A stretch of DNA of 64,000 bases from Liquidambar formosana (Eukaryota > Streptophyta > Magnoliopsida > Saxifragales > Altingiaceae): positions 5,942,909 through 6,006,908 of the forward strand of contig CM077823.1 in NCBI GenBank assembly GCA_039720395.1. The letters run 5' to 3'. Position numbers and translations under genes: made by a program. The notes under the pieces were generated by a model. It saw only the letters and a list, made by a program, of their open reading frames with translations, was not told the origin of the DNA and did no database searches. Below are positions 1 to 64,000 of this stretch, one piece after another (the stretch's first letter is position 1; each line of letters begins with the position of its first letter).

Positions 1-149
1 AAGCGTGGGGAAAAAGTGAATTTTCGTAAATCTTTGTTTTTAAAGATAATTTTGGCGGTAATAGAAGTTTATAATATTATAAGACTTCTGTGATTTTATG
101 GGATTTTATTAGCATGTTTGGATTGGGTTCCTCACATGTTTGTTTTAGG

Positions 150-173
150 AAAATCTGTCGGGCGACAGATTTT
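150..173. repeat. Short inverted repeat around a GG centre
   Basis: Two 11-base arms (AAAATCTGTCG and its complement) flank a GG centre inside the LTR remnant. It could form a small hairpin. No function is implied. Confidence 0.75.
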
Positions 174-401
174 GTACTAAAACTTGGAAATGAGATTTTA
201 ATATACTTGGAATTTGATTTTTTTGATATTTTATTTGGATTCAAATGGGGGGTTATTTGCTTATTTTCATTAAATAACTTAAAATAAAAAGATAATATAA
301 GAATGAAGAAGATTACTTAAATGTTTTGGATGAAAATAAGGCTGATGTCTGTGCTGATGGAGAGTTGCCTGACTAACTATCTATTTTCTGCTGTTTGTGT
401 A

Positions 402-437
402 TTTCAGACGGCTGAAACATGTTTCAGCCGTCTGAAA
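402..437. repeat. Perfect 36-bp palindrome in the LTR remnant
   Basis: The left half (TTTCAGACGGCTGAAACA) is the exact complement of the right half. It heads a cluster of at least four more CAGCCGNCTGAAA-like sites up to about 556. This could be a protein-binding cluster or a cruciform-forming site. The pattern is seen directly; the role is unknown. Confidence 0.85.
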
Positions 438-1192
438 GACAATTTTCAGCCGGCTAAAAGTTCATGTCAGCCAACTGAAAATTCCAGAGAGGATTGTTTT
501 GTGTTGGGTCAGCCGGCTGAAAATACTTGTCAGCCGTCTGAAAGTGTCGACAGACAGTTTTACAAAAGACTTGTTTGACGATTTTACCCCCACTTTCCCT
601 TATTAAGCCCATTCCTAATGGGTTTCTTACCCACTTTTCGGTAGAAAAGGAAAGAGAGGAGAGAGAGAGAGAGAAAAAGAGAGAGAAAGAGGACCTCGAC
701 GGTGAGGAGCGTGACCACGGGAGCTCGGGTTCGACCCCACAACGCATGGATCTTGTGATTTCCACCCTAATCTACACGTGTACACCCTTAGATTCACGTT
801 TCTAGCTACCATTTGAGAGGTAGGTGCATTTTTCATGGTTGTAAACCATTGTATGCATGATTTGGTATATTATTATAGGTTTTTTTTCATGTTTACATAA
901 TATGATACATGTTTACATGGGATTGGGTTTGAATTTCTTAAAAATTCATATATTTGAGAAATTAGGGTTTTGTTTTATACCTTATTTAGTTATATCGGTG
1001 TTGTTTTGCATACCCTCACATGATTTGGAATACAATGGGTTGATTTTGAAAACCTATTTGTTAAATCCTTGTAATGGACTATTTAAGGGTCACTTTTATA
1101 TAAGTGTTGGAAATCCATTTTTCTAAAATTATAAATAAAAATGGATGTGATGATAAAGGGTACTTTCCGGTCTTAATGACCGTAGTGTTCCC

Positions 1193-1289
1193 GAAATGAG
1201 GTTACTTTCTGGATCCATGTAGGATTCATAGTGTTTCCTCAAGATGAGGTTATTTTCTGGACCCATATAGGGATCCATAGTATTTCCTC
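1193..1289 (+). repeat. Two tandem copies of a 48-49 bp unit
   Basis: Units 1193-1240 and 1241-1289 both read roughly GATGAGGTTA(C/T)TTTCTGG, then a CATAG(T)GTTTCCTC-like end. A more diverged relative may precede them at 1158-1192. The repeat lies inside the LTR remnant. Confidence 0.75.
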
Positions 1290-1961
1290 TCATTTCCGCA
1301 CACGAGGGCCCCGCATGACTTGGGAGGATTATTCAGTTTGAAAGACTGATGATGTTGTGAATTGCCAGATATGGCGGATTTATGTTATGAATGATTTTCA
1401 TGTTCTCTTGTACTTGTTTTAAAATTGTGATATGCAACCCCTTATTATCTCATTTTATTTAATTGTTCTTAATGGTTTTAAAACCTTGATATACAATTTT
1501 AAAAAATGTATCCTACTAAGTTATACTCATGCCTATTTTCAAAACCTTTGCAGACTTTGAGCAAAGTAAGGATGACTCTTATAAGGAGGCATCACATCGG
1601 ACTTAGCATGTGCATTGCATTATGGGTGTTGTGCAGATGCATTTTACAATTTTATGGCTTGTATATTATTTAGACAGACTTAATGTATTATACACTGCTT
1701 GTATTGACAATAGAACTATGTGAGAACTAGTAGACCAGCTTAATTTAATTACCTATTGTAGATGGTTGAATGATTTTGATTTTAAATTGAATAGGTTTAA
1801 ACTGTCGAGAACTTGGTATGTCCTATTTTCAGACAGGACCATGCCGGATTTTCTAAAAATATTTTATAAGGCTATAATTTTTATTATAAACTATCCTTGA
1901 ACTTCATTTTATTTATTCTTCTTTTTATTGACATGTCATAGCCTATTTTCGGGTCGTGACA

Positions 1962-2310
1962 AAACTACCCACCAAGCACTTGAACAAGCAACCTACTCAA
2001 CAAGTAACCTGCCTCAAAAAACCATCACAAACCTTTGGAAAAAAACACCTAAATCCATCATAAACCAACCAGCTCAACAGCAACCAACTCAAAAGACCTA
2101 CCACAGGGCAACCCAACAAGCACTAGCACAAAGAGAGAAAACACCATCACAAAACCAACCAGCTCAAACCCAAAAACAGCCAGCATGGACACCAACAACC
2201 CACTCAAACTTTCGAAATACACCAGACAGTCACCAAACCCTAGACACACAGAAACCATCAATGCCACCTCTACCAGTGGGAAAAAAGCCAAAACGGAGCA
2301 AGAAAGCTGG
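1962..2310. other. 349-bp island between two retroelements; left flank of the Tat/Ogre insertion
   Basis: C/A-rich on the plus strand. It is bounded by the LTR end at 1961 and the TG of the next LTR at 2311. It was joined to 18889 onwards before the large element inserted. The plus strand is open in two frames (Q/P/T-rich) and the minus strand in one, so reading frames are not informative here. It may be the 3' flank of the ACD6-like remnant at 18889-19440, or part of another element. Confidence 0.45.
2306..2310. repeat. Target site duplication GCTGG, left copy
   Basis: The five bases GCTGG immediately precede the 5' LTR and are repeated at 18884-18888 right after the 3' LTR. A 5-bp duplication is the usual size for Ty3/gypsy integration. 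Confidence 0.9.
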
Positions 2311-2454
2311 TGTTAACACCCCATTTTGTACCACTTGGCACCTCAAGCCACTTTCTGAGACCCGATGATGAAGGGCAGTAGCCAACGGACCATCGCAAGC
2401 ACGCCCGAAGGACTCGTGGAGACACAGCAGGCCTTTGGCCTTGGTTCAATACCC

Positions 2455-2514
2455 CATGCACGTACGTGCATGGGATATGCACGTACGTGCATATACCATG
2501 CACGTACGATCATG
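2455..2514. repeat. Palindrome array 1 (three 21-bp units), LTR promoter
   Basis: GCACGTACG cores start at 2458, 2479 and 2500, exactly 21 bp apart. The first two units are near-perfect 18-bp palindromes (CATGCACGTACGTGCATG). The last ends GATCATG, a variant also seen at the end of other arrays. The array lies about 130-190 bp upstream of the LTR TATA box. Confidence 0.9.
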
Positions 2515-2643
2515 ACCTCTCTTTTTGAATTCCATCTCTTCCCCCCGAAATTACTTCTTACCTTATACAGCCCCCGCGCTGACAGCTGCTCAGTGGCGGC
2601 TGGGAAACCCTAGAAATCCCCGAATTAAACCCTAATCCCCGCC

Positions 2644-2651
2644 TATAAATA
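2644..2651 (+). promoter_or_regulatory. LTR TATA box
   Basis: TATAAATA in a C-rich context (CGCCTATAAATACCC) near the middle of the LTR. It is the best candidate core promoter for the sense transcript, with the start site expected about 30 bp downstream. Confidence 0.75.
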
Positions 2652-3138
2652 CCCTGCTTTCATTCAAGAGAGGGGATTGGATTTTGGCTACCAAACGACC
2701 ATTCTAAAAAATCCGATATTGGCGGCTGTGTCTACGGGAAGTCCGGAGAGTAGGATTGACGAAGGAACCACTGCTGCTGCCCGCCCTGAGGGTAACGGTT
2801 CTTAACCCTCAATTTCGTTTTCCTTCAATGATTTGATAATATTATTTAGGATATTGCATGAAATGTACATCTTATGCATCTTTTCATTTACTGCCTGAAT
2901 ACATGATGCATTTAGACTCAGCATAAATTCATTTCCACATTCATAGATCTAAAATAGGTTCTCTGTCATTTCTTTTGCATACGTCGTATCTCGATATTTA
3001 GATCTAGATTGTTTTTTATGGCTTCAAAGCATGTTTAGATAGTTTCTGTATATACCCTGATCATTCGTAGTGTCACACAGGCATGATAATTGCACAATAG
3101 GTTTAGATTTGCATTTTCGCATGGATTTCATTTAGGGT

Positions 3139-3196
3139 ATGCACGTACGTGCCTTGCATATGCACGTACGTGCCTTTCATATGCACGTACGTGCAT
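3139..3196. repeat. Palindrome array 2 (three 21-bp units), LTR leader
   Basis: GCACGTACGTGC cores start at 3141, 3162 and 3183, again 21 bp apart. A T-rich tract and CTTACAG follow directly, which would put the array at the end of a possible leader intron. Confidence 0.9.
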
Positions 3197-3645
3197 GACC
3201 TTATTTTTTTTTCAGTTTAAATCCTCTTTTCTCCCTTACAGGCAGTACAGGCAGCGTAAGTTCTCCATCGATTTCACCCCCTTTCTCTTATATGTGTGTA
3301 TATTTCTCTTTAAATCCTTTTTATCTTTCATCATTGCATGCCTTTATTTGATTTTGCCTAGTTGTCTGCATAGTGGTCAAGTTTGATTAAACCCTTTTTA
3401 ATTAAAGCCAATAAGTGTATGTGAGGCCGGATTTCAGCCGGGCGCAGACGGGTGCCTAACACCTTCCCGTCCGCATACCTTAGCTCCGAACCTTGATTCT
3501 TTGGGTGATGACGAGTTGGGCCCTTGCTAGGGGTCTATCGGTTCCCGAGGCCAAAATCGGATGGCGACTCCCTCTCCGCCCTAATCGTCCGCGGTTAGTG
3601 GCGTACTCTCGAGCCGGGCGTGGTGAAAGGACACGGCGCTCATAA

Positions 3646-3663
3646 TGGCGACTCCACTGGGGA
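3646..3663 (+). other. Primer binding site of the Tat/Ogre element
   Basis: TGGCGACTCCACTGGGGA begins two bases after the 5' LTR. Its position and TGG start fit a tRNA-primed PBS. Ogre-type elements are known for tRNA-Arg priming and this sequence looks compatible; the tRNA was not verified. Confidence 0.75.
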
Positions 3664-4619
3664 TAGAGAGCTTGACTCTGAAACATTTATTGGCTTTAAT
3701 TAATTAGGAAATTTAATTGAATAAGACCGAAATTGCACACACACGCACGATATTTGGCACTTGTTATCCCTCGATGGCAGTCTGATTGGAGACCCGGGTT
3801 CCATTTAGTTCCTATGGGCAACTCGATTCAGCACCATCAACCCACGGCCTGTGCCACTAGCCTGTAATAAGCTAGTGAGTACGCTAACGGGTCGCTCTTT
3901 GAGCGCCCTAGCCTGGGTAACCCTTGAAGAAGAAGTACCCATTGACCAACCACACTAGTGTCCCCTAAGGCCTTTGCATAGCCTTGCTTGAATGTATGTC
4001 ATATCGCATGTCATGTTGCATCCATACTCATTTGTATAGCGCGGGTACGGGACGAGGCCCACGTCGTACATGAGCTTTCTAGTTTGAGCCCAAATTGAGG
4101 GAAGATTGAGTGCTGTTGTAATGGGACCTAGGCCCATTGAAAAAAAAAGAAAAGAAAATGATGATAATGAACGAAATGGGCCTAGAATCCAAATGAGGTA
4201 CAAGGTGTGGGCATGACGGGCTCAAACGAAAAAGCTGATGGACCACGTAGACCTGCTGAGAGTTAGGAACAAGACCGCTATGATGAATGAACACAACCCA
4301 TCTAAAATTGAACATCGAAGTCCAACATCATTCTACCTAAGGCTTGATGAGTGAGAGGTAAAATAAAGTGTGATCTTGTAATTGGACTAAGCCTATCCAA
4401 GTGAAAACAATGAAATGGGCTTGGATCCAAAGTGAGTATGTGAGATGTGTGTGAACTTGTAACGGGCCAAAGGTAGAATGATGTTCGATTTTGTAAATTA
4501 ATATCTGCCCATCATAGACCCTTGGAAGATTTAGTAAACATGACAAGGCTCTAGCAATGGGTTTAGATAAGGGTTTGAAGGTATTCGGATTGGGCTAGGG
4601 GAGAAAGTTTAATAGACAT
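3664..4619 (+). other. Long untranslated leader of the retrotransposon
   Basis: About 1 kb between PBS and gag with no credible reading frame. Tat/Ogre leaders are typically long. It contains short A-rich runs (about 4140) and no palindrome arrays. Confidence 0.7.
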
Positions 4620-7600
4620 GTGCTCATTACGCTCAACTCCTGTTTCAGCAAGATTGATTCACCAGGGAGAGAAGCACCGAGTAGTGTTTGGGCCCGATCT
4701 CCGACCACTAACAGATTAAGAAGAACCCCGGCTGGAAGAATGGCAGAACAAGTGACTTTGGCTGATATCCTTGAACAGATGAGGAGCGATAGAACCGAGA
4801 TGAAGGGCTTCATGAATGAAATGCGGGACCGGGTTACTAAGCTCGAGAAAGGGAAAGGAAGAACAGAAGAATCACCTGAAACTGAGGAGAAAGGAGAGCC
4901 CAAGGTTAATGAGGAGGAGCACCCAAAGTGGGAAGACGATGACTATGAGGACTACCTGAAAAGGAAAGAAACCAAGGAAAAAGACACCAAAGTGGAAAAG
5001 TTGGCGGCAGAGAATGCTGAGATGAAAGCTCGGATGGACCAAATGCAAACAGCGTGGCAGAAATCACAAGGCATGGATGATTACATGTATTCTATGGCAG
5101 GGATTACGGCCGGCTCCAAGGTGCAACTCCCTCCGAAATTCAAAATAGCCGATTATGAAAAGTTCGATGGCACCGGTGACCCTAAACAGCATTTGCGCCA
5201 GTACTTGAGCATTGCCCGAATGAGAGGGTTGACCGCCGATCAAGTGTTGCACGCCTTCCCTTTATCTCTCTCGGCAGATGCCTCGAAGTGGTACTATGCG
5301 CTTGATCCGAAAGTCACGGACTCTTGGGAACTACTGGCTTCAGAATTTACAAACAAGTATGCGTACAACACTATGTTGGATGTTACCCTGCGGGACTTGG
5401 AAATGACTAGGCAAAAGACGGATGAGACGTTCTCAGAATTTCTGACTCGCTGGAGGGCTAAAGCTGTCAAAATGGTAAATAGGCCGACAGAAATTGATCA
5501 GATAAACATCATTTTGAGGAACCTGACACCCGTGTACTTTGATCGCATGTTGACTTCCTCTGTCATGAATTTTGAACAATTATACCAGTGTGGGACTCGT
5601 ATCGAGGATGCTATTCACCGCGGTCAGATGGATAGACAGAAGAAAGTATACGGTTCCGGTAGTGGTGGTGGAAGTGGAAGTGCTAGAGTTAGTGGGGGAA
5701 CCCAGCCACAAGCTACAGTGGGAGCCATCCAGCAGACGCAAGTAGCACCGAAAGCGCCAAGGGTATACCATGACTTAGGAGTCCCGTTGTCCAAAGCCTT
5801 GGCCAATTTGAGCAAAAGGGACTATCTGAAGCCTTTGGAACCAAGAGCACTGCCGAACCCGATTCCCTCGTATTGGAGGCAGAATGAGTTTTGCGACTTC
5901 CACCAGCGGATCGGGCATAAGACGGACAATTGCATGCGTCTAAAGAATGAAATCCAAGACCTGATTGATTCAGGTAAACTACCTCCTCCAGGCGGCGACA
6001 AGCCCAATATTCAGAACAACCCTCTCCCCAATTATCGAAATACACCGCCTCCTGCCTACATGAATATGGTTAGTGATACGAAGGCAATGGAGGATCCGTC
6101 ACAATTCATTTTTATGATCAGCATGAAGAAGGCTCCATGGGAAGATTATGATAGTGGGGAGGAAGATATTTGGGCAGAAATGAAGAAGGATTCCATGCAT
6201 CTAACCCGCTCGGGGAGGCATTACAAGCCTAATTATCTGGAAGGGGATCATCCCGGAAGAGAATTGAACCAAGAAGTAAGAGAAAGGATTGAGCAGCAAA
6301 ACGAGGAGGAGGAGGACAGGATACTGAAGCAGTTAAAGAAAACACAAGCAAGTATAAGCATTTGGGGCTTGCTGATCGCCTCAAAGAAACATCGCCAGGC
6401 TTTACTGGATGCGCTGGCAAAGAAAGAAGTACCAATGGAAACCACACCGGAGCAGGTTCTATCACTTATGGGGGTTAGCTCGGTGAGCAAGGCTGTGATG
6501 ACTTTTTCCCATGAAGATTTGCCACTTGAAGGGGCAGGGCATGCCAGGCCACTCTATGTCACGGTGGAATGTAGGGATTTGAAAATACCTGTAGTTCTGG
6601 TCGATAATGGGTCCGCATTGAATGTTTGCCCGATGCGCACCGCAACTAAGCTAGGGGTTGGCAAGGAGGACTTGATACCTTCTGTTGTGACGGTAAGGGG
6701 TTATGACAACAGCTGTTGGAGTGTGATGGGAACTTTCAAGGCCGCTTGTAAAATAGGGCCCGTTGAGTCAATGGTGGAATTCTGCGTCATGGACATTCCC
6801 GCCAACTACAACCTGCTGTTGGGAAGAACTTGGCTACACCCTTTGCAAGCTGTTCCCTCAACCGTGCACCAGAAAATAAAATTGCCTTGGGATGAAGGAG
6901 TTCTAGTGATCCATGGAGACGGAGAAATAACTGGGCAAATATCAGGAGTGAAGGAAGGAAGCGGAGAGTTGGAATGGAGAGGTTTTGAGCTGGTACAGGT
7001 GATTGAAAGGAAGGAAACTGGAAGAGAGAAGGTGTCTCCCGATTTTGGGGAGGGGGTTAGCCATATCGTGACCCATATGATGAGAAAACTGGGGTACATG
7101 CCCGGAATGGGGCTAGGCCGAAGGGGAGAAGGGATAGCTGAGTTCCCGGATTTCCACATGCAAACCAACCGGCGAGGGCTCGGATACACTGAAGAGGACG
7201 ACAAATGCGTCCCCAAGAATGGGAAAACTCTCAATGGTAATTTTGTGAAGGAAGGAGAAGATTTCCCCTATTGTGGATTTCCTGAGCCATGGATAGACCG
7301 AGGGAGCGGAGAAAGAAAGCCTGGGTTGGAGGTATTCTTTAGCGAGAAATTGAATCTGGAGGATACAGAAAGGGGAACCCTGGAAGAAGAAAATGAAGAG
7401 CGAGACTGGGCGGAAAATGTGGATCAGACAAGCTGGAAGGTCTTATTGTCACCTAAGAGCGGCGAAGAAGTGTTCTCTCTGACGGATGAAACCGTCCCTA
7501 CCAAGCTTATTGTTGTGGCTGATGGGGATACTAGCACCTGGATCTGGGAACGTGCGGCTAGGGTCACGTATGGTGTCAAGGCGATTAATAAGCCTACTCA

Positions 7601-8420
7601 GGAGAAGTCTAGGGTTGGGTCTAAGTCTGAGTCCGGGTCGGGGTATGGGTTTGAGTTGTCCACTGATGTAATTTCCAATAATTCAAAGAAATTTGATTCT
7701 GCTTACTCTGCTGTGTCACCTAACAATCAAATTGCACAAATGCATGATCTTTTAGACCCAGATGAGCTAATTAATGAAAATCAAGATGTGAAAATTGAAC
7801 CCATTAAAGAAGAGACTATCATTATTAATATAAGCACTGATGAGAAAATCAAGGAAATCCAAATTGGCTCTACTCTGTCCATGCAAGAACGCGCAGATCT
7901 TACAGCTTTGCTGCAGGAGTTTTCTGATGTGTTTGCTTGGTCGTATGAGGACATGCCTGGAATCGACCCCGCTATAGCACAGCATCACATTCCTATTAGG
8001 GAAGGAGCAAGGCCCGTCAAACAAAAACTGAGAAGAATGGCACCGGAATGGTCGTTGAAGGTTAAGGAAGAGGTGACTAAGTTATTAAAAGTGGGGTTTA
8101 TCAAAACGGTAGATCAGGCGGATTGGATAGCCAACATCGTGCCGGTACCGAAAAAGGATGGAAAGGTGCGGGTGTGCATTGACTACAGGGATCTTAACAA
8201 GGCTTGCCCTAAGGATGACTTCCCCCTACCTCACATCGATGTGTTGGTAGATAACACAGCAGGAAGCGCTCTAATGTCGTTCATGGATGGGTTCTCGGGA
8301 TATAATCAAATACGGATGGCGCCGGCAGATATGACTAAGACCACCTTCACAACTGGGTGGGGGACGTATTGTTACACGGTAATGCCATTTGGACTTAAAA
8401 ACGCCGGAGCTACATACTAG
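4620..8420 (+). CDS. Gag-protease-G-patch-RT (N-terminal part), ends at an internal TAG
   Basis: A 1266-codon frame. The first Met is at 4620, but the Met at 4740 (MAEQVTLADI) better fits the start of Gag. The retrotransposon Gag domain spans about residues 178-300 and is followed by a Gly/Ser linker and a CDFHQRIGHKTDNC knuckle near residue 435. The aspartic protease is near residue 660 with VDNGSALNV (DNG in place of DTG/DSG, as in Tat relatives). A G-patch-like segment (RKLGYMPGMGLGRRGEG) lies at about 820-860. RT begins near 1094, with VCIDYRDLNKACPKDDFPLP and the MPFGLKNAGATY block. TAG at 8418-8420 then stops the frame. The next codons stay in the same frame, so this is one nonsense substitution and not a gene boundary. 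Confidence 0.93.
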   Translation: MLITLNSCFSKIDSPGREAPSSVWARSPTTNRLRRTPAGRMAEQVTLADILEQMRSDRTEMKGFMNEMRDRVTKLEKGKGRTEESPETEEKGEPKVNEEEHPKWEDDDYEDYLKRKETKEKDTKVEKLAAENAEMKARMDQMQTAWQKSQGMDDYMYSMAGITAGSKVQLPPKFKIADYEKFDGTGDPKQHLRQYLSIARMRGLTADQVLHAFPLSLSADASKWYYALDPKVTDSWELLASEFTNKYAYNTMLDVTLRDLEMTRQKTDETFSEFLTRWRAKAVKMVNRPTEIDQINIILRNLTPVYFDRMLTSSVMNFEQLYQCGTRIEDAIHRGQMDRQKKVYGSGSGGGSGSARVSGGTQPQATVGAIQQTQVAPKAPRVYHDLGVPLSKALANLSKRDYLKPLEPRALPNPIPSYWRQNEFCDFHQRIGHKTDNCMRLKNEIQDLIDSGKLPPPGGDKPNIQNNPLPNYRNTPPPAYMNMVSDTKAMEDPSQFIFMISMKKAPWEDYDSGEEDIWAEMKKDSMHLTRSGRHYKPNYLEGDHPGRELNQEVRERIEQQNEEEEDRILKQLKKTQASISIWGLLIASKKHRQALLDALAKKEVPMETTPEQVLSLMGVSSVSKAVMTFSHEDLPLEGAGHARPLYVTVECRDLKIPVVLVDNGSALNVCPMRTATKLGVGKEDLIPSVVTVRGYDNSCWSVMGTFKAACKIGPVESMVEFCVMDIPANYNLLLGRTWLHPLQAVPSTVHQKIKLPWDEGVLVIHGDGEITGQISGVKEGSGELEWRGFELVQVIERKETGREKVSPDFGEGVSHIVTHMMRKLGYMPGMGLGRRGEGIAEFPDFHMQTNRRGLGYTEEDDKCVPKNGKTLNGNFVKEGEDFPYCGFPEPWIDRGSGERKPGLEVFFSEKLNLEDTERGTLEEENEERDWAENVDQTSWKVLLSPKSGEEVFSLTDETVPTKLIVVADGDTSTWIWERAARVTYGVKAINKPTQEKSRVGSKSESGSGYGFELSTDVISNNSKKFDSAYSAVSPNNQIAQMHDLLDPDELINENQDVKIEPIKEETIIINISTDEKIKEIQIGSTLSMQERADLTALLQEFSDVFAWSYEDMPGIDPAIAQHHIPIREGARPVKQKLRRMAPEWSLKVKEEVTKLLKVGFIKTVDQADWIANIVPVPKKDGKVRVCIDYRDLNKACPKDDFPLPHIDVLVDNTAGSALMSFMDGFSGYNQIRMAPADMTKTTFTTGWGTYCYTVMPFGLKNAGATY
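8418..8420 (+). other. In-frame TAG inside RT
   Basis: The stop lies where RT relatives carry Gln, between the GLKNAGATY block and the YVDD block. CAG to TAG is a single C-to-T change at a CHG site, the kind expected from deamination of methylated cytosine in a silenced element. Cause is inferred; the stop is seen. Confidence 0.9.
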
Positions 8421-11078
8421 AGGATGGCTACCACGCTACTCCACGATATGATGCATCAGGAGGTAGAGGTGTATGTCGACGATATGATTGTTAAGGCAGA
8501 GACTCGAGAAGGGCATTTAGAGAATCTTAGGAAGTTCTTTGGACGAATCCGGGAATACAGTCTGAGGTTGAATCCACAAAAGTGCACATTCGGGGTCACG
8601 TCAGGGAAGTTGTTGGGATACATTGTGAGTAGCAGGGGCATCGAGGTAGATCCAACGAAGGTCAAAGCAATTTTGGAAATGCCATCACCGAAAACAGAGA
8701 AGGAGATTAGGGGATTTCTGGGGCGATTACAGTACATTAGCCGTTTCATAGCCAAGTTGACCCCCACCTGTGAGCCCATTTTCAAACTGCTTAGGAAAGG
8801 GGAGCCTAAGGAATGGAATGAGCAATGTCAACAAGCTTTCGAAGCCATCAAAAGATATCTCCTGAATCCCCCGGTGCTGGTTCCTCCACGCCCTGGTAAA
8901 CCTTTGTTACTCTACCTGTCCATTTTTGAGGAAGCTTTAGGAAGCATGTTGGCGCAAGAGGATGATCGTGGTATTGAACATGCGATCTATTACCTAAGCA
9001 AGAAGCTGCAAGGTTACGAGGAGAAGTACAATGCGATAGAAAAGTCCTGTTTCGCTTTGGTTTGGGCTGTGCAAAAACTGAGGCACATTCTGCTAAATTT
9101 CGAGGTGTGGATAGTGGCAAGAATGGACCCGCTTAAATACTTGTTTGAGAAACCGGCTTTGAATGGTCGTCTATCTCGGTGGTTGATTTTATTGGCAGAA
9201 TTTGAACTTTTATATGTGACACAAAAGTCTATTAAAGGAGGGGTTGTTGCCGAGTACTGCGCCGAACACCCGATCCTGGGACATGGACTTAACGATGAAT
9301 TTCCCGACGAGAACCTTCTAGTTGTCGAGTGTGATGAGGCGTGGAAGATGTATTTCGATGGGGCTTCGAATCAGTATGGAGATGGGGTAGGGGTTTTGTT
9401 AATAGCTCCTGATGGTTCTCACATGCCGCTGTCGATAAAGTTGAACTTTCAGAACTCCAATAACACAGCAGAATATGAGGCATGTGTCGCTGGGCTAGAA
9501 GCCTTGTTGGCATTGGGAGTCGAAGAAGTGGAGGTATATGGGGATTCAGCCTTGGTGATATCTCAAGTACAGAGGATATGGAGAACCCGAGAAGAACACC
9601 TGAAGCCTTACCAAGGCTACCTAGAGAGACTGACCCAGAGATTCCGGAAAATAACTTTCACGCCCTTACCCCGAGCTCACAACCAATTCGCCGACGCATT
9701 GGCTACCTTGGCTTCCATGATTCAAATGCCCGCTGGAACCCAGATAGAGCCATTGACCGTCCAACAGAAGTTCAGACCCGCACATGAAGAGGGGATTTTG
9801 GTAATTGACGGAGAGCCAGATGATGGGCACCCTTGGTACTTTGACGTTTGGAACCTCTTGGAAAAAGGAGAATACCCGGAAAATGCCAATAAGAAGGATC
9901 GTAGGGCATTAAGGCTGTTCGCCACGCAGTTTATCATCTGCGGAGGGAAATTATTCAAAAGGTCCTATGATGGGATACACCTTCTTTGCGTAGATCGCCG
10001 CATGGGAGAAACACTCATGAGGGAAGTGCATGAAGGGGAGTGTGGGTCACACATGAATGGGAGGATGTTGGTTAAGAAGCTGCTAAGGTTGGGGTATTAC
10101 TGGACAACTATGGAAACTGACTGCGTGCAGTACGTCAGAAAGTGCTATCAATGCCAAGTGTACGCCAGTGCAAACTACATGCCGCCGGTGGAGTTGCATC
10201 AACTGGCATCTCCCTGGCCATTTTCAGTATGGGGAATAGACATCATCGGAGAGATTAAGCCATCTGCAACTGGTGGATATAAATATATCCTGGTAGCAAT
10301 CGATTATTTTACCAAATGGGTGGAAGCGGCGGCATATGTAGAATTGAAATCGAAACATGTGGCCAAGTTCGTCGAAACCAACATAATCTGCCGGTACGGA
10401 GTACCCCATGAGATTATTTCAGATAATGGAACGCACTTTGAAGATGAGGTCAAGAAGTTGTTCACAAAATTCGGTATCCAGCATCACAAATCTTCACCCT
10501 ACAGGCCCCAGACTAATGGAGCTGTGGAGGCTGCCAACAAGAATGTCAAAACCATCCTCAGTAAGACGGCAGTAACCTACAAGGATTGGGTGGAGAAGCT
10601 TCCTTATGCATTATGGGGATATCGGACGTCCGTGAGAACTTCCACAGGTGCTACGCCCTATTCATTGGTATACGGAATGGAAGCCGTATTACCCGTGGAG
10701 CTAGAAGTACAGTCTCTTAGGGTTGCGTTGGAAAGTCAGATTCCAGAGGTAGAATGGGCAAGGGAGCGGTATGAACAGCTGGCGCTATTGGAGGAAAGAA
10801 GACTCAAGGCATTGTACCATGTGCAAGGTTATCAACGACGAATAGCTCGGGCTTTCAATAAAAGGGTCAGACCGCGGAACTTGAAGGAAGGGGACTTGGT
10901 TCTTAAGGAATTTAGAGCACCTGTGTTCGATCCTCGAGGGAAATTCAAGCCCAATTGGGTGGGGCCCTACGTCGTCAAGACAATTTACCCGGGTGGTGCT
11001 GTCAAGTTAATGGATGGTGATGGGAACGAGTTGGTGAATCCAGTGAATATGGACAGACTCCGTAAATATTATGTGTAG
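8421..11078 (+). CDS. Pol continuation: RT (YVDD), RNase H, second RNase H, integrase
   Basis: The same frame as the upstream part, uninterrupted to TAG at 11076-11078. RT continues with EVYVDDMIVKA (catalytic YVDD). The pol-type RNase H follows at about 8800-9250 (YYLSKKLQGYEEKYNAIEK region). A second, archaeal-type RNase H at about 9345-9720 shows YFDGASN, NNTAEYEA and YGDSALV with its acidic residues. Integrase has a degenerate zinc-binding part (RKCYQCQ near 10140) and the catalytic D (WGIDIIG), D (ISDNGTHF) and E (GAVEAANKN). The tail near NPVNMDRLRKYYV matches typical gypsy C-termini and no chromodomain is evident. As placed it lacks its own start and would need readthrough. Confidence 0.93.
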   Translation, partial: RMATTLLHDMMHQEVEVYVDDMIVKAETREGHLENLRKFFGRIREYSLRLNPQKCTFGVTSGKLLGYIVSSRGIEVDPTKVKAILEMPSPKTEKEIRGFLGRLQYISRFIAKLTPTCEPIFKLLRKGEPKEWNEQCQQAFEAIKRYLLNPPVLVPPRPGKPLLLYLSIFEEALGSMLAQEDDRGIEHAIYYLSKKLQGYEEKYNAIEKSCFALVWAVQKLRHILLNFEVWIVARMDPLKYLFEKPALNGRLSRWLILLAEFELLYVTQKSIKGGVVAEYCAEHPILGHGLNDEFPDENLLVVECDEAWKMYFDGASNQYGDGVGVLLIAPDGSHMPLSIKLNFQNSNNTAEYEACVAGLEALLALGVEEVEVYGDSALVISQVQRIWRTREEHLKPYQGYLERLTQRFRKITFTPLPRAHNQFADALATLASMIQMPAGTQIEPLTVQQKFRPAHEEGILVIDGEPDDGHPWYFDVWNLLEKGEYPENANKKDRRALRLFATQFIICGGKLFKRSYDGIHLLCVDRRMGETLMREVHEGECGSHMNGRMLVKKLLRLGYYWTTMETDCVQYVRKCYQCQVYASANYMPPVELHQLASPWPFSVWGIDIIGEIKPSATGGYKYILVAIDYFTKWVEAAAYVELKSKHVAKFVETNIICRYGVPHEIISDNGTHFEDEVKKLFTKFGIQHHKSSPYRPQTNGAVEAANKNVKTILSKTAVTYKDWVEKLPYALWGYRTSVRTSTGATPYSLVYGMEAVLPVELEVQSLRVALESQIPEVEWARERYEQLALLEERRLKALYHVQGYQRRIARAFNKRVRPRNLKEGDLVLKEFRAPVFDPRGKFKPNWVGPYVVKTIYPGGAVKLMDGDGNELVNPVNMDRLRKYYV

Positions 11079-11250
11079 GCAGAGTCGTGACAATTTGGCA
11101 AAGTACTCAGTGCTCAAATTAATAATAATAGTTCTTTATTGATTGGGGAAAATCATTACATCTTTTCTGATGCTTATTCATTAACTCATAAGGGATTAAA
11201 AGCAAGTGCATGGGTACAATAGTTGATAGGGGTACGGGGGATAGTCAAGT

Positions 11251-11893
11251 TCATTTCTTCCTCGCCTCTGTTTCGGCCTCCGTTTCCCTTTTCCTCTTGT
11301 TTTCTTCTTCTTCCTTTTCCTCTCTCTCCATGTCAGTAAACAGCCAGTTATAGTAGGACCCGGGGGGGCTAATCACTTCAGAGGGGGTAACAGCCCAATA
11401 CACTGCCTTGCTATACCAGTCACTTTCCACGCGATTCACATGGTTGGGTTTCCAGGGGCAGGTGTAACCAAGGTGACCCCATTTGATCGGATCCTGGCGT
11501 AACCCTTGCTGACGACGGATGCGCATAGGAGAGTAGAAAGAAACCTCCTTGAGACCAATCAGCATGACGCTGTGAGGAAGGATCAGATTTCGAACAGCAT
11601 GAGAGGTCCTCCACCAAGGACAGAGCCAGCGGATGTTGTGGCAGGATATGGATTCTAACAAATCCCGGGCTTGCTCGACGTTCGGGAAGGGTTTGATGAC
11701 CTTCCTGTGACGATAGTGCTGCGGGTGATATGTCCAGATACTCATAGCAGGGTCTTCGACCAGTTTTAGGCGTTCGAACAGCTAAATCTGCATCACAAAA
11801 AGAGTAAAGATGGAAGGGTCAACAGACCATGCACGTACGTACATGGGTTATGCACGTACGTGCATGGACAATGCACGTACGATCATGGCATTG

Positions 11894-11924
<31 letters not shown>

Positions 11925-12616
11925 AGAGAAAAAAAGAGAATGAGGAAAAAATTCCGAGAAAATAAAAGAAGAAGAGAAACCTGTAGAAGGAGGGGGCTGC
12001 CGCCGAAGGAGAAACTGTCGCTTCGCGCCACGCGATCGAGCCCATTCAGAGTATCTGCCAAGACAACCATGCTGGGGTTGAAATCCTTGATTTCCGGGAT
12101 CATGCGCACAATAAAAGTCTCCAAATTCGATGACTCATCTCTGAAAAAGAGGACGGCAAGAGCACAGAAGCACGCCGCGCGCAGGTAATAGACCCGAGCC
12201 TGGCCAGCGAGAGGCATGGGACGGGACATGAAGTATTCAGCGAGTTTCGCCACGTCCACTCTGAAACTCGTAGTCCACCCTTGCACCAGTCGCACAGAAA
12301 GGCCTAGGAACTGGGCCACCTCGGCAGCAGGGACCTTGTCAATCGGGGGAAGGAGCAAGCCGTTGAAGCTAGTCCGCCCTATGATACCGCCAAAATCTTC
12401 GAGTGTGGGGCACAACTCGTTCAGATTGAATCGGAAGACGTGGCGGGTTGGCTTCCAGTATTCTGTAGCAACGAGAAGAAAAGTATAGTTGATTTTCACC
12501 CGACAGTAGTCAAACAAGCACGGGAGGCCGAAAGCTTCTTTGAAATCATCCCGAGCTCGGTTATCAAAGGACAAGAGCCATCGTTTTATGTCTTTGACAA
12601 ACTTAGGGTCTTCCAT
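11251..12616 (-). CDS. Antisense gene B: PMD/DUF7745-like protein, two exons, 388 aa
   Basis: Exon 1 is 12616-11981 (start MEDPKFVKDI, 212 codons) and exon 2 is 11781-11251 (177 codons with stop). The intron is GT...TAG and phase 0. Using the earlier CAG acceptor would create an immediate stop. EYWKPTRHVFRF near residue 52 and the CPTLEDFGGIIG and GGSPLLLQ-LFERL blocks resemble the plant mobile domain/DUF7745 group. Several of those proteins came from transposons, and the host members MAIN and MAIL1 act in silencing. The C-terminus is a highly charged Glu/Lys/Arg tail. A palindrome array lies in the intron and another upstream of a TATA-like site. Exact family needs a profile search; the exon model is inferred from frame continuity. 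Confidence 0.75.
11828..11887. repeat. Palindrome array 3 (three 21-bp units), intron of antisense gene B
   Basis: Cores start at 11831, 11852 and 11873 (21-bp steps). The last unit carries the GATCATG variant as in array 1. A long A run (11894-11921, poly-T on the gene's strand) sits beside it. Confidence 0.9.
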
Positions 12617-12655
12617 CGTAGGATTTCAGTGGAGAAGAACGAAGAAGGGGGCTCG

Positions 12656-12663
12656 TTTTATGC
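12656..12663 (-). promoter_or_regulatory. TATA-like site of antisense gene B
   Basis: CATAAAAC on the minus strand, about 40 bp before the ATG at 12616. That is close for a plant leader, so this is a weak candidate. Array 4 lies 50-140 bp upstream of it. Confidence 0.35.
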
Positions 12664-12713
12664 AGAAAAGTTGCCAAATCAACGAAGTGCGAGAAAAAGG
12701 AAAGAAATGGACC

Positions 12714-12792
12714 CATGATCGTACGAGCATGAGCCATGCACGTACGAGCATGGTCTGTGCACGTACGAGCATGGCCTATGCACGTACGTGCC
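12714..12792. repeat. Palindrome array 4 (four 21-bp units), promoter side of antisense gene B
   Basis: Cores start at 12717, 12738, 12759 and 12780, all 21 bp apart. This is the longest array. The GATC variant is at the low-coordinate end here, reversed relative to arrays 1, 3 and 8. Confidence 0.9.
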
Positions 12793-13014
12793 CAGACCCC
12801 TTTTTTCGTATTTCTCATCCCCTTTTCTCGATTTTATGGTCTTGTTGCTGTCGTGTGAAGCCTTTTGGGGTGATCTCCCTGTATTAAACGGCTTGCTATT
12901 TATCCTAGCGCAATGGAAAAAGAAAAATGGTGAACATAACGACATACAAAAAGGGGGAAAAGGAAAAAAAATATAATAAGCCATGTTTGATGTATCACAG
13001 GAGTAACAGTCATA

Positions 13015-13092
13015 TACAGAAAGGGAAGGAGAAATGAGTACATGTCCAAAATTTACAGAAAGGGAAGGAGAAATGAGTACATGTCCAAAAAT
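13015..13092. repeat. 39-bp tandem duplication in the 3' flank of antisense gene A
   Basis: TACAGAAAGGGAAGGAGAAA starts at 13015, and the same sequence minus its flank recurs 39 bp later. It lies just beyond the stop codon of antisense gene A. Confidence 0.8.
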
Positions 13093-13126
13093 AAATAAGT
13101 ATCCCCAAATATCCGAAACAAATACA

Positions 13127-15163
13127 TCAACGCGGAACATATAATGGGGTCTGGGCAGGAGAGGCTGGCGGGCTATCGTCACCGTCATCACCACCGTCAT
13201 CACCACCATCACCCCCATCGCCGTCATCGCCGTCGCCATCATCCTCGTCAGCCCCGAAGCCATCCCAGTCCTCCCCAGCAGGAGCCTGCTCCGCAATCAC
13301 TAACCTGCGAGAGAGAGACGTGACCATGACCTTCAGGCTCCCCACCATCCGCAAAAGTGTCGAGAACTCCTCACGGGTGAGCTGCGAGTAGAAAAGCAAG
13401 GGGCAATCGTTAGGACATGCATGCTTTATTTGTATATATGCGTAAAAACTAACAAATGCAGGAACTTGGAAACTCACCGGCCTAGTACCCTCAGCCATCG
13501 GGTACCCAATGCACCTGTTCAGCCTGGGGATATCCTCCTCCATGGCTAAATCAGGTGTGACATGGAAAGGCACGCTCCACCCCGGCATGATGGGGGCCAG
13601 TCCAGCTGGCGCATCTGCAGCAGGAGCAGCCTGTGGAAAGAAGTCAAGCACAGTTGGTAAAAAGAAAGCAGAGATGGGAAATTAGCAAGACTCAGAAAAG
13701 GGTATACATACCGGCGCAACAAAGATGCTGCCCATCAACCGCTCCCGCGCAAAAGAGGCATAATCGATCTCCTCGGCAGATAAGCGATCTGTATAAGGGA
13801 TCATGGCCCGCCAGGCAGCCAAGTCACTCGATGTCGCCTCGGCAGGGATGGCGACAAAACGGGGAGGATCTACTGGGACCGGAGGACCACCCGCGCCCAC
13901 ATCAGCAATCTGCCATACCACCCTCTCCGCGAGGTAGAAGGAGCGGACCCCTGGGCACTCGAACACCGTGGATAGGGTGGAGAGTGTCAAGGCAGCAGCA
14001 TCCCACTCAGCAGGGGCGCGTGCGGGGGTGCCCTCCCAGGGGCGCGGGATGATCTGTGGAAAAGCAGTAATAGGGTGAATACATGAGTATAATGCTATCA
14101 ACCGTACCGTTAAAGTGAGATAAAACTTACCCGGTCGACGGTCAGCTCGTCCAGGAAGCGACGGGAGCTCCAATAGTCGTGCTTGTCGACGGGGGAATCT
14201 GGGTTCCCGCGGAAGTACCGACCTGCCCAAAGCTGCGCAAGTAGATATGATAAGAAACCAATATGGAATGACAGTTAAGGAAAAGGAGAAAGGAAACAAA
14301 AGAGGAGGAAAAGGAGGGGATATATACTGCCCAGACCCGCCAGTGGCTAACCATGGACTGGACAGCCATCCGACTCAGCGAGTCCATAGCTGAGATCACG
14401 TGGCCGTACATCGCCGCTCCCCAGTTGAACTCGCGGGCCCTCCCCAAGTCCCTCAGAGCCAGCAACCAGCCAAAAGGGACCGTCTGCGCTGCATTCGGGA
14501 CTAGATAGCCCCCTATCAGAAACAGCAGATACCCGCGCGCCATCCGGATCCGCTGAGCAGCTGTACCCTGCCCCTGGGTGGACATACGGTCATATACATC
14601 CAGGATGAAGATGGAGGCGCTGTCGTACTCAATCCCCAATAACTCCTGGGAGAGTCTCTCCCTCTCACTCTCATCGTGGTCAAAAGGAAGTGGGAGGCCA
14701 TCCATGCGCAGACCCGTGAGGCGGTAGAAGTCGTAGGGAGTCAGGGTCAGCTCCCGACCCGCAATATGGAAAGTATGGGTGGTGTCCCACCATCTCTCAG
14801 CCATACAGTGAACGAAAGCCCGGTCACTATCGTCCACCAATCCCGAGATCACCGTCCCGAAACCGGCACCGGTAACCAGGGCCTTCGTCTCCGCTGTGAG
14901 ACGAGCCCACCACGCCTTCGCGTTCACCACGCCTCCACGGGTGACAGGCAGCTTCGGCAGCTGTTACACAAGGAGAAACCAGGTAAGCACAGCACAGGTA
15001 TGTGTATTTGCAGCAGAATAAAGAGAAAAAAATTCGAAAATAAGGAAGGAAGCACAATAGGCACGTACGTACAGGCCTTAGGCACGTACGTGCATCAGGC
15101 AGGCACGTACGTGTCTGTGACCTTTTTTGCCTCTTTTTAAACCCACCCCACACTCGTTGCACG

Positions 15164-15209
<46 letters not shown>

Positions 15210-15817
15210 CCAAGCACGTACGTGCATCAGGCAGGCACGTACGTGCATCAGGCAGGCACGTACGTACATTAGCCTGTTTGCCCCTTTGATTCCCAGTTAC
15301 ACCCACACGAATCCCTGAGGTTCCAACCCCCTCATGTCTGTTTCAATCCTCGGAGAGGCTCGAATGCGTCCTATTTCACGATCAACTGAAAGGAACTGGG
15401 TTAAGTCCGGATAAAGACACGTGCGTACGCACACGACGCACGTACGGGCATTCGGTACGTACGTACGTGCCTTTAGCTGGGTTTTTTCCAGTTCTTCTTC
15501 CATTTCGGTACCATCCCACCAAATCCCCAGATTTTACCCTCTCACATTCGTTTTCATAAGAACCCAAAGTCAAGGTTTTTGTTTTGATAACCGAAAATGA
15601 AATAAACATTGCGGAAATGAAAACTTACTCGGCCTAGCGCAGCAAGATGGGAGGCGTGCTCGGTGGGACGGAGGAGAATCCCACCCTCACTACGTCGGAG
15701 GCGAGGCTGGGGGCGCCATCTCTGAATCGCAGGCCTCCCTAGCTCGTCGGGGTCCCTCGCCGGTGCGGCACCAGATGTGCTCGCCTTCGCCGACGTGCGC
15801 TGGCGTTTGGGTGCCAT
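13127..15817 (-). CDS. Antisense gene A: plant mobile domain protein, six exons, 557 aa
   Basis: Exons on the minus strand: 15817-15629, 14960-14328, 14232-14131, 14053-13712, 13630-13478 and 13381-13127 (63, 211, 34, 114, 51 and 85 codons). Every intron is GT-AG and phase 0, and no stop interrupts the joined frame. The start is MAPKRQR. The PMD signature is clear: ERWWDTTHTFHIAG near residue 120, then LTPYDFYRLTGLR. The tail is an acidic Asp/Gly stretch of near-repeated GATGAC codons. PMD proteins are known from transposons and from host silencing factors (MAIN, MAIL1). Intron 1 carries three palindrome arrays and the promoter side a fourth. Additional antisense frames are known in Tat relatives such as Grande and Retand. 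The gene is much better preserved than the other genes here. Confidence 0.85.
15060..15115. repeat. Palindrome array 5 (three 21-bp units), intron 1 of antisense gene A
   Basis: Cores start at 15061, 15082 and 15103 (21-bp steps), with AGGC in the spacer of each unit. Confidence 0.9.
15165..15205. repeat. About 41-bp A homopolymer between two palindrome arrays
   Basis: An almost pure A run (poly-T on the gene A strand) inside intron 1, flanked by arrays 5 and 6. A similar run sits next to array 3. Its length is likely unstable or imprecisely assembled. Confidence 0.85.
15212..15270. repeat. Palindrome array 6 (three 21-bp units), intron 1 of antisense gene A
   Basis: Cores start at 15214, 15235 and 15256 (21-bp steps). 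The spacers (ATCAGGCAG) match those of array 5, so the two arrays are duplicates on either side of the A run. Confidence 0.9.
15418..15471. repeat. Palindrome array 7 (degenerate), intron 1 of antisense gene A
   Basis: CGTACG cores at 15424, 15441 and 15458/15462. One step is 21 bp and one is 17 bp, and the last unit is extended to GTACGTACGTACGTGC. It is the only array with irregular spacing. Confidence 0.8.
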
Positions 15818-15920
15818 GGGTATGCTCGGGTGAGATCGAGAAGCAGGAGGTGAGGTTGGGAGGTGTAAAGTCTCTTGGTCTGTAAGAGTGTACGTAAGGA
15901 TTATGGGACGTGGGTGCGAG

Positions 15921-15926
15921 TTTATA
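15921..15926 (-). promoter_or_regulatory. TATA box candidate of antisense gene A
   Basis: On the minus strand it reads GCCTATAAACTC, about 105 bp before the ATG at 15817, a normal plant promoter distance. The context resembles the LTR TATA box (GCCTATAAATACC). Confidence 0.6.
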
Positions 15927-16014
15927 GGCGTTTTCGCGCCTTTTGAACTGCCCCATAACCATGCATTGAAAACGACGCCGTTTAGGGAGTCCCTTTGAAT
16001 ACCCACAAGAACCG

Positions 16015-16075
16015 GATGCACGTACGTGCATTGGGCCTGATCATGCGAGCATGACCGAGGCTCGTGCGATCATGG
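16015..16075. repeat. Palindrome array 8 (one good, two degenerate units), promoter side of antisense gene A
   Basis: Units start at 16018, 16039 and 16060, exactly 21 bp apart. Only the first core is CGTACG; the others read CATGCG and CGTGCG. The terminal GATCATG variant is present. It lies about 90-150 bp upstream of the TATA candidate. Confidence 0.8.
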
Positions 16076-16150
16076 ACTTCAATTGTCGATTTATTTGCGG
16101 TTCGACTCGGTAATCAACCAATCCAAACTCATTTTTGAAATACCCCTCTA

Positions 16151-17300
16151 ATCGATCTGGATTTAATTCAAAATTAAATCAACCCGGATTTAATTGGAAT
16201 TCGAAATTAAATCAACCCGGATTTAATTAGAATTCGAAATTTAATCAACCCGGATTTAATTGGAACTCACCCCGCGAATTTCGATTCGAGACTTAATCGA
16301 TCTGGATTTAATCCGAAATTAAATCAACCCGGATTTAATTGGAATTCGAAATTTAATCCACCCGGATTTAATTGGAATTCACCCCGCGAATTTCGATTCG
16401 AGACTTAATCGATCTGGATTTGATTCGAAATTAAATCAACCCGGATTTAATTGGAATTCGAAATTTAATCAACCCGGATTTAATTGGAATTCACCCCGTG
16501 AATTTCGATTCGAGACTTAATCGATCTGGATTTAATTCGAAATTAAATCAACCCGGGTTTAATTGGAATTCGAAATTTAATCAACCCGGATTTAATTGGA
16601 ATTCACCCCGCGAATTTCGATTCGAGGCTTAATCGATCTGGATTTAATTCGAAATTAAATCAACCCGGATTTAATTGGAATTCGAAATTTAATCAACCCG
16701 GATTTAATTGGAATTCACCCCGCGAATTTCGATTCGAGACTTAATCGATCTGGATTTAATTCGAAATTAAATCAACCCGGATTTAATTAGAATTCGAAAT
16801 TTAATCAACCCGGATTTAATTGGAACTCACCCCGCGAATTTCGATTCGAGACTTAATCGATCTGGATTTAATCCGAAATTAAATCAACCCGGATTTAATT
16901 GGAATTCGAAATTTAATCCACCCGGATTTAATTGGAATTCACCTCGCAAATTTCGATTCGAGACTTAATCGATCTGGATTTGATTCGAAATTAAATCAAC
17001 TCGGATTTAATTGGAATTCGAAATTTAATCAACCCGGATTTAATTGGAATTCACCCCGCGAATTTCGATTCGAGACTTAATCGATCTGGATTTAATTCGA
17101 AATTAAATCAACCCGAATTTAATTGGAATTCGAAATTTAATCAACCCGGATTTAATTGGAATTCACCCCGCGAATTTCGATTCGAGGCTTAATCGATCTG
17201 GATTTAATTCGAAATTAAATCAACCCGGATTTAATTGGAATTCACCCCGCGAATTTCGATTCGAGACTCAATCAACCTGGATTTAATTGGAATTTACCCC
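16151..17300. repeat. 112-bp tandem repeat array with a 560-bp higher-order unit
   Basis: The landmark CACCCCGCGAATTTCGATTC recurs at 16268, 16380, 16492, 16604, 16716, 16828, 16940, 17052 and 17164, all 112 bp apart. A shortened unit is at 17243. Diagnostic variants recur five units apart: AACTCACC at 16268/16828, TCCACCCGG near 16380/16940 and CGAGGCTT near 16604/17164. So a five-unit block duplicated as a whole. Each unit holds smaller AACCCGGATTTAATTGGAAT subrepeats. Tandem repeats before the 3' LTR are characteristic of Tat/Ogre elements and are known to seed satellite DNA. Confidence 0.95.
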
Positions 17301-17548
17301 ACGAACTTCAAAATGCTGGATTCCCCGGAGGCCACGCATTACCTTCCGATTGCCCCGGAAAGGTATCACCATACACTATGAACTACGGTAGGTCTGATCC
17401 TCGTTAAGAGGTACGTAGGAAGTAGGGAACTTCCCCCCGATCCGACCTTTTCATACATGCATTTGCATCATTTAAGGTTTGCATGAGCCAATTGGTCCAA
17501 AATGAGTGTTTCCGGGTCTTTTAATTTTGTTCACTACACGAGCAAAAT
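17301..17548 (+). other. Non-coding segment between the repeat array and the polypurine tract
   Basis: About 250 bp with a short fold-back around TTCCCCGGAGG and GCCCCGGAA. No frame and no palindrome array is seen. Confidence 0.6.
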
Positions 17549-17560
17549 CAAAAGAAGGGG
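17549..17560 (+). other. Polypurine tract
   Basis: AAAAGAAGGGG followed by CAAAC directly before the 3' LTR. It is the expected plus-strand priming site. Confidence 0.85.
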
Positions 17561-17712
17561 CAAACTGTTAACACCCCATTTTGTACCACTTGGCACCTCA
17601 AGCCACTTTCTGAGACCCGATGATGAAGGGCAGTAGCCAACGGACCATCGCAAGCACGCCCGAAGGACTCGCGGAGACACAGCAGGCCTTTGGCCTTGGT
17701 TCAATACCCCAT

Positions 17713-17753
17713 GCAATGCACGTACGTGCATATACCATGCACGTACGATCATG
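17713..17753. repeat. Palindrome array 9 (two units; one lost relative to the 5' LTR)
   Basis: Cores start at 17718 and 17739, still 21 bp apart. The 5' LTR has three units here. The two LTRs were identical at insertion, so the unit was lost (or one gained in the other LTR) afterwards. Confidence 0.9.
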
Positions 17754-18377
17754 ACCTCTCTTTTTGAATTCCATCTCTTCCCCCCGAAATTACTTCTTAC
17801 CTTATACAGCCCCCGCGCTGACAGCTGCTCAGTGGCGGCTGGGAAACCCTAGAAATCCCCGAATTAAACCCTAATCCCCGCCTATAAATACCCTGCTTTC
17901 ATTCAAGAGAGGGGATTGGATTTTGGCTACCAAACGACCATTCTAAAAAATCCGATATTGGCGGTTGTGTCTACGAGAAGTCCGGAGAGTAGGATTGACG
18001 AAGGAACCACTGCTGCTGCCCGCCCTGAGGGTAACGGTTCTTAACCCTCAATTTCGTTTTCCTTCAATGATTTGATAATATTATTTAGGATATTGCATGA
18101 AATGTACATCTTATGCATCTTTTCATTTACTGCCTGAATACATGATGCATTTAGACTCAGCATAAATTCATTTCCACATTCATAGATCTAAAATAGGTTC
18201 TCTGTCATTTCTTTTGCATACGTCGTATCTCGATATTTAGATCTAGATTGTTTTTTATGGCTTCAAAGCATGTTTAGATAGTTTCTGTATATACCCTGAT
18301 CATTCGTAGTGTCACACAGGCATGATAATTGCACAATAGGTTTAGATTTGCATTTTCGCATGGATTTCATTTAGGGT

Positions 18378-18435
18378 ATGCACGTACGTGCCTTGCATAT
18401 GCACGTACGTGCCTTTCATATGCACGTACGTGCAT
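18378..18435. repeat. Palindrome array 10 (three 21-bp units), 3' LTR
   Basis: Cores start at 18380, 18401 and 18422. It is the counterpart of array 2. Confidence 0.9.
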
Positions 18436-18883
18436 GACCTTATTTTTTTTTCAGTTTAAATCCTCTTTTCTCCCTTACAGGCAGTACAGGCAGCGTAAGT
18501 TCTCCATCGATTTCACCCCCTTTCTCTTATATGTGTGTATATTTCTCTTTAAATCCTTTTTATCTTTCATCATTGCATGCCTTTATTTGATTTTGCCTAG
18601 TTGTCTGCATAGTGGTCAAGTTTGATTAAACCCTTTTTAATTAAAGCCAATAAGTGTATGTGAGGCCAGATTTCAGCCGGGCGCAGACGGGTGCCTAACA
18701 CCTTCCCGTCCGCGTACCTTAGCTCCGAACCTTGATTCTTTGGGTGATGACGAGTTGGGCCCTTGCTAGGGGTCTATCGGTTCCCGAGGCCAAAATCGGG
18801 TGGCGACTCCCTCTCCGCCCTAATCGTCCACGGTTAGTGGCGTACTCTCGAGCCGGGCGTGGTGAAAGGACACGGCGCTCACA

Positions 18884-18888
18884 GCTGG
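18884..18888. repeat. Target site duplication GCTGG, right copy
   Basis: Matches 2306-2310 and directly follows the 3' LTR. Confidence 0.9.
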
Positions 18889-19440
18889 AAGACTAACAAT
18901 ATAATGGAATGCCCAACAAAAAAGATAAAAAAGAAGAGAGTGCAACAAATGAACAACTGTGAGATGGCAAGCCCAGAAGATGAATCTAACACAGCTTTTG
19001 TGATAGAAACAAACACTATCACCATTCCCAAGATGGAACAATAAGTCATTATTGTGGAAACTACTAGAAAGTTCTTTAAATTCCTATAATTTCCTCTCCA
19101 CGAACCCCATAAATGGATCAATATCATTGCTGCAAAGCAACAAAAGGCTACTAAATCAAGGCAACAAGAATGAATTAAAGGCCAAGTTTTTTCTTAAAAT
19201 GGCCAAGCCTTGCTTAGAGTCCTGACTCTTATATCCGTCAGGCACGATAAATCCCATAGCAAAGGTGACTGTGGCAATTATTGTCCCCCCTAATAGTGAA
19301 ACGCTAGATCTGTCCTTGAATTGATATTTCCATCCCTTTTCTATTGGGTCAGTTGTGTCTTCTATCTCCAGTTCATTCACATCACTATATGTTGCTCTTC
19401 TATGTAGTCTCTAGATAACCATCTTTGCATGTGGTCAAGG
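18889..19440 (-). pseudogene. ACD6-like ankyrin/PGG-domain remnant
   Basis: On the minus strand, 19380-19156 reads a short frame with VNELEIEDTTDPIEKGW, then a membrane segment GGTIIATVTFAMGFIVPDGY and QGLAILRKN. This is the signature of the PGG domain that ends ACD6-type ankyrin membrane proteins. 19127-18889 continues with two more hydrophobic segments after a frame break. The ankyrin repeats are missing and stops interrupt the frame. The Tat/Ogre element inserted at the 3' end of this remnant. A second copy in opposite orientation lies at 26795-27560. Host ACD6 genes act in defence; this copy is dead. Confidence 0.8.
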
Positions 19441-19990
19441 ACCAACATACTAGCATACTCTAGTTTTACTCGGAGCAAAGACTAAAGATTTCTATAAGGG
19501 AAAAGATAAGAAAGATGTTTCCATTCAATACCTTATTTGTTTCATGGAAAGAAATTTTTGAAAACTATCTAATAACATGTAAAAACTGGTTATGCTTGTC
19601 CAAATAAATTTGGCCTAGACAGGTATTGACAAAACAACATATATCTTATAAACCGATTTCAAGTAAGTGGAAAACTCAAAACCTAACATTAGTCAGTGGT
19701 AAGTGTTGGTGTTAGTATATGATTAAATTTTGAAGTTCTATACATCATATTTTAGGATGTGAAAATTCAGTTATGTTTGCAGAGTTACGTTGCTCTTTAA
19801 ATGAACAAGCTTTTCCCAATACATGATTTAGTAATTGATAGTTGATAAAAAGGGTTCTCAGCTCTAAATATGACTAATAGTGAACTTGACACGTGATAAA
19901 ATTTCACATAAAAGCAAATAATAACATAGTAAATTAGAAGTCAAGCACAAAAATAAAGTGAAGGGACTTACCAATATCACTTCACATTAA
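19441..19990. other. AT-rich intergenic sequence, no feature recognised
   Basis: No frame, no clear repeat structure. It may be intron or 5' flank of the ACD6-like remnant. Confidence 0.4.
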
Positions 19991-19991
19991 A

Positions 19992-20402
19992 CTAGATATG
20001 GGCACACATGTGTTGCACGTGAATAATATTTAAATAATAAAATATATAAGAAAATTAAAAAAATTCTCATTTATAGATATATAGAATATGGAAATCTAAT
20101 TATTTGTTACTTTTTATTGATTTAAGTAACCATGGCTATAAGTCATAGTAGGAATAAGAAGTTGGCTAAAAGACATGCATAGTAGTGGAGGCTATACAGA
20201 ATTTATGAAGTGGATGTCATTATCCTTTTTTCTCTCTTTTTTTTCCCCTTCTTTTTTGCTGAAAATAAATATTCTTAATTGGTTAAATATGGGGGGGTAA
20301 ATAAGTATTTAAAATTTAAAATAAGAGTATAATGGTTACTCAAAACTTGAGGCTACACACTTCACACACAAAACTGGGAGCCTAACCTCCCCTTTTATAG
20401 CT
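19992..20402 (-). mobile_element. Helitron-like non-autonomous element, copy 1
   Basis: Read on the minus strand it ends with an imperfect CACGTGCAACACATGTG hairpin followed by ...CTAG and T, as Helitron 3' ends do (hairpin, CTRR, insertion before T). Its other end shares the AAAATTTAAAATAAGAGTAT and CTTTTATAG region with the copies at 30078 and 31130. The right border is approximate. Confidence 0.55.
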
Positions 20403-20960
20403 GTTGGTTACCTACTCTAGAAGTTGGTCCTCCTCCGAATTTTGAAGCTTCTAGAGTTTATCAAGAATGGAGGTGTGATTGGAAAGATCTAAAGAGAGAC
20501 TATGGTATAAAGGAGAGAATGGAGAAGAGAAATCTTGAGAGACAAGACATCAAGGGAATATATTTACTAAAAAGATGGAAAATGAGAAAAATCTAGACAA
20601 AGATATATTTTGGTAGTATATCTTTTGTATCTTTTGAAATATCTTTCTCTTATTCTATTTGAAAATGAATTATTTTTAGGTTTTTTTCTCTACAGAAATC
20701 TTGTAAGACCTTTTTAGTCACTAGATTATTTGGTTTGTAAATAAATATAAAAATAAAGAATTCGTTGGATCAAGGGTAATAAAATATCGTTGATTTAATA
20801 AAGCGTTCGATTTAGGACAAATTAAAAATTTTCAATTTTCCAAATGAAACAGGTTTTAGATCCAAATGTAAGTGATAATAAAATAATTTCCACCATTATT
20901 TTAATAAAAAATCCGATATGAACTGTTTGTAATATGGGCTAGTCAAGTAAAATCAATAAC
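20403..20960. other. AT-rich intergenic sequence, no feature recognised
   Basis: A purine-rich stretch at about 20470-20600 and otherwise A/T-rich. No coding potential. Confidence 0.4.
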
Positions 20961-21261
20961 CTAGTTAAAAATAAGGGAATTTTGGTCAAAACCCCTATGT
21001 ATAAGACTCTTTTTACAATAGCCTATATAAAAATCAGTTTTGTAAAAACCCCTTTCAACCCTGTACGGACCAAAAAGCCCCTAATTTTACTGTTAGAAAT
21101 ATTTACAACCATGTCATTGTACTCTTCATACCCGAAAATCAGGGATATCATTAACAAACTCACCATAATTTCCGATGACTTAAATAAAAATAAAATCCCA
21201 ATAAAAAAACAACCTTCCAAATGCACAAAATTACATTCTAAACGTATGAAGTGAAAACAAC

Positions 21262-21662
21262 TTATATATACATAAAAATCAAACCATATAAATATATAGG
21301 TATATATAGAAACATACTGATATGTGTAAAATATTCCCAATAGTATCGTGTTACTATCCATAAGTTAAATAATCATAAACTAAATTCATGACAGTATCAT
21401 GTTATTGTCAACAGTAAAAAATTGAATTACACTTACATTGAAAAAATGTAGAAAAAATCAACATATACATAAAAATCAAACCATATAACCACATAGGTAT
21501 ATATAGAAACATACTAGTATGTGTAAAATTATCCCAACAGTATCGTGTTACTATTCATAAGTTAAATAATCATAAACTAAACTGATGACAGTATCGTGTT
21601 ACTGTCATCAGCATAAAATTGAATTACACTTATATCGAAAAAATGTAGAAAAAATCAGCATA
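21262..21662. repeat. 197-bp tandem duplication
   Basis: CATAAAAATCAAACCATATA begins at 21271 and again at 21468. Both copies contain AGTATCGTGTTACTAT and CATAAACTAAA blocks. Each unit also contains GACAGTATC...GTTA(C/T)TGTC, a short inverted repeat. Confidence 0.85.
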
Positions 21663-22074
21663 TTAGAACAAACCAACCAAAAAAATGCAGCAAAACTCAA
21701 AGTGATTGAATCTATTCATCAGGTTGTACAAAAAAATCAACCAAAAACACAGATAAAAGAAGAAAATGAAAACAAAATATGGGGATATGATTCTACGAAA
21801 TGAAAAAAAAATATGGATACTAGTTGAAAACATACTAGAACAATGAAGTTTTCGGGGGGAAAAAAAGGAAGAAGAAGAAGTAGGAGTTGTGTGCAATGAC
21901 GAGGTCGACGACTAAGGTCGCGATACAAGTAACATGGCCATCATTGGATCATTCTCATTCAACTTCTACCGTTGGCTTCATCGGAGAAAAAAAATACAGA
22001 TTTAAGGGAAGGGGAAGGAAATATAGAAGTTAATAGGAGAGAGAAAATACAAATTTGAACTTGAATGCAACACA

Positions 22075-22221
22075 CCAATTAATACTGAGTTGAAGAGAGA
22101 GAAAGACAATCTTCTTAAGATTCCTCTCCCACAAATGGAAACCACCACCAACCAATTAATGCTGAGTTGAAGAGAGAGAAAGACAATCTTCCTAAGATTC
22201 CTCTCCTACGAATTGAAACCC
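22075..22221. repeat. 77-bp tandem duplication
   Basis: CCAATTAAT(A/G)CTGAGTTGAAG starts at 22075 and 22152, each followed by the same GA-rich stretch and ATTCCTCTCC. Confidence 0.85.
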
Positions 22222-22459
22222 CCCCCCCCCCAAAAAAAAACCGTTACATATCTTCCATAGAATCTGCCCTTCCTAAAAATCTAGTATAAACAATATTGAA
22301 AAGTCAAAAAAAGGGTCAAATAGGTATACGAAAATTATTACTTACCTTATCACAAGAAAAACTATTAAAAATGGGGTTATGGAGATAAAAAATCTTATGG
22401 CGGGGTTTTGGTTAAAAGCAATCCCCTAATAGGGGTTATTGCTAATTTCCCCTAAAAAG

Positions 22460-25180
22460 GAATAATATAAAAAGTATAGTACATCCATCCATATAGAGTA
22501 TCATCGCTTGCCTCATATTCTACATGTTCTCAAACCGAATTTAATTATTATAATTCTAAAATAGTAAAATACACATCGCCAATAAATTAAATTACATTTA
22601 ATCATAAATAAATACACTATTAATTCATAACCTATCACAAAGCATATCATTAACTTTATCAAGTGCCTCGAAAACCAATATGCAATATTTGCTATTTATA
22701 GTATCATCAAAATACCACAACTTAAACAATTTTTTTTTCATTGAAACCCTGCAAAATTGTAGGATGAGCTAACGCTCAATAAGTTACATATTTTTACAAA
22801 GTCTATCAAGGTTTTAAAATCTATCAAAAATGACAAGATACATATACATACTCATATATGCCATATAGAAAATGTCCAAGTTTAATTCTATATCAAAAGA
22901 CTCACCCACAAAACCAAAGTATAAATCTAAAATCATTCACATATTATTCTATTTCCATAAAACCATGTAAAAATATCTTTATAGAGTCCATAAACCAATT
23001 TAATTCTAAATATAAGTTATACACTTATAACTTGATGCAATGAATGTCAAGTTATGATGCAATATGTGATTCCATGCTCAATTACATTATTTCTCAATTA
23101 CCAACCACTCCTGTAGGAGTTTTCGTGTGGAAATGAAGGATTTTAAATACAACCTCCAAGAGGATAACATAGCACATCATCCCAACCTAGACCACAGTAT
23201 CCTCTATTTGGGAACGTGGCACAACATCCCTACCTGGGACTATAGTATCCAAGACAATTGGAGTGAAAAATCCAACAAGATGTCCCGTGATCACAGTAGT
23301 CCAACTCCAATGACCCCTTAATTCTTTTAATTTTACCAAGTATTTATTAAGTCAATTTTCAATACATTGCTATACCAACAATAAATGCTATATGAAACAT
23401 GATTATGATTATGTCAATCATGATAATAATCCTATCGTTAGCAAAATAAAATTCATATCAACACGATATCCCCATAATTTGTAATATAAAGTCTTATACC
23501 GACATTTAGCATGTTTACATATATTTCCCATAATAAACATTTAGCAAATAATTTCATATAATTGTTCCAAAAATTGTAAATAAATAAATAACCATACAAA
23601 ACATATTTATGATTCTTATATTTTTGTTTACAAAATCCTAATTAATAAAGCAAACCAAATAGTCCACAATTACACAACTTTAACCAAAACATAAACTTTT
23701 GCATCGACAAAGTCTAGAATACTATTTTTCGTAATCTCACAATTTAGTCTCATAACATTTGTACTTCGAAAATATGAAACATATAACCAATGATTTACTG
23801 TGAAAAATATCATATTTCCATTATCCAAAATTTCTATAGTTTGAAAAATATGTTCCAAGTCAAAATACCAAATCTAAAATTTCAGTGAAAATAATTAGTG
23901 ACGCGTACAAACAAATATTATGGGTCAATCCAAAAAGAAATGGGCTTTGGGGCTTATATCACCCCAAAAGTAGATTAAATTTACTTCGTAACCTCAAATT
24001 TTGTTATAAAAATACATGGAACAACCCTTTCAAAGATTATTTTCATTATTGAGTTAGTGTTGCTTAGCAGAAATTTCAGATTTAGGTGTACAACAAAATA
24101 ATTACATCAAAAATATAAAGTGGTCACCAAATGACATGAAAATTGGTAGGATGTTAGCTCAACAGTTCCATAACAAAATCTAATTCGTTTCACCTCAAAA
24201 TCATACTTAGAACACAAGTTATGAATTAAATGAGTTTGTGTTGCCAGCACCATACAGATCATACGCAAAGTAACTCAAGTGTCACAAAACCATCCCTAAT
24301 AATATAAATTGATCCTCAATACTTCCCTAAACTCTCATAGCAAACATACACACACACACACACACACACTCACTCACAACTTCAATCAAGCGTTTTGAAA
24401 TAGGCAAGAATAATAAACTAATAAATACGTATAAACATCCCAAATAACACAAATATTCATAATAGATCCCAAGAACAACAAATGAACTATAAAGATCTAA
24501 ATTTTTATGTTTAACAATGATAATACTGTCATTCTAAGAAAATAAATTGATAAAAGTTTTAATTTAAACACATGAATGTAAATAATAACCCAACTTATCA
24601 CAAATCATATTTTTGTAACCCAAAATTGATGGATATAATCTTGCATGTTTGAGATCTATAACTAAAATGGTTTTTCACATGTAACCTAACTCACATTCAA
24701 AGAATACAAGAGGATTTTTCCAATACACATGAGGTATTCATACTCATAATATAGATTTCTTCCAATAATTCAAAAATCAAGCAAAATAGTTCAATAAAAA
24801 TATTAGATGTCTTCATATCTCACAAATATACTTGATCTACCAAATAGAAATATGCACATGCCTTGATCAAATAGAAATATGCACCTTCCTTGATCAGATG
24901 AGGAAATACAAGAAAAATGCTAAAAATTTGATGAAGTAAAAGCCCCCTATGAGGTGTCTATACAGTTTCCTTTTTCCCATCTTCTCTTCTTCTTTTCTTT
25001 CTTTCTCTCTCACTGTCTATCTCTCTCTAAACTTAAAAGTGCTGAAATGAAGTGGTATGGGGCTGTTTAGGCTCTTTAAGAGTCAAATATAAGTGTATTC
25101 TACCCTTTGGACATGCAAAAGTGGTTGGGCATGTGTTCTACTAATTGGGCTCACCCTACTACAACTAATGTAACATTAGG
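22460..25180 (-). other. AT-rich non-coding tract, possibly an old LTR on the minus strand
   Basis: On the minus strand, pyrimidine/purine-rich tracts (24975-25025) and a CACGAAAACTCCTACAGGAG region resemble the layout of the LTR remnant at 1-1961. No ends, PBS or coding part were found. A (CA)n run lies at 24347-24368. The LTR idea is weak. Confidence 0.25.
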
Positions 25181-25382
25181 TCCAAAATGTATTGGGGCCA
25201 ATATATAAAATTAAGACCCAATTATAACATAAGGTCTATTGTCTAGGTTCAAATATAAAATAAATTTTATGAAATTTTCAAGAAAATAAAATAAAATTCT
25301 AAATACGTCATCAAACTTTTGAATTGACCTGTCAAAAAAAAAAAAAAAAAAAAAAAAACTAAGATGAGTACAAACTTAACAC

Positions 25383-26352
25383 TAAGACCTTATTTGGGAA
25401 AACTGTAACTTTTGCTTTCTGATAAAAGTAGAAGAGAATCAGAAGTTACGAGTAGTAGAAGAGAATTAGTCTCTGTTTGAAAACTGTATTTCCAAAGTGC
25501 TGTTAAAGTTGTAAGTGATTTTTTGTCTGTTTGGGAAGAACATTTGCTGAAATTGTTATAACCCTAAATTGATTGAACTGTCCTTTATAATAAATTATTA
25601 TTTTTTAATATTAATGATTGGGGGTATCTTAGACTGTACTCTTTATCGAAATTTGAGTTCAGACTATTCCCCTAATAGCCCCAGGTGAGATGTCCCATAA
25701 CCACACAAACAACAAGAGCAACAAGGCGTCAAAATAATAAGCTCTCGAAAACACACACAAGATTTGACCATTCAACCAACCACACAAAGGTGTATTACTA
25801 AGGATTTTGCTTACGTTGTTGTTGTTGTTGTTGTCTTTTTTTTTTTTTTTTTTTTTTTTTTGCTTAAAACAAAGAAAAAAAAAAAGAGAGCATGAATTTA
25901 TATTTTTTTTAAAAGAATTATTACAAATCTAAATTTTATGGAACCAATTCTTGAAAAAATTCCAACAAGTATAAATCAATGAATATAGGGAGGAAGGAAA
26001 AAAAAATGATTTGAGGTTTAAATTAGGATCCTATAGGTCCAAATTGGTTAAAATTACCAACACATTGAAACCGGTAGAAGAGAGGAGCACAGCCGCAGGA
26101 GAGGAGAGAATTTGGGTCTAAGGTGGGGCAATTATCGTTTTGTTAAAGGATATGTGTGGAAAAAATTGTATCCATACTCAAGCATTAAGGGTAGTTTTAG
26201 AAATATAAAAAGTTATTAAAATCCTCTACAAAAGCTGATGCCCAGATTTTGATTAAGTGATTATGATTTAAACTGCCAAACATGACCAAAAGTGATTTTA
26301 GGCTTCAAAAGTGATTTTGAACTATCAAAAAGCTTTGCCAAACAAGGCCTAA
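25383..26352. mobile_element. hAT-like non-autonomous element
   Basis: The ends TAAGACCTTATTTGGG and, inverted, TTAGGCCTTGTTTGG match over about 15 bp. No transposase. Long T runs (25836-25861) lie inside. A clean 8-bp duplication could not be confirmed. Confidence 0.45.
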
Positions 26353-26794
26353 GTCAAAGCAAAATAATTTAATTTATTTAATCACAAATTAATAATCAAA
26401 ACCAATTGCTAATTTACTCAAAAGAAACATAATTAGCCCTAAATTAGAGTAGGGATATTACATTCTCAAGAATTCAAAGAACCAACACACGAAATCTCCT
26501 TAATTAGCAACTTTTTCACATTTGAAGGGAAGACATTTTTTGCAATCTATTCCTTTACTTTTGAGAGACCAATTAGAGCATTTGTGGCATGTACATGGAG
26601 TTGCATAGACAAACAATTTACCCAAGAATAAAACAAAAGATGACAGAATTTAACAAAAGAATTAAAGCTCCAACAGCTTATGAACATTGTAAAAGATTCT
26701 TGAATTGTTCTTATGTAATTTTTGAAGTTATTTGATTTTATTAACGGTATATATATTTAGGAATTGTATTGTTATTGATCATTAGATTATATTC

Positions 26795-27560
26795 AAGGTC
26801 TATGATTTGCTCCACCTAAAATTGGTGCATGTTGGTCCTCAACCTCAAGCAAAGATAATTATCCAGAGATTACATAGAAGAGCAACAGATGCTGAAGTGA
26901 ATGAACTTGAGAAAGAAGACACAACTGACCCAGCAGAAAAGGGATGGAAACATCAATTTAAGGAAAGATCCAACGTACATTTTATTATTAGGGTGACTAC
27001 TATTGCCACGGTCACCTTTGCAATAGGATTTACAGTGCCCGCGGCTATAAGAGTCGAGACTCAAAGCTAGAAGAGCAACAGATGCTAAAGTGAATCAACT
27101 GGACATAGAAGACACAACTGACCTTGCAGAAAAGAGATGGAAATATCAATTTAAGGAAAGATCCGGTGTACGTTTCATTATTAGGTGTGACTATTATTGC
27201 CATAGTCACCTTTGCAACAGGATTTACAATGGCCCTGCAGCTATAAGACTCAGAACTCTAAGCAAGGCATGGCCATTTTAAGAACAAACTCAACTTTCAA
27301 TTCTTTCTAGTTGGTTAATTCAACAACCTTTTGTTGCACTGTAGCAACGATATTGATCTATATATGGGTTCGTGGATAGAAAATTACAGGATTTTAAGGA
27401 ACTGTATGGTAACTTCCAAAGTACTGACCAATTCTTCCATCTTGAGAATGGTGATAGCATTTGATTATGGCACAAATGTTTTGTTAGATCCATCTTTTGG
27501 ACTTGCCATCTGCTTTTTTATCCATTGTATTGGGCTTTCTAGTATATGGTAGAACTAGGT
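26795..27560 (+). pseudogene. Second ACD6-like PGG-domain remnant with an internal duplication
   Basis: 26807-27066 reads HVGPQPQAK, RRATDAEVNELEKEDTTDP and ATVTFAIGFTVP, which is the PGG region. 27068-27260 repeats the same segment (KVNQLDIEDTTDLAEK), so an about 190-bp piece is duplicated in tandem. 27331-27552 then gives the distal hydrophobic part (NDIDLYMGSW... SILRMVIAF), matching the minus-strand copy at 18889-19440. Frames are broken and the ankyrin repeats are absent. A pseudogene inverted with respect to the first remnant. Confidence 0.78.
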
Positions 27561-29060
27561 ATGGAAGTCTGACTTTTAGTTCCAGTTGGCCTTTTGTAAT
27601 ATTAATTGTTTGGGAACTTGAAATGAACTGTGCAAAATTGTGCTGTAATAATAGCTAGGTACATAACACAAATCTTAGTATTTTGATGCTTTGTCCCCTT
27701 TTTTTTTTCAATATTTCTTTTAAGAACGTCAAATCTAGTTCCTATTTTGCTTGAAAAACATCACCATCTAATCAAATTCCAAGTATAAAAACACACACAT
27801 GTATAGGCCTAACTTGAGGAAGAGTCTAATGGAGTATGAAAACAGTTTTCTATACTAACTTTGGTACCAGAGTTTTCTAGTTGTCTATTTAACTACGAAC
27901 AAATCCTATTCAAACAGAGTAAACTAATCTTATTCAAGTATGAATATATATAATTGTTCGAAGTAAGCATTAATTATGTTACAACAAAGCCCTTTTTCAT
28001 ATTTTTACATTAAAAATAATACCCAAAATTCCAATAATTTTTCATTAAAGAAGCATCATTATGTTTACAATGAGTAGTTGCAAGTGGAAAATAATAAAAT
28101 TTACTAACCTAAGTGAAAATATGGAAAATACAATGCAAAAAACACATAACAGCGCATGAGAAATTGAAAGAATTGAGATGAAGCATTAGAATACTTAGAT
28201 TTACGCTAATAAACGTACACTGCTTGTGACAAGCCTAACAAATTTTGCAAGGATTAAGTGAATTATATGAGTTACAGTAATTATTTATAAAGAAGAAAAT
28301 TGTTATGTAATTAAAAGTGGTTTGTTTTGTAATTAAAAGTTAACTATTTCATAAATAAATTATTACACTGGACTGTTTTGTAATTTTATCAAAAAACATA
28401 ATTTTTTTTTTTCATTTCAAGAAAAATAAAATAAAATAATATTGCAGGACTTTAGGGCCTGTTTGGGTGTTGTAAAATTTCCATTTTTAATTTAAAGCTT
28501 TAAGAATATTCATTTGTTATTAATGAAAATTATTAAGTAAGATTAATGACAATTAATTTTTCTTATAGAGACTATAAATGGCCAAAAAGTTCACTTAAAT
28601 GATAAATTTTAGAAAAACTTTACTCTACAAAGATTCAAAAGGATGTTTCATAGTGGATAATGCAGCAAGTTTTCATGAAAATATTTTATATTTTTCATCA
28701 AACCTTGTAAATTTTAAAATAAATGGGGTACAGAGAAATTTTTATGGTGGCAATAGCCAACCCCATTTTTTTATTTTCTGTTTTGGGCTGTTGTGGTTGT
28801 GGCCTTGCTTGTATTTTTTGTTCGTTGAAATTTATAATATTCTCAATTACTGCAAATAGAAAAAAGGAAAAAAAGGGAACAGCAATAAAACTATTTTAAA
28901 TGTTTAGGTAAACTAGATCCAAGTAGCCAAATTAAATGGTGAGTATTATAGTCTCAAAGGGAGGAAAAGGTCGCTTCCCTTTTTTTTTTTTTTTTTTTTT
29001 GGGGGGGGGGGGGGGTGGTGGTTGGAGTTTGGGTTTGGTATTGGTTAAAAACAAATCATT
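27561..29060. other. AT-rich intergenic DNA with homopolymer runs
   Basis: No gene recognised. A T run followed by a G run (about 28979-29016) is a composition oddity. GGCCTGTTTGGGTGTTGTAA at about 28458 resembles the end of a common hAT-like element, but no partner end was identified. Confidence 0.4.
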
Positions 29061-29068
29061 GTGTTTCT

Positions 29069-29241
29069 TTAACAAGATCACACCACGTAGACAAAAGCAA
29101 GCAAAAGTGCTATCGGAAATCAAAACACACTCCATGGAAGCAGTTTCAACAATTGGAAGCAGTTTCAGCAACAATGGAGTGAGTTTTGATTTTAGCCATC
29201 TCTTTGCTTGCTTTGGTCCACATGGCGTGATCTTGTCAAAA
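29069..29241. repeat. About 170-bp imperfect hairpin
   Basis: The arm 29069-29140 pairs with 29170-29241 with few mismatches (AACAAGATCAC...CACTCCAT against ATGGAGTGAG...GTGATCTTGTC). It could be a small MITE or a young hairpin locus yielding small RNA. No miRNA identity is claimed. Confidence 0.65.
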
Positions 29242-29551
29242 AAAAGAGTAATTACAATGGATAAGATCATCGAGTGAGTTTGACAAGATCAAGCCCAATT
29301 AAATTTTATTACAAAAAAAGATTTAGTTAAAAAAATATAATAAAAAAAACATGAACATAAAATTAAAAGCAAAAAAGTAATTATTTTACAAATTTATCAG
29401 TTACAATCTCTGTCCCCACACCCATCGTCGCAATTAATGATTGAAACAAGTATACAAAATTATAAATTTTGTATTATTTATTTTGATGATGATTACATTG
29501 TTACCTAGAAATATTGTTTTTATGTTATATATATATATATATATATATATA

Positions 29552-30058
29552 TGGGAAGGGATACGTTTACACCCAGTGTAAGACATCTTAGTCTTACACC
29601 CTTAAATATCTTTTTGTAAAAATAATATTCCGCCAATCCAATTGTTAAATTAGATACTGCACTTATACACGTCATGTATGTTTAATTTCAAGTTAATTGG
29701 AGATTAGGAGTTATGTCATCCAAAAAGTGCTCAAAATCATAGATTTACATATTAAAGAAATGTAAGTTTACAGATCAAATGCTTCTCGATTCTGATTGAC
29801 TTGATTATATATATATTTTGAGTACATTTGGAAGGGGTTTGAACCCCTAATCTACCTAATCATCCTTTACCTCACTCTCCTTCACCCCTAGGCTAACCCC
29901 AATGGCTTGATTGACTTGATATTTGGTGTGCATGACGTGCGTGAAAGGATTATCTAATCCAACAATTTGATTGGTGAAATAAGATTCCTATAAAAAGATA
30001 TTGAGGGTTGTACATAATAATTAAAGTTTTACACCATGTGTAAGTTGATCCGTCCCCT
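29552..30058. mobile_element. Inverted-repeat element with about 100-bp arms
   Basis: The left end (GGGAAGGGATACGTTTACACC...) and the reversed right end (AGGGGACGGATCAACTTACAC...) match over roughly 100 bp, including the AATATCTTTTTRTA block. It is flanked by TA runs, so the duplication is unreadable. No transposase. A SINE-like unit is nested inside. Confidence 0.65.
29813..29905 (-). mobile_element. tRNA-derived SINE-like fragment, minus strand
   Basis: On the minus strand, GTTAGCCTAGGGG (A-box-like) is followed 45-50 bp later by AGGGGTTCAAACCCC (B-box-like), giving an internal pol III promoter layout. There is no cloverleaf, so it is not a tRNA gene. Confidence 0.45.
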
Positions 30059-30077
30059 ATATATATCTATATATTTA

Positions 30078-30605
30078 CTAGTTGGTACACACGTGCATTG
30101 CACGTGGCTTTTTGTAATTTTTATTCTGAGAAAAAGTTATCACATTTTGTAGAGAAACACTTACCATACAAGGTAGACGATGTTGTTAATGGATAAAGAA
30201 GAATTCAAAATCCCGCTGTAAATGGAAAAAGTAGAATTCAGAATTATGTAGATATATGTTAAGGTTTAGGGTTTTATACGAATTTGATTTCCTATTTATG
30301 TGGTTTACGAATTATAGTATACTTTGAATTTTTATTTATATATTCTTATTTATATTTATGTGTTTTATATTCTTAATTTTTATTCCAATCAACGTACCCT
30401 GTATAGGGTTTTATAGTTATGTGTTTTATATTCTTATTTTCTCTTTATGTATTTTATATTTTATATTCCTATTTCATCTTCCAATCAATGTACCGTTTAT
30501 AAGGGTAGTGATGTATTTAAAATATAAAATAAGGGCATATTGGTCAATCAAAAGTATTTATGACATTTAGCCTTTTATAGGTAGATATAGATATAGATAT
30601 AGATA
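30078..30605 (-). mobile_element. Helitron-like non-autonomous element, copy 2
   Basis: On the minus strand the 3' end is a perfect hairpin CACGTGCAATGCACGTG, then TGTACCAACTAG and T, the clearest Helitron terminus in the window. The 5' region has ATAAAAGGCTAAATGTC and CTTTTGATTGACCAATATG, shared with copy 3. There is no Rep/helicase. The plus-strand right border lies in a GATATA microsatellite and is approximate. Confidence 0.72.
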
Positions 30606-31129
30606 TATATATGCCCTTTTTTCCTTGAATTTTGAAATTTATATTTTATGGAAAAATATGAATATGAAATATTTATGTACCATATCTGTTAATCCCAAAA
30701 AAGAGGCAAAAACTCTGTTAATCCCATTAAAATGGCACTAATGAATTTTAATTCCCAAAAGAGGGAGTGTACTAATTACCATTAGATAATACCCATTCTG
30801 CCCTTTTACTCCTTTTTTATTTTTTATTTTTTTATTTTTTACCCCACCTAAGTATCATATCTCTTATATGAACAATCTAGCAGCCAAGTATTATGATCGA
30901 CAAGAAAATCATATATAAATGGATATTGAATGATTTGGAAGAATGATTGTTAAAAACCATAATCTGGTTGATAATCTCCTTTGGTTTACAATTTACGAGA
31001 ATGCAAACCTTAGTTTGAGATGAAAGCATGGTGGCATGGTTTCTTGTAAACGGGGTTGTCTCTAGTTTCTTGGGTTTGGCCTCTGTGAAATTTTTTAATT
31101 CATTTTTGTTGTCTACTCTTTCATAATAA
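30606..31129. other. AT-rich intergenic DNA, no gene recognised
   Basis: Includes a T-rich run at about 30815-30840. No coding frame of protein-like composition. Confidence 0.4.
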
Positions 31130-33215
31130 CTAGTTATTGCACACGTGCAAGGATTTTTTGTTAACAATAAAATGATTTAAAGATTATCAATTATTTTTCC
31201 TAAATAAACATATAAAAGATCGATGCTTCCCAAGATCCTTTTTAGCTTGAATAGGATTGACCTCTTTTCATATAGCATAGCCGCTCATCTAGTGGTAATT
31301 ATCTCTTCAATATTGTCCATATCAATTAAATATAAACTTTATTTACTTAAGAAAGGTTATGCAGCCATTTGTTCTTTAACATTTAATCCATATCAAGTGT
31401 GAAGATTTGAGATGTTAAGAATATAGTTATTACTCCATAGAAAGTTTTAATCCATGTATATCAAATGATCTGGAAAGAAATGATAATACATAATGACACG
31501 TAACTATCAAGAATTTTAACAAATAACTTATTCATTATCCACAAAGATAAATAACTTATTCATTATCCACCAATTTTCTACACATCTACAATAAGAAACA
31601 TATCAATGAATAAGCAAAAAAGAGAATAATTATAATCAAAATAAATAGAGAAAATATATACTTAATCTCTAGAGAGAATTTAATTTGGTTGAATTGTTAA
31701 TCATATGGCAAGTCCATTGTATTGTAGAAATTATATGCAAAAGAATATACTAAATTTATTAATGAATTAGTAGTTTATATAATGTGACTTACACATCAAC
31801 AAATTCTAATACATTTTGGATCACTTAAAGAATGAGTACATGCTCAAAAAGATAAGAGTCCTAACATCATATTACTATCATGGGATATTATTCCACTTCA
31901 TCCAAATGAAACTTTACTACTACCTCTCTTCAACTTCTTTGTATTTTGGTTTTTTTCCTTTTTTTTTTTGGTTGAAGAATCTATGGATCCCCACTTTGTA
32001 GCGAGACATTCCGCAATGCATCATTGGAGCTGAATATCCCATTAATTGAAACAACCAAAGATAACATAGCATAAAAACTAATCTCATGATTCAAAAAATG
32101 GGAAAAATTACAAATAAAAAAATAAGGCAAAATGTCTCGTCAAGAACATTTAGAAACCTAAGGCCCTTGTTCTCCGGACCACCCTTCAAATCACCCATAA
32201 GTAGTGTAGTCTTGAGAAGGGAATTTTAATCTCCAAAAAAAAATCAAAAAGACAACGTAGAGATTGAGCATTTAAAAAATAATAATAATAAAATAAAATA
32301 CATACCTCTTACAATAAATTTTTTATCAGCAAGAAAAAAATTAGAAAGAGAATGAGCATATAAAAATAGCTTTTCAATTCCCATCAGATATTTTCAAGAG
32401 CAATTTTTCATCAAAAGAAAAAATATAATTAGATGATTTACCACGTAAAATAAAGGGTTTAGCATTCAAATATAAAAGCATTTTAGCAAATTGCTTATGA
32501 AACTCTACTAATCAAATCAAAAGTAAGTGAAAATACTCACAGCAAAAATAAAAAATACAAAACCAAAAACTTGAATAAAAAAAACTCTAGAAAAAATATA
32601 TAGAATTTAAATGAAATATGATTGCATAAAATTAATTTCTCAAAGGAACAAAATTAAATAAAACCTAATGTGATTATTAGCATTTAAACTAAAACCCAAC
32701 TCAATAAATTTCCAGCACAGTACGATATATATATTATAATATCTAGAGCAAAATTTACCAGAGAATGGAGAAATCACCGTTTATGGAAAAGGTGGAGAGA
32801 AAGTTGAAGCTACTCTTGATGGAGAAAGTAGAATTTATAATTTGGCTGTTTATTTATTATATACGAATTATAGTTTCCTGTTTCCTTAGAATTCCTATCT
32901 GGGTTTGGTTTTATTTAATTATTATACGAATTATAGTTTTCTTATAATTCTTATTTAGGTATGTGTTTTATATTGCTATATTTCCTATATATGCAGAAGG
33001 GTAGTTGTATAGTTTCTTTAGAATTCTTATTAAGGTATGTGTTTTATATTGCTATATTTCCTATAGTTTCCTTAGAATTCTTATTAAGGTCTGTGTTTTA
33101 TATTGTTGTATTTCCTATATATGCAGAAGGGTAATTGTGTATTTAAAAATTAAATTAAAATAAGGGTATATTAGTCAATCAAAAGTTTTTCTCACATTCA
33201 TTTTTTTATAGACAG
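31130..33215 (-). mobile_element. Helitron-like non-autonomous element, copy 3 (2.1 kb)
   Basis: It begins on the plus strand as CTAGTTATTGCACACGTGC, the reverse of a Helitron 3' end like that of copy 2. It ends with the AAGGGTATATTAGTCAATCA block also found in copy 2. The interior carries duplicated TTAGAATTCTTATTAAGGT segments (about 32940-33090). No helicase was found. Confidence 0.6.
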
Positions 33216-33682
33216 TATATATATATATATAACTGGAACCTCAACATTTACCTATAAAACCAAAGACATTAATAGGTAAGGTGATCCCTCGTAGTTATAG
33301 GTGTAAAAGGCACACATAGCTTCAATACGACTAGGAGGGGTAATTGTTCTAATCACGACTTTATACGTAGTGAAGTATACATATGTGAAATGCATAACTC
33401 ATAAATAGGGCAAGCTCACTGATAAAAATCATAATCATAACTTCATAAGCATCAATGTTGTGCTCCCAACGAAAAGGAGAAATTTTAGGGTTTAGGATTT
33501 TCTAAATAAAGAGAGAGCAAGAGGAAAAGGATTTGACAGGGTATAATTTGGGTGGGATAGATTAAATAAAATAAAAAGGACATAATAGACGTTCAACCAT
33601 AAATCCCCTCTTTTGGGGATTAAGGTTCATTATTACTCTTTTGAATGGAATAGAGGAGTTTTCAATACGAGAACATCATCAT
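33216..33682. other. Intergenic sequence, no feature recognised
   Basis: Non-coding; nothing beyond short A/T runs is seen. Confidence 0.4.
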
Positions 33683-34689
33683 CAGGGGCGGAGCCAGAAA
33701 TTTGTAATTGGGCTACCGACAGTAAAATTTAGAGCAAAGAAATTTCATATGGGATATTATTTAGCATGACCTCTTTATTATAAGCTTAGCGTTCAACATT
33801 TTGATTAATGATGAATATTCTAATTATTTATCTATTATCATATTACTTAAAAAATATATTAGATCAATATTTAATCTTAACACAAGTAACAATGATAGTA
33901 GGTATTGGAGCAATAAACAAAAATAATATAAGCAAAATTCATAACCTAATAAAAAAATAACAAATTTTAGCCATATATAACATAGCTAACCAAAAGAATT
34001 GAGCATCATACGAAGATGGTATGATGGTATGAAGGTGAGTCTAAGGTGTTATGTTTGATTCAACGAAGGAGAAGGTTATTGCCACTACAAAAATTCATTT
34101 GCACCGCCACTCAGTTTATAGTTTTTTAAGATTTTGTGAAAAATATAAAATGTTTTCATAAAAACTAATCATGATGTAAACTAGAAAACATCATTTTGGA
34201 CAACTTTTTATAAGAAAGTTTTTTTCAAAATGTCATTTGAGTGGATTTTTTTTAACAATTTTCATGAAATATTATATACAAATAAAAGAGATTGTAAATG
34301 GTCAAAAAAAAAGTTAAATGACATATTTTGGAAAAATTTTATTCTTCAAAATTGTTAAGAATAATATTTTTTAATAGAAAAAATGGCTAATCTTCATGGA
34401 AACCTTTTGTCTTTTTCATAAAATCTTAAAAAATGTAAACTAAGTGATTAGTAAAGGGTGCAAATAAATTTTTTTGATAATAATACCCTACTTTTTTAAC
34501 TAATACCATAAATTAGGGTTATTATAATAAAATGATAATATGAATTTGAATTTAGTAAGGCGAATTCCACAGCCTGAAATGGCCACATGCACAAAATTTT
34601 AAAAATATTGAATTTTATTATACAAAGTGTGAAAATTATCTGATATTTTGTGGGGACCCTCGCCCTGTCTTAAGGTGGCTCCGCCACTG
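33683..34689. mobile_element. Non-autonomous hAT element (Tip100-like ends)
   Basis: The left end CAGGGGCGGAGCCAG and the right end TGGCTCCGCCACTG are inverted repeats. CAGGGGCGGA ends are typical of Tip100-type hAT transposons. The internal 1 kb is AT-rich with no transposase. The 8-bp flanks do not match well, so the target duplication has decayed or the borders are off by a few bases. Confidence 0.65.
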
Positions 34690-35159
34690 GTCCTCGTCGG
34701 TAGACAAACCTTTTTTTTATTCTTTTTTTCTTTTTCGTCCTGATTGTTGATAATAATTAGGGGAAATTACTAATACATTTGCCTTATTAGGAGTAATTCC
34801 CAAGAAAGATGCTTTGAAAATGAACTTGTTTTTGGTTGTAATAGTTTATAATAAAATTAGTAGTCAATTTGTTACAAGTCAGTACTCAATAATCAATAGT
34901 TAGTAGTCAGTAATAAAAAAAATTTATTGCAAAGAGTGGAATGTTTAAGTAATTTCCCTAATGATTACTCCATCCAAAAGGCTCCAAAATGGGCCAAACC
35001 TAAAAATTGTGATTTTGAATCCGTGCAAGAGGGTGCCAACCTCGGTCCCCAAGGCATGGGCATTTGCAATTCTTTCGGCTCCTTTCATCCAACGGTCCAC
35101 GTTCTTCCTTACCAAAATCATTGAATGTTATTATCCGCCCGATCTCAAATAAAATCGTA
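34690..35159 (+). promoter_or_regulatory. Upstream region of the YTH gene
   Basis: A gene-free stretch between the hAT element and the first exon. The sequence becomes less AT-rich from about 34975. A TATA box is not evident; a TATA-less housekeeping promoter is possible. Confidence 0.4.
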
Positions 35160-35313
35160 AAACCTCCATCCTCTTCACTCCTATTTCCCTTCTCTCCTCG
35201 TCCTTCCTCTCTCCGCGGAAACCCGCTTTGGGTGAAGAGAGCGGTTTTCCTTCGAACCGGAAAACCAGATCGGAAGTCGCGTTCTTCGCCGTCTACTCGT
35301 CTGCGCTTCTTAG
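35160..35313 (+). other. Probable non-coding first exon of the YTH gene
   Basis: A C/T-rich leader (CTCCTCGTCCTTCCTCTCTC) turns into GC-richer sequence and ends at CTTCTTAG followed by GTTTGTTTCG, a plausible donor. No ATG frame is expected here. Boundaries are inferred. Confidence 0.45.
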
Positions 35314-35392
35314 GTTTGTTTCGTTTTTTTTTTTTTTTTTTCCTAAAATTATCTCACTTACTTACTGAAGTATAGTGAGAGAGATGACTATG

Positions 35393-35423
<31 letters not shown>

Positions 35424-35873
35424 GTCTAAGATCTCGAAGAGTTGCTATCAACAATATCGCACTATATATACTGTTTATTCATATGAATTTTTGAACTAAT
35501 TTTTTGCTTTTTCCAAAAGCTTTAATGGAGTTTTATTTGATAAAGTAAAGCGAGTTTTCCTTTATAAAAAAATACTCTTTTTTTTGCTTATCTCCACACT
35601 CTCCTCTCTCTAATTATCTTTTTCTGTGATATTTCTTTCCGAATTGTGTGTGTGTATATATATATATATATGTAGTCAGTGAAGGCTGTAATATTATTTA
35701 CTCTCTGTAATATTGCCGTTTAAGCTTCTGTTGAGTTTTTCATGAAAGTCTAATTTTTTCTCTCTCCAACATTCTCTCTCACTTCAATTTTTTTCTGCAT
35801 ATTGTTTTCCTGCAATGTTACAGGCTTCAATGGAGTTTTCCTTTTAGGATCTCTCTCTCTCTCTCTCTCTCTG

Positions 35874-35912
<39 letters not shown>

Positions 35913-36866
35913 TATTATTATATATAAAAAAACGCGTCTTTTTAAGTAAATGCTAAAATTTTTTTTTTCTAAATTTGGTAAAATTTAATATTTTTCCCTT
36001 AAAGTTGATGAGAATCTGTGTCAACGTTTCCTCTCTCTCTCTTAGAAAGCAGAAATTCAAAATATTGCCGGTGTAAGATTCCCAAGCTTTCTTTTATATT
36101 CTTTGCTTTTCCGGCAAATTCTGGGCCACCAAACGAACTAAAGAAAATGATTTTAGAGAAAAATTAAAACTTTAGATGGATATATGTGTAATTGTAAGTA
36201 TATATAGATTTTAAAGTTACAAACTCACTTTTGTTTAGGTGGCAGATAAATCATAAATCCGAGTTTTACTCAAAATACCGCAAAACTCGTAGTTTTTTTA
36301 ATTTAAAACCAAAAATAAATTTTTTTTTTAATTTAAAATCTGGTTTTGATTTTTTCTATTCTCCGTGGAAATTTCTCATTAAGTTGTTCTATTTTATTTT
36401 TCCTGGTCAAGAAAATTTGGGTTTATTTTATATATATTTTTAAAAATTTTAAATTTATATGCATATTATTATATATACACACGCAGAGATGTATGTGTTC
36501 ACAAATCAGTATCAGTAGAAGAGAATCTTGTGCTTTTCTATCCATCTATGAGAGAAGAATCGAATCTCTATTTGCACACGCAGTTTCTGGTGTACTAACA
36601 TGCGCCTGGGGCTTTATATGCACCTTTAGTTTCAGTAATATTAATTATTTATCATTTCCGTTATAATTAATTTTAAAAAGGGAAGAGTCATTAATTCTGG
36701 GTTGGCATCCTGAGGCCTAATTATATTAGAAATGTATAGTTTCCTTTTATAAGATAAGAAATTGATATTGTTTAGGAAACAAACCTTATCTTTTATATAC
36801 CTAGACAGTAGATTTCTTCTCACTAGTCTATTCTTCTTCTTGTACTCTTTTTGTGTTATTTGACAG
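35314..36866 (+). other. Probable first intron (5' UTR intron) of the YTH gene
   Basis: T-rich with several microsatellites: CT then TA then GT at about 35850-35912 and a TA run at about 35655-35672. It ends in a TGACAG acceptor. No coding sequence is recognised. Confidence 0.45.
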
Positions 36867-36872
36867 TGGGAG

Positions 36873-37569
36873 ATGGCTGGCGAGAAGAAAATTGAGAAAT
36901 GTATCCTCTGTTGTACTCTTGATGGTGGCTTTTGTACTAATTTTGGTTGAATCTGTTTTAATTTTTGATAGAAGTTTATGCTCATATATTTTGAGTGTGC
37001 AGAATTTTTGGGTTTCCAAATTTTTTGTTCGAATTTTTAGAATATACAGATTTTAAGGCCTTGGTGTGTGTATTCATTTCCTGGGAAGCAATATTGGGTC
37101 ATGTTACAATTGCATTGACTTCTAGGACATAATTGGATTTGTGGGTTTGCATTTTTCCAATTAGATTCAAACCCGATACAGTTTTTAGGGCTTACCGACA
37201 TGTGTAGTTTTATTGGGAAATAATGCAATTTGGATCCTTATACTACAATTACATTTATTTCATTGACATGATTTCGATATAGATGCTCAGGTATTCAGCG
37301 GTTGAGACAGTTTACTTGAAAACTGCATCAACTTATGCTGAAGACCAAAGCATTTGGATTATTATTATTATTATTTGTCTTTATACCTGTATTGTTTGTC
37401 ACATTAGCTTACAGTTAGAAGCAAAGATAATAACCCCACTTTTCCTTAGTGGGTGCTTTGGTTTTTTATTTTTAATTTTTTATTTTTTTGGACTTCTTGC
37501 CTAAGATGTAATCTTTCTTCTCATTAATACAATTCCTTGCTTATCCACAAAAAAAAAAAAACTTATCCA

Positions 37570-37627
<58 letters not shown>

Positions 37628-40600
37628 AAAAAAAAGAAAAAAAAAAATTACTGACTTTATAATGCTTTTAATGCTTTGGTTTACCTGCAGTGCATGAGGT
37701 GGTATATGCTTCTGCATATGGGTCTTGGGCCTCTTGGCCCTTCTTTTTGTTAATTCAATACATTCTTACCTTTTCATAAAAAATAAAAATAAAAAGGAAA
37801 AAAAGAGGTGGTATGCATCTAAATAAATCGGTCTGATTTGATTCTGTAATTAATCCTATGAATATTATCATACCTCTAAATTGGTTGAGCAGCATGTGCT
37901 TGATTTGTAAAATGAGCCATTTATTTGCTCTGTTACGTCTTTGGAAGTTGTTTTGATTGACACGCTGTTCGGTTGCACTGACCAATTGAATAACATCTTT
38001 GATTACACCGTGAATATTGGCTGTGTTTGGTCTTTTTGAAATTATTGGAGTGCTTGAGAGTTTTATTGTGTTTATTTTAACTTTATAATACAGCTGAGCC
38101 GGTGGATACTGGATTGAAGTCAGACCCCTATACTGTATTGGCTGACCAAGAGGCGGTATGTTATCAGTACGATATTTTGTTGTTAACCTAGTTTGTTTTA
38201 GGTTTGTGCATTCTACCCTGTTGCTTGCGTGGATATGTTTCTCTATTAAAATTGAATCAATTATGTTTAAGAGTGGAGTAGCATCTGGTTCAATCTACTG
38301 TCCATGGCATTAGAGATACTAATTTGTTGATCAGTTCTGGTGTTTATAACATTCACACATGATTGTTCTTCTGTCAAAATGCTTTTATCATATGTGGTGA
38401 ACTGGTGATTTGGTTTACATATTTAGTATTACAAACGTGGTGACTTGGAGTTCAAATCTGGTGAATTGTTTTTTTACACTGCTCTTTTTGTTCTTTTTGT
38501 TTGTATTTTTTTTTTTTTGGGTATAGATATGGTCAAATCCTTTGTAGTATACCCCTTTCCATTATTGAGATTCAAGATCAAGATTTGTTTGATGAGTTTT
38601 ATGCCCCTCATTCCATGCTTACTAATTTATTTATTTTAATTTAAATCACTGGCTTGTACATTTTGGGGTGGAAAAAAGAGGTGTTTATACCATAAGTCTA
38701 TAACTTCATACCTTTTTTTGTGTATTACATATGTATTATATTTGCATGTTTTGAAATTCTGCTCTCTATTCATGATATTTATCTCAATTACTGCACTTTA
38801 TGACTCACCTTTTCATCTTATCTAACTTACAAGGCGTTTTCATTTTCCTTTCAGGCTTCTGGCAAAGATGGAATGCCATCTGATTCAACTTTGTCTATAT
38901 CCTCTTCAGGGGATGGTCCTACCATCAAAGATGTGACTGATCAAGAGTCAGTTGCAGAGCAAGGTGTTTACTATCCACCTTCTACCTGTTACAATTATTA
39001 CTACCCAGGTTAGATGTTGGATTGTTTCTCCGCCCTTGGAATGATCTCCGTTAAAATCTTGAAGTCATCTCAGTGTAAACCCAGAAATTTGATTGCAAAC
39101 AAAATCATGAATGAAAAGATGTGTTATAAACTGATAAGTTATTGTAGTTATTCCATAATTCATAGCATATGACTAGATTTTATTCAATTTTATGATCAAT
39201 ATTATTTCAGTGCCACAAGAAAGGATTTTGCTCATAGGCAGATAGAATGTCCTAGTTGGTGAAAAAAAATAAATCTTTTGCTTACTAAATTAAATGGAGA
39301 TAACATTTTTTTTATGGGTTTTTTAACATGTGCCCTAAGGGCACATATTAAACTGCAATTAATGACCCAATCATTGCATTGGAAATGGTGAAAATGCATT
39401 GTAAATGTGAAAGTTGCTTGGAAAAATGTGAAAATGCTTGGAAAACTGTGAAAACACATTTTTTTATGCAATGATTGGATTATTAATTACAGCTTAACAT
39501 GTAATCTTAGGGCATGCATTGAGAAAACCCTTTTTTTATTATTTAAAATATAAGAGAAAACAACCTTTTTATTCTAAACTCCTATTACTTAAATTATGAT
39601 TTTGATAATGTACAGAGATCCAGCCTGTCAAATGAAAATGTGAATATTTTCTTAAACAGAGGGAGTTTGGGTTGTATAATTAATTTTCCTTTTGTTGATA
39701 TATCTTTGTTTATACTACTCAACTCAACGTAACTCAACCACAGCCTTTTTTTTATTTATTTATTGTCTGATGCCAAGATGTATTGCTTAATACACATTGG
39801 TAACAGAGGGTTTGATCTGGATTTTTGGTCCAATTGATGTAGTAAGTATGAAAATAATGTCTTGGATGTTTTATATCAATGATCAGATGATACCTTGATC
39901 TCTTGCTATAAATAGTCATTACTGATTTGAATTAGCTGATTGGTATATGATATTTAGTATTTTAAAACAGTAGGTAATAATCTCCCAAACTTTGTCTACA
40001 GTAGTGGTAAAATTATAGTACTCCCTGGAATGTAAAAGAGACCAAAGCAATAATAGGGTCTTTTGAAGAATTAAATGTAGACAAAAAGCTATACCCCAAA
40101 TACGGACATTCTATGACTCAGCTGTTCAGGTTTGCTTAATGATTAACTTATGTATGGGGCCTATTGTGGGAGAGATGGTGGTGGTTCGAGTTGCTTTGCC
40201 TACAACGATGGTTATGGTACTGGGAAGGCAGAGGTGGTGTTAGGTGGTATCAATGGTTGTGATGCTTGGGTGGTTGTGTTGGCCACAGTGGTGGTGGTGG
40301 AGATCAGGTGGGATTTATTTGGTTTTATTGTAATTTTTATCATTGAAAACTATGGGGCTATGGGCCAGCTTAATACCTCTTCTCTTTCTATGCTAAAAGT
40401 AGCATACGTAGATAAAATGCCCAAAGAGTGTCAAAATTTTCCACAACTATTCATTAGAAGTATAAGCACAAATTTATCAAGATGTTATGAGGTTGGATTG
40501 TTGTCTTGTTGATATCTCCAGGATTATTATAATTCCCAGCTATGTGCTCTGCAAACCTCTCCCTCCCTCCCTCCCTCCCTCCCTCCCACCTTTAGCATTA

Positions 40601-43133
40601 ATGAACTTTATCATTTATAAATGACGATTTCTTGGTCAGATCCTATTCAGACTCTGTTTTTTTTGTTCGATTTAGAACTTTGAATCCAAAACAATATTGT
40701 TGAGAGTTATAAACTTTGTTACTCTCATGTGAAATGGGGACAATAGAGCATTAATATTTTTCTTGTTCATATTTCAGGATATAGTGGGGCTTGTACTCAA
40801 TTGGATGATCGTGGTTACCTTCACGCAGATGGTTCCTATACTGTATGTTTTTCACCCATTGTCTTTATGTTTAATAAATCTTCTGGAATTTAGCATGAGG
40901 AACTTTTGTAATTTATCTTGCCATAAAAAATCCATACAATTTTGTATTCTATCTAGTTATTACTTTTAATGTGGCTTTTATAACTGATATCACCGACATT
41001 TCCACTATTATTTTAATGGTTGCTCCAGGGTGTCCAATCAGACAATGGTTCATTGGTCTATTATCTGCCTGGCTATAACCCATATGCGACTGGGAATCTT
41101 ATGGGTGTTGATGGGCAATGTATCAATCAACAACCATACTTTTCTTCATCGGGATATCTTCAGCACCCTGTTTCTTACGGCTCAGAAGCTGGGCCTTGTT
41201 ACTCATGGGATTCTACATTTGTTGGAGATGCACCAAATGGAACCGGTGCTAGTCTTGGAAATTCCAAATCTGGTTCAGGTCCTACTGCTTCAGCGAAGTC
41301 GAATGGCTTCAACTCTATGAAAACAAATGGCATGATTGCTGGAAAATTTTCGACATTGCCTGTGGATTCAAAGTCACGTCAGGTGGCAGCCACATCTAAC
41401 TTCTCCAAGTCTATCCATCAAACTCCACCTCACAAATCATTTAATAAGGTATGCACAAATCATTTAATAAAGTATGTGTGTATTTGAAGCCAGTAGCAAC
41501 CTTCATTAGTAAGTTGTGACAATTTAATGTTTGATTGCATTACTTGAAGTCTTGAACCAACGCTTGGTGTTATTTTCAGCTTTTGGTGGGAGGGCATTGT
41601 TGTCACGTAAAATTTTATTAAGGGTTTTATGTAATTTCAGCTGTTTGAGATCCAATAAATGTGTCATGGTAGTGATTTACTGTTTCAATATATTTTTACT
41701 GTTTCTACATTTGTTAGGTACTTTATGTTGAAAATTAAGTATATTTTGCTTGTTCCAGTTGTAATTGATTTATAAATTTTTGTTCTGTCATAGGTTTTTA
41801 ATATCATTGTTTCTTACATTAATCACCTTGATTTGGATGTTTAATGTAATATGGTAAACTTGGATTCAAAATCAGATCATGAAATTCTTTTTGAAAATTG
41901 GTTGCACAATACAAAAAGGGGCCTTTTGTAGTCTTCTTGTTGTAGAAGCTCCCTTTTAATTGTTTTTACTTTTGAAGGTTATCAAGAAAGCATTGAATAA
42001 ACAGTGAAGTAGTTTGTGTTACATGGACTTGGGAGGTTACCCCATAGTACCCGTGTTGATACGAGACGACACGTGTATGGTATGGGATATGGCTTGGATA
42101 GGGCTGTTTCACAATGGAAGCGGCTTGGACATGGCTGTTTCAAAACAGATATGGCTGATCGTGACTTCTAAGGGCATCTCTCATTTCTAGATGATTGTGA
42201 AATCTCATTTCACTGCTTATAAATAAAAAATTCATAGCTTTACTCATCTCTCTCAGCATAATGATCTGTGGCTAAATTCTAGGTTTTAGTACCATTGTTA
42301 GATTTTTTGTCAGCCAGGAAGTTTGACTTACAACATTAAGTGTAGTCACTCTTTTAAGTGTCTTAACAAATATTTGAAAGACTTTACTTAGGGTTAAGCT
42401 TTGGCTTGTAGCAGTGATGCAGGATCATTTTAAACCAGCAGCAAAACTCTTCATTAGACGGAGGCTGGCTTAGATTTGTGAAACAAGGCGATAATGGTTT
42501 TACAATGGTCAAAAGGTTTGGCCATAGCTAAATTTGCAGTGAGAGTTTCTGAGTGGTTTAAGAGACGTGAGAACTTGAAGGTTACAGAAGTTTTAAAATG
42601 ATGAATCCCATTCACTTTCTATTATTACCCAAACCCAACCCATTGCAAACCTTACTCAAAATTCTAGAGGGAAGCATTAGTGAAGTTATATATATATATA
42701 TATATATATATGGAGTCCCCTTCTTATGAGGTTAACCTAACCTAACATTAGGTTAGGTAACCCTCCAAAACTATACATGTGATTCATATTTATGAAACCA
42801 GCAGTTAGATTAGATAACCTTATCATGTAGGTGATACATACCAAAAATCAAGTTGATCCAAGATTTATTGCTATTCGATCCAAAAATTACATTTTTTAAT
42901 CAATGACAATCGCTCATTTTGGACATTTATGAATGAAGTAGTTTTTAATCTTTGGATTAAAAAAAAAGTAGTTTTTAATCTCGGATTAACTTGATTTTTG
43001 GTATGCATGACCTTCACATGAAGTAGATCTAATTTAATGGTTGGTTTTGAAAAATAAAAATCAAAGATATAGTTTTGGAGGGTGACCTAGCCTAAGGTTA
43101 GGTTAGGTTAACCTCATAAGAAGGGGACTCTAG

Positions 43134-43182
<49 letters not shown>

Positions 43183-46100
43183 CACATACACACAGATAGA
43201 CAAACCTTATATTCATTGTTCACAGTTGTTTTTGTTGCCCTGCGAGACATGAAAAGAGTGTAAGTTTGGTTGATATGTTCCAGACTTTTGGGTCCCTATA
43301 TGGATGAATTACCCAGTAAATTAAGAGTTCCAAAACCTTTATGTTGTGAATTTTGAGGATGATCTAGCTGACATGAATGATCAATTGTTCTTGTGATTCT
43401 TCATGAACAAGCTAACCCTTTTAGTACAGCCACAAAATAAAAAATCACCATTTAATTTTATGTTTATTTATTTTTCCTGAAACGTGCTGTCTTAATATTG
43501 ATTTAGAAAAATAAGGCAAGAAATATACAATGGAAAGAAGATTGAATAATTTGAATGATAATAAATGGGCTTAGAACAATGGAGGGGCCCATAGTTCTTT
43601 TATGTACCCTTTGTTAAAAATGAACCTATCCTCTTGACAGACCTCTGTTTAGTAGTTTTGACATTTTCCTTTCAATAAAGTGGTTTTTTACTTTGTCCCT
43701 TGATTATTAAATGGCGTTTGATATCTAATCAGGAATTCATAATGGCTTCTTTTTTATTTTATTTTATTTTATTTTTAATTATCGATCTATAGGTACCTCA
43801 GGTATTACTCCCCCGAGGTTTCAGCCTACACTAATCCCCTAATTGACTGTGTGAGATGCCCCTTACCACCCCGCAGGGGCTAAATCATAACAGCTTATAG
43901 ATACAAAATTGTTGCACTGCTACCCACTTTACTGGATCCTGTGTTAAAAACTAATACATGCAATGCAGAGGAATATCAAAGTTCAATGATATTTTTGAAT
44001 CCAGACATGAACCTGATATTTTCTTTTACCATTTAATTATTATTACTACTTGTTAAGTGTTTGTTTATATTGGTCAAATGACTGTTATAAGTTATGAAGT
44101 AGTCTTACTGAGAACTTTTGCTATGATTTGATCTGTGAAGGTAATTAAGCACTTGAATAATGCATTTTCTTCTTGGGTAGTAATGTTTTAATTATGTGAG
44201 AATTTAATGTTACAGGTGCCTCAGCTAGGTTCTGATTTCTCAGGCGGCGTTGTGAAGGGGGGGTTCCACCCGGTATTGAAGTTTCCTTCATTTATGAACC
44301 AAAAACAAGGTCTGTTCCCATATAATGATGCCTTGAACCACAGACCTAATGGTAGGACATGGAATGGCAACGATAGGTTTAAATTGAGAGAGAAATCCAA
44401 TGGAAATGCAGAATTTGAAGCCTCAACTGAACTAACCTGTGGTCCTAGGGCCTGTAACAGGAGTGCCCTTGTAAACTCAGCAGACGAGAAGGAAGTTTTA
44501 GGATTTACAGTACGAAGAGATCAATATAACCTACAAGATTTCCCAACTGAGTATGAAATTGCAAAATTTTATGTCATCAAGTCCTATAATGAAGACAACA
44601 TTCATAGGTGCGTTAAATATGATGTTTGGTCAAGTACGCCAAATGGAAACAAGAAGCTAGATGCAGCATTTCATGATGCAGAGGTCAAAGCGAGTGAGAC
44701 TGGCAAAAATTGTCCAATCTTTCTCTTCTTCTCGGTGAGTGGATGACATAACTTTTTACAGGTCTAAAGAAGCTAAGTCTTGTTATTGTTGGCTTTTTGT
44801 TCTGTCTATCACAGGTTCGTCTGATTAGTCACTGGAAAATGTGTGTTATAGACATCTATGAACTGTGGGCATGCTCCTGGAGGAGCTGGGGCAGTGTTGG
44901 GCATATTTTGTGCATATCCAACATACATTTTTTTCTTTAACATTGATATGGGGACAGACACGTGTGTTTATATGGATCTTGAAAAAAAAGGCATTTCTTT
45001 AAAGAAAATTGTTGCAGGGATAGTGGGACGAGAAGTAGGTGGGGAAGTACCTCCACCATTGTGGCTACCAACTTTGTCAGCCGAGACAAAACCCAAGGCA
45101 ACAAGGGTTTCACTTAAACAGAACCCTTCTATACACATTTGTTGAATTTCTAAAGGAACTCTGTTCTTAATTAGTTTTAACTTTTAAGTAACAACCCCCT
45201 CATAAAAATATATCTATTTCATTTATGAAAACTACCCCGATGCTTTTATTATTTGTAGTGGTAACTACTGGTATATCTGTTGTTAACCTACATGATAGTT
45301 TATGTTATTTATTCACTCTTTTATTTAAAAGGTTATTGATGCGCAGCACAATAGTTCTGTAAACAGGAATTTTTTTTTTTTTTTTTTAAACAGAATTTTT
45401 CAGTTTTTGTTGATATCCTTAAACCCCAACATATTGTCTACAATCTCATAACCATTTCCTGCTTGTTGTCCCCCTTCCGCAATCTCAGGTAAATGGAAGT
45501 GGACAGTTTGTTGGCTTAGCTGAGATGATTGGGCCCGGTGGATTTTAATAAAGACATGGACTTTTGGCAGCTTGACAAGTGGAGTGGGTTCTTCCCTGTA
45601 AAATGGCATATCATTAAAGACATCCCCAACAGTCAATTGCGGCACATCATCCTTGAAGATAATGATAATAGGCCTGTAACGTATACCAGGGACACTCAGG
45701 AGGTACTCCCTATTTTTCTTTTATGACACTTCATTTGCGCATGCTTTTAAATTCGAGTCATATGCTCATATAAGGGGGGTCTTTTGTTGAAACTTTTTTT
45801 TATTTTTATTTAAAAAATTTAATAATGTTTTAGTGTAAAAGAATGCGGCAATAGACTTTTGTCATGTCTTAATATAAAAAAAATTTCTACTCCCATATAC
45901 CACATTTTATGGTTGAGGAGGAGAAATTTGAAGACAGATAAATTGTGAAGGTCAAAATACACCCATCATTTTAGTTGGAGGGAATTCTTTTGGTTGACAG
46001 TTTTAAAATATTTTACAGAACATAGGCTTTTTTCTTATTCTATAAATATATTTAATCCTGAATGCTTGATGATGTGTTTAGTTTTTCTGCTAGTAGGAAA

Positions 46101-47137
46101 AAGGTAAATGAATTGCTTAGACTACTTTTGCATCTGATTCTCTGAATGCTTTGAAAAGCATATTTTTGTTCCATTCATTAACCACTTTTGCAGCATATCC
46201 ATGGAAGCATTTGTTCTATAATTAAATGTTATAATTGAGTTGGGAATTGAATGTATGGCCTCTTTTTTGTTCTTTTTTTCTATAAAGGAAAAAAAAAGTC
46301 ATTTTACTGTAGAAAATTCGTGATCAAGTCTTCTCCTCAAACAAATTGATCTAGGATTTGATCCTCATTAAACAAACTCATTTTGGTTATGATTAGCAGC
46401 GATTTGGATTTTATTCATTTGCAATATTTTTGGAGTTGTGCTTTTCTGGCTGTATTTTTTTGTTGGTATTGCTTTCTTTTTATTAAAATCTGATTGGAGA
46501 GCTGTTTGTAGCTAGTTTGTGAAGCTTTTCTTATTTTCTGGTTATTTCTGATTGTTTTCTTTGGGTGGACTCCTTGTCCCCCCCCCCCCCCCCCCCCTCT
46601 TTTTTTTGTATTCTTCTTTCTATTATTAATAATATTGGCTTGTTGCTGATCAAAAAATATTTTTGAACTTTTATGTTTCTTTCCCCCACTTCTTTGTCCC
46701 TCTTTCAATGAAATGTTTGCTTGCAAAGTTGGGTCCAAGTTGTTTCCGCTAGCATGAAGAAAATCTAAATCAGAAGCATAGAAATTAAGTTTGCATTTGA
46801 TATTTTACAATGATATTTTCTTTATTTTTCCTTGATAATTTGTTGTACCAGCAGACTTGGCCTCTATCTGCTGGCCATTATTTATGCTCTAACTTTGTGG
46901 CTGTTGTTATCGGTATGATCATGAATTCATGATTAACATTGCTATTGTTATTATTACTTGCAGATTGGTCTCAAGCAAGGCTTAGAAATGTTGAACATTT
47001 TTAAGAGTCACTCGTCAAAATCATCAATATTAGATGACTTCAACTTCTATGAAAATCGAGAGAAGTCACTTATTGGCAAAAAGTGCAGTAAGCCAGCATC
47101 ACCACAAACAGAGTTATACGAGAATGGTGATTACCCT

Positions 47138-47190
<53 letters not shown>

Positions 47191-48305
47191 GTTGTGAGTC
47201 TGCATTTGGTTAGCATTTGGGTGCTGAGAAGTGAATAAATGTGGAAACTTTCTTGCGATTTGACAATTTTGTTGTGTTTGAATGGCAGGAAAGTTGCACT
47301 TACTATGAAAGTGCATATCTTTCAGCATCTTCCCCAAAAAACTTTCCTAAAGATTTCATAGAAAAAAACATTCAAGGGAAACAGTTATTTGTTTTTTGGA
47401 TAAGTGGGAAACAGTTTACTTTCCACCAAAACTCACTAACAAAACGAAGTGTTTGTATTTCCTTGCTCAGAGCACAATGTGTTGTGGATCATCCCTCACA
47501 AGTTCAACTTCTATTCAACCTTTTCATTGACACAATGTTTAGTTTTCCAAACTTGGAAATTGAGAATATGGGGCATTTTTGCCTTGCATGCAATAGCTAT
47601 GTGGTTATTGATAAACATCCACTGTTTTTTCTCATTATCTAGAATTATACTTACCAGCCAAATTTGTATATTACCATTATTTTATTCTTGTTCTTTATTT
47701 TTTTTTTCTTAAAAAAGAAATTTAAGGCAGGGCCGGGATTCTTGGCATAGGGTAATGAAACAGGAGCTTTAATTGATTCCTGGATCATTTTTAAATGTTA
47801 CAAATTACTAGCAAAAGTCCTGTATTCCCAAAATGACAAAATATGCTTGTTTCTCCTACCTACCTACCAATCCCCCCCCCCCCCCCCCCCCCCCAAAAAA
47901 ACCAAAAAAAAAAAAAAGGAAAAAATAACAAATATGTAGTCCTAAAATTTTTACAGCTCTTAAGAACTAGCTTCTCAAGTTTTTTCCGACATTTTACATT
48001 TTTTTTATCATTTTCATTTAGAATATTCCAAAATTATATTGTTTAGTGCATATTTTTAATATTTGGTGGTTGTCTATCTTTGTAACCCTACATCCTATGT
48101 TGAGCAGAAGCATTTAAAAGCAGCAGGGGAAAGGAAAATCATAGAAGAATCAGCTAAAACCAAGAGAAATTCCAATCCCATGCCCTCACTCATCAATATC
48201 ACACAAAACCTTTCTCTCAATGCTCGCCCTCTGAAGAGCAGCAGTGCTGTAACAAATCCGAGAGAGAAGTCAATGCCTTCAGTGTCTACTCCAACAGAAT
48301 TTTAG
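36873..48305 (+). CDS. YTH-domain protein (ECT family, m6A reader), nine coding exons
   Basis: Exons: 36873-36900 (ATG, MAGEKKIEK), 38094-38155, 38855-39008, 40778-40842, 41029-41448, 44216-44734, 45489-45702, 46964-47137 and 48108-48305. All junctions are GT-AG and in phase. The product would be about 610 aa. A low-complexity Tyr/Pro/Gly/Ser N-terminal part (YYPPSTCYNYYYP) is followed by a YTH domain from about residue 345 to 490. The aromatic cage is present: Trp in YDVWSSTPNG, then Trp in DFWQLDKW. YTH proteins bind N6-methyladenosine in mRNA and act in cytoplasmic mRNA fate. Exon 7 carries one extra base (see the separate entry), so the reference frame stops in mid domain. Confidence 0.9.
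37442..37810. other. Intron segment with two retroposon-like 3' ends and poly-A runs
   Basis: Two pieces end in TTAATACAATTCCTTGCTTAT-like sequence followed by A runs (37548-37645). They look like 3' ends of LINE-type copies. The long A run is likely unstable. Confidence 0.4.
39316..39530. mobile_element. MITE in a YTH intron (about 65-bp inverted arms)
   Basis: GGGTTTTTTAACATGTGCCC at the left and, reversed, GGGTTTTCTCAATGCATGCCC at the right, with a further matching CAATCATTGCAT block. The arms enclose short repeats of GAAAATGC. No coding capacity. Confidence 0.6.
40556..40590. repeat. CCCT microsatellite in a YTH intron
   Basis: Perfect CTCC/TCCC repeats over about 30 bp, then a T-rich tract. 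Confidence 0.9.
42711..43141. mobile_element. MITE in a YTH intron with 64-bp inverted arms
   Basis: The left GGAGTCCCCTTCTTATGAGG and the reversed right AGAGTCCCCTTCTTATGAGG continue into matching GTTAACCTAACCTAAC blocks. Arms are about 64 bp with few mismatches. It sits in TA runs and is flanked by a (TG)n run on the right (43145-43178). No transposase. Confidence 0.8.
45489..45702 (+). other. Exon 7 of the YTH gene with a one-base frameshift
   Basis: The exon is 214 bp, one base longer than the phase requires. The frame reads VNGSGQFVGLAEMIGPGGF and then TAA at about 45548. From GGGCCCGG onward the +1 frame continues the conserved GPVDFNK...DFWQLDKW block. The extra base lies in GATTGGGCCCGG. 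It is either an assembly indel or a true null mutation. Confidence 0.85.
46420..46700. other. T-rich intron piece with a C homopolymer
   Basis: Contains a C run (46578-46597) and resembles a LINE 3' tail on the minus strand. Not resolvable by eye. Confidence 0.3.
47141..47192. repeat. CT microsatellite just after a YTH donor site
   Basis: A (CT)n run about 50 bp long begins six bases after the donor GTAAGT of exon 8, inside the intron. Confidence 0.9.
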
Positions 48306-49890
48306 ACCTCGTAAAGGCTCCTACTAGCATCACAAAGGCTTTCTCTAATCTATTTTTGTATTCTTATTTTAGTTTCTAGGGGTGGTAATTTAATTTCCTT
48401 ACTTGTCCCCTTTCTTTTAGGCTTAGAGGGTGTGTCCGGTTTTTTGGGGTGCAAGCGATGAGTTCGGATTCATTTTCCATTTGTTTTTTTTTTCTTTTTA
48501 AATTCAGTTTCAGTTTTATTCTTAAGTTAACAATGGGTTCAGTCATTTTTCCATTATTATGAGATTATTTTTCTCAGTTTATGCTTTTGGCTTTGTGGTT
48601 TGTATAGCCAGAACTCTCTCTTCTGTCATTGTTGTGACAATACTACGTGACCACGCTAAAATTCTTCCTAACACTTAGAGTTCAGTGGCAAATGCAGCCT
48701 TGGCAATGTCCATTTAGGCACATGAACGATACTGTATGGCCACTGATAATCAAACCTTGGTTTTGGAGATCTGGATTTGGTGATTCCAAAAAGTCATCAC
48801 CGTATTGGTGTGATTTGAGCCGTTCATAAAACCAAAGTAATGGACGGTTGAGATCAAAAGACTAAAAAGATGTTGACGTCAGCTTAACCTAGTTTAGCAA
48901 CTTTTGGTTTTTTAATCCTGCATATCCATTGCTTTTATGGATGACTCATATCACCCTAGCACAGTGATTCTTTTTCAAACCTTCACAAAATCTTTGCTCT
49001 TTGGGTTTAGTATTGTACTCTGGAATAGAGTAGAGCTTCAGATTGCAAATATATTTTTTTACATAGTAAGAATTGGAGCAGGGGCAGGTACTGTGATGGG
49101 GTGGGGTTGCACTGTAATTTCAGATTATTGCAACCGTAAATGTTTGTTGACCTCTTAAGAGCTACTTTAGAGTTCAATATTGAAAACAGTAGGTAGAATG
49201 TATAAAGGAAGGATGTTTCCAAAAACTTAATGTGAGTAGTATTTCCAAAGCCTTATGGTTGGGTTAATGGCTGTTGAATGTTGCTCTATCGAATGTTTCC
49301 AAATGAGGTGGCTAAAATGCTACATTGAATGTTTTCAAATGAAAAGTCTTGAATTGGTTCTTTACTGAGGGGACCAAATATCAATTTGGACAATCAATCG
49401 CAAATTAAATTGTGTAATATTTTGGTGAAAAGGAGTGAAATGCTAATTGTACCATTCATTTTTAAAAGTAATTTCACTAGTGTAAAAAGTTTGTGATTTT
49501 AGTATTCTCTACTATAATACTGGTCTAGGGGTTGATTTACATGATTCCTCTCTAGTGTTATAAAAAATAAAATTAAAATTAAAATTAAAAACAAACAAAA
49601 TAAAAATTAAAAAAAATAGTATTTTTAATGGTTCTATGAAAATTATACATGAATAATTTTGAAAGACAACATATTATTTGTGACATTAGCTATACATTTT
49701 AAAAAGAAAAATAACAACCAAATTATTTCTTCCAATTGAAAACCCAATTGTTCAAGCTTAATTCAATATAGAGATTCATTCAAACTTGTTCATCATAAGA
49801 CAGACGTGCATAGTTTTAAACTTATTTTCGAGTTTATTAATTTATTGAACTAAGCCTCGAGCAAACTAATGCTAGGCTTGGCTTGCTTGT
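48306..49890 (+). other. 3' flank of the YTH gene, then gene-free DNA
   Basis: The likely 3' UTR runs to about 48600 (T-rich, polyadenylation site not pinpointed). The rest has no frame of protein-like composition. Confidence 0.4.
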
Positions 49891-49892
49891 CT

Positions 49893-49901
49893 ATGAACTT
49901 A
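49893..49901. repeat. 9-bp target duplication ATGAACTTA, left copy
   Basis: ATGAACTTA occurs immediately before the fold-back element and again at 50477-50485 immediately after it. Confidence 0.9.
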
Positions 49902-50476
49902 GGGTAATTACACTTTAGGATTCGAAGTTTGGGTCAACTTTCACTTTACAGTTCAAAGGTTTAATTTCATCAATTCAGTACCTAAATTTTTAGTTGAGTT
50001 GCAATTTAAGGCTAGCATAAGAATTTTCTATATTATTCTACTTTGACTTTTTTATGGGTTTGAAAACCCTATTTTACCCGTATCAGCATCTAACAAACCT
50101 TTATATTTTGACAAAATCCGAATCACTCTTATCTTCTTTCTTTCTCTCTCTTCCTACTTATCTCTACCTCTCTTGTCTTTGCATCATATCACGGCTAGAG
50201 GGAGAGATAAGTAAAATAGAGAGAGAAAAAGAAGATAAGAGTGATTCAAATCTAATCAAAATGTAAAGGTTTATTAGATACTGATAGAGGTAAAATAGGG
50301 TTTTCAAACTCATAAAAAGGACAAAGTAGGGATAATATAGAAAATTTTAACGACAAGCCCCAAATTGCAACTCAACTAATAATTTGCCAATTTGGGTACT
50401 GAATTGATGAAATTAAAACTTTAGACCCTAAAGTGAAACCTAACCCATACTTTAGACCCTAAAGTGCAATTTACCC
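49902..50476. mobile_element. Mutator-like fold-back element (575 bp, near-complete hairpin)
   Basis: The ends GGGTAATTACACTTTA and, inverted, GGGTAAATTGCACTTTA extend into arms of about 285 bp each that meet around CACGGCTAGAGG, so nearly the whole element folds on itself. The 9-bp duplication is the Mutator signature. A paralogous stretch at 55608-55672 has the same flanking sequence without the insertion (an internal empty site). No transposase; it depends on an autonomous MULE. Such hairpins can feed siRNA production. Confidence 0.88.
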
Positions 50477-50485
50477 ATGAACTTA
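50477..50485. repeat. 9-bp target duplication ATGAACTTA, right copy
   Basis: Identical to 49893-49901. Confidence 0.9.
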
Positions 50486-50493
50486 TGATAGAA

Positions 50494-51255
50494 GGTAGGG
50501 GTGTTCATGGTTTACGTTGAAAACTGAGACCAAATTGAATCAAACCAAATTGGCAGTTTGGTTCGATTTTCCTTTCATTTGGTTTGGTTTGGTTTTGGTC
50601 TACATGCTCAAAAAACCAAACCAAATTGAAAAAACTGAAGTATATATAATAAATTATAATATACATTTATTACATAATAAACATCAATGTATAAATTTCT
50701 TATTTTAATATATTTCCATTTTGATATAATGTTTAATGTATCTTTTTGTTGACAATCTATAATGCTATTATTAAAGTTGTTTTTATTTTTAATTTGGATT
50801 GTCATTTTTCCCATTTTGTTATGTATATCCAATTATCCATGATTTGTTAATACTCCTTTCGTTTCAAATTGATTGCCCTCTTCGAAAAAAAATACGCTTT
50901 TTAAGGAAACCCTATTAAATACTTTCACATCAATGCATATGTTTTGAGATTTCAATTTTGCTCTCAAGTGTGCAAAACATTAGAAAAAGATATAATACAT
51001 TTTTAAGGGTATTTTAGGGAAATGAATAAAAAGAACCAATAACTTTTGAAATGTAACAATAATTTTAAAACATCCTAAAAAGGAAAATAAACCACTTATT
51101 TAGGAACGGAGGGAGTACTTGAAAGGAGAAAATCGAAATCAAACCAATATTTTTTTAGTTTGGTTTGGTTTGTTTTTTTTTTTCTTTTATAGTATGGTTT
51201 GGTGTTGATTTAATAAAATTACTATAAAACCAACTAAATTGAACAACAAACACCC
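50494..51255. mobile_element. AT-rich element with GGGGTGTT ends, split by the LINE
   Basis: The left end TAGGGGTGTTCATGGTTT and a reversed end (TTAGGGGTGTTTGTTGTTC) that resumes at 55541 suggest one inverted-repeat element of about 0.77 kb into which the LINE at 51256 inserted. Both ends carry GGTTTGG-rich blocks. Common in plants; class unassigned. Confidence 0.45.
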
Positions 51256-52979
51256 GGTACGAATGCACTCTGAGTCTTACTTATGATCTTGTGCAGAACC
51301 ACTCTTAGCCAGTTGGCCAAAGCTTTTGCAATGATCTTATAAGTTACATTACATAAACTAATAGGTCGTAGTTGGCTCATATTCATGGGACTTGTAACCT
51401 TCGGGATGAGCACCACATTGGTAAAATTGACAGCTCTTAATAATTTCCTTAGAATGGAAGAAACTTTTCACAGCCTCTATAATATCATTGCCCACTATAT
51501 GCCAATAGGTATGAAAATTTTTGCTGACAATCCATCCAGGCTAGGGGCTTTTGTGGGGCCAATTTGGAATGCTGCTTGGTGAATTTCTTCAGGGGAGAAG
51601 TCTCTTGTCAGCCATGAATTCAATCTAGGAGAGATCTTGCTGTTTACTTTCTCTATAATTGTTTCCCAATCAGTGGACTATTGTGAAGTGAAGATGTCTG
51701 AGAAGTAGTCAACAATTATTTTTTCTACTTCTTCTTTCTTATCCTGCCACAGTCCATATTTATCCTCAAGGCCGATAATTCTATTCTTTTGACGTCTCTG
51801 AATAGTAGTTGCATGAAAAAACGCAATGTTCTTATCTCCGAGCTTAAGCCATTAATTTCTGGATTTCACCTGCCAGTAGTGTTCTTCTTGCTTCCAGGCA
51901 TTATTCAGCTCCTTCTCAAGATGTTTAATCGTATCACTATCAAAAGGGGTTCGGGCGTGCTCAATTTGTAATTTTTCCTGTATATCATAATTATTTTGTT
52001 TGGAGTTCAGATTTTGTTCTCTCCTCCATCCAAGAATTTAGCGCCTGCACTCCTTAATTCTTTGTTGAATTTTAAACCATCTTGAGCCCAAACAATCAGT
52101 GCTCCACCCCTGTTTAACTACCTCTTCACATTGTGGGTACTCTGTCCACCTCGGATCGAAACGAAAAGCTCCCTTTTTCCTACAAGTTCGAAAGTCACAG
52201 TCAAATATAATAGGGTAGTGATCTGATCCTACTGGCAAAAGATGGAAAATAGTTGCATTAGGGAAGCGTATCTGCCAATTATAGGTCACCATAGCTCTGT
52301 CCAAACGCTCCCTAACATTTGATGCTCCCTCTTGCCTATCATTCCAGGTGTATAGACGCCCAATATATCCTAGATTCCACCAATCCACAATCTGATACAA
52401 AACTTCAAGGCCCTAAAACTCCATTCCTCTCTTGTTGGCCCTCCTGCCTTTTTTGAATTAGACAAGATATCATTCAAATCCCCCATTACAACCCAGTCTT
52501 TATTATTGCTTACAATTCTCCCCTTCAACTCCTCCCAATTCTTTGCATTGAGTGCATCACTCGGGTTAGCATACATGCATACTAGCATCCATGGCCCCTC
52601 AATACCTTCCGTGACTCGTACTACTATCATGTTCAGATCACTATGAATTATCTCCACTACCTTTTCTATACTCCACAATAAGCAAATTCCTCTAGATAAT
52701 CTGTTTGGATCCACTACTTCCATGTATCTATACCCCAATCTCCTACGCATCTGTTCCACTTTCTCTCGTTTTTTTTTTTTTTGTCTCCATTAAAAACATT
52801 AGATCTGGGGAATGGAGTTTATTTAACTCCTTTAAGGCCCGAACTGTCAGGGGAGTCCCCATACCCTGGCAGTTCCAATTAATAATCTTCATTGGTCCCT
52901 AGGGGCCGCTTCAGGTTGGCTTCCTCCACCTTGTTATCGCCACCAGTTGTCATACCACACTCTATTACCCTGCCTTTTT
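51256..52979 (-). pseudogene. Inverted 5' part of the LINE: ORF2 endonuclease and start of RT
   Basis: Pieces of the endonuclease (52892 to about 52040), the linker and early RT (FQIGPTKAPSLDG; IPKVTSPMNMSQLRPISLCN to QSAFVPG) in broken frames. About 85 bp upstream of the ORF2 start are also preserved, so the copy extended into the ORF1-ORF2 junction. Confidence 0.8.
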
Positions 52980-52984
52980 TGCTT

Positions 52985-55430
52985 TTCTTTCATGCTCATG
53001 AAGTAATGCATTCACTAAAAGGACGTACAAAGGAGGGGAATTATAGCATGGCTATTAAACTTGATATGAGCAAGGCATATGATAGAATTGAATGGTTTTT
53101 CTTAGAGGCAATGATGCGAAAGTTGGGATTTTCCGATAAATGGATTGGTTGGATAATGGTATGTGTGTCAATAATGACATACTCCTTCCTTGTTAATGGA
53201 GAAAGCAAAGGTTTTATCAAGCCTACTAGAGGGATTTGACAGGGAGACCCATTATCACACTATTTATTCTTGATATGTGCGGAGGGGTTGACAGCAATGC
53301 TTCAAGCAGCGGTGAGAGAAGGGAAATTAACTGGGGTAAGGATAGCCTAGAACAAGCCCGCCCATCAATCATTTGCTATTTGCTGATGATTCAATCATTT
53401 TTTGCAAAGCTAATACAAAGGAATGCGATATCCTTCAAGACATTTTGTGTAGGTATAAAGCAGCTTCTGGGCAATAAATTAATTTCATGAAGTCCTCTGT
53501 TTTCTTCAGTAAAAACGCCCCACAAAGTATTAGAAGCAGCCTTGCACACAAATTGGGGATCCGAAATATAGGGGGACAAGAGAAGTATTTGGGGTTGCCA
53601 GCCTATCATAGGTTAGTCCAAAAAGTCCCTGTTTGCTTCTATTTGAGAGAAAGTGGAGACCAGATTGGGTGGATGGAAGGGAAAATTGCTATCGCAAGGC
53701 CGGAAAGGAAGTGGTCTTGAACTCTGTGGCGCTTGCTATGCCAAATTTTGCGAATGTCTTGTTTCAAATTACTAGTGGGGTTATGCAGGGAGATTAATTC
53801 GTGCCTAGCAAACTTTTAGTAGGGCAGTAACGAGAACAACAAAAAGATTCATTGGGTAAGATGGGGCAAACTTACGTATCCTAAAGAGGAGAGAGGTTTG
53901 GGCTTTAGAGAACTTGAAAGTTTCAACTTAGCGATGCTAGCTAAGCAAGGTTGGAGGTTGATGGTGAAGCCTCATTCGATGGCTGCAAGATTTTTTAAAG
54001 GTAAGTACAACCACAGATCAAATTTTCTTGAAGCAAAGTTAGGCAATAATCCATCTTGGGCATAGGCGTAGCATCCTTGAAGGTCGAAAAATTTTACAGG
54101 CAGGTGTTCGATGGAGGGTCGGGAATGGTGCTAACATTCGGGTGTGGAAAGACCCATGGCTCCTAGAACCGATCACTTTTAAGCCTAAGTCTCAACCCCC
54201 ATATGGATGTGGTGATATGAGAGTGGCTGAATTGATTGACATGGATAGAAAGTGCTAGAAAGAAGAAGCAGTCAAACAACTATTGGATGAGCAAGAAGCA
54301 AATATGGTCCTTGGATTGCCGGTTGCATGGATGGAGAGTAAAGATAAGATTATATTGACATTATACAACCAATGGATAGCACACAGTTAAATCAGGCTAT
54401 GTAGTGGGTCAGGACCTTAATAAGAATGGTGGGTTGGCACAAAGGCGAGATGAAGGAGAATCAAGTGGCCATAACTCTCAGAAAAAGTTTTGGAAATTTA
54501 TTTGGGGACTTCAAGTTCTTGGGAAGTTACCCCACTTTTTATGGAGATGTGTTCATGAGACTCTACCTATTAGTTACAAGCTCAAGTAAAGAATGCCACA
54601 ATGGAATGAAGCCTGCTCGTTTTGTGGTGAAGAGGAAACACTCACACATATTTTTTCTCCTATCCCTTTGCGAGAATGACCTGGTATGGGAGCTCGCTTC
54701 AGCTTGACAGTATGTCCATGTCGAATAAACCTTTCCTGCAATGTTTAGGAACATTTACAAGACAAATGGAAGGCAGATGTATCAGCAAAAAACCTTCTGT
54801 GCAAGGTGGTGTTTATTCTATGGCGTATATAGAGGGTAAGGAAAGATAGGAGTCTGAATAGAAGGAAATGGGAACCGAATGAAGTTTTTATGAAAGCTGC
54901 TGCGGATGAAGCCGATTATAAACAGGCATTAACCCAAGGAAATAATATGGGCGAGATTGCTAATGTCGATCGGGCTATCGATCAGAGGCCTCCAAAATAG
55001 CAACCCCCTGCCTGCGTCATTGTTTAAGCTAAATTTTGATGGAGCGTGGATTGAATCTGATGGCATGGGGGGTGCACGTATTGTAATTCGAGATCCGAAT
55101 GGCCTTTTCATTGCAGGAATGGCAAAAAAGTTAAAATATGTGAGGAGTGTGCAGATGGTCGAAGCATTAGCTATGCGGGAAGGTATTCGCTTTGCTATAG
55201 AGATGGGTATTAAATGGCTGCTAGTGGAAGGAGATGCAAAAGGGGTAATCGAATGCATGTTTGGGAGGAAGGAAATGGTGGAGGAAATTGCCATTATTTG
55301 TGGTGACACCCAATTCTTGGCAGATGAAGCAAAGGTAGAAGCTTTTTGTTATACTTCGAGAAAACACAATTATGCTGCTGATGCAATGGCGAAGCATGCA
55401 CTTAGGGTGGATGACTTTGAGGTTTAGTTA
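52985..55430 (+). pseudogene. 3' part of the LINE: RT, zinc-binding region and RNase H
   Basis: RT blocks with an internal TGA directly before QGDPLSP (53237-53239) and several frame changes. The last frame, 54957-55427, is an RVT_3-type RNase H with YTSRKHNYAADAMAKHAL. Confidence 0.8.
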
Positions 55431-55544
55431 GAGGATCCCCCTGGTTGGCTTTCCCCATTCCTTGAGGAGGATATGCCTATTATTATGTAATGAGTTTTTC
55501 TCAATTAATGCGTTATATTGTTTAAAAAAAAAAAAAAAACACCC

Positions 55545-56190
55545 CTAACAGAAGGGGCCTATATAATTAAAGAAAATAGAGGGGTAAAACTTTATTGCTC
55601 TAATCCTTAGAGCAAACTAATGCCGACTTGGCTTGGCTTGCTTGTCTATGAATTTATGATAGAAGGGCCAATGTAATTAAAGCAAATATAGGGGTAACAT
55701 TTTAAAACTTTGAAGCTATATTTGGTTTAGGGATTTTATCAAGGAAAAAAGATATATGAGGAATTGTACTTTTTCTTATTTAGGTTGCAATGGAAAATTG
55801 GTAGAAGAATAATAATTGAAATAATTTTGGCTTTGTATGATTTCATTTTGGGCCAGGCTATTGCTATCACTTAAAATACTCTAAACCCCCCACTATTTAA
55901 AATAATTTGTTAAATTCTTTATATCTAAATGTAAATTTACCAATAAGGACATGTCTACTTAAAAACTTAAAAAATTTCCTATCCCCACCCCACTCCACCC
56001 CCAACTTCAAAAACATTGCACTATCTATAGATTTCATACTTTCACTGAACCCTAACAATCTTGACACCAAATCCACATTTACATGAAAAATTAGTGTTTG
56101 TCAGGTTATATTGAATAATGGATGAGAAAAGCATTGATAGAAATGATATTAGCAACCAAAATGTAAGTATTTATACATTTTTTTATCGAG
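55545..56190. other. Gene-free DNA, includes an empty-site paralogue of the MULE insertion
   Basis: 55608-55672 (GAGCAAACTAATGCCGAC...TTTATGATAGAAGG) matches the flanks of the fold-back element at 49858-49901 and 50477-50495. The rest is AT-rich without features. Confidence 0.5.
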
Positions 56191-56199
56191 TTTAACTTA

Positions 56200-56690
56200 A
56201 GTTTTTAGTATGCTGAATTTCATCTTGTTTGGTTTCTCGACTCCAAACATGTTTACAATGTTCATTTTTATAACACCGAACTATTTTAATGCGTTCTGAC
56301 TTTTAAGTCCAAACAAAGTTATTTGGTTCCATTTCCCAACTCCGAACAAATGGATATTGTTTGGTTATGTAACTTTGAACAAATGAATGTTGTTCACTTG
56401 TAGGAGTTTGAATAAGCTTGTGTTGTTTCGTTTTGAGACACCAAACAATTTAACTATACAACAATTGAGAATTATTCGTTTATGTAACTGTGAATGGATT
56501 TTGAGTGTTCGTGTTTATAAGTCGGAACAAATAAGAGATGTTCGGTTTTAAATGTCGGAATGTTTTTATATTGTTCTTTTCTATAAAGCCGAATATATAT
56601 ACTTTGTTCTTACTAATAAGTTCGAACATATATGCTTTGTTCTTACTAATAGGTCTGAACAAATAAGAGATGTTCGGTTTTGTGTAACCT
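56200..56690. repeat. Degenerate minisatellite with about 40-bp units
   Basis: Variants of TTGTTC...TATAAGTC(C/G)GAACAAAT recur about ten times, with intervals near 40 bp. On the minus strand a repeating frame appears (LISKNK motif), but it is a consequence of the DNA repeat. Confidence 0.7.
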
Positions 56691-57151
56691 GAATAGTTTC
56701 AAAAATTATTATTTTTTAACATTGTTTACTTGTTGTAGGGTGATAATGTGTCCACTCAAGGTAGTGTGGTTGAGTCTGCTTTTGTCATGGATTACAGTAA
56801 TGAGTTTACTACTTATGTGGACGTCGGTGTTAGTCATTGGTGAATCAATAGTGCCAGTTCATGTCGGCGTTGATTTGTGGTAGCGTTTGTTTGCATCAGC
56901 GTTAGCGTTGGTTTCTGGTGAGGCAACTCGTTGTCGATCGCCGTTGGTTTCCGGTGAGTCTTGCTGAGGACAATGTCGTCTTCTTTGGTAAAGGGCAAAA
57001 GGCTTGAGAAGGGCCAGATTAAGTTGGGGGTGGGGTAGGGTGGGGTGAGATGGGTAGGGTGGAAAAATGTTTAGAGAATTTTTTATTAAAGGTATTTTAG
57101 GAAGATAGGGGAGTGCTTTCAGTAAAATTTGAGAGAATTCAATTAGTAGGG

Positions 57152-57368
57152 GGATTTGGATTTGCTCAAGTTGGGGTCTTCAACTTGACGCTCAATTTAG
57201 CGTTAGATTTTGGACATGTGAGAGATGCAATTATCAATGGCTAGGATGAGGAAGCTTTAGCATTTGTAGGAAAAGTCTAGCCGTTGATAATTGCATCCCC
57301 ACGTGTCCAAAATCTAACGCTAAATTGAGCGTCAAGTTAAAAACCACAACGTGAGCAAATCCCAATCC
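57152..57368. mobile_element. MITE-like hairpin in the promoter region of the pseudouridine synthase gene
   Basis: The arm GGATTTGGATTTGCTCA... pairs with the reversed ...TGAGCAAATCCCAATCC over about 95 bp, with a GACGCTCAATTTAGCGTTAG core repeated as a perfect inverted block. It ends about 120 bp before the ATG at 57488. Confidence 0.75.
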
Positions 57369-57487
57369 ACCAGAGAGAGGGTGAAAGTAAAAAATTTAAA
57401 AATTCTCATAAACCCCAACAAAAAATGCAGAGCCTTAAACCATGCACTCTAATGTCGGAAACCTGAAAACCCTAGAGAACACTTCAA

Positions 57488-59218
57488 ATGACAGACGATG
57501 CACATCCACCATTGATCGCCGACAACCCACAGCCTGCGATGAAATCAAGCGGTCCAGAAGATCCCAACAACTCGCCTGATCGACGGTCTGGATCTCCCCT
57601 CCAAAGGCCTTCGAAGATCGCAAGAACCGCCTCTCATTTCAGCGACGACGACGAAGGAGAAGAATCAAAAGAAAAAGAGCCTACAAGCGTGATGAACCGA
57701 AACCCTAGAATTCAGCGTTATTTGGTCGCAATCGAGTATATCGGAACTCGCTTCTCTGGCTGCCAGAAGCAACCCAATTGCAGAACTGTCATTGGTGTTC
57801 TCGAGGTTTTTATAATTTCTATTAAACTGTACAGCCTGTTTGGTTCATGAGAAAATGAACGAAAGGAAAAGAAAAATTAGGAAATGATGTCGATTATAAT
57901 TTTTTGCTTGGTTCACGATCTGAAAATTTTGCTATTCGTTTTTCAAAATGCAGGAAAGCAGAAGACGGCATTGAAACTACATTTGGCGTAGTGTTTTTGG
58001 AATCAAATTTTTGATTTCATTGTTTTTAAAAAATGTATCCTTCTATCATCTCAAAACGGCCTGAAAATGGCGAGTTCTCAAAATATGATATTGTTTTCAT
58101 TTTGAGTCAATGAGAACTTGCAGTTAGGCTGGTTTTCAAGTTGTAAGGGGCAACTCTTCGAAGTCTCCTGAAAACGCTCACTATAAGAAATGCTGTGGGA
58201 AATTTTTTTTGAAACGCCCTCCCAAGCTTGTTTTACTGCCATTTTTGCCTTCCTCGTTTTCAATAACGGAAAACCTTTTTCAGATTATGAAGTGGTATTT
58301 AGTCTTCACTCACTTTTTTTTTTTTTTTTTTTTTTTTTTTGGGCTTAGTTATTTAGTCTCAATTACTTTAGAAATTATGCTCTGTTTGGGAGCTGAGAAA
58401 CATGAGGAAAAGTACGGAAAATGAAAATTTAAACCTCACTGTTCTGTTCTTATTGAAGAATGAAGGGACGTAATGCTTTGAAATGCTTAAGATGGAAGTT
58501 ATTTTTAGGTTCCGTTTGTTCTTGGAAAAAATGAGTGAAATGAAAGGAAAATGACGAAAATGGCTTACCATTTGGTTCATGACTCAAAAATGTTTTTTTT
58601 TTTCTTTTCTTTTGGAACTGTGACTGAAAACTCGCCACTTTCAGGCCATTTTTTGGTCATTAAAAGGTTCAAGTTTTGAAAATGTGGAAAACTGCTTTTG
58701 ACCCTATTTAAAAAATAGCTTGGTTTTAGAAAATTTCTTAAAAAAACAGTTTTCAAAAATACCCGCCAAACACATTTTCTCTGTATTGTTTTCCAAATGA
58801 AGTCTAAACTCCTTGTTATCTGGGTTCTCAAGAAAATGAAAAATATCAACTTAGTTAATCATGTGCAGTTACTTGGGCCAGTTAGGTTAGAGATGTTTGG
58901 TTTCTTGAGAACTAAACAGCAGAAACTATAAGGCTACACATTTCTTTTACCTTTTTGTTTCCTCTGTTTTCTCTGCTTCCAAAGAGAGCCCTAAGGTTTA
59001 TGTTTTCGTTTTATTTTATTTTATAGAACAAGAGGAGATCTTGTGTTATGTTCTTTCAATAATTTCTGTTGCCCTTTTTTTTCTCCTTTTTAAAGTTGTG
59101 GTTCTCAATTGAAAGAAATATATCTGTTGTGCTAATTTTGGGTTCTTCATGGTTCATGTAGGAGGCTTTTCATAAATTTATTGGCCAGCCGGTTTCAATC
59201 TCTTGTTCAAGTCGAACT
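57488..59218 (+). CDS. 5' part of a TruA-type tRNA pseudouridine synthase gene (continues beyond the window)
   Basis: Exon 1 57488-57805 (106 codons) and exon 2 59162-59218 (19 codons), phase 0. The N-terminus is a low-complexity charged region, then RYLVAIEYIGTRFSGCQKQ and GVLE. Exon 2 gives EAFHKFIGQPVSISCSSRT. This is the first beta-strand region of TruA-family enzymes. The next residues should include the catalytic Asp (RTDAG) and were not found downstream in the window, so the following exon probably lies beyond 64000. The enzyme would convert uridine to pseudouridine in RNA. The intron already carries SINEs and a LINE. Confidence 0.8.
58308..58340. repeat. T homopolymer in intron 1 of the pseudouridine synthase gene
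   Basis: A T run of about 30 bases with no other feature. Confidence 0.8.
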
Positions 59219-59329
59219 GTAAGTCTGAGATCTGCTGCTTAATAGTGGCTTTTATTTTTTATTTAGCTCATGTATCATTTAGCGTACTACGAACTATTTA
59301 TTTAACGAAATTGTTTTAAGAGAGAGTAG

Positions 59330-59462
59330 GAGCCAATGTCTAGTGCATTGGTTAACATCTCAGGCTAGAAGGCACAGGTTGGACTTTCGAGTCTTGAGAG
59401 TGGGCACTTCTTGCAAAAAATGTGGAAAGTTTTGTTGTTGATCCAAAAGAAAAAAAAAAAGG
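59330..59462 (+). mobile_element. SINE-like element with A-rich tail
   Basis: GTCTAGTGCATTGGTT (A-box-like) and GGTTGGACTTTCGAGTC (degenerate B-box) are followed about 70 bp later by a run of A. Low similarity to the boxes, so only probable. Confidence 0.35.
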
Positions 59463-59469
59463 TGGAAAG

Positions 59470-59880
59470 TTAGGACCGTATTCATCTCATCCCTTCTAGG
59501 AGCCCGCTTGGCTGGACCAGCATTGAGTTTGCCTTTTATTGTTTCAAGAGATTGGGACTCATGAGTAGAGGTTTAACAGAGTGCTATACCAGCTGCTAGG
59601 TCCCAGCCTTGCACAACCTTATTATATCCTAATGCAACGTGGCACTGGCACATAAAAAATTCTAGGAAGATAAATTTAGGACCGGATCTAGATCATCCCT
59701 TCTAGGATCCCACTTGGCTAGACCTGCACTAAGTAATGGTCTTTTATTGTTTGAAGAGAATGGGATTCATGAGTGGAGGTTCAGCGGAGTGCTATACCAG
59801 CTGCTAGGTGCCAGTTTTGCACAACCTTAGTACTATTATTTTCATAATGCAACGTGGCACTGGCACATGGAGAATTCTAG
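59470..59880 (+). repeat. About 206-bp tandem duplication in the intron
   Basis: Both copies contain AGGACCG.AT, CATCCCTTCTAGGA, TGCTATACCAGCTGCTAGGT and CAACGTGGCACTGGCACAT, at 59472 and 59676. They differ by scattered substitutions and small indels. Origin unknown, non-coding. Confidence 0.85.
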
Positions 59881-59944
59881 GAAAATACTTGATACTCCAT
59901 GTATAGTTTGAATGCCATTTTGGATTGAAGTAGGTACTTGAGAA

Positions 59945-60170
59945 ACACTATTCCTCTTGGGTAGCCCAGTTGGTAAGGGCAAACTCGTGATTGTGTGGTT
60001 AGGTGCATGGTCTCGGGTTCGATTCCCCACTAGGACAACCTAAGATTTAAGTGGGGGGCCATGGTGGTGGGTTGCTGTGCTAGTTTCCTTGGGGGGTTTA
60101 GGTTCCATGGGTGGGTCCAAAGGGCCCTGCTGTGGGATGGTTCAAAATATCACTATGATTATTTTAAAAT
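59945..60170 (+). mobile_element. tRNA-derived SINE
   Basis: GGGTAGCCCAGTTGG (A box) and GGGTTCGATTCCCC (B box) about 50 bp apart form an internal pol III promoter. The tRNA-unrelated body follows (CCATGGTGGTGGGTTGC...). A tRNA cloverleaf is not preserved, so this is a SINE and not a tRNA gene. Confidence 0.7.
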
Positions 60171-61700
60171 ATATTTTGAAATATCATTTCCTTTTAGTAA
60201 GTCATTTTTGTTTAATGATTTATTATTTGACTAGTCATCACTCCTAGCTTGGTACTGATCAATTTCAACCAGCTTATTAGGAAGTCCCGTGAAAAGTCTA
60301 GTGGAGATCCTCTGGTTGCTTACCCATGCAATCCTGCAGTGGGTTTGTTGAAATTTAATTAATTAAAATTTTTACAAACACAGATTTCAAAGCATTTGTC
60401 TTCTTTCTTCTCTGTCCTCACCATAGAAAACTTCTTGCTAATGAATAGATTATAGTGTTGAGGAGATTATACTTTCCAATATGCATAGCACAATCTTGTT
60501 TTACCATTCCGTTTGCCCCTTGATACTAGAAATGATATAACAGGATTTGTACAGCTGCCTGCAGATAGTTGGTATACTATTTAATTTCGTCAATTGAGTT
60601 CCCAAGCTTTTCATTTTTTTTTTAATTATTTTTTTTCAATTGGGTGCCTACTGTAAACAATTGTGTGTTGACCAAATGGAAAAGTACATGATGTGCACAT
60701 GATGCATATTTATCCATAATATGACTTTTTTTCTCTTCTGTACATATGGAATTCCTATTTTCCCAGTGCCCTATAACATCCCTGTTTTACCCTCAAAACA
60801 AGGTGGTTTTGAGGTGTTGTTTCTAACCTCCTTCCTCATGTGTTGCCGACTGTGCTGGCTGCCATGTCTGACCCTCCCTCCCATTGCAATAACCAGCCAT
60901 CATGGCCATGGCAGCCATGCAGGGCTCTTCTTTATTTTTAACACTAGATCCAAACCCATGAGCTTTGAGGTCAGTGACAGAGAATCCATGGTCATGGAAA
61001 CCATGGATGTTGCAGGATATACACCGCACAATGGGTACTTACTATAATGTCAATCAAATAGATAGATTTAGATCTGTGGAAGCCAGAATCCAAATGTAGA
61101 ATCTACTTCATACGGTTGCAAGACAGAGAGTGTGGCAGATTCCGACGAAGCCATGTTGATGGCAATCAGAGTTCTGCCGATGGTGGAGGCACATGGGTGG
61201 ACGCCTCTAAGAGTTCATTTTCAGCAAATCTATGACCACCATCCACCCCCCCCCCTTGTGCGCGCGCGTGCGCGAACAACAAGAAGAAAAAAACCTTATA
61301 AAAATAAAAAACCATCTAAACTTGAAAAAACTAAAACTTCCACCAAGCCCATCATCCACATCGCCCAAACACCCATCATCTCAGCCCCACAACACCATTA
61401 ACACTCATCTCCATTCCAATCCCAAAAATCAAATCTGATTTTCAACCTGACATAACCCTTGCTCTGCTCCCTCCATTGAAACTTGCTCACATGATTAAGA
61501 GGGTCTCAGTTTGGGTTAAAACTCTTGTTGTCATCCCTTGCACGAAGAGTTGTAGGACGTGGAGAAGGTGGCGTTGGGTGGCTTAATGGTAGGTGTTGTA
61601 ATGGGTAGGTTTTGGATAGTTGCAAAAGGGGTGAAGGAGGTGGATGAAGGATGATGCTTTCAGGTTGAGGGCTAAAGGATCAGAGAGGGACTAGTTTGAA
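60171..61700. other. Intron or intergenic DNA, no gene recognised
   Basis: A C run and GCGCGCGTGCGCG (61245-61275) are composition oddities. No coding frame is convincing. Confidence 0.4.
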
Positions 61701-61705
61701 ATAAG

Positions 61706-61714
61706 ATTTTTTTT

Positions 61715-61748
<34 letters not shown>

Positions 61749-64000
61749 ACGAAGACCAAGGAAAAAAAAGAAAAGAGAAAAAAGGAAAAACTAAAACCAG
61801 CTACAATAAGAAAAACTAAAACCAGCTACAATTGTCTAGACGACAGGCCTCCATAAGTGGGTTAGGGAGAGAGGTAGCATCAAGGAAACCTGAAAAACCC
61901 ACACTGAGAGCCCACTTTGCCATAGCATTAGCCACCCCATTTGCCATTCTTGGGATTTTGCGGAAAGAGGCGGAGCTCACTTGACCCAATCCATGATGAA
62001 TATCCCAGATAATGACTTCATAGTGCCAAGGGGCATCCATAGACGGGGTGAAAAGATCAATAATGGCCTGAGAATCACCTTCAACCCAGATATTTCTCCA
62101 TAGCTTATCTCTCGCCATCTTAATAGCTAATCTAGCTGCTTTAGCCTCAACAACCGTTGGGTCCACACCTTCTGAGATATGGGACCAAACCCCTAAACTA
62201 TTGCCAAAATGGTCACGACCCACTCCTGCTGCACAACATGCCAAAAGGCCGATTGCGGCATCAAAGTTCACCTTCACAAAATTGACTAGAGGATGTTCCC
62301 AACGGTTTAAAGAGGTAGAGATTTGAGAGATGCCACCATCCTCTAGAAGAGTAGCTAAGGCAAAGAATTCAGCTTTCTTGGCTTCAATATCAGAAAGCAT
62401 TCTAAGGGGTGTAACATCACTGCCCTCAAAGATCACCATATTCCTACACTTCCATGGAATTTGACAAAAAAACGCAGCCCATGTAAGGAATTCGAACTCA
62501 TCAGAGAGTTGGATATTGAAATCTGAGGAAGGGTTTAAGATAGCTTTGCACCAGTCAAGCAAACCAAAATGCAGGAAAGAGTCTGTTCTAAGTTCCCATC
62601 TGCTGAACCACATTGATTTCGCAATAGGACATTGGAAAAAAATGGTGTTTCGGCTTTTCAATCTCAGCTTTGCATAAAGGACAATAACGGTCCTCTATAT
62701 GGAATTGAATTGCTAGCATTCCTCTGGTAGGTAAAGCCCCTGAGAATATTCTCCAAAGCAAGGTCTTCAGTCTCTCATGAAGCTTAGATTTCCAAAGCTT
62801 TTTCCAAACAGCCTCTTACACATCATCCATATGGCCCCATCTCATTTGTTGATCACAAAAATGGGCAGATTTGATGGAGAATTTACCTGATCGAGATGCC
62901 ACCCATGCAAGCTTGTCGCTGCAATCATGTTGGGGCAACGAAATTTGTAAGATTGCTTGTATATCAGATTCATCCACAAAAACCTCAATCAGGTTTTGTT
63001 TCCACTCCGCATTATCTATCAATTCTGCTTTTAGTTGGAACCTCATCCACTTCTTGTCTTGGTGATATCCTAAAATTGTCCACCAATGGTACCCATGGCT
63101 CTGTCCATATGTCAGTGGACTCCCCATTACCAACAACAAAGAAGGCCTCTTTCAACACAATATCTCTCGAATCTAAAATGGCTTTCCAAATCTGTGAGTC
63201 AGATTGATGTTTCTGGACATGGAGAAACGAATTCCTTGAACAATATTTTTTTGATAATAGGGAAACGCATACCTTTTTCTCCCCATATGCCATTTGCCAA
63301 CCCAACTTGGCAAGAAAAGCCCTATTAACATCTTTAGTTCTTCGAAAACCCAAACCTCCTAGATTTTTTGGTTTGCAGATCTGGTCCCAGGCTTTTAAAC
63401 ATAATTGATGTTTATTATCATCAGAGTGGCCCCACCAAAACGTCCTTATTTTGCTGTCAATATCCAAACACAAAGTAGTAGGTAGGGAAAAAGAAGGCAT
63501 GGCATAAGAAGGAAGAGAAGTCCTACAAACATAGTGATCTCAAGATAGATAGCATCCCTTTTAATAAGCTTGAAACCCAAAGAAGATTTAATCTCAGTGG
63601 CTTTAACATGGGTAATATTCTTAGTGAAATAAACTCTTGACTTACTAGTATTGACCTCTTGCCCAGACCATTCACCATACAGCTCTAGACTCTCCTTGAT
63701 AGTCTTTGCTTCTTTAACATTAGCCTTCCCAAAAATGGTCAAATCAACAGCAAACATTAGGTGAGAAATGGAAGGGCAATTCCTTGCAATTTTTACACCG
63801 TGAAGCTCCCCATGTTCTTCCTCTCTCAACAAAATTCTAGAAAGAACTTCAGCATAAATGATAAAGAGGAAAGGTGAAAGAGGGTCACCTTGACGAAGCC
63901 CTTTCTTGGGAACGATGTATAACCCAAAGGCCCTCCATTAATAAGGAGAGAAAAAGTGGGAGTGGTAATGCACTTCATAATCAACTCAATAAAAGAGGAG
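61706..64000 (-). mobile_element. L1-type LINE on the minus strand, 5' part outside the window
   Basis: The poly-T run at 61708-61745 is its poly-A tail. From right to left: RT with GLRQGDPLSPFLF (about 63880-63900), then MFAVDLTIF at the YADD/FADD position (second catalytic Asp replaced by Val, so this RT is dead), a reverse-transcriptase tail (WWGHSDD, CKPKNLGGLGF) and a C-terminal RNase H-like domain with VNFDAAIG and VEGDSQAIID (62661-61816). Frames are broken in several places. It lies in intron 2 of the pseudouridine synthase gene, opposite in orientation. Confidence 0.8.

Follow-up and report, generated by a model that had tools for sequence, protein, structure and literature searches.

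Arrays of an 18-bp palindrome recurring every 21 bp in a Ty3/gypsy retrotransposon, candidate docking sites for its antisense-encoded proteins

Ten arrays of an 18-bp palindrome, amounting to 30 units arranged at a 21-bp step, were found in the window, i.e. the whole stretch of 64,000 nucleotides which was analysed. As the initial annotation had claimed, all of them are contained within one Ty3/gypsy retrotransposon of 16.6 kb, located at positions 2311-18883. Judging from their sequence and placement, the palindromic words are likely docking sites for proteins encoded by the element and controlling its own expression. We lean slightly towards a reading in which the arrays would be bound by plant mobile domain (PMD) proteins, encoded antisense in the element itself, which would dock as dimers along one face of the DNA and keep its three promoters active against silencing.

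The element and its repeated units

The features of the element are reported in Table 1. A target duplication of 5 bp, GCTGG, precedes the 5' LTR and recurs after the 3' LTR. The latter differs from the 5' LTR by 8 substitutions, all transitions, and by a deletion of 16 bp, because of which its U3 array is composed of two units. In the window copy the frame encoding gag and the first part of RT stops at an in-frame TAG within RT. The order RT - RNase H - integrase, a second RNase H-like domain, an extra gene of the PMD type, a large size and a 5-bp duplication are marks of the Ogre/Tat-like, non-chromovirus group of Ty3/gypsy elements, and all of them are found here. The element also contains a tandem array with a 112-bp unit, at 16198-17243. 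Searches by Rfam, at gathering thresholds, and by ARAGORN gave no matches.

Table 1. Coordinates, within the window, of the retrotransposon features and of the palindrome arrays
Feature	Position	Strand	Remarks
5' LTR	2311..3644	+	self-BLAST and sequence
U3 array, 5' LTR	2455..2514	.	three palindromes, step 21 bp
TATAAA, predicted LTR promoter	2644..2649	+	
Leader array, 5' LTR	3138..3197	.	three palindromes, downstream of predicted LTR promoter
gag, G-patch, first part of RT	4599..8420	+	single frame; ORF list, Pfam
Remaining RT, RNase H, second RNase H-like domain (RVT_3), integrase	8421..11078	+	Pfam
Antisense gene A	11254..12616	-	388 aa; exons 12616-11981, 11781-11254 (predicted splice sites)
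Gene A intron array	11828..11887	.	intron predicted
Gene A upstream array	12714..12794	.	four units
Antisense gene B	13130..15817	-	557 aa; six predicted exons: 15817-15629, 14960-14328, 14232-14131, 14053-13712, 13630-13478, 13381-13130
Gene B intron 1 array	15058..15117	.	
Gene B intron 1, another array	15211..15270	.	
Gene B intron 1, loose array	15414..15473	.	degenerate
TATAAA of gene B, predicted	15921..15926	-	
Gene B upstream array	16015..16074	.	one strong and two degenerate units, step retained
3' LTR	17566..18883	+	compared with 5' LTR
U3 array, 3' LTR	17715..17753	.	two units
Leader array, 3' LTR	18377..18436	.	

The palindromes begin 3 bp ahead of the cores listed in the initial annotation. 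The 21-bp step, which had been described as holding even in degenerate arrays, is exact in nine arrays and retained in the degenerate one upstream of gene B; the loose array of gene B intron 1 contains additional CGTACG copies out of register. The core of the unit is constrained and the spacer free, since identity between arrays is 1.00 at positions 4, 7, 9, 11 and 12 and 0.30-0.32 at three spacer positions, in a test omitting the loose array and both 3' LTR arrays. In other words, the spacer letters are random and the step is fixed.

The motif CACGTACG, with up to one mismatch, is matched 60 times in the window against 8.2 expected, a number reached in 0 of 100 shuffles; two of these matches lie outside the element (29936, 44631) and four inside it, off the arrays. 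CGTACG is absent both from gag-pol (4741-11078) and from the 47.5 kb of the window outside the element. In the latter, a weight matrix built on 22 units, omitting the same three arrays as above, gives no score over 10, the best being 9.2, so that the claimed absence of arrays from the other 47 kb was borne out. The ten arrays do not represent ten independent events, since two of them belong to the second LTR, at the 3' end, and two pairs share similar sequence: by self-BLAST, the U3 array can be aligned with the gene A intron array (91.8% over 61 bp) and the leader array, inverted, with a gene B intron array (84% over 76 bp).

Antisense genes and predicted promoters

On the basis of Pfam scores, the predicted products of genes A and B are assigned to the PMD group. 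Gene B matches PMD (PF10536) with 53.9 bits, over the 34.9 cut-off; gene A matches DUF7745 with 31.0 bits, over the 26.0 cut-off, and reaches 30.4 for PMD, just below the cut-off. For DUF1985, gene B scores 21.7 bits, below the 35.1 cut-off, and gene A gives no match. Purifying selection on both genes is indicated by dN/dS values, which are <=0.15 in 35 of the 39 computable ones (4 of 43 were not computable, and those with dS above ~1.5 are saturated); a stop is found inside 11 of the 43 aligned exons of relatives. At least 150 gene B matches exist. Of 4771 gene A candidates for a query from locus L039, 150 were scored, and the matches among them form two clusters, one at 75-100% and the other at 62-65% identity. 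Farther afield, no homologue of protein A was detected at E 0.001 among 3347 candidates from a set of 5.8 billion proteins, and no match of gene B residues 1-274 to viral contigs was confirmed. Comparison with PDB by sequence gave five weak matches only for gene B (E 0.17-0.85) and none for gene A, and two single-sequence fold models, with mean pLDDT of 42 and 37, were too poor for a structure search.

An array had been reported upstream of each TATA or TATA-like site. This stands for the LTR, where the U3 array is located 129 bp upstream of TATAAA in the window, and for gene B, where the distance is 89 bp, but for gene A the window contains only a CATAAA, at 12662 on the minus strand, ~52 bp from the upstream array. 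The remaining arrays are located, as proposed, within predicted first introns or in the leader. The distance between U3 array and TATAAA is 128-131 bp in 18 of the 19 family-1 LTRs tested, which represent 19 of 21 family-1 loci (the window 5' LTR and 18 of 20 stretches, L022 and L025 being omitted); it is retained in L024, L026 and L027 despite little alignable LTR, and is 137 bp in L035. Similarly, the distance for gene B is 88-90 bp in 7 of 7 family-1 sequences compared. As for gene A, a TATAAA is found at a similar distance in two relatives (L014, 53 bp; L039, 64 bp) and is absent from the other 5 of the 7 sequences compared, the window and four further relatives. An ATAAAT at 12903 might instead be the gene A promoter, and the array at 12714..12794 would therefore fall in the leader. 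No TATAAA was found upstream of gene B in L039, nor in the 1,908 bp examined around the LTR of L029, which carries the TG form of the motif described below.

Arrays in the host genome and in related families

The initial annotation had proposed a search of the host genome for the motif outside the family and a comparison of its phase among copies. The exact 18-mer occurs 218 times in the 718 Mb host genome, where its reversed control is found 0 times, and an LTR match of at least 100 bp is present at all 20 places sampled. These were not drawn at random, as they come from the first hits listed, in contigs C1, C2 and C3, and ten of them were picked for closely placed hits, most pairs of which are 15-18 kb apart. 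The phase held as well: across the 20 sampled stretches, the window-trained weight matrix gives 135 distances of no more than 60 bp between neighbouring units, 133 of which are equal to 21. Within the limits of this sample, neither of the two checks contradicted the initial annotation. CpG retention in the units was set aside as evidence, as the units of the relatives were chosen by a CG-rewarding matrix. Elsewhere, the CA-type motif was seen in one stretch of viral contigs and in five of prokaryote genomes, which were taken as chance.

A distant family, represented by L035 and L039, has genes A and B with 37-64% identity over aligned pieces and arrays at matching sites, which mostly differ at half-site positions 5-6. 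Counting intact-CGTACG units only, the CA group has CA at these positions in 345 of its 476 half-sites, with 7 TG, and the TG group has TG in 56 of its 84, with 4 CA. At all six array sites of L035/L039 TG is more frequent than any other form; it also prevails in the gene A intron array of L043, a copy at 80% identity, and is found in 17 of 18 cases in L029, a second LTR lineage. In L039, however, the array upstream of gene B has switched only in part (TG in 3 of 8 half-sites, CA in 2), and TG accounts for 12 of 28 half-sites in the gene B intron of this locus. When the step is read by plain CGTACG, 21 bp are found in 121 of 137 distances in the CA group and in 21 of 31 in the TG group, where the step is looser and four more distances are equal to 20.

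In four intermediate relatives (L031-L034) arrays are present in gene B intron 1 (4/4), upstream of gene A (4/4) and in the gene A intron (3/4), and, apart from arrays and poly-A runs, the DNA of the gene B intron gives no match. No unit scoring over 9 was found upstream of gene B in any of them, in ~0.8-1 kb examined for each; similarly, no CGTACG was found in ~360 bp examined upstream of gene A in L043. The presence of PMD alone does not imply arrays, since CGTACG is absent from stretches with other PMD genes (L036, L037, L038) and from the flanks of another (L040, L041). The arrays of L035 had been considered as a property of the PMD gene of the same stretch, a reading which was rejected: they belong to a neighbouring element, continuing into L039, and L040 and L041, the flanks without CGTACG, come from two additional loci at which the other PMD gene is found.

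Candidate binders and relation to known systems

We infer that protein A or B, or both, would dock on the arrays as dimers, which the 21-bp step, corresponding to about two helix turns, would place on the same face of the DNA; docking would have an activating or anti-silencing effect, keeping the LTR, gene A and gene B promoters open, as in a VANC-like system working in a LTR retrotransposon. The lack of the gene B upstream array in L031-L034 and the mixed switch at one site of L039 speak against this reading. Alternatively, the arrays may be bound by a transcription factor of the host recognising GTAC or ACGT, such as one of the SBP/SPL or bZIP type, and be used by the element as an enhancer. 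Units of both groups were in fact read by CGTACG, GTAC being the core of SBP proteins, and the promoter location and the near-constant TATA distance would suit any activator. However, a shared factor does not predict that TG should prevail wherever the second family has arrays, and the exact 18-mer adjoins these LTRs in all 20 sampled places, which makes this explanation unlikely. An element-encoded binder is favoured over a host factor because the arrays of the distant family mostly carry a changed dinucleotide. As the alignable pairs show, arrays can copy themselves within an element, and a shared change could therefore spread by such copying in the absence of selection.

The PMD proteins might also bind the arrays as a repressor, acting as copy-number brake or latency switch. 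The sign of the control could be repression because silencing is described as requiring MAIN and MAIL1, which are PMD proteins of host origin (PMC5418596), and the arrays adjoin the predicted A and B promoters, as in autoregulation. On the other hand, VANC proteins, the described element-encoded functional relatives, are reported to remove silencing (PMC5735166), and the abundance of gene B matches attests past spread, yet it is silent on the sign of control; repression is regarded as less probable still than a host factor. That the arrays work through the structure of RNA or DNA, as hairpins, a source of siRNA or signals for splicing or packaging, rather than as protein sites, is very improbable. 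Perfect palindromes could form hairpins, transcripts would contain the leader and intron arrays, and the LTR RNA would have the U3 array at its 3' end, but the array upstream of gene B falls beyond the predicted transcript of that gene, and the fixed step and near-constant TATA distance point to double-stranded DNA. Least probable are neutral short tandem repeats, which are described as frequent in Ogre and Retand elements (PMC11963269, PMC6317226), are exemplified here by the 112-bp array and would fit the loss of some array sites in relatives, but are already disfavoured by the contrast of random spacers with fixed core and step and by the retention of arrays where adjoining DNA gives no match.

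Binding by the element's own PMD proteins would recall the VANC anti-silencing proteins of VANDAL (Mutator-like) transposons of Arabidopsis, described as carrying DUF1985 (Hosaka 2017, PMC5735166). As in that description, a short tandem-repeated motif is located in non-coding parts, introns included, and appears element-specific, on the basis of the 20 sampled places; the motif varies between related families, as CA and TG do here, mixed at one site; and a protein, here the proposed binder, is encoded by the element. Unlike VANDAL, the element is a LTR retrotransposon, with LTRs, RT and integrase, and carries a pair of antisense genes; its palindromes recur every 21 bp close to predicted promoters, and its DUF1985 match is below the cut-off. 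The analogy with VANC, already drawn in the initial annotation, was strengthened by the PMD-group proteins, the motif beside LTRs at the sampled places, the phase and the mostly switched motif of the related family, but some relatives have lost some of the sites.

Gypsy-encoded PMD-A1 and PMD-A2 proteins are known (Ikeda 2017, PMC5418596), and PMD is reported in 57% of Ogre elements (Neumann 2019, PMC6317226). Genes A and B are similarly PMD-group genes within a Ty3/gypsy element, but the passages cited report neither a cis-motif nor a function for the protein encoded by such elements. The function of plant gypsy antisense genes, and of PMD itself, is described as open (PMC11963269, PMC7264820, PMC5418596). 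A broader proposal, plausible although we lean somewhat against it, is that PMD is a DNA-recognition family. In a self-contained circuit, gypsy antisense PMD proteins would read palindromic CGTACG plus a family-specific dinucleotide on either side, at a two-turn pitch, at the element's own promoters; the dinucleotide switch would represent an escape from cross-control, and VANC would represent a single branch within a larger PMD/DUF1985 anti-silencing group, extending across both classes of transposable elements. The cis-motif code differs between two families within one genome and, if the anti-silencing reading is right, sequence-specific anti-silencing self-protection would not be peculiar to Mutator-like transposons, but would also serve an abundant class of retrotransposons.

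Retand elements are described as containing antisense TRP28 (PF04195) genes and highly variable tandem repeats of unknown function (Vicient 2025, PMC11963269); unlike these, A and B match PMD or DUF7745, and neither matches PF04195 in Pfam. Finally, the DOWN motif, CATGCAGTTT, has been linked to host MAIN/MAIL1 (PMC7156037, PMC9899485). There too PMD proteins are tied to a promoter motif, and CATGCA is common to DOWN and to the CA-type arm; this overlap may be due to chance, because the TG-type half-site is without CATGCA, and it was dropped as main argument.

The retrotransposon and its palindrome arrays

The window is plant DNA, judging from its elements. Its palindromes are contained within a single Ty3/gypsy element, bounded by LTRs of 1,334 and 1,318 bp and flanked by a 5-bp target duplication, GCTGG. 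Its plus strand encodes gag, G-patch, RT, RNase H, a second RNase H-like domain and integrase, and two genes, A and B, are read from the minus strand in the stretch separating pol from the 3' LTR. The LTR pair shows 8 substitutions, each of them a transition, plus a 16-bp deletion within the array upstream of the LTR TATAAA (U3 array), which marks the insertion as young. An in-frame TAG interrupts the pol frame of this otherwise young copy.

Location of the features discussed in the text. Plain intervals refer to the window, those prefixed G000 to the host genome.
Feature	Location	Remarks
LTR retrotransposon, single element	2311-18883	LTRs and domains
In-frame TAG	8418-8420	within RT domain
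Poly-A run, 28 bp	11894-11921	near gene A intron array
Poly-A run, 42 bp	15164-15205	near gene B intron array
112-bp tandem repeat, 9.3 copies	16198-17243	3' part of element
Inverted repeat pair	18962-19402 and 27068-27511	outside element; 80% identity over 447 bp
PMD cluster	G000:C15:5576544-5610003	stop-free matches
L036	G000:C15:29832600-29839200	PMD and MULE transposase ORFs
L038	G000:C5:22662300-22668900	PMD locus

The element contains 30 palindromic units in ten groups. Around the central CGTACG the half-site reads C/T-A-T-G-C-A-C-G-T (44 half-sites), position 7 being invariant and positions 4, 8 and 9 varying in one or two cases. Different arrays agree fully (identity 1.00) at unit positions 4, 7, 9, 11 and 12, and their identity falls to about 0.30 in the three-letter spacer; neighboring units of the same array are identical at 161 of 180 inner-twelve positions, versus 18 of 45 spacer positions. 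As spacer letters are random and spacer length is fixed, the composition of the arrays suggests that core and 21-bp step both are constrained. Recent tandem duplication would leave spacers as alike as cores. Self-comparison revealed that certain arrays are copies of one another.

The poly-A runs lie 6-7 bp from the corresponding intron arrays, and T-runs follow several other arrays of the window; poly-A/T tracts disfavour nucleosomes. The 112-bp tandem repeat, within which no palindrome units were found, has a CpG observed/expected ratio of 2.55, compared with 0.84 over the full element. Two relatives, L031 and L032, contain repeats of similar appearance, their periods being 51 and about 91-103 bp.

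Distribution and spacing of the arrays in the genome

The host genome (717,955,123 bases in 370 contigs; one genome, with copies sampled non-randomly) contains the exact 18-mer at 218 places, and its reversed control at none. All 20 sampled 10-kb stretches around such places include an LTR match of at least 100 bp. A weight matrix detected 211 units in these stretches; unit-to-unit distances up to 60 bp were 21 bp in 133 of 135 cases, the others being 17 and 42 bp, and the 133 neighbor pairs showed 33 distinct spacers. Searching plain CGTACG in the window element and 24 relatives gave a distance of 21 bp in 121 of 137 cases, the rest being 4 (four), 17 (seven) or 42 bp (five). The step is also found in several copies whose mid-LTR has no match to the LTR of the window element (e.g. 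L011, L013, L016, L018, L020), and in four (L024-L027) where only about 245-475 bp of LTR align, in one or two pieces.

Among the 19 LTRs tested in family 1 (the window element and its close relatives), 18 have their U3 array 128-131 bp from TATAAA; the exception, L020, measures 152 bp, one step more. Upstream of gene B the corresponding distance is 88-90 bp in 7/7 family-1 rows, and no TATAAA was found upstream of this gene in the distant element L039. For gene A, two rows alone show a TATAAA next to the upstream array, L014 at 53 bp and L039 at 64 bp; in the window its place is taken by CATAAA, 52 bp away, and four other rows have no TATAAA.

In four intermediate relatives (L031-L034), identity to the window is 71-80% in gene B exon 2 and 67-76% in gene A exon 1. 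All four carry one array in gene B intron 1 and an array upstream of gene A; three have the gene A intron array, the fourth being L034, where gene A aligns in part only. Apart from arrays and poly-A runs, gene B intron DNA has no match in these relatives, and upstream of gene B no unit scoring above 9 was detected in any of them.

Antisense proteins and the CA/TG motif difference

Gene models were drawn from splice consensus. The predicted product of gene A (388 aa) matches DUF7745 above cut-off and the plant mobile domain (PMD) just below it; that of gene B (557 aa) matches PMD above and DUF1985 below cut-off. The gene B PMD exon has at least 150 matches in the genome (150 scored of 3498 candidates), about two thirds of those scored being stop-free. 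The exons are under purifying selection, with 35 of the 39 dN/dS values that could be computed against eleven relatives at or below 0.15; stops occur within 11 of 43 exons of relatives.

A distant element (end of L035 and L039), with identities over aligned pieces of 60-64% in gene A and 37-56% in gene B, has two LTR arrays, as well as arrays upstream of each gene and within gene B intron 1 and the gene A intron. Its palindrome, AATGTGCGTACGCACATT-like, retains CGTACG and mostly has TG instead of CA at half-site positions 5-6: in 4/6 and 6/6 half-sites of the LTR arrays, 3/8 upstream of gene B (CG 2, CA 2), 12/28 in the gene B intron, 4/6 upstream of gene A and 5/6 in the gene A intron. Summed over every CGTACG unit read, the CA group has CA in 345 and TG in 7 of 476 half-sites, the TG group TG in 56 and CA in 4 of 84. 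A second LTR lineage, L029, has TG in 17/18 half-sites, and the same stretch also contains a CA-type LTR (CA in 10/12). L043, a family-2 copy (80% identity), has a TG-form gene A intron array, with CGTACG at 77, 98 and 119, whose gene A is preceded by about 360 bp in which no CGTACG was seen. The step is looser in the TG group (21 bp in 21 of 31 cases, 20 bp in 4, 37-46 bp in 6). Gene A matches to the L039 query (150 scored of 4771 candidates) form two clusters, at 75-100% and 62-65% identity.

The same dinucleotide change at all these sites would be needed by a co-evolving factor encoded by the element, and not by a host factor common to both families. The main caveat is that arrays copy within an element, so that fewer independent switch events are required; such copying may be the route by which the change spread.

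A self-directed circuit, made up of the A and B proteins and the arrays, is the likeliest mechanism. A, B or the pair would dimerise on the palindromes, a spacing of 21 bp placing successive units on one helix face, and arrays occupied in this way may protect the three promoters (LTR, A and B) and the first introns from silencing, or activate them directly. Observation covers the arrays and their sites, the step, the TATA distance, the protein family, selection and the motif difference, whereas the identity of the binder, its dimerisation and the sign of its effect are inferred. VANC, the anti-silencing proteins of VANDAL transposons, is the nearest working model. According to PMC5735166, VANC recognises a short motif that is tandemly repeated in introns, intergenic and terminal non-coding regions, the motif is not alike in VANDAL21 and VANDAL6, and the proteins are drawn with two domains, one being DUF1985. 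Tandem motif repeats in introns or non-coding DNA, and a motif varying between families, are common to VANDAL and window-type elements. An anti-silencing role of PMDs captured by Mutator-like elements (MULEs) is presented as speculation by Ikeda and colleagues (PMC5418596). No description of such arrays was found in literature on the CA-type motif, on PMD in connection with retrotransposons, DNA binding or anti-silencing, and on palindromic 21-bp retrotransposon repeats, covered mostly as titles and abstract openings and including few subscription papers.

Other PMD loci

PMD alone is no predictor of arrays, because CGTACG is absent from stretches with other PMD genes (L036, L037, L038) and from the flanks of yet another PMD gene (L040, L041). 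In L036 the PMD ORF adjoins the MULE transposase ORF, a pairing in line with reports that MULEs have captured PMD genes. L038 contains a 696-aa ORF and a 404-aa ORF with a below-cut-off Med9 match; here the 7-mer GGCCGAW is dispersed on both strands, with 21 copies in 6.6 kb versus 0.84 expected, some also falling inside ORFs, while other stretches have at most 4 per 10 kb. The 7-mer may represent a second, non-tandem PMD-linked motif system. The PMD cluster reported in the table includes four nearly full-length matches, scores higher for the family than any other part of the genome, and possibly corresponds to host PMD genes.
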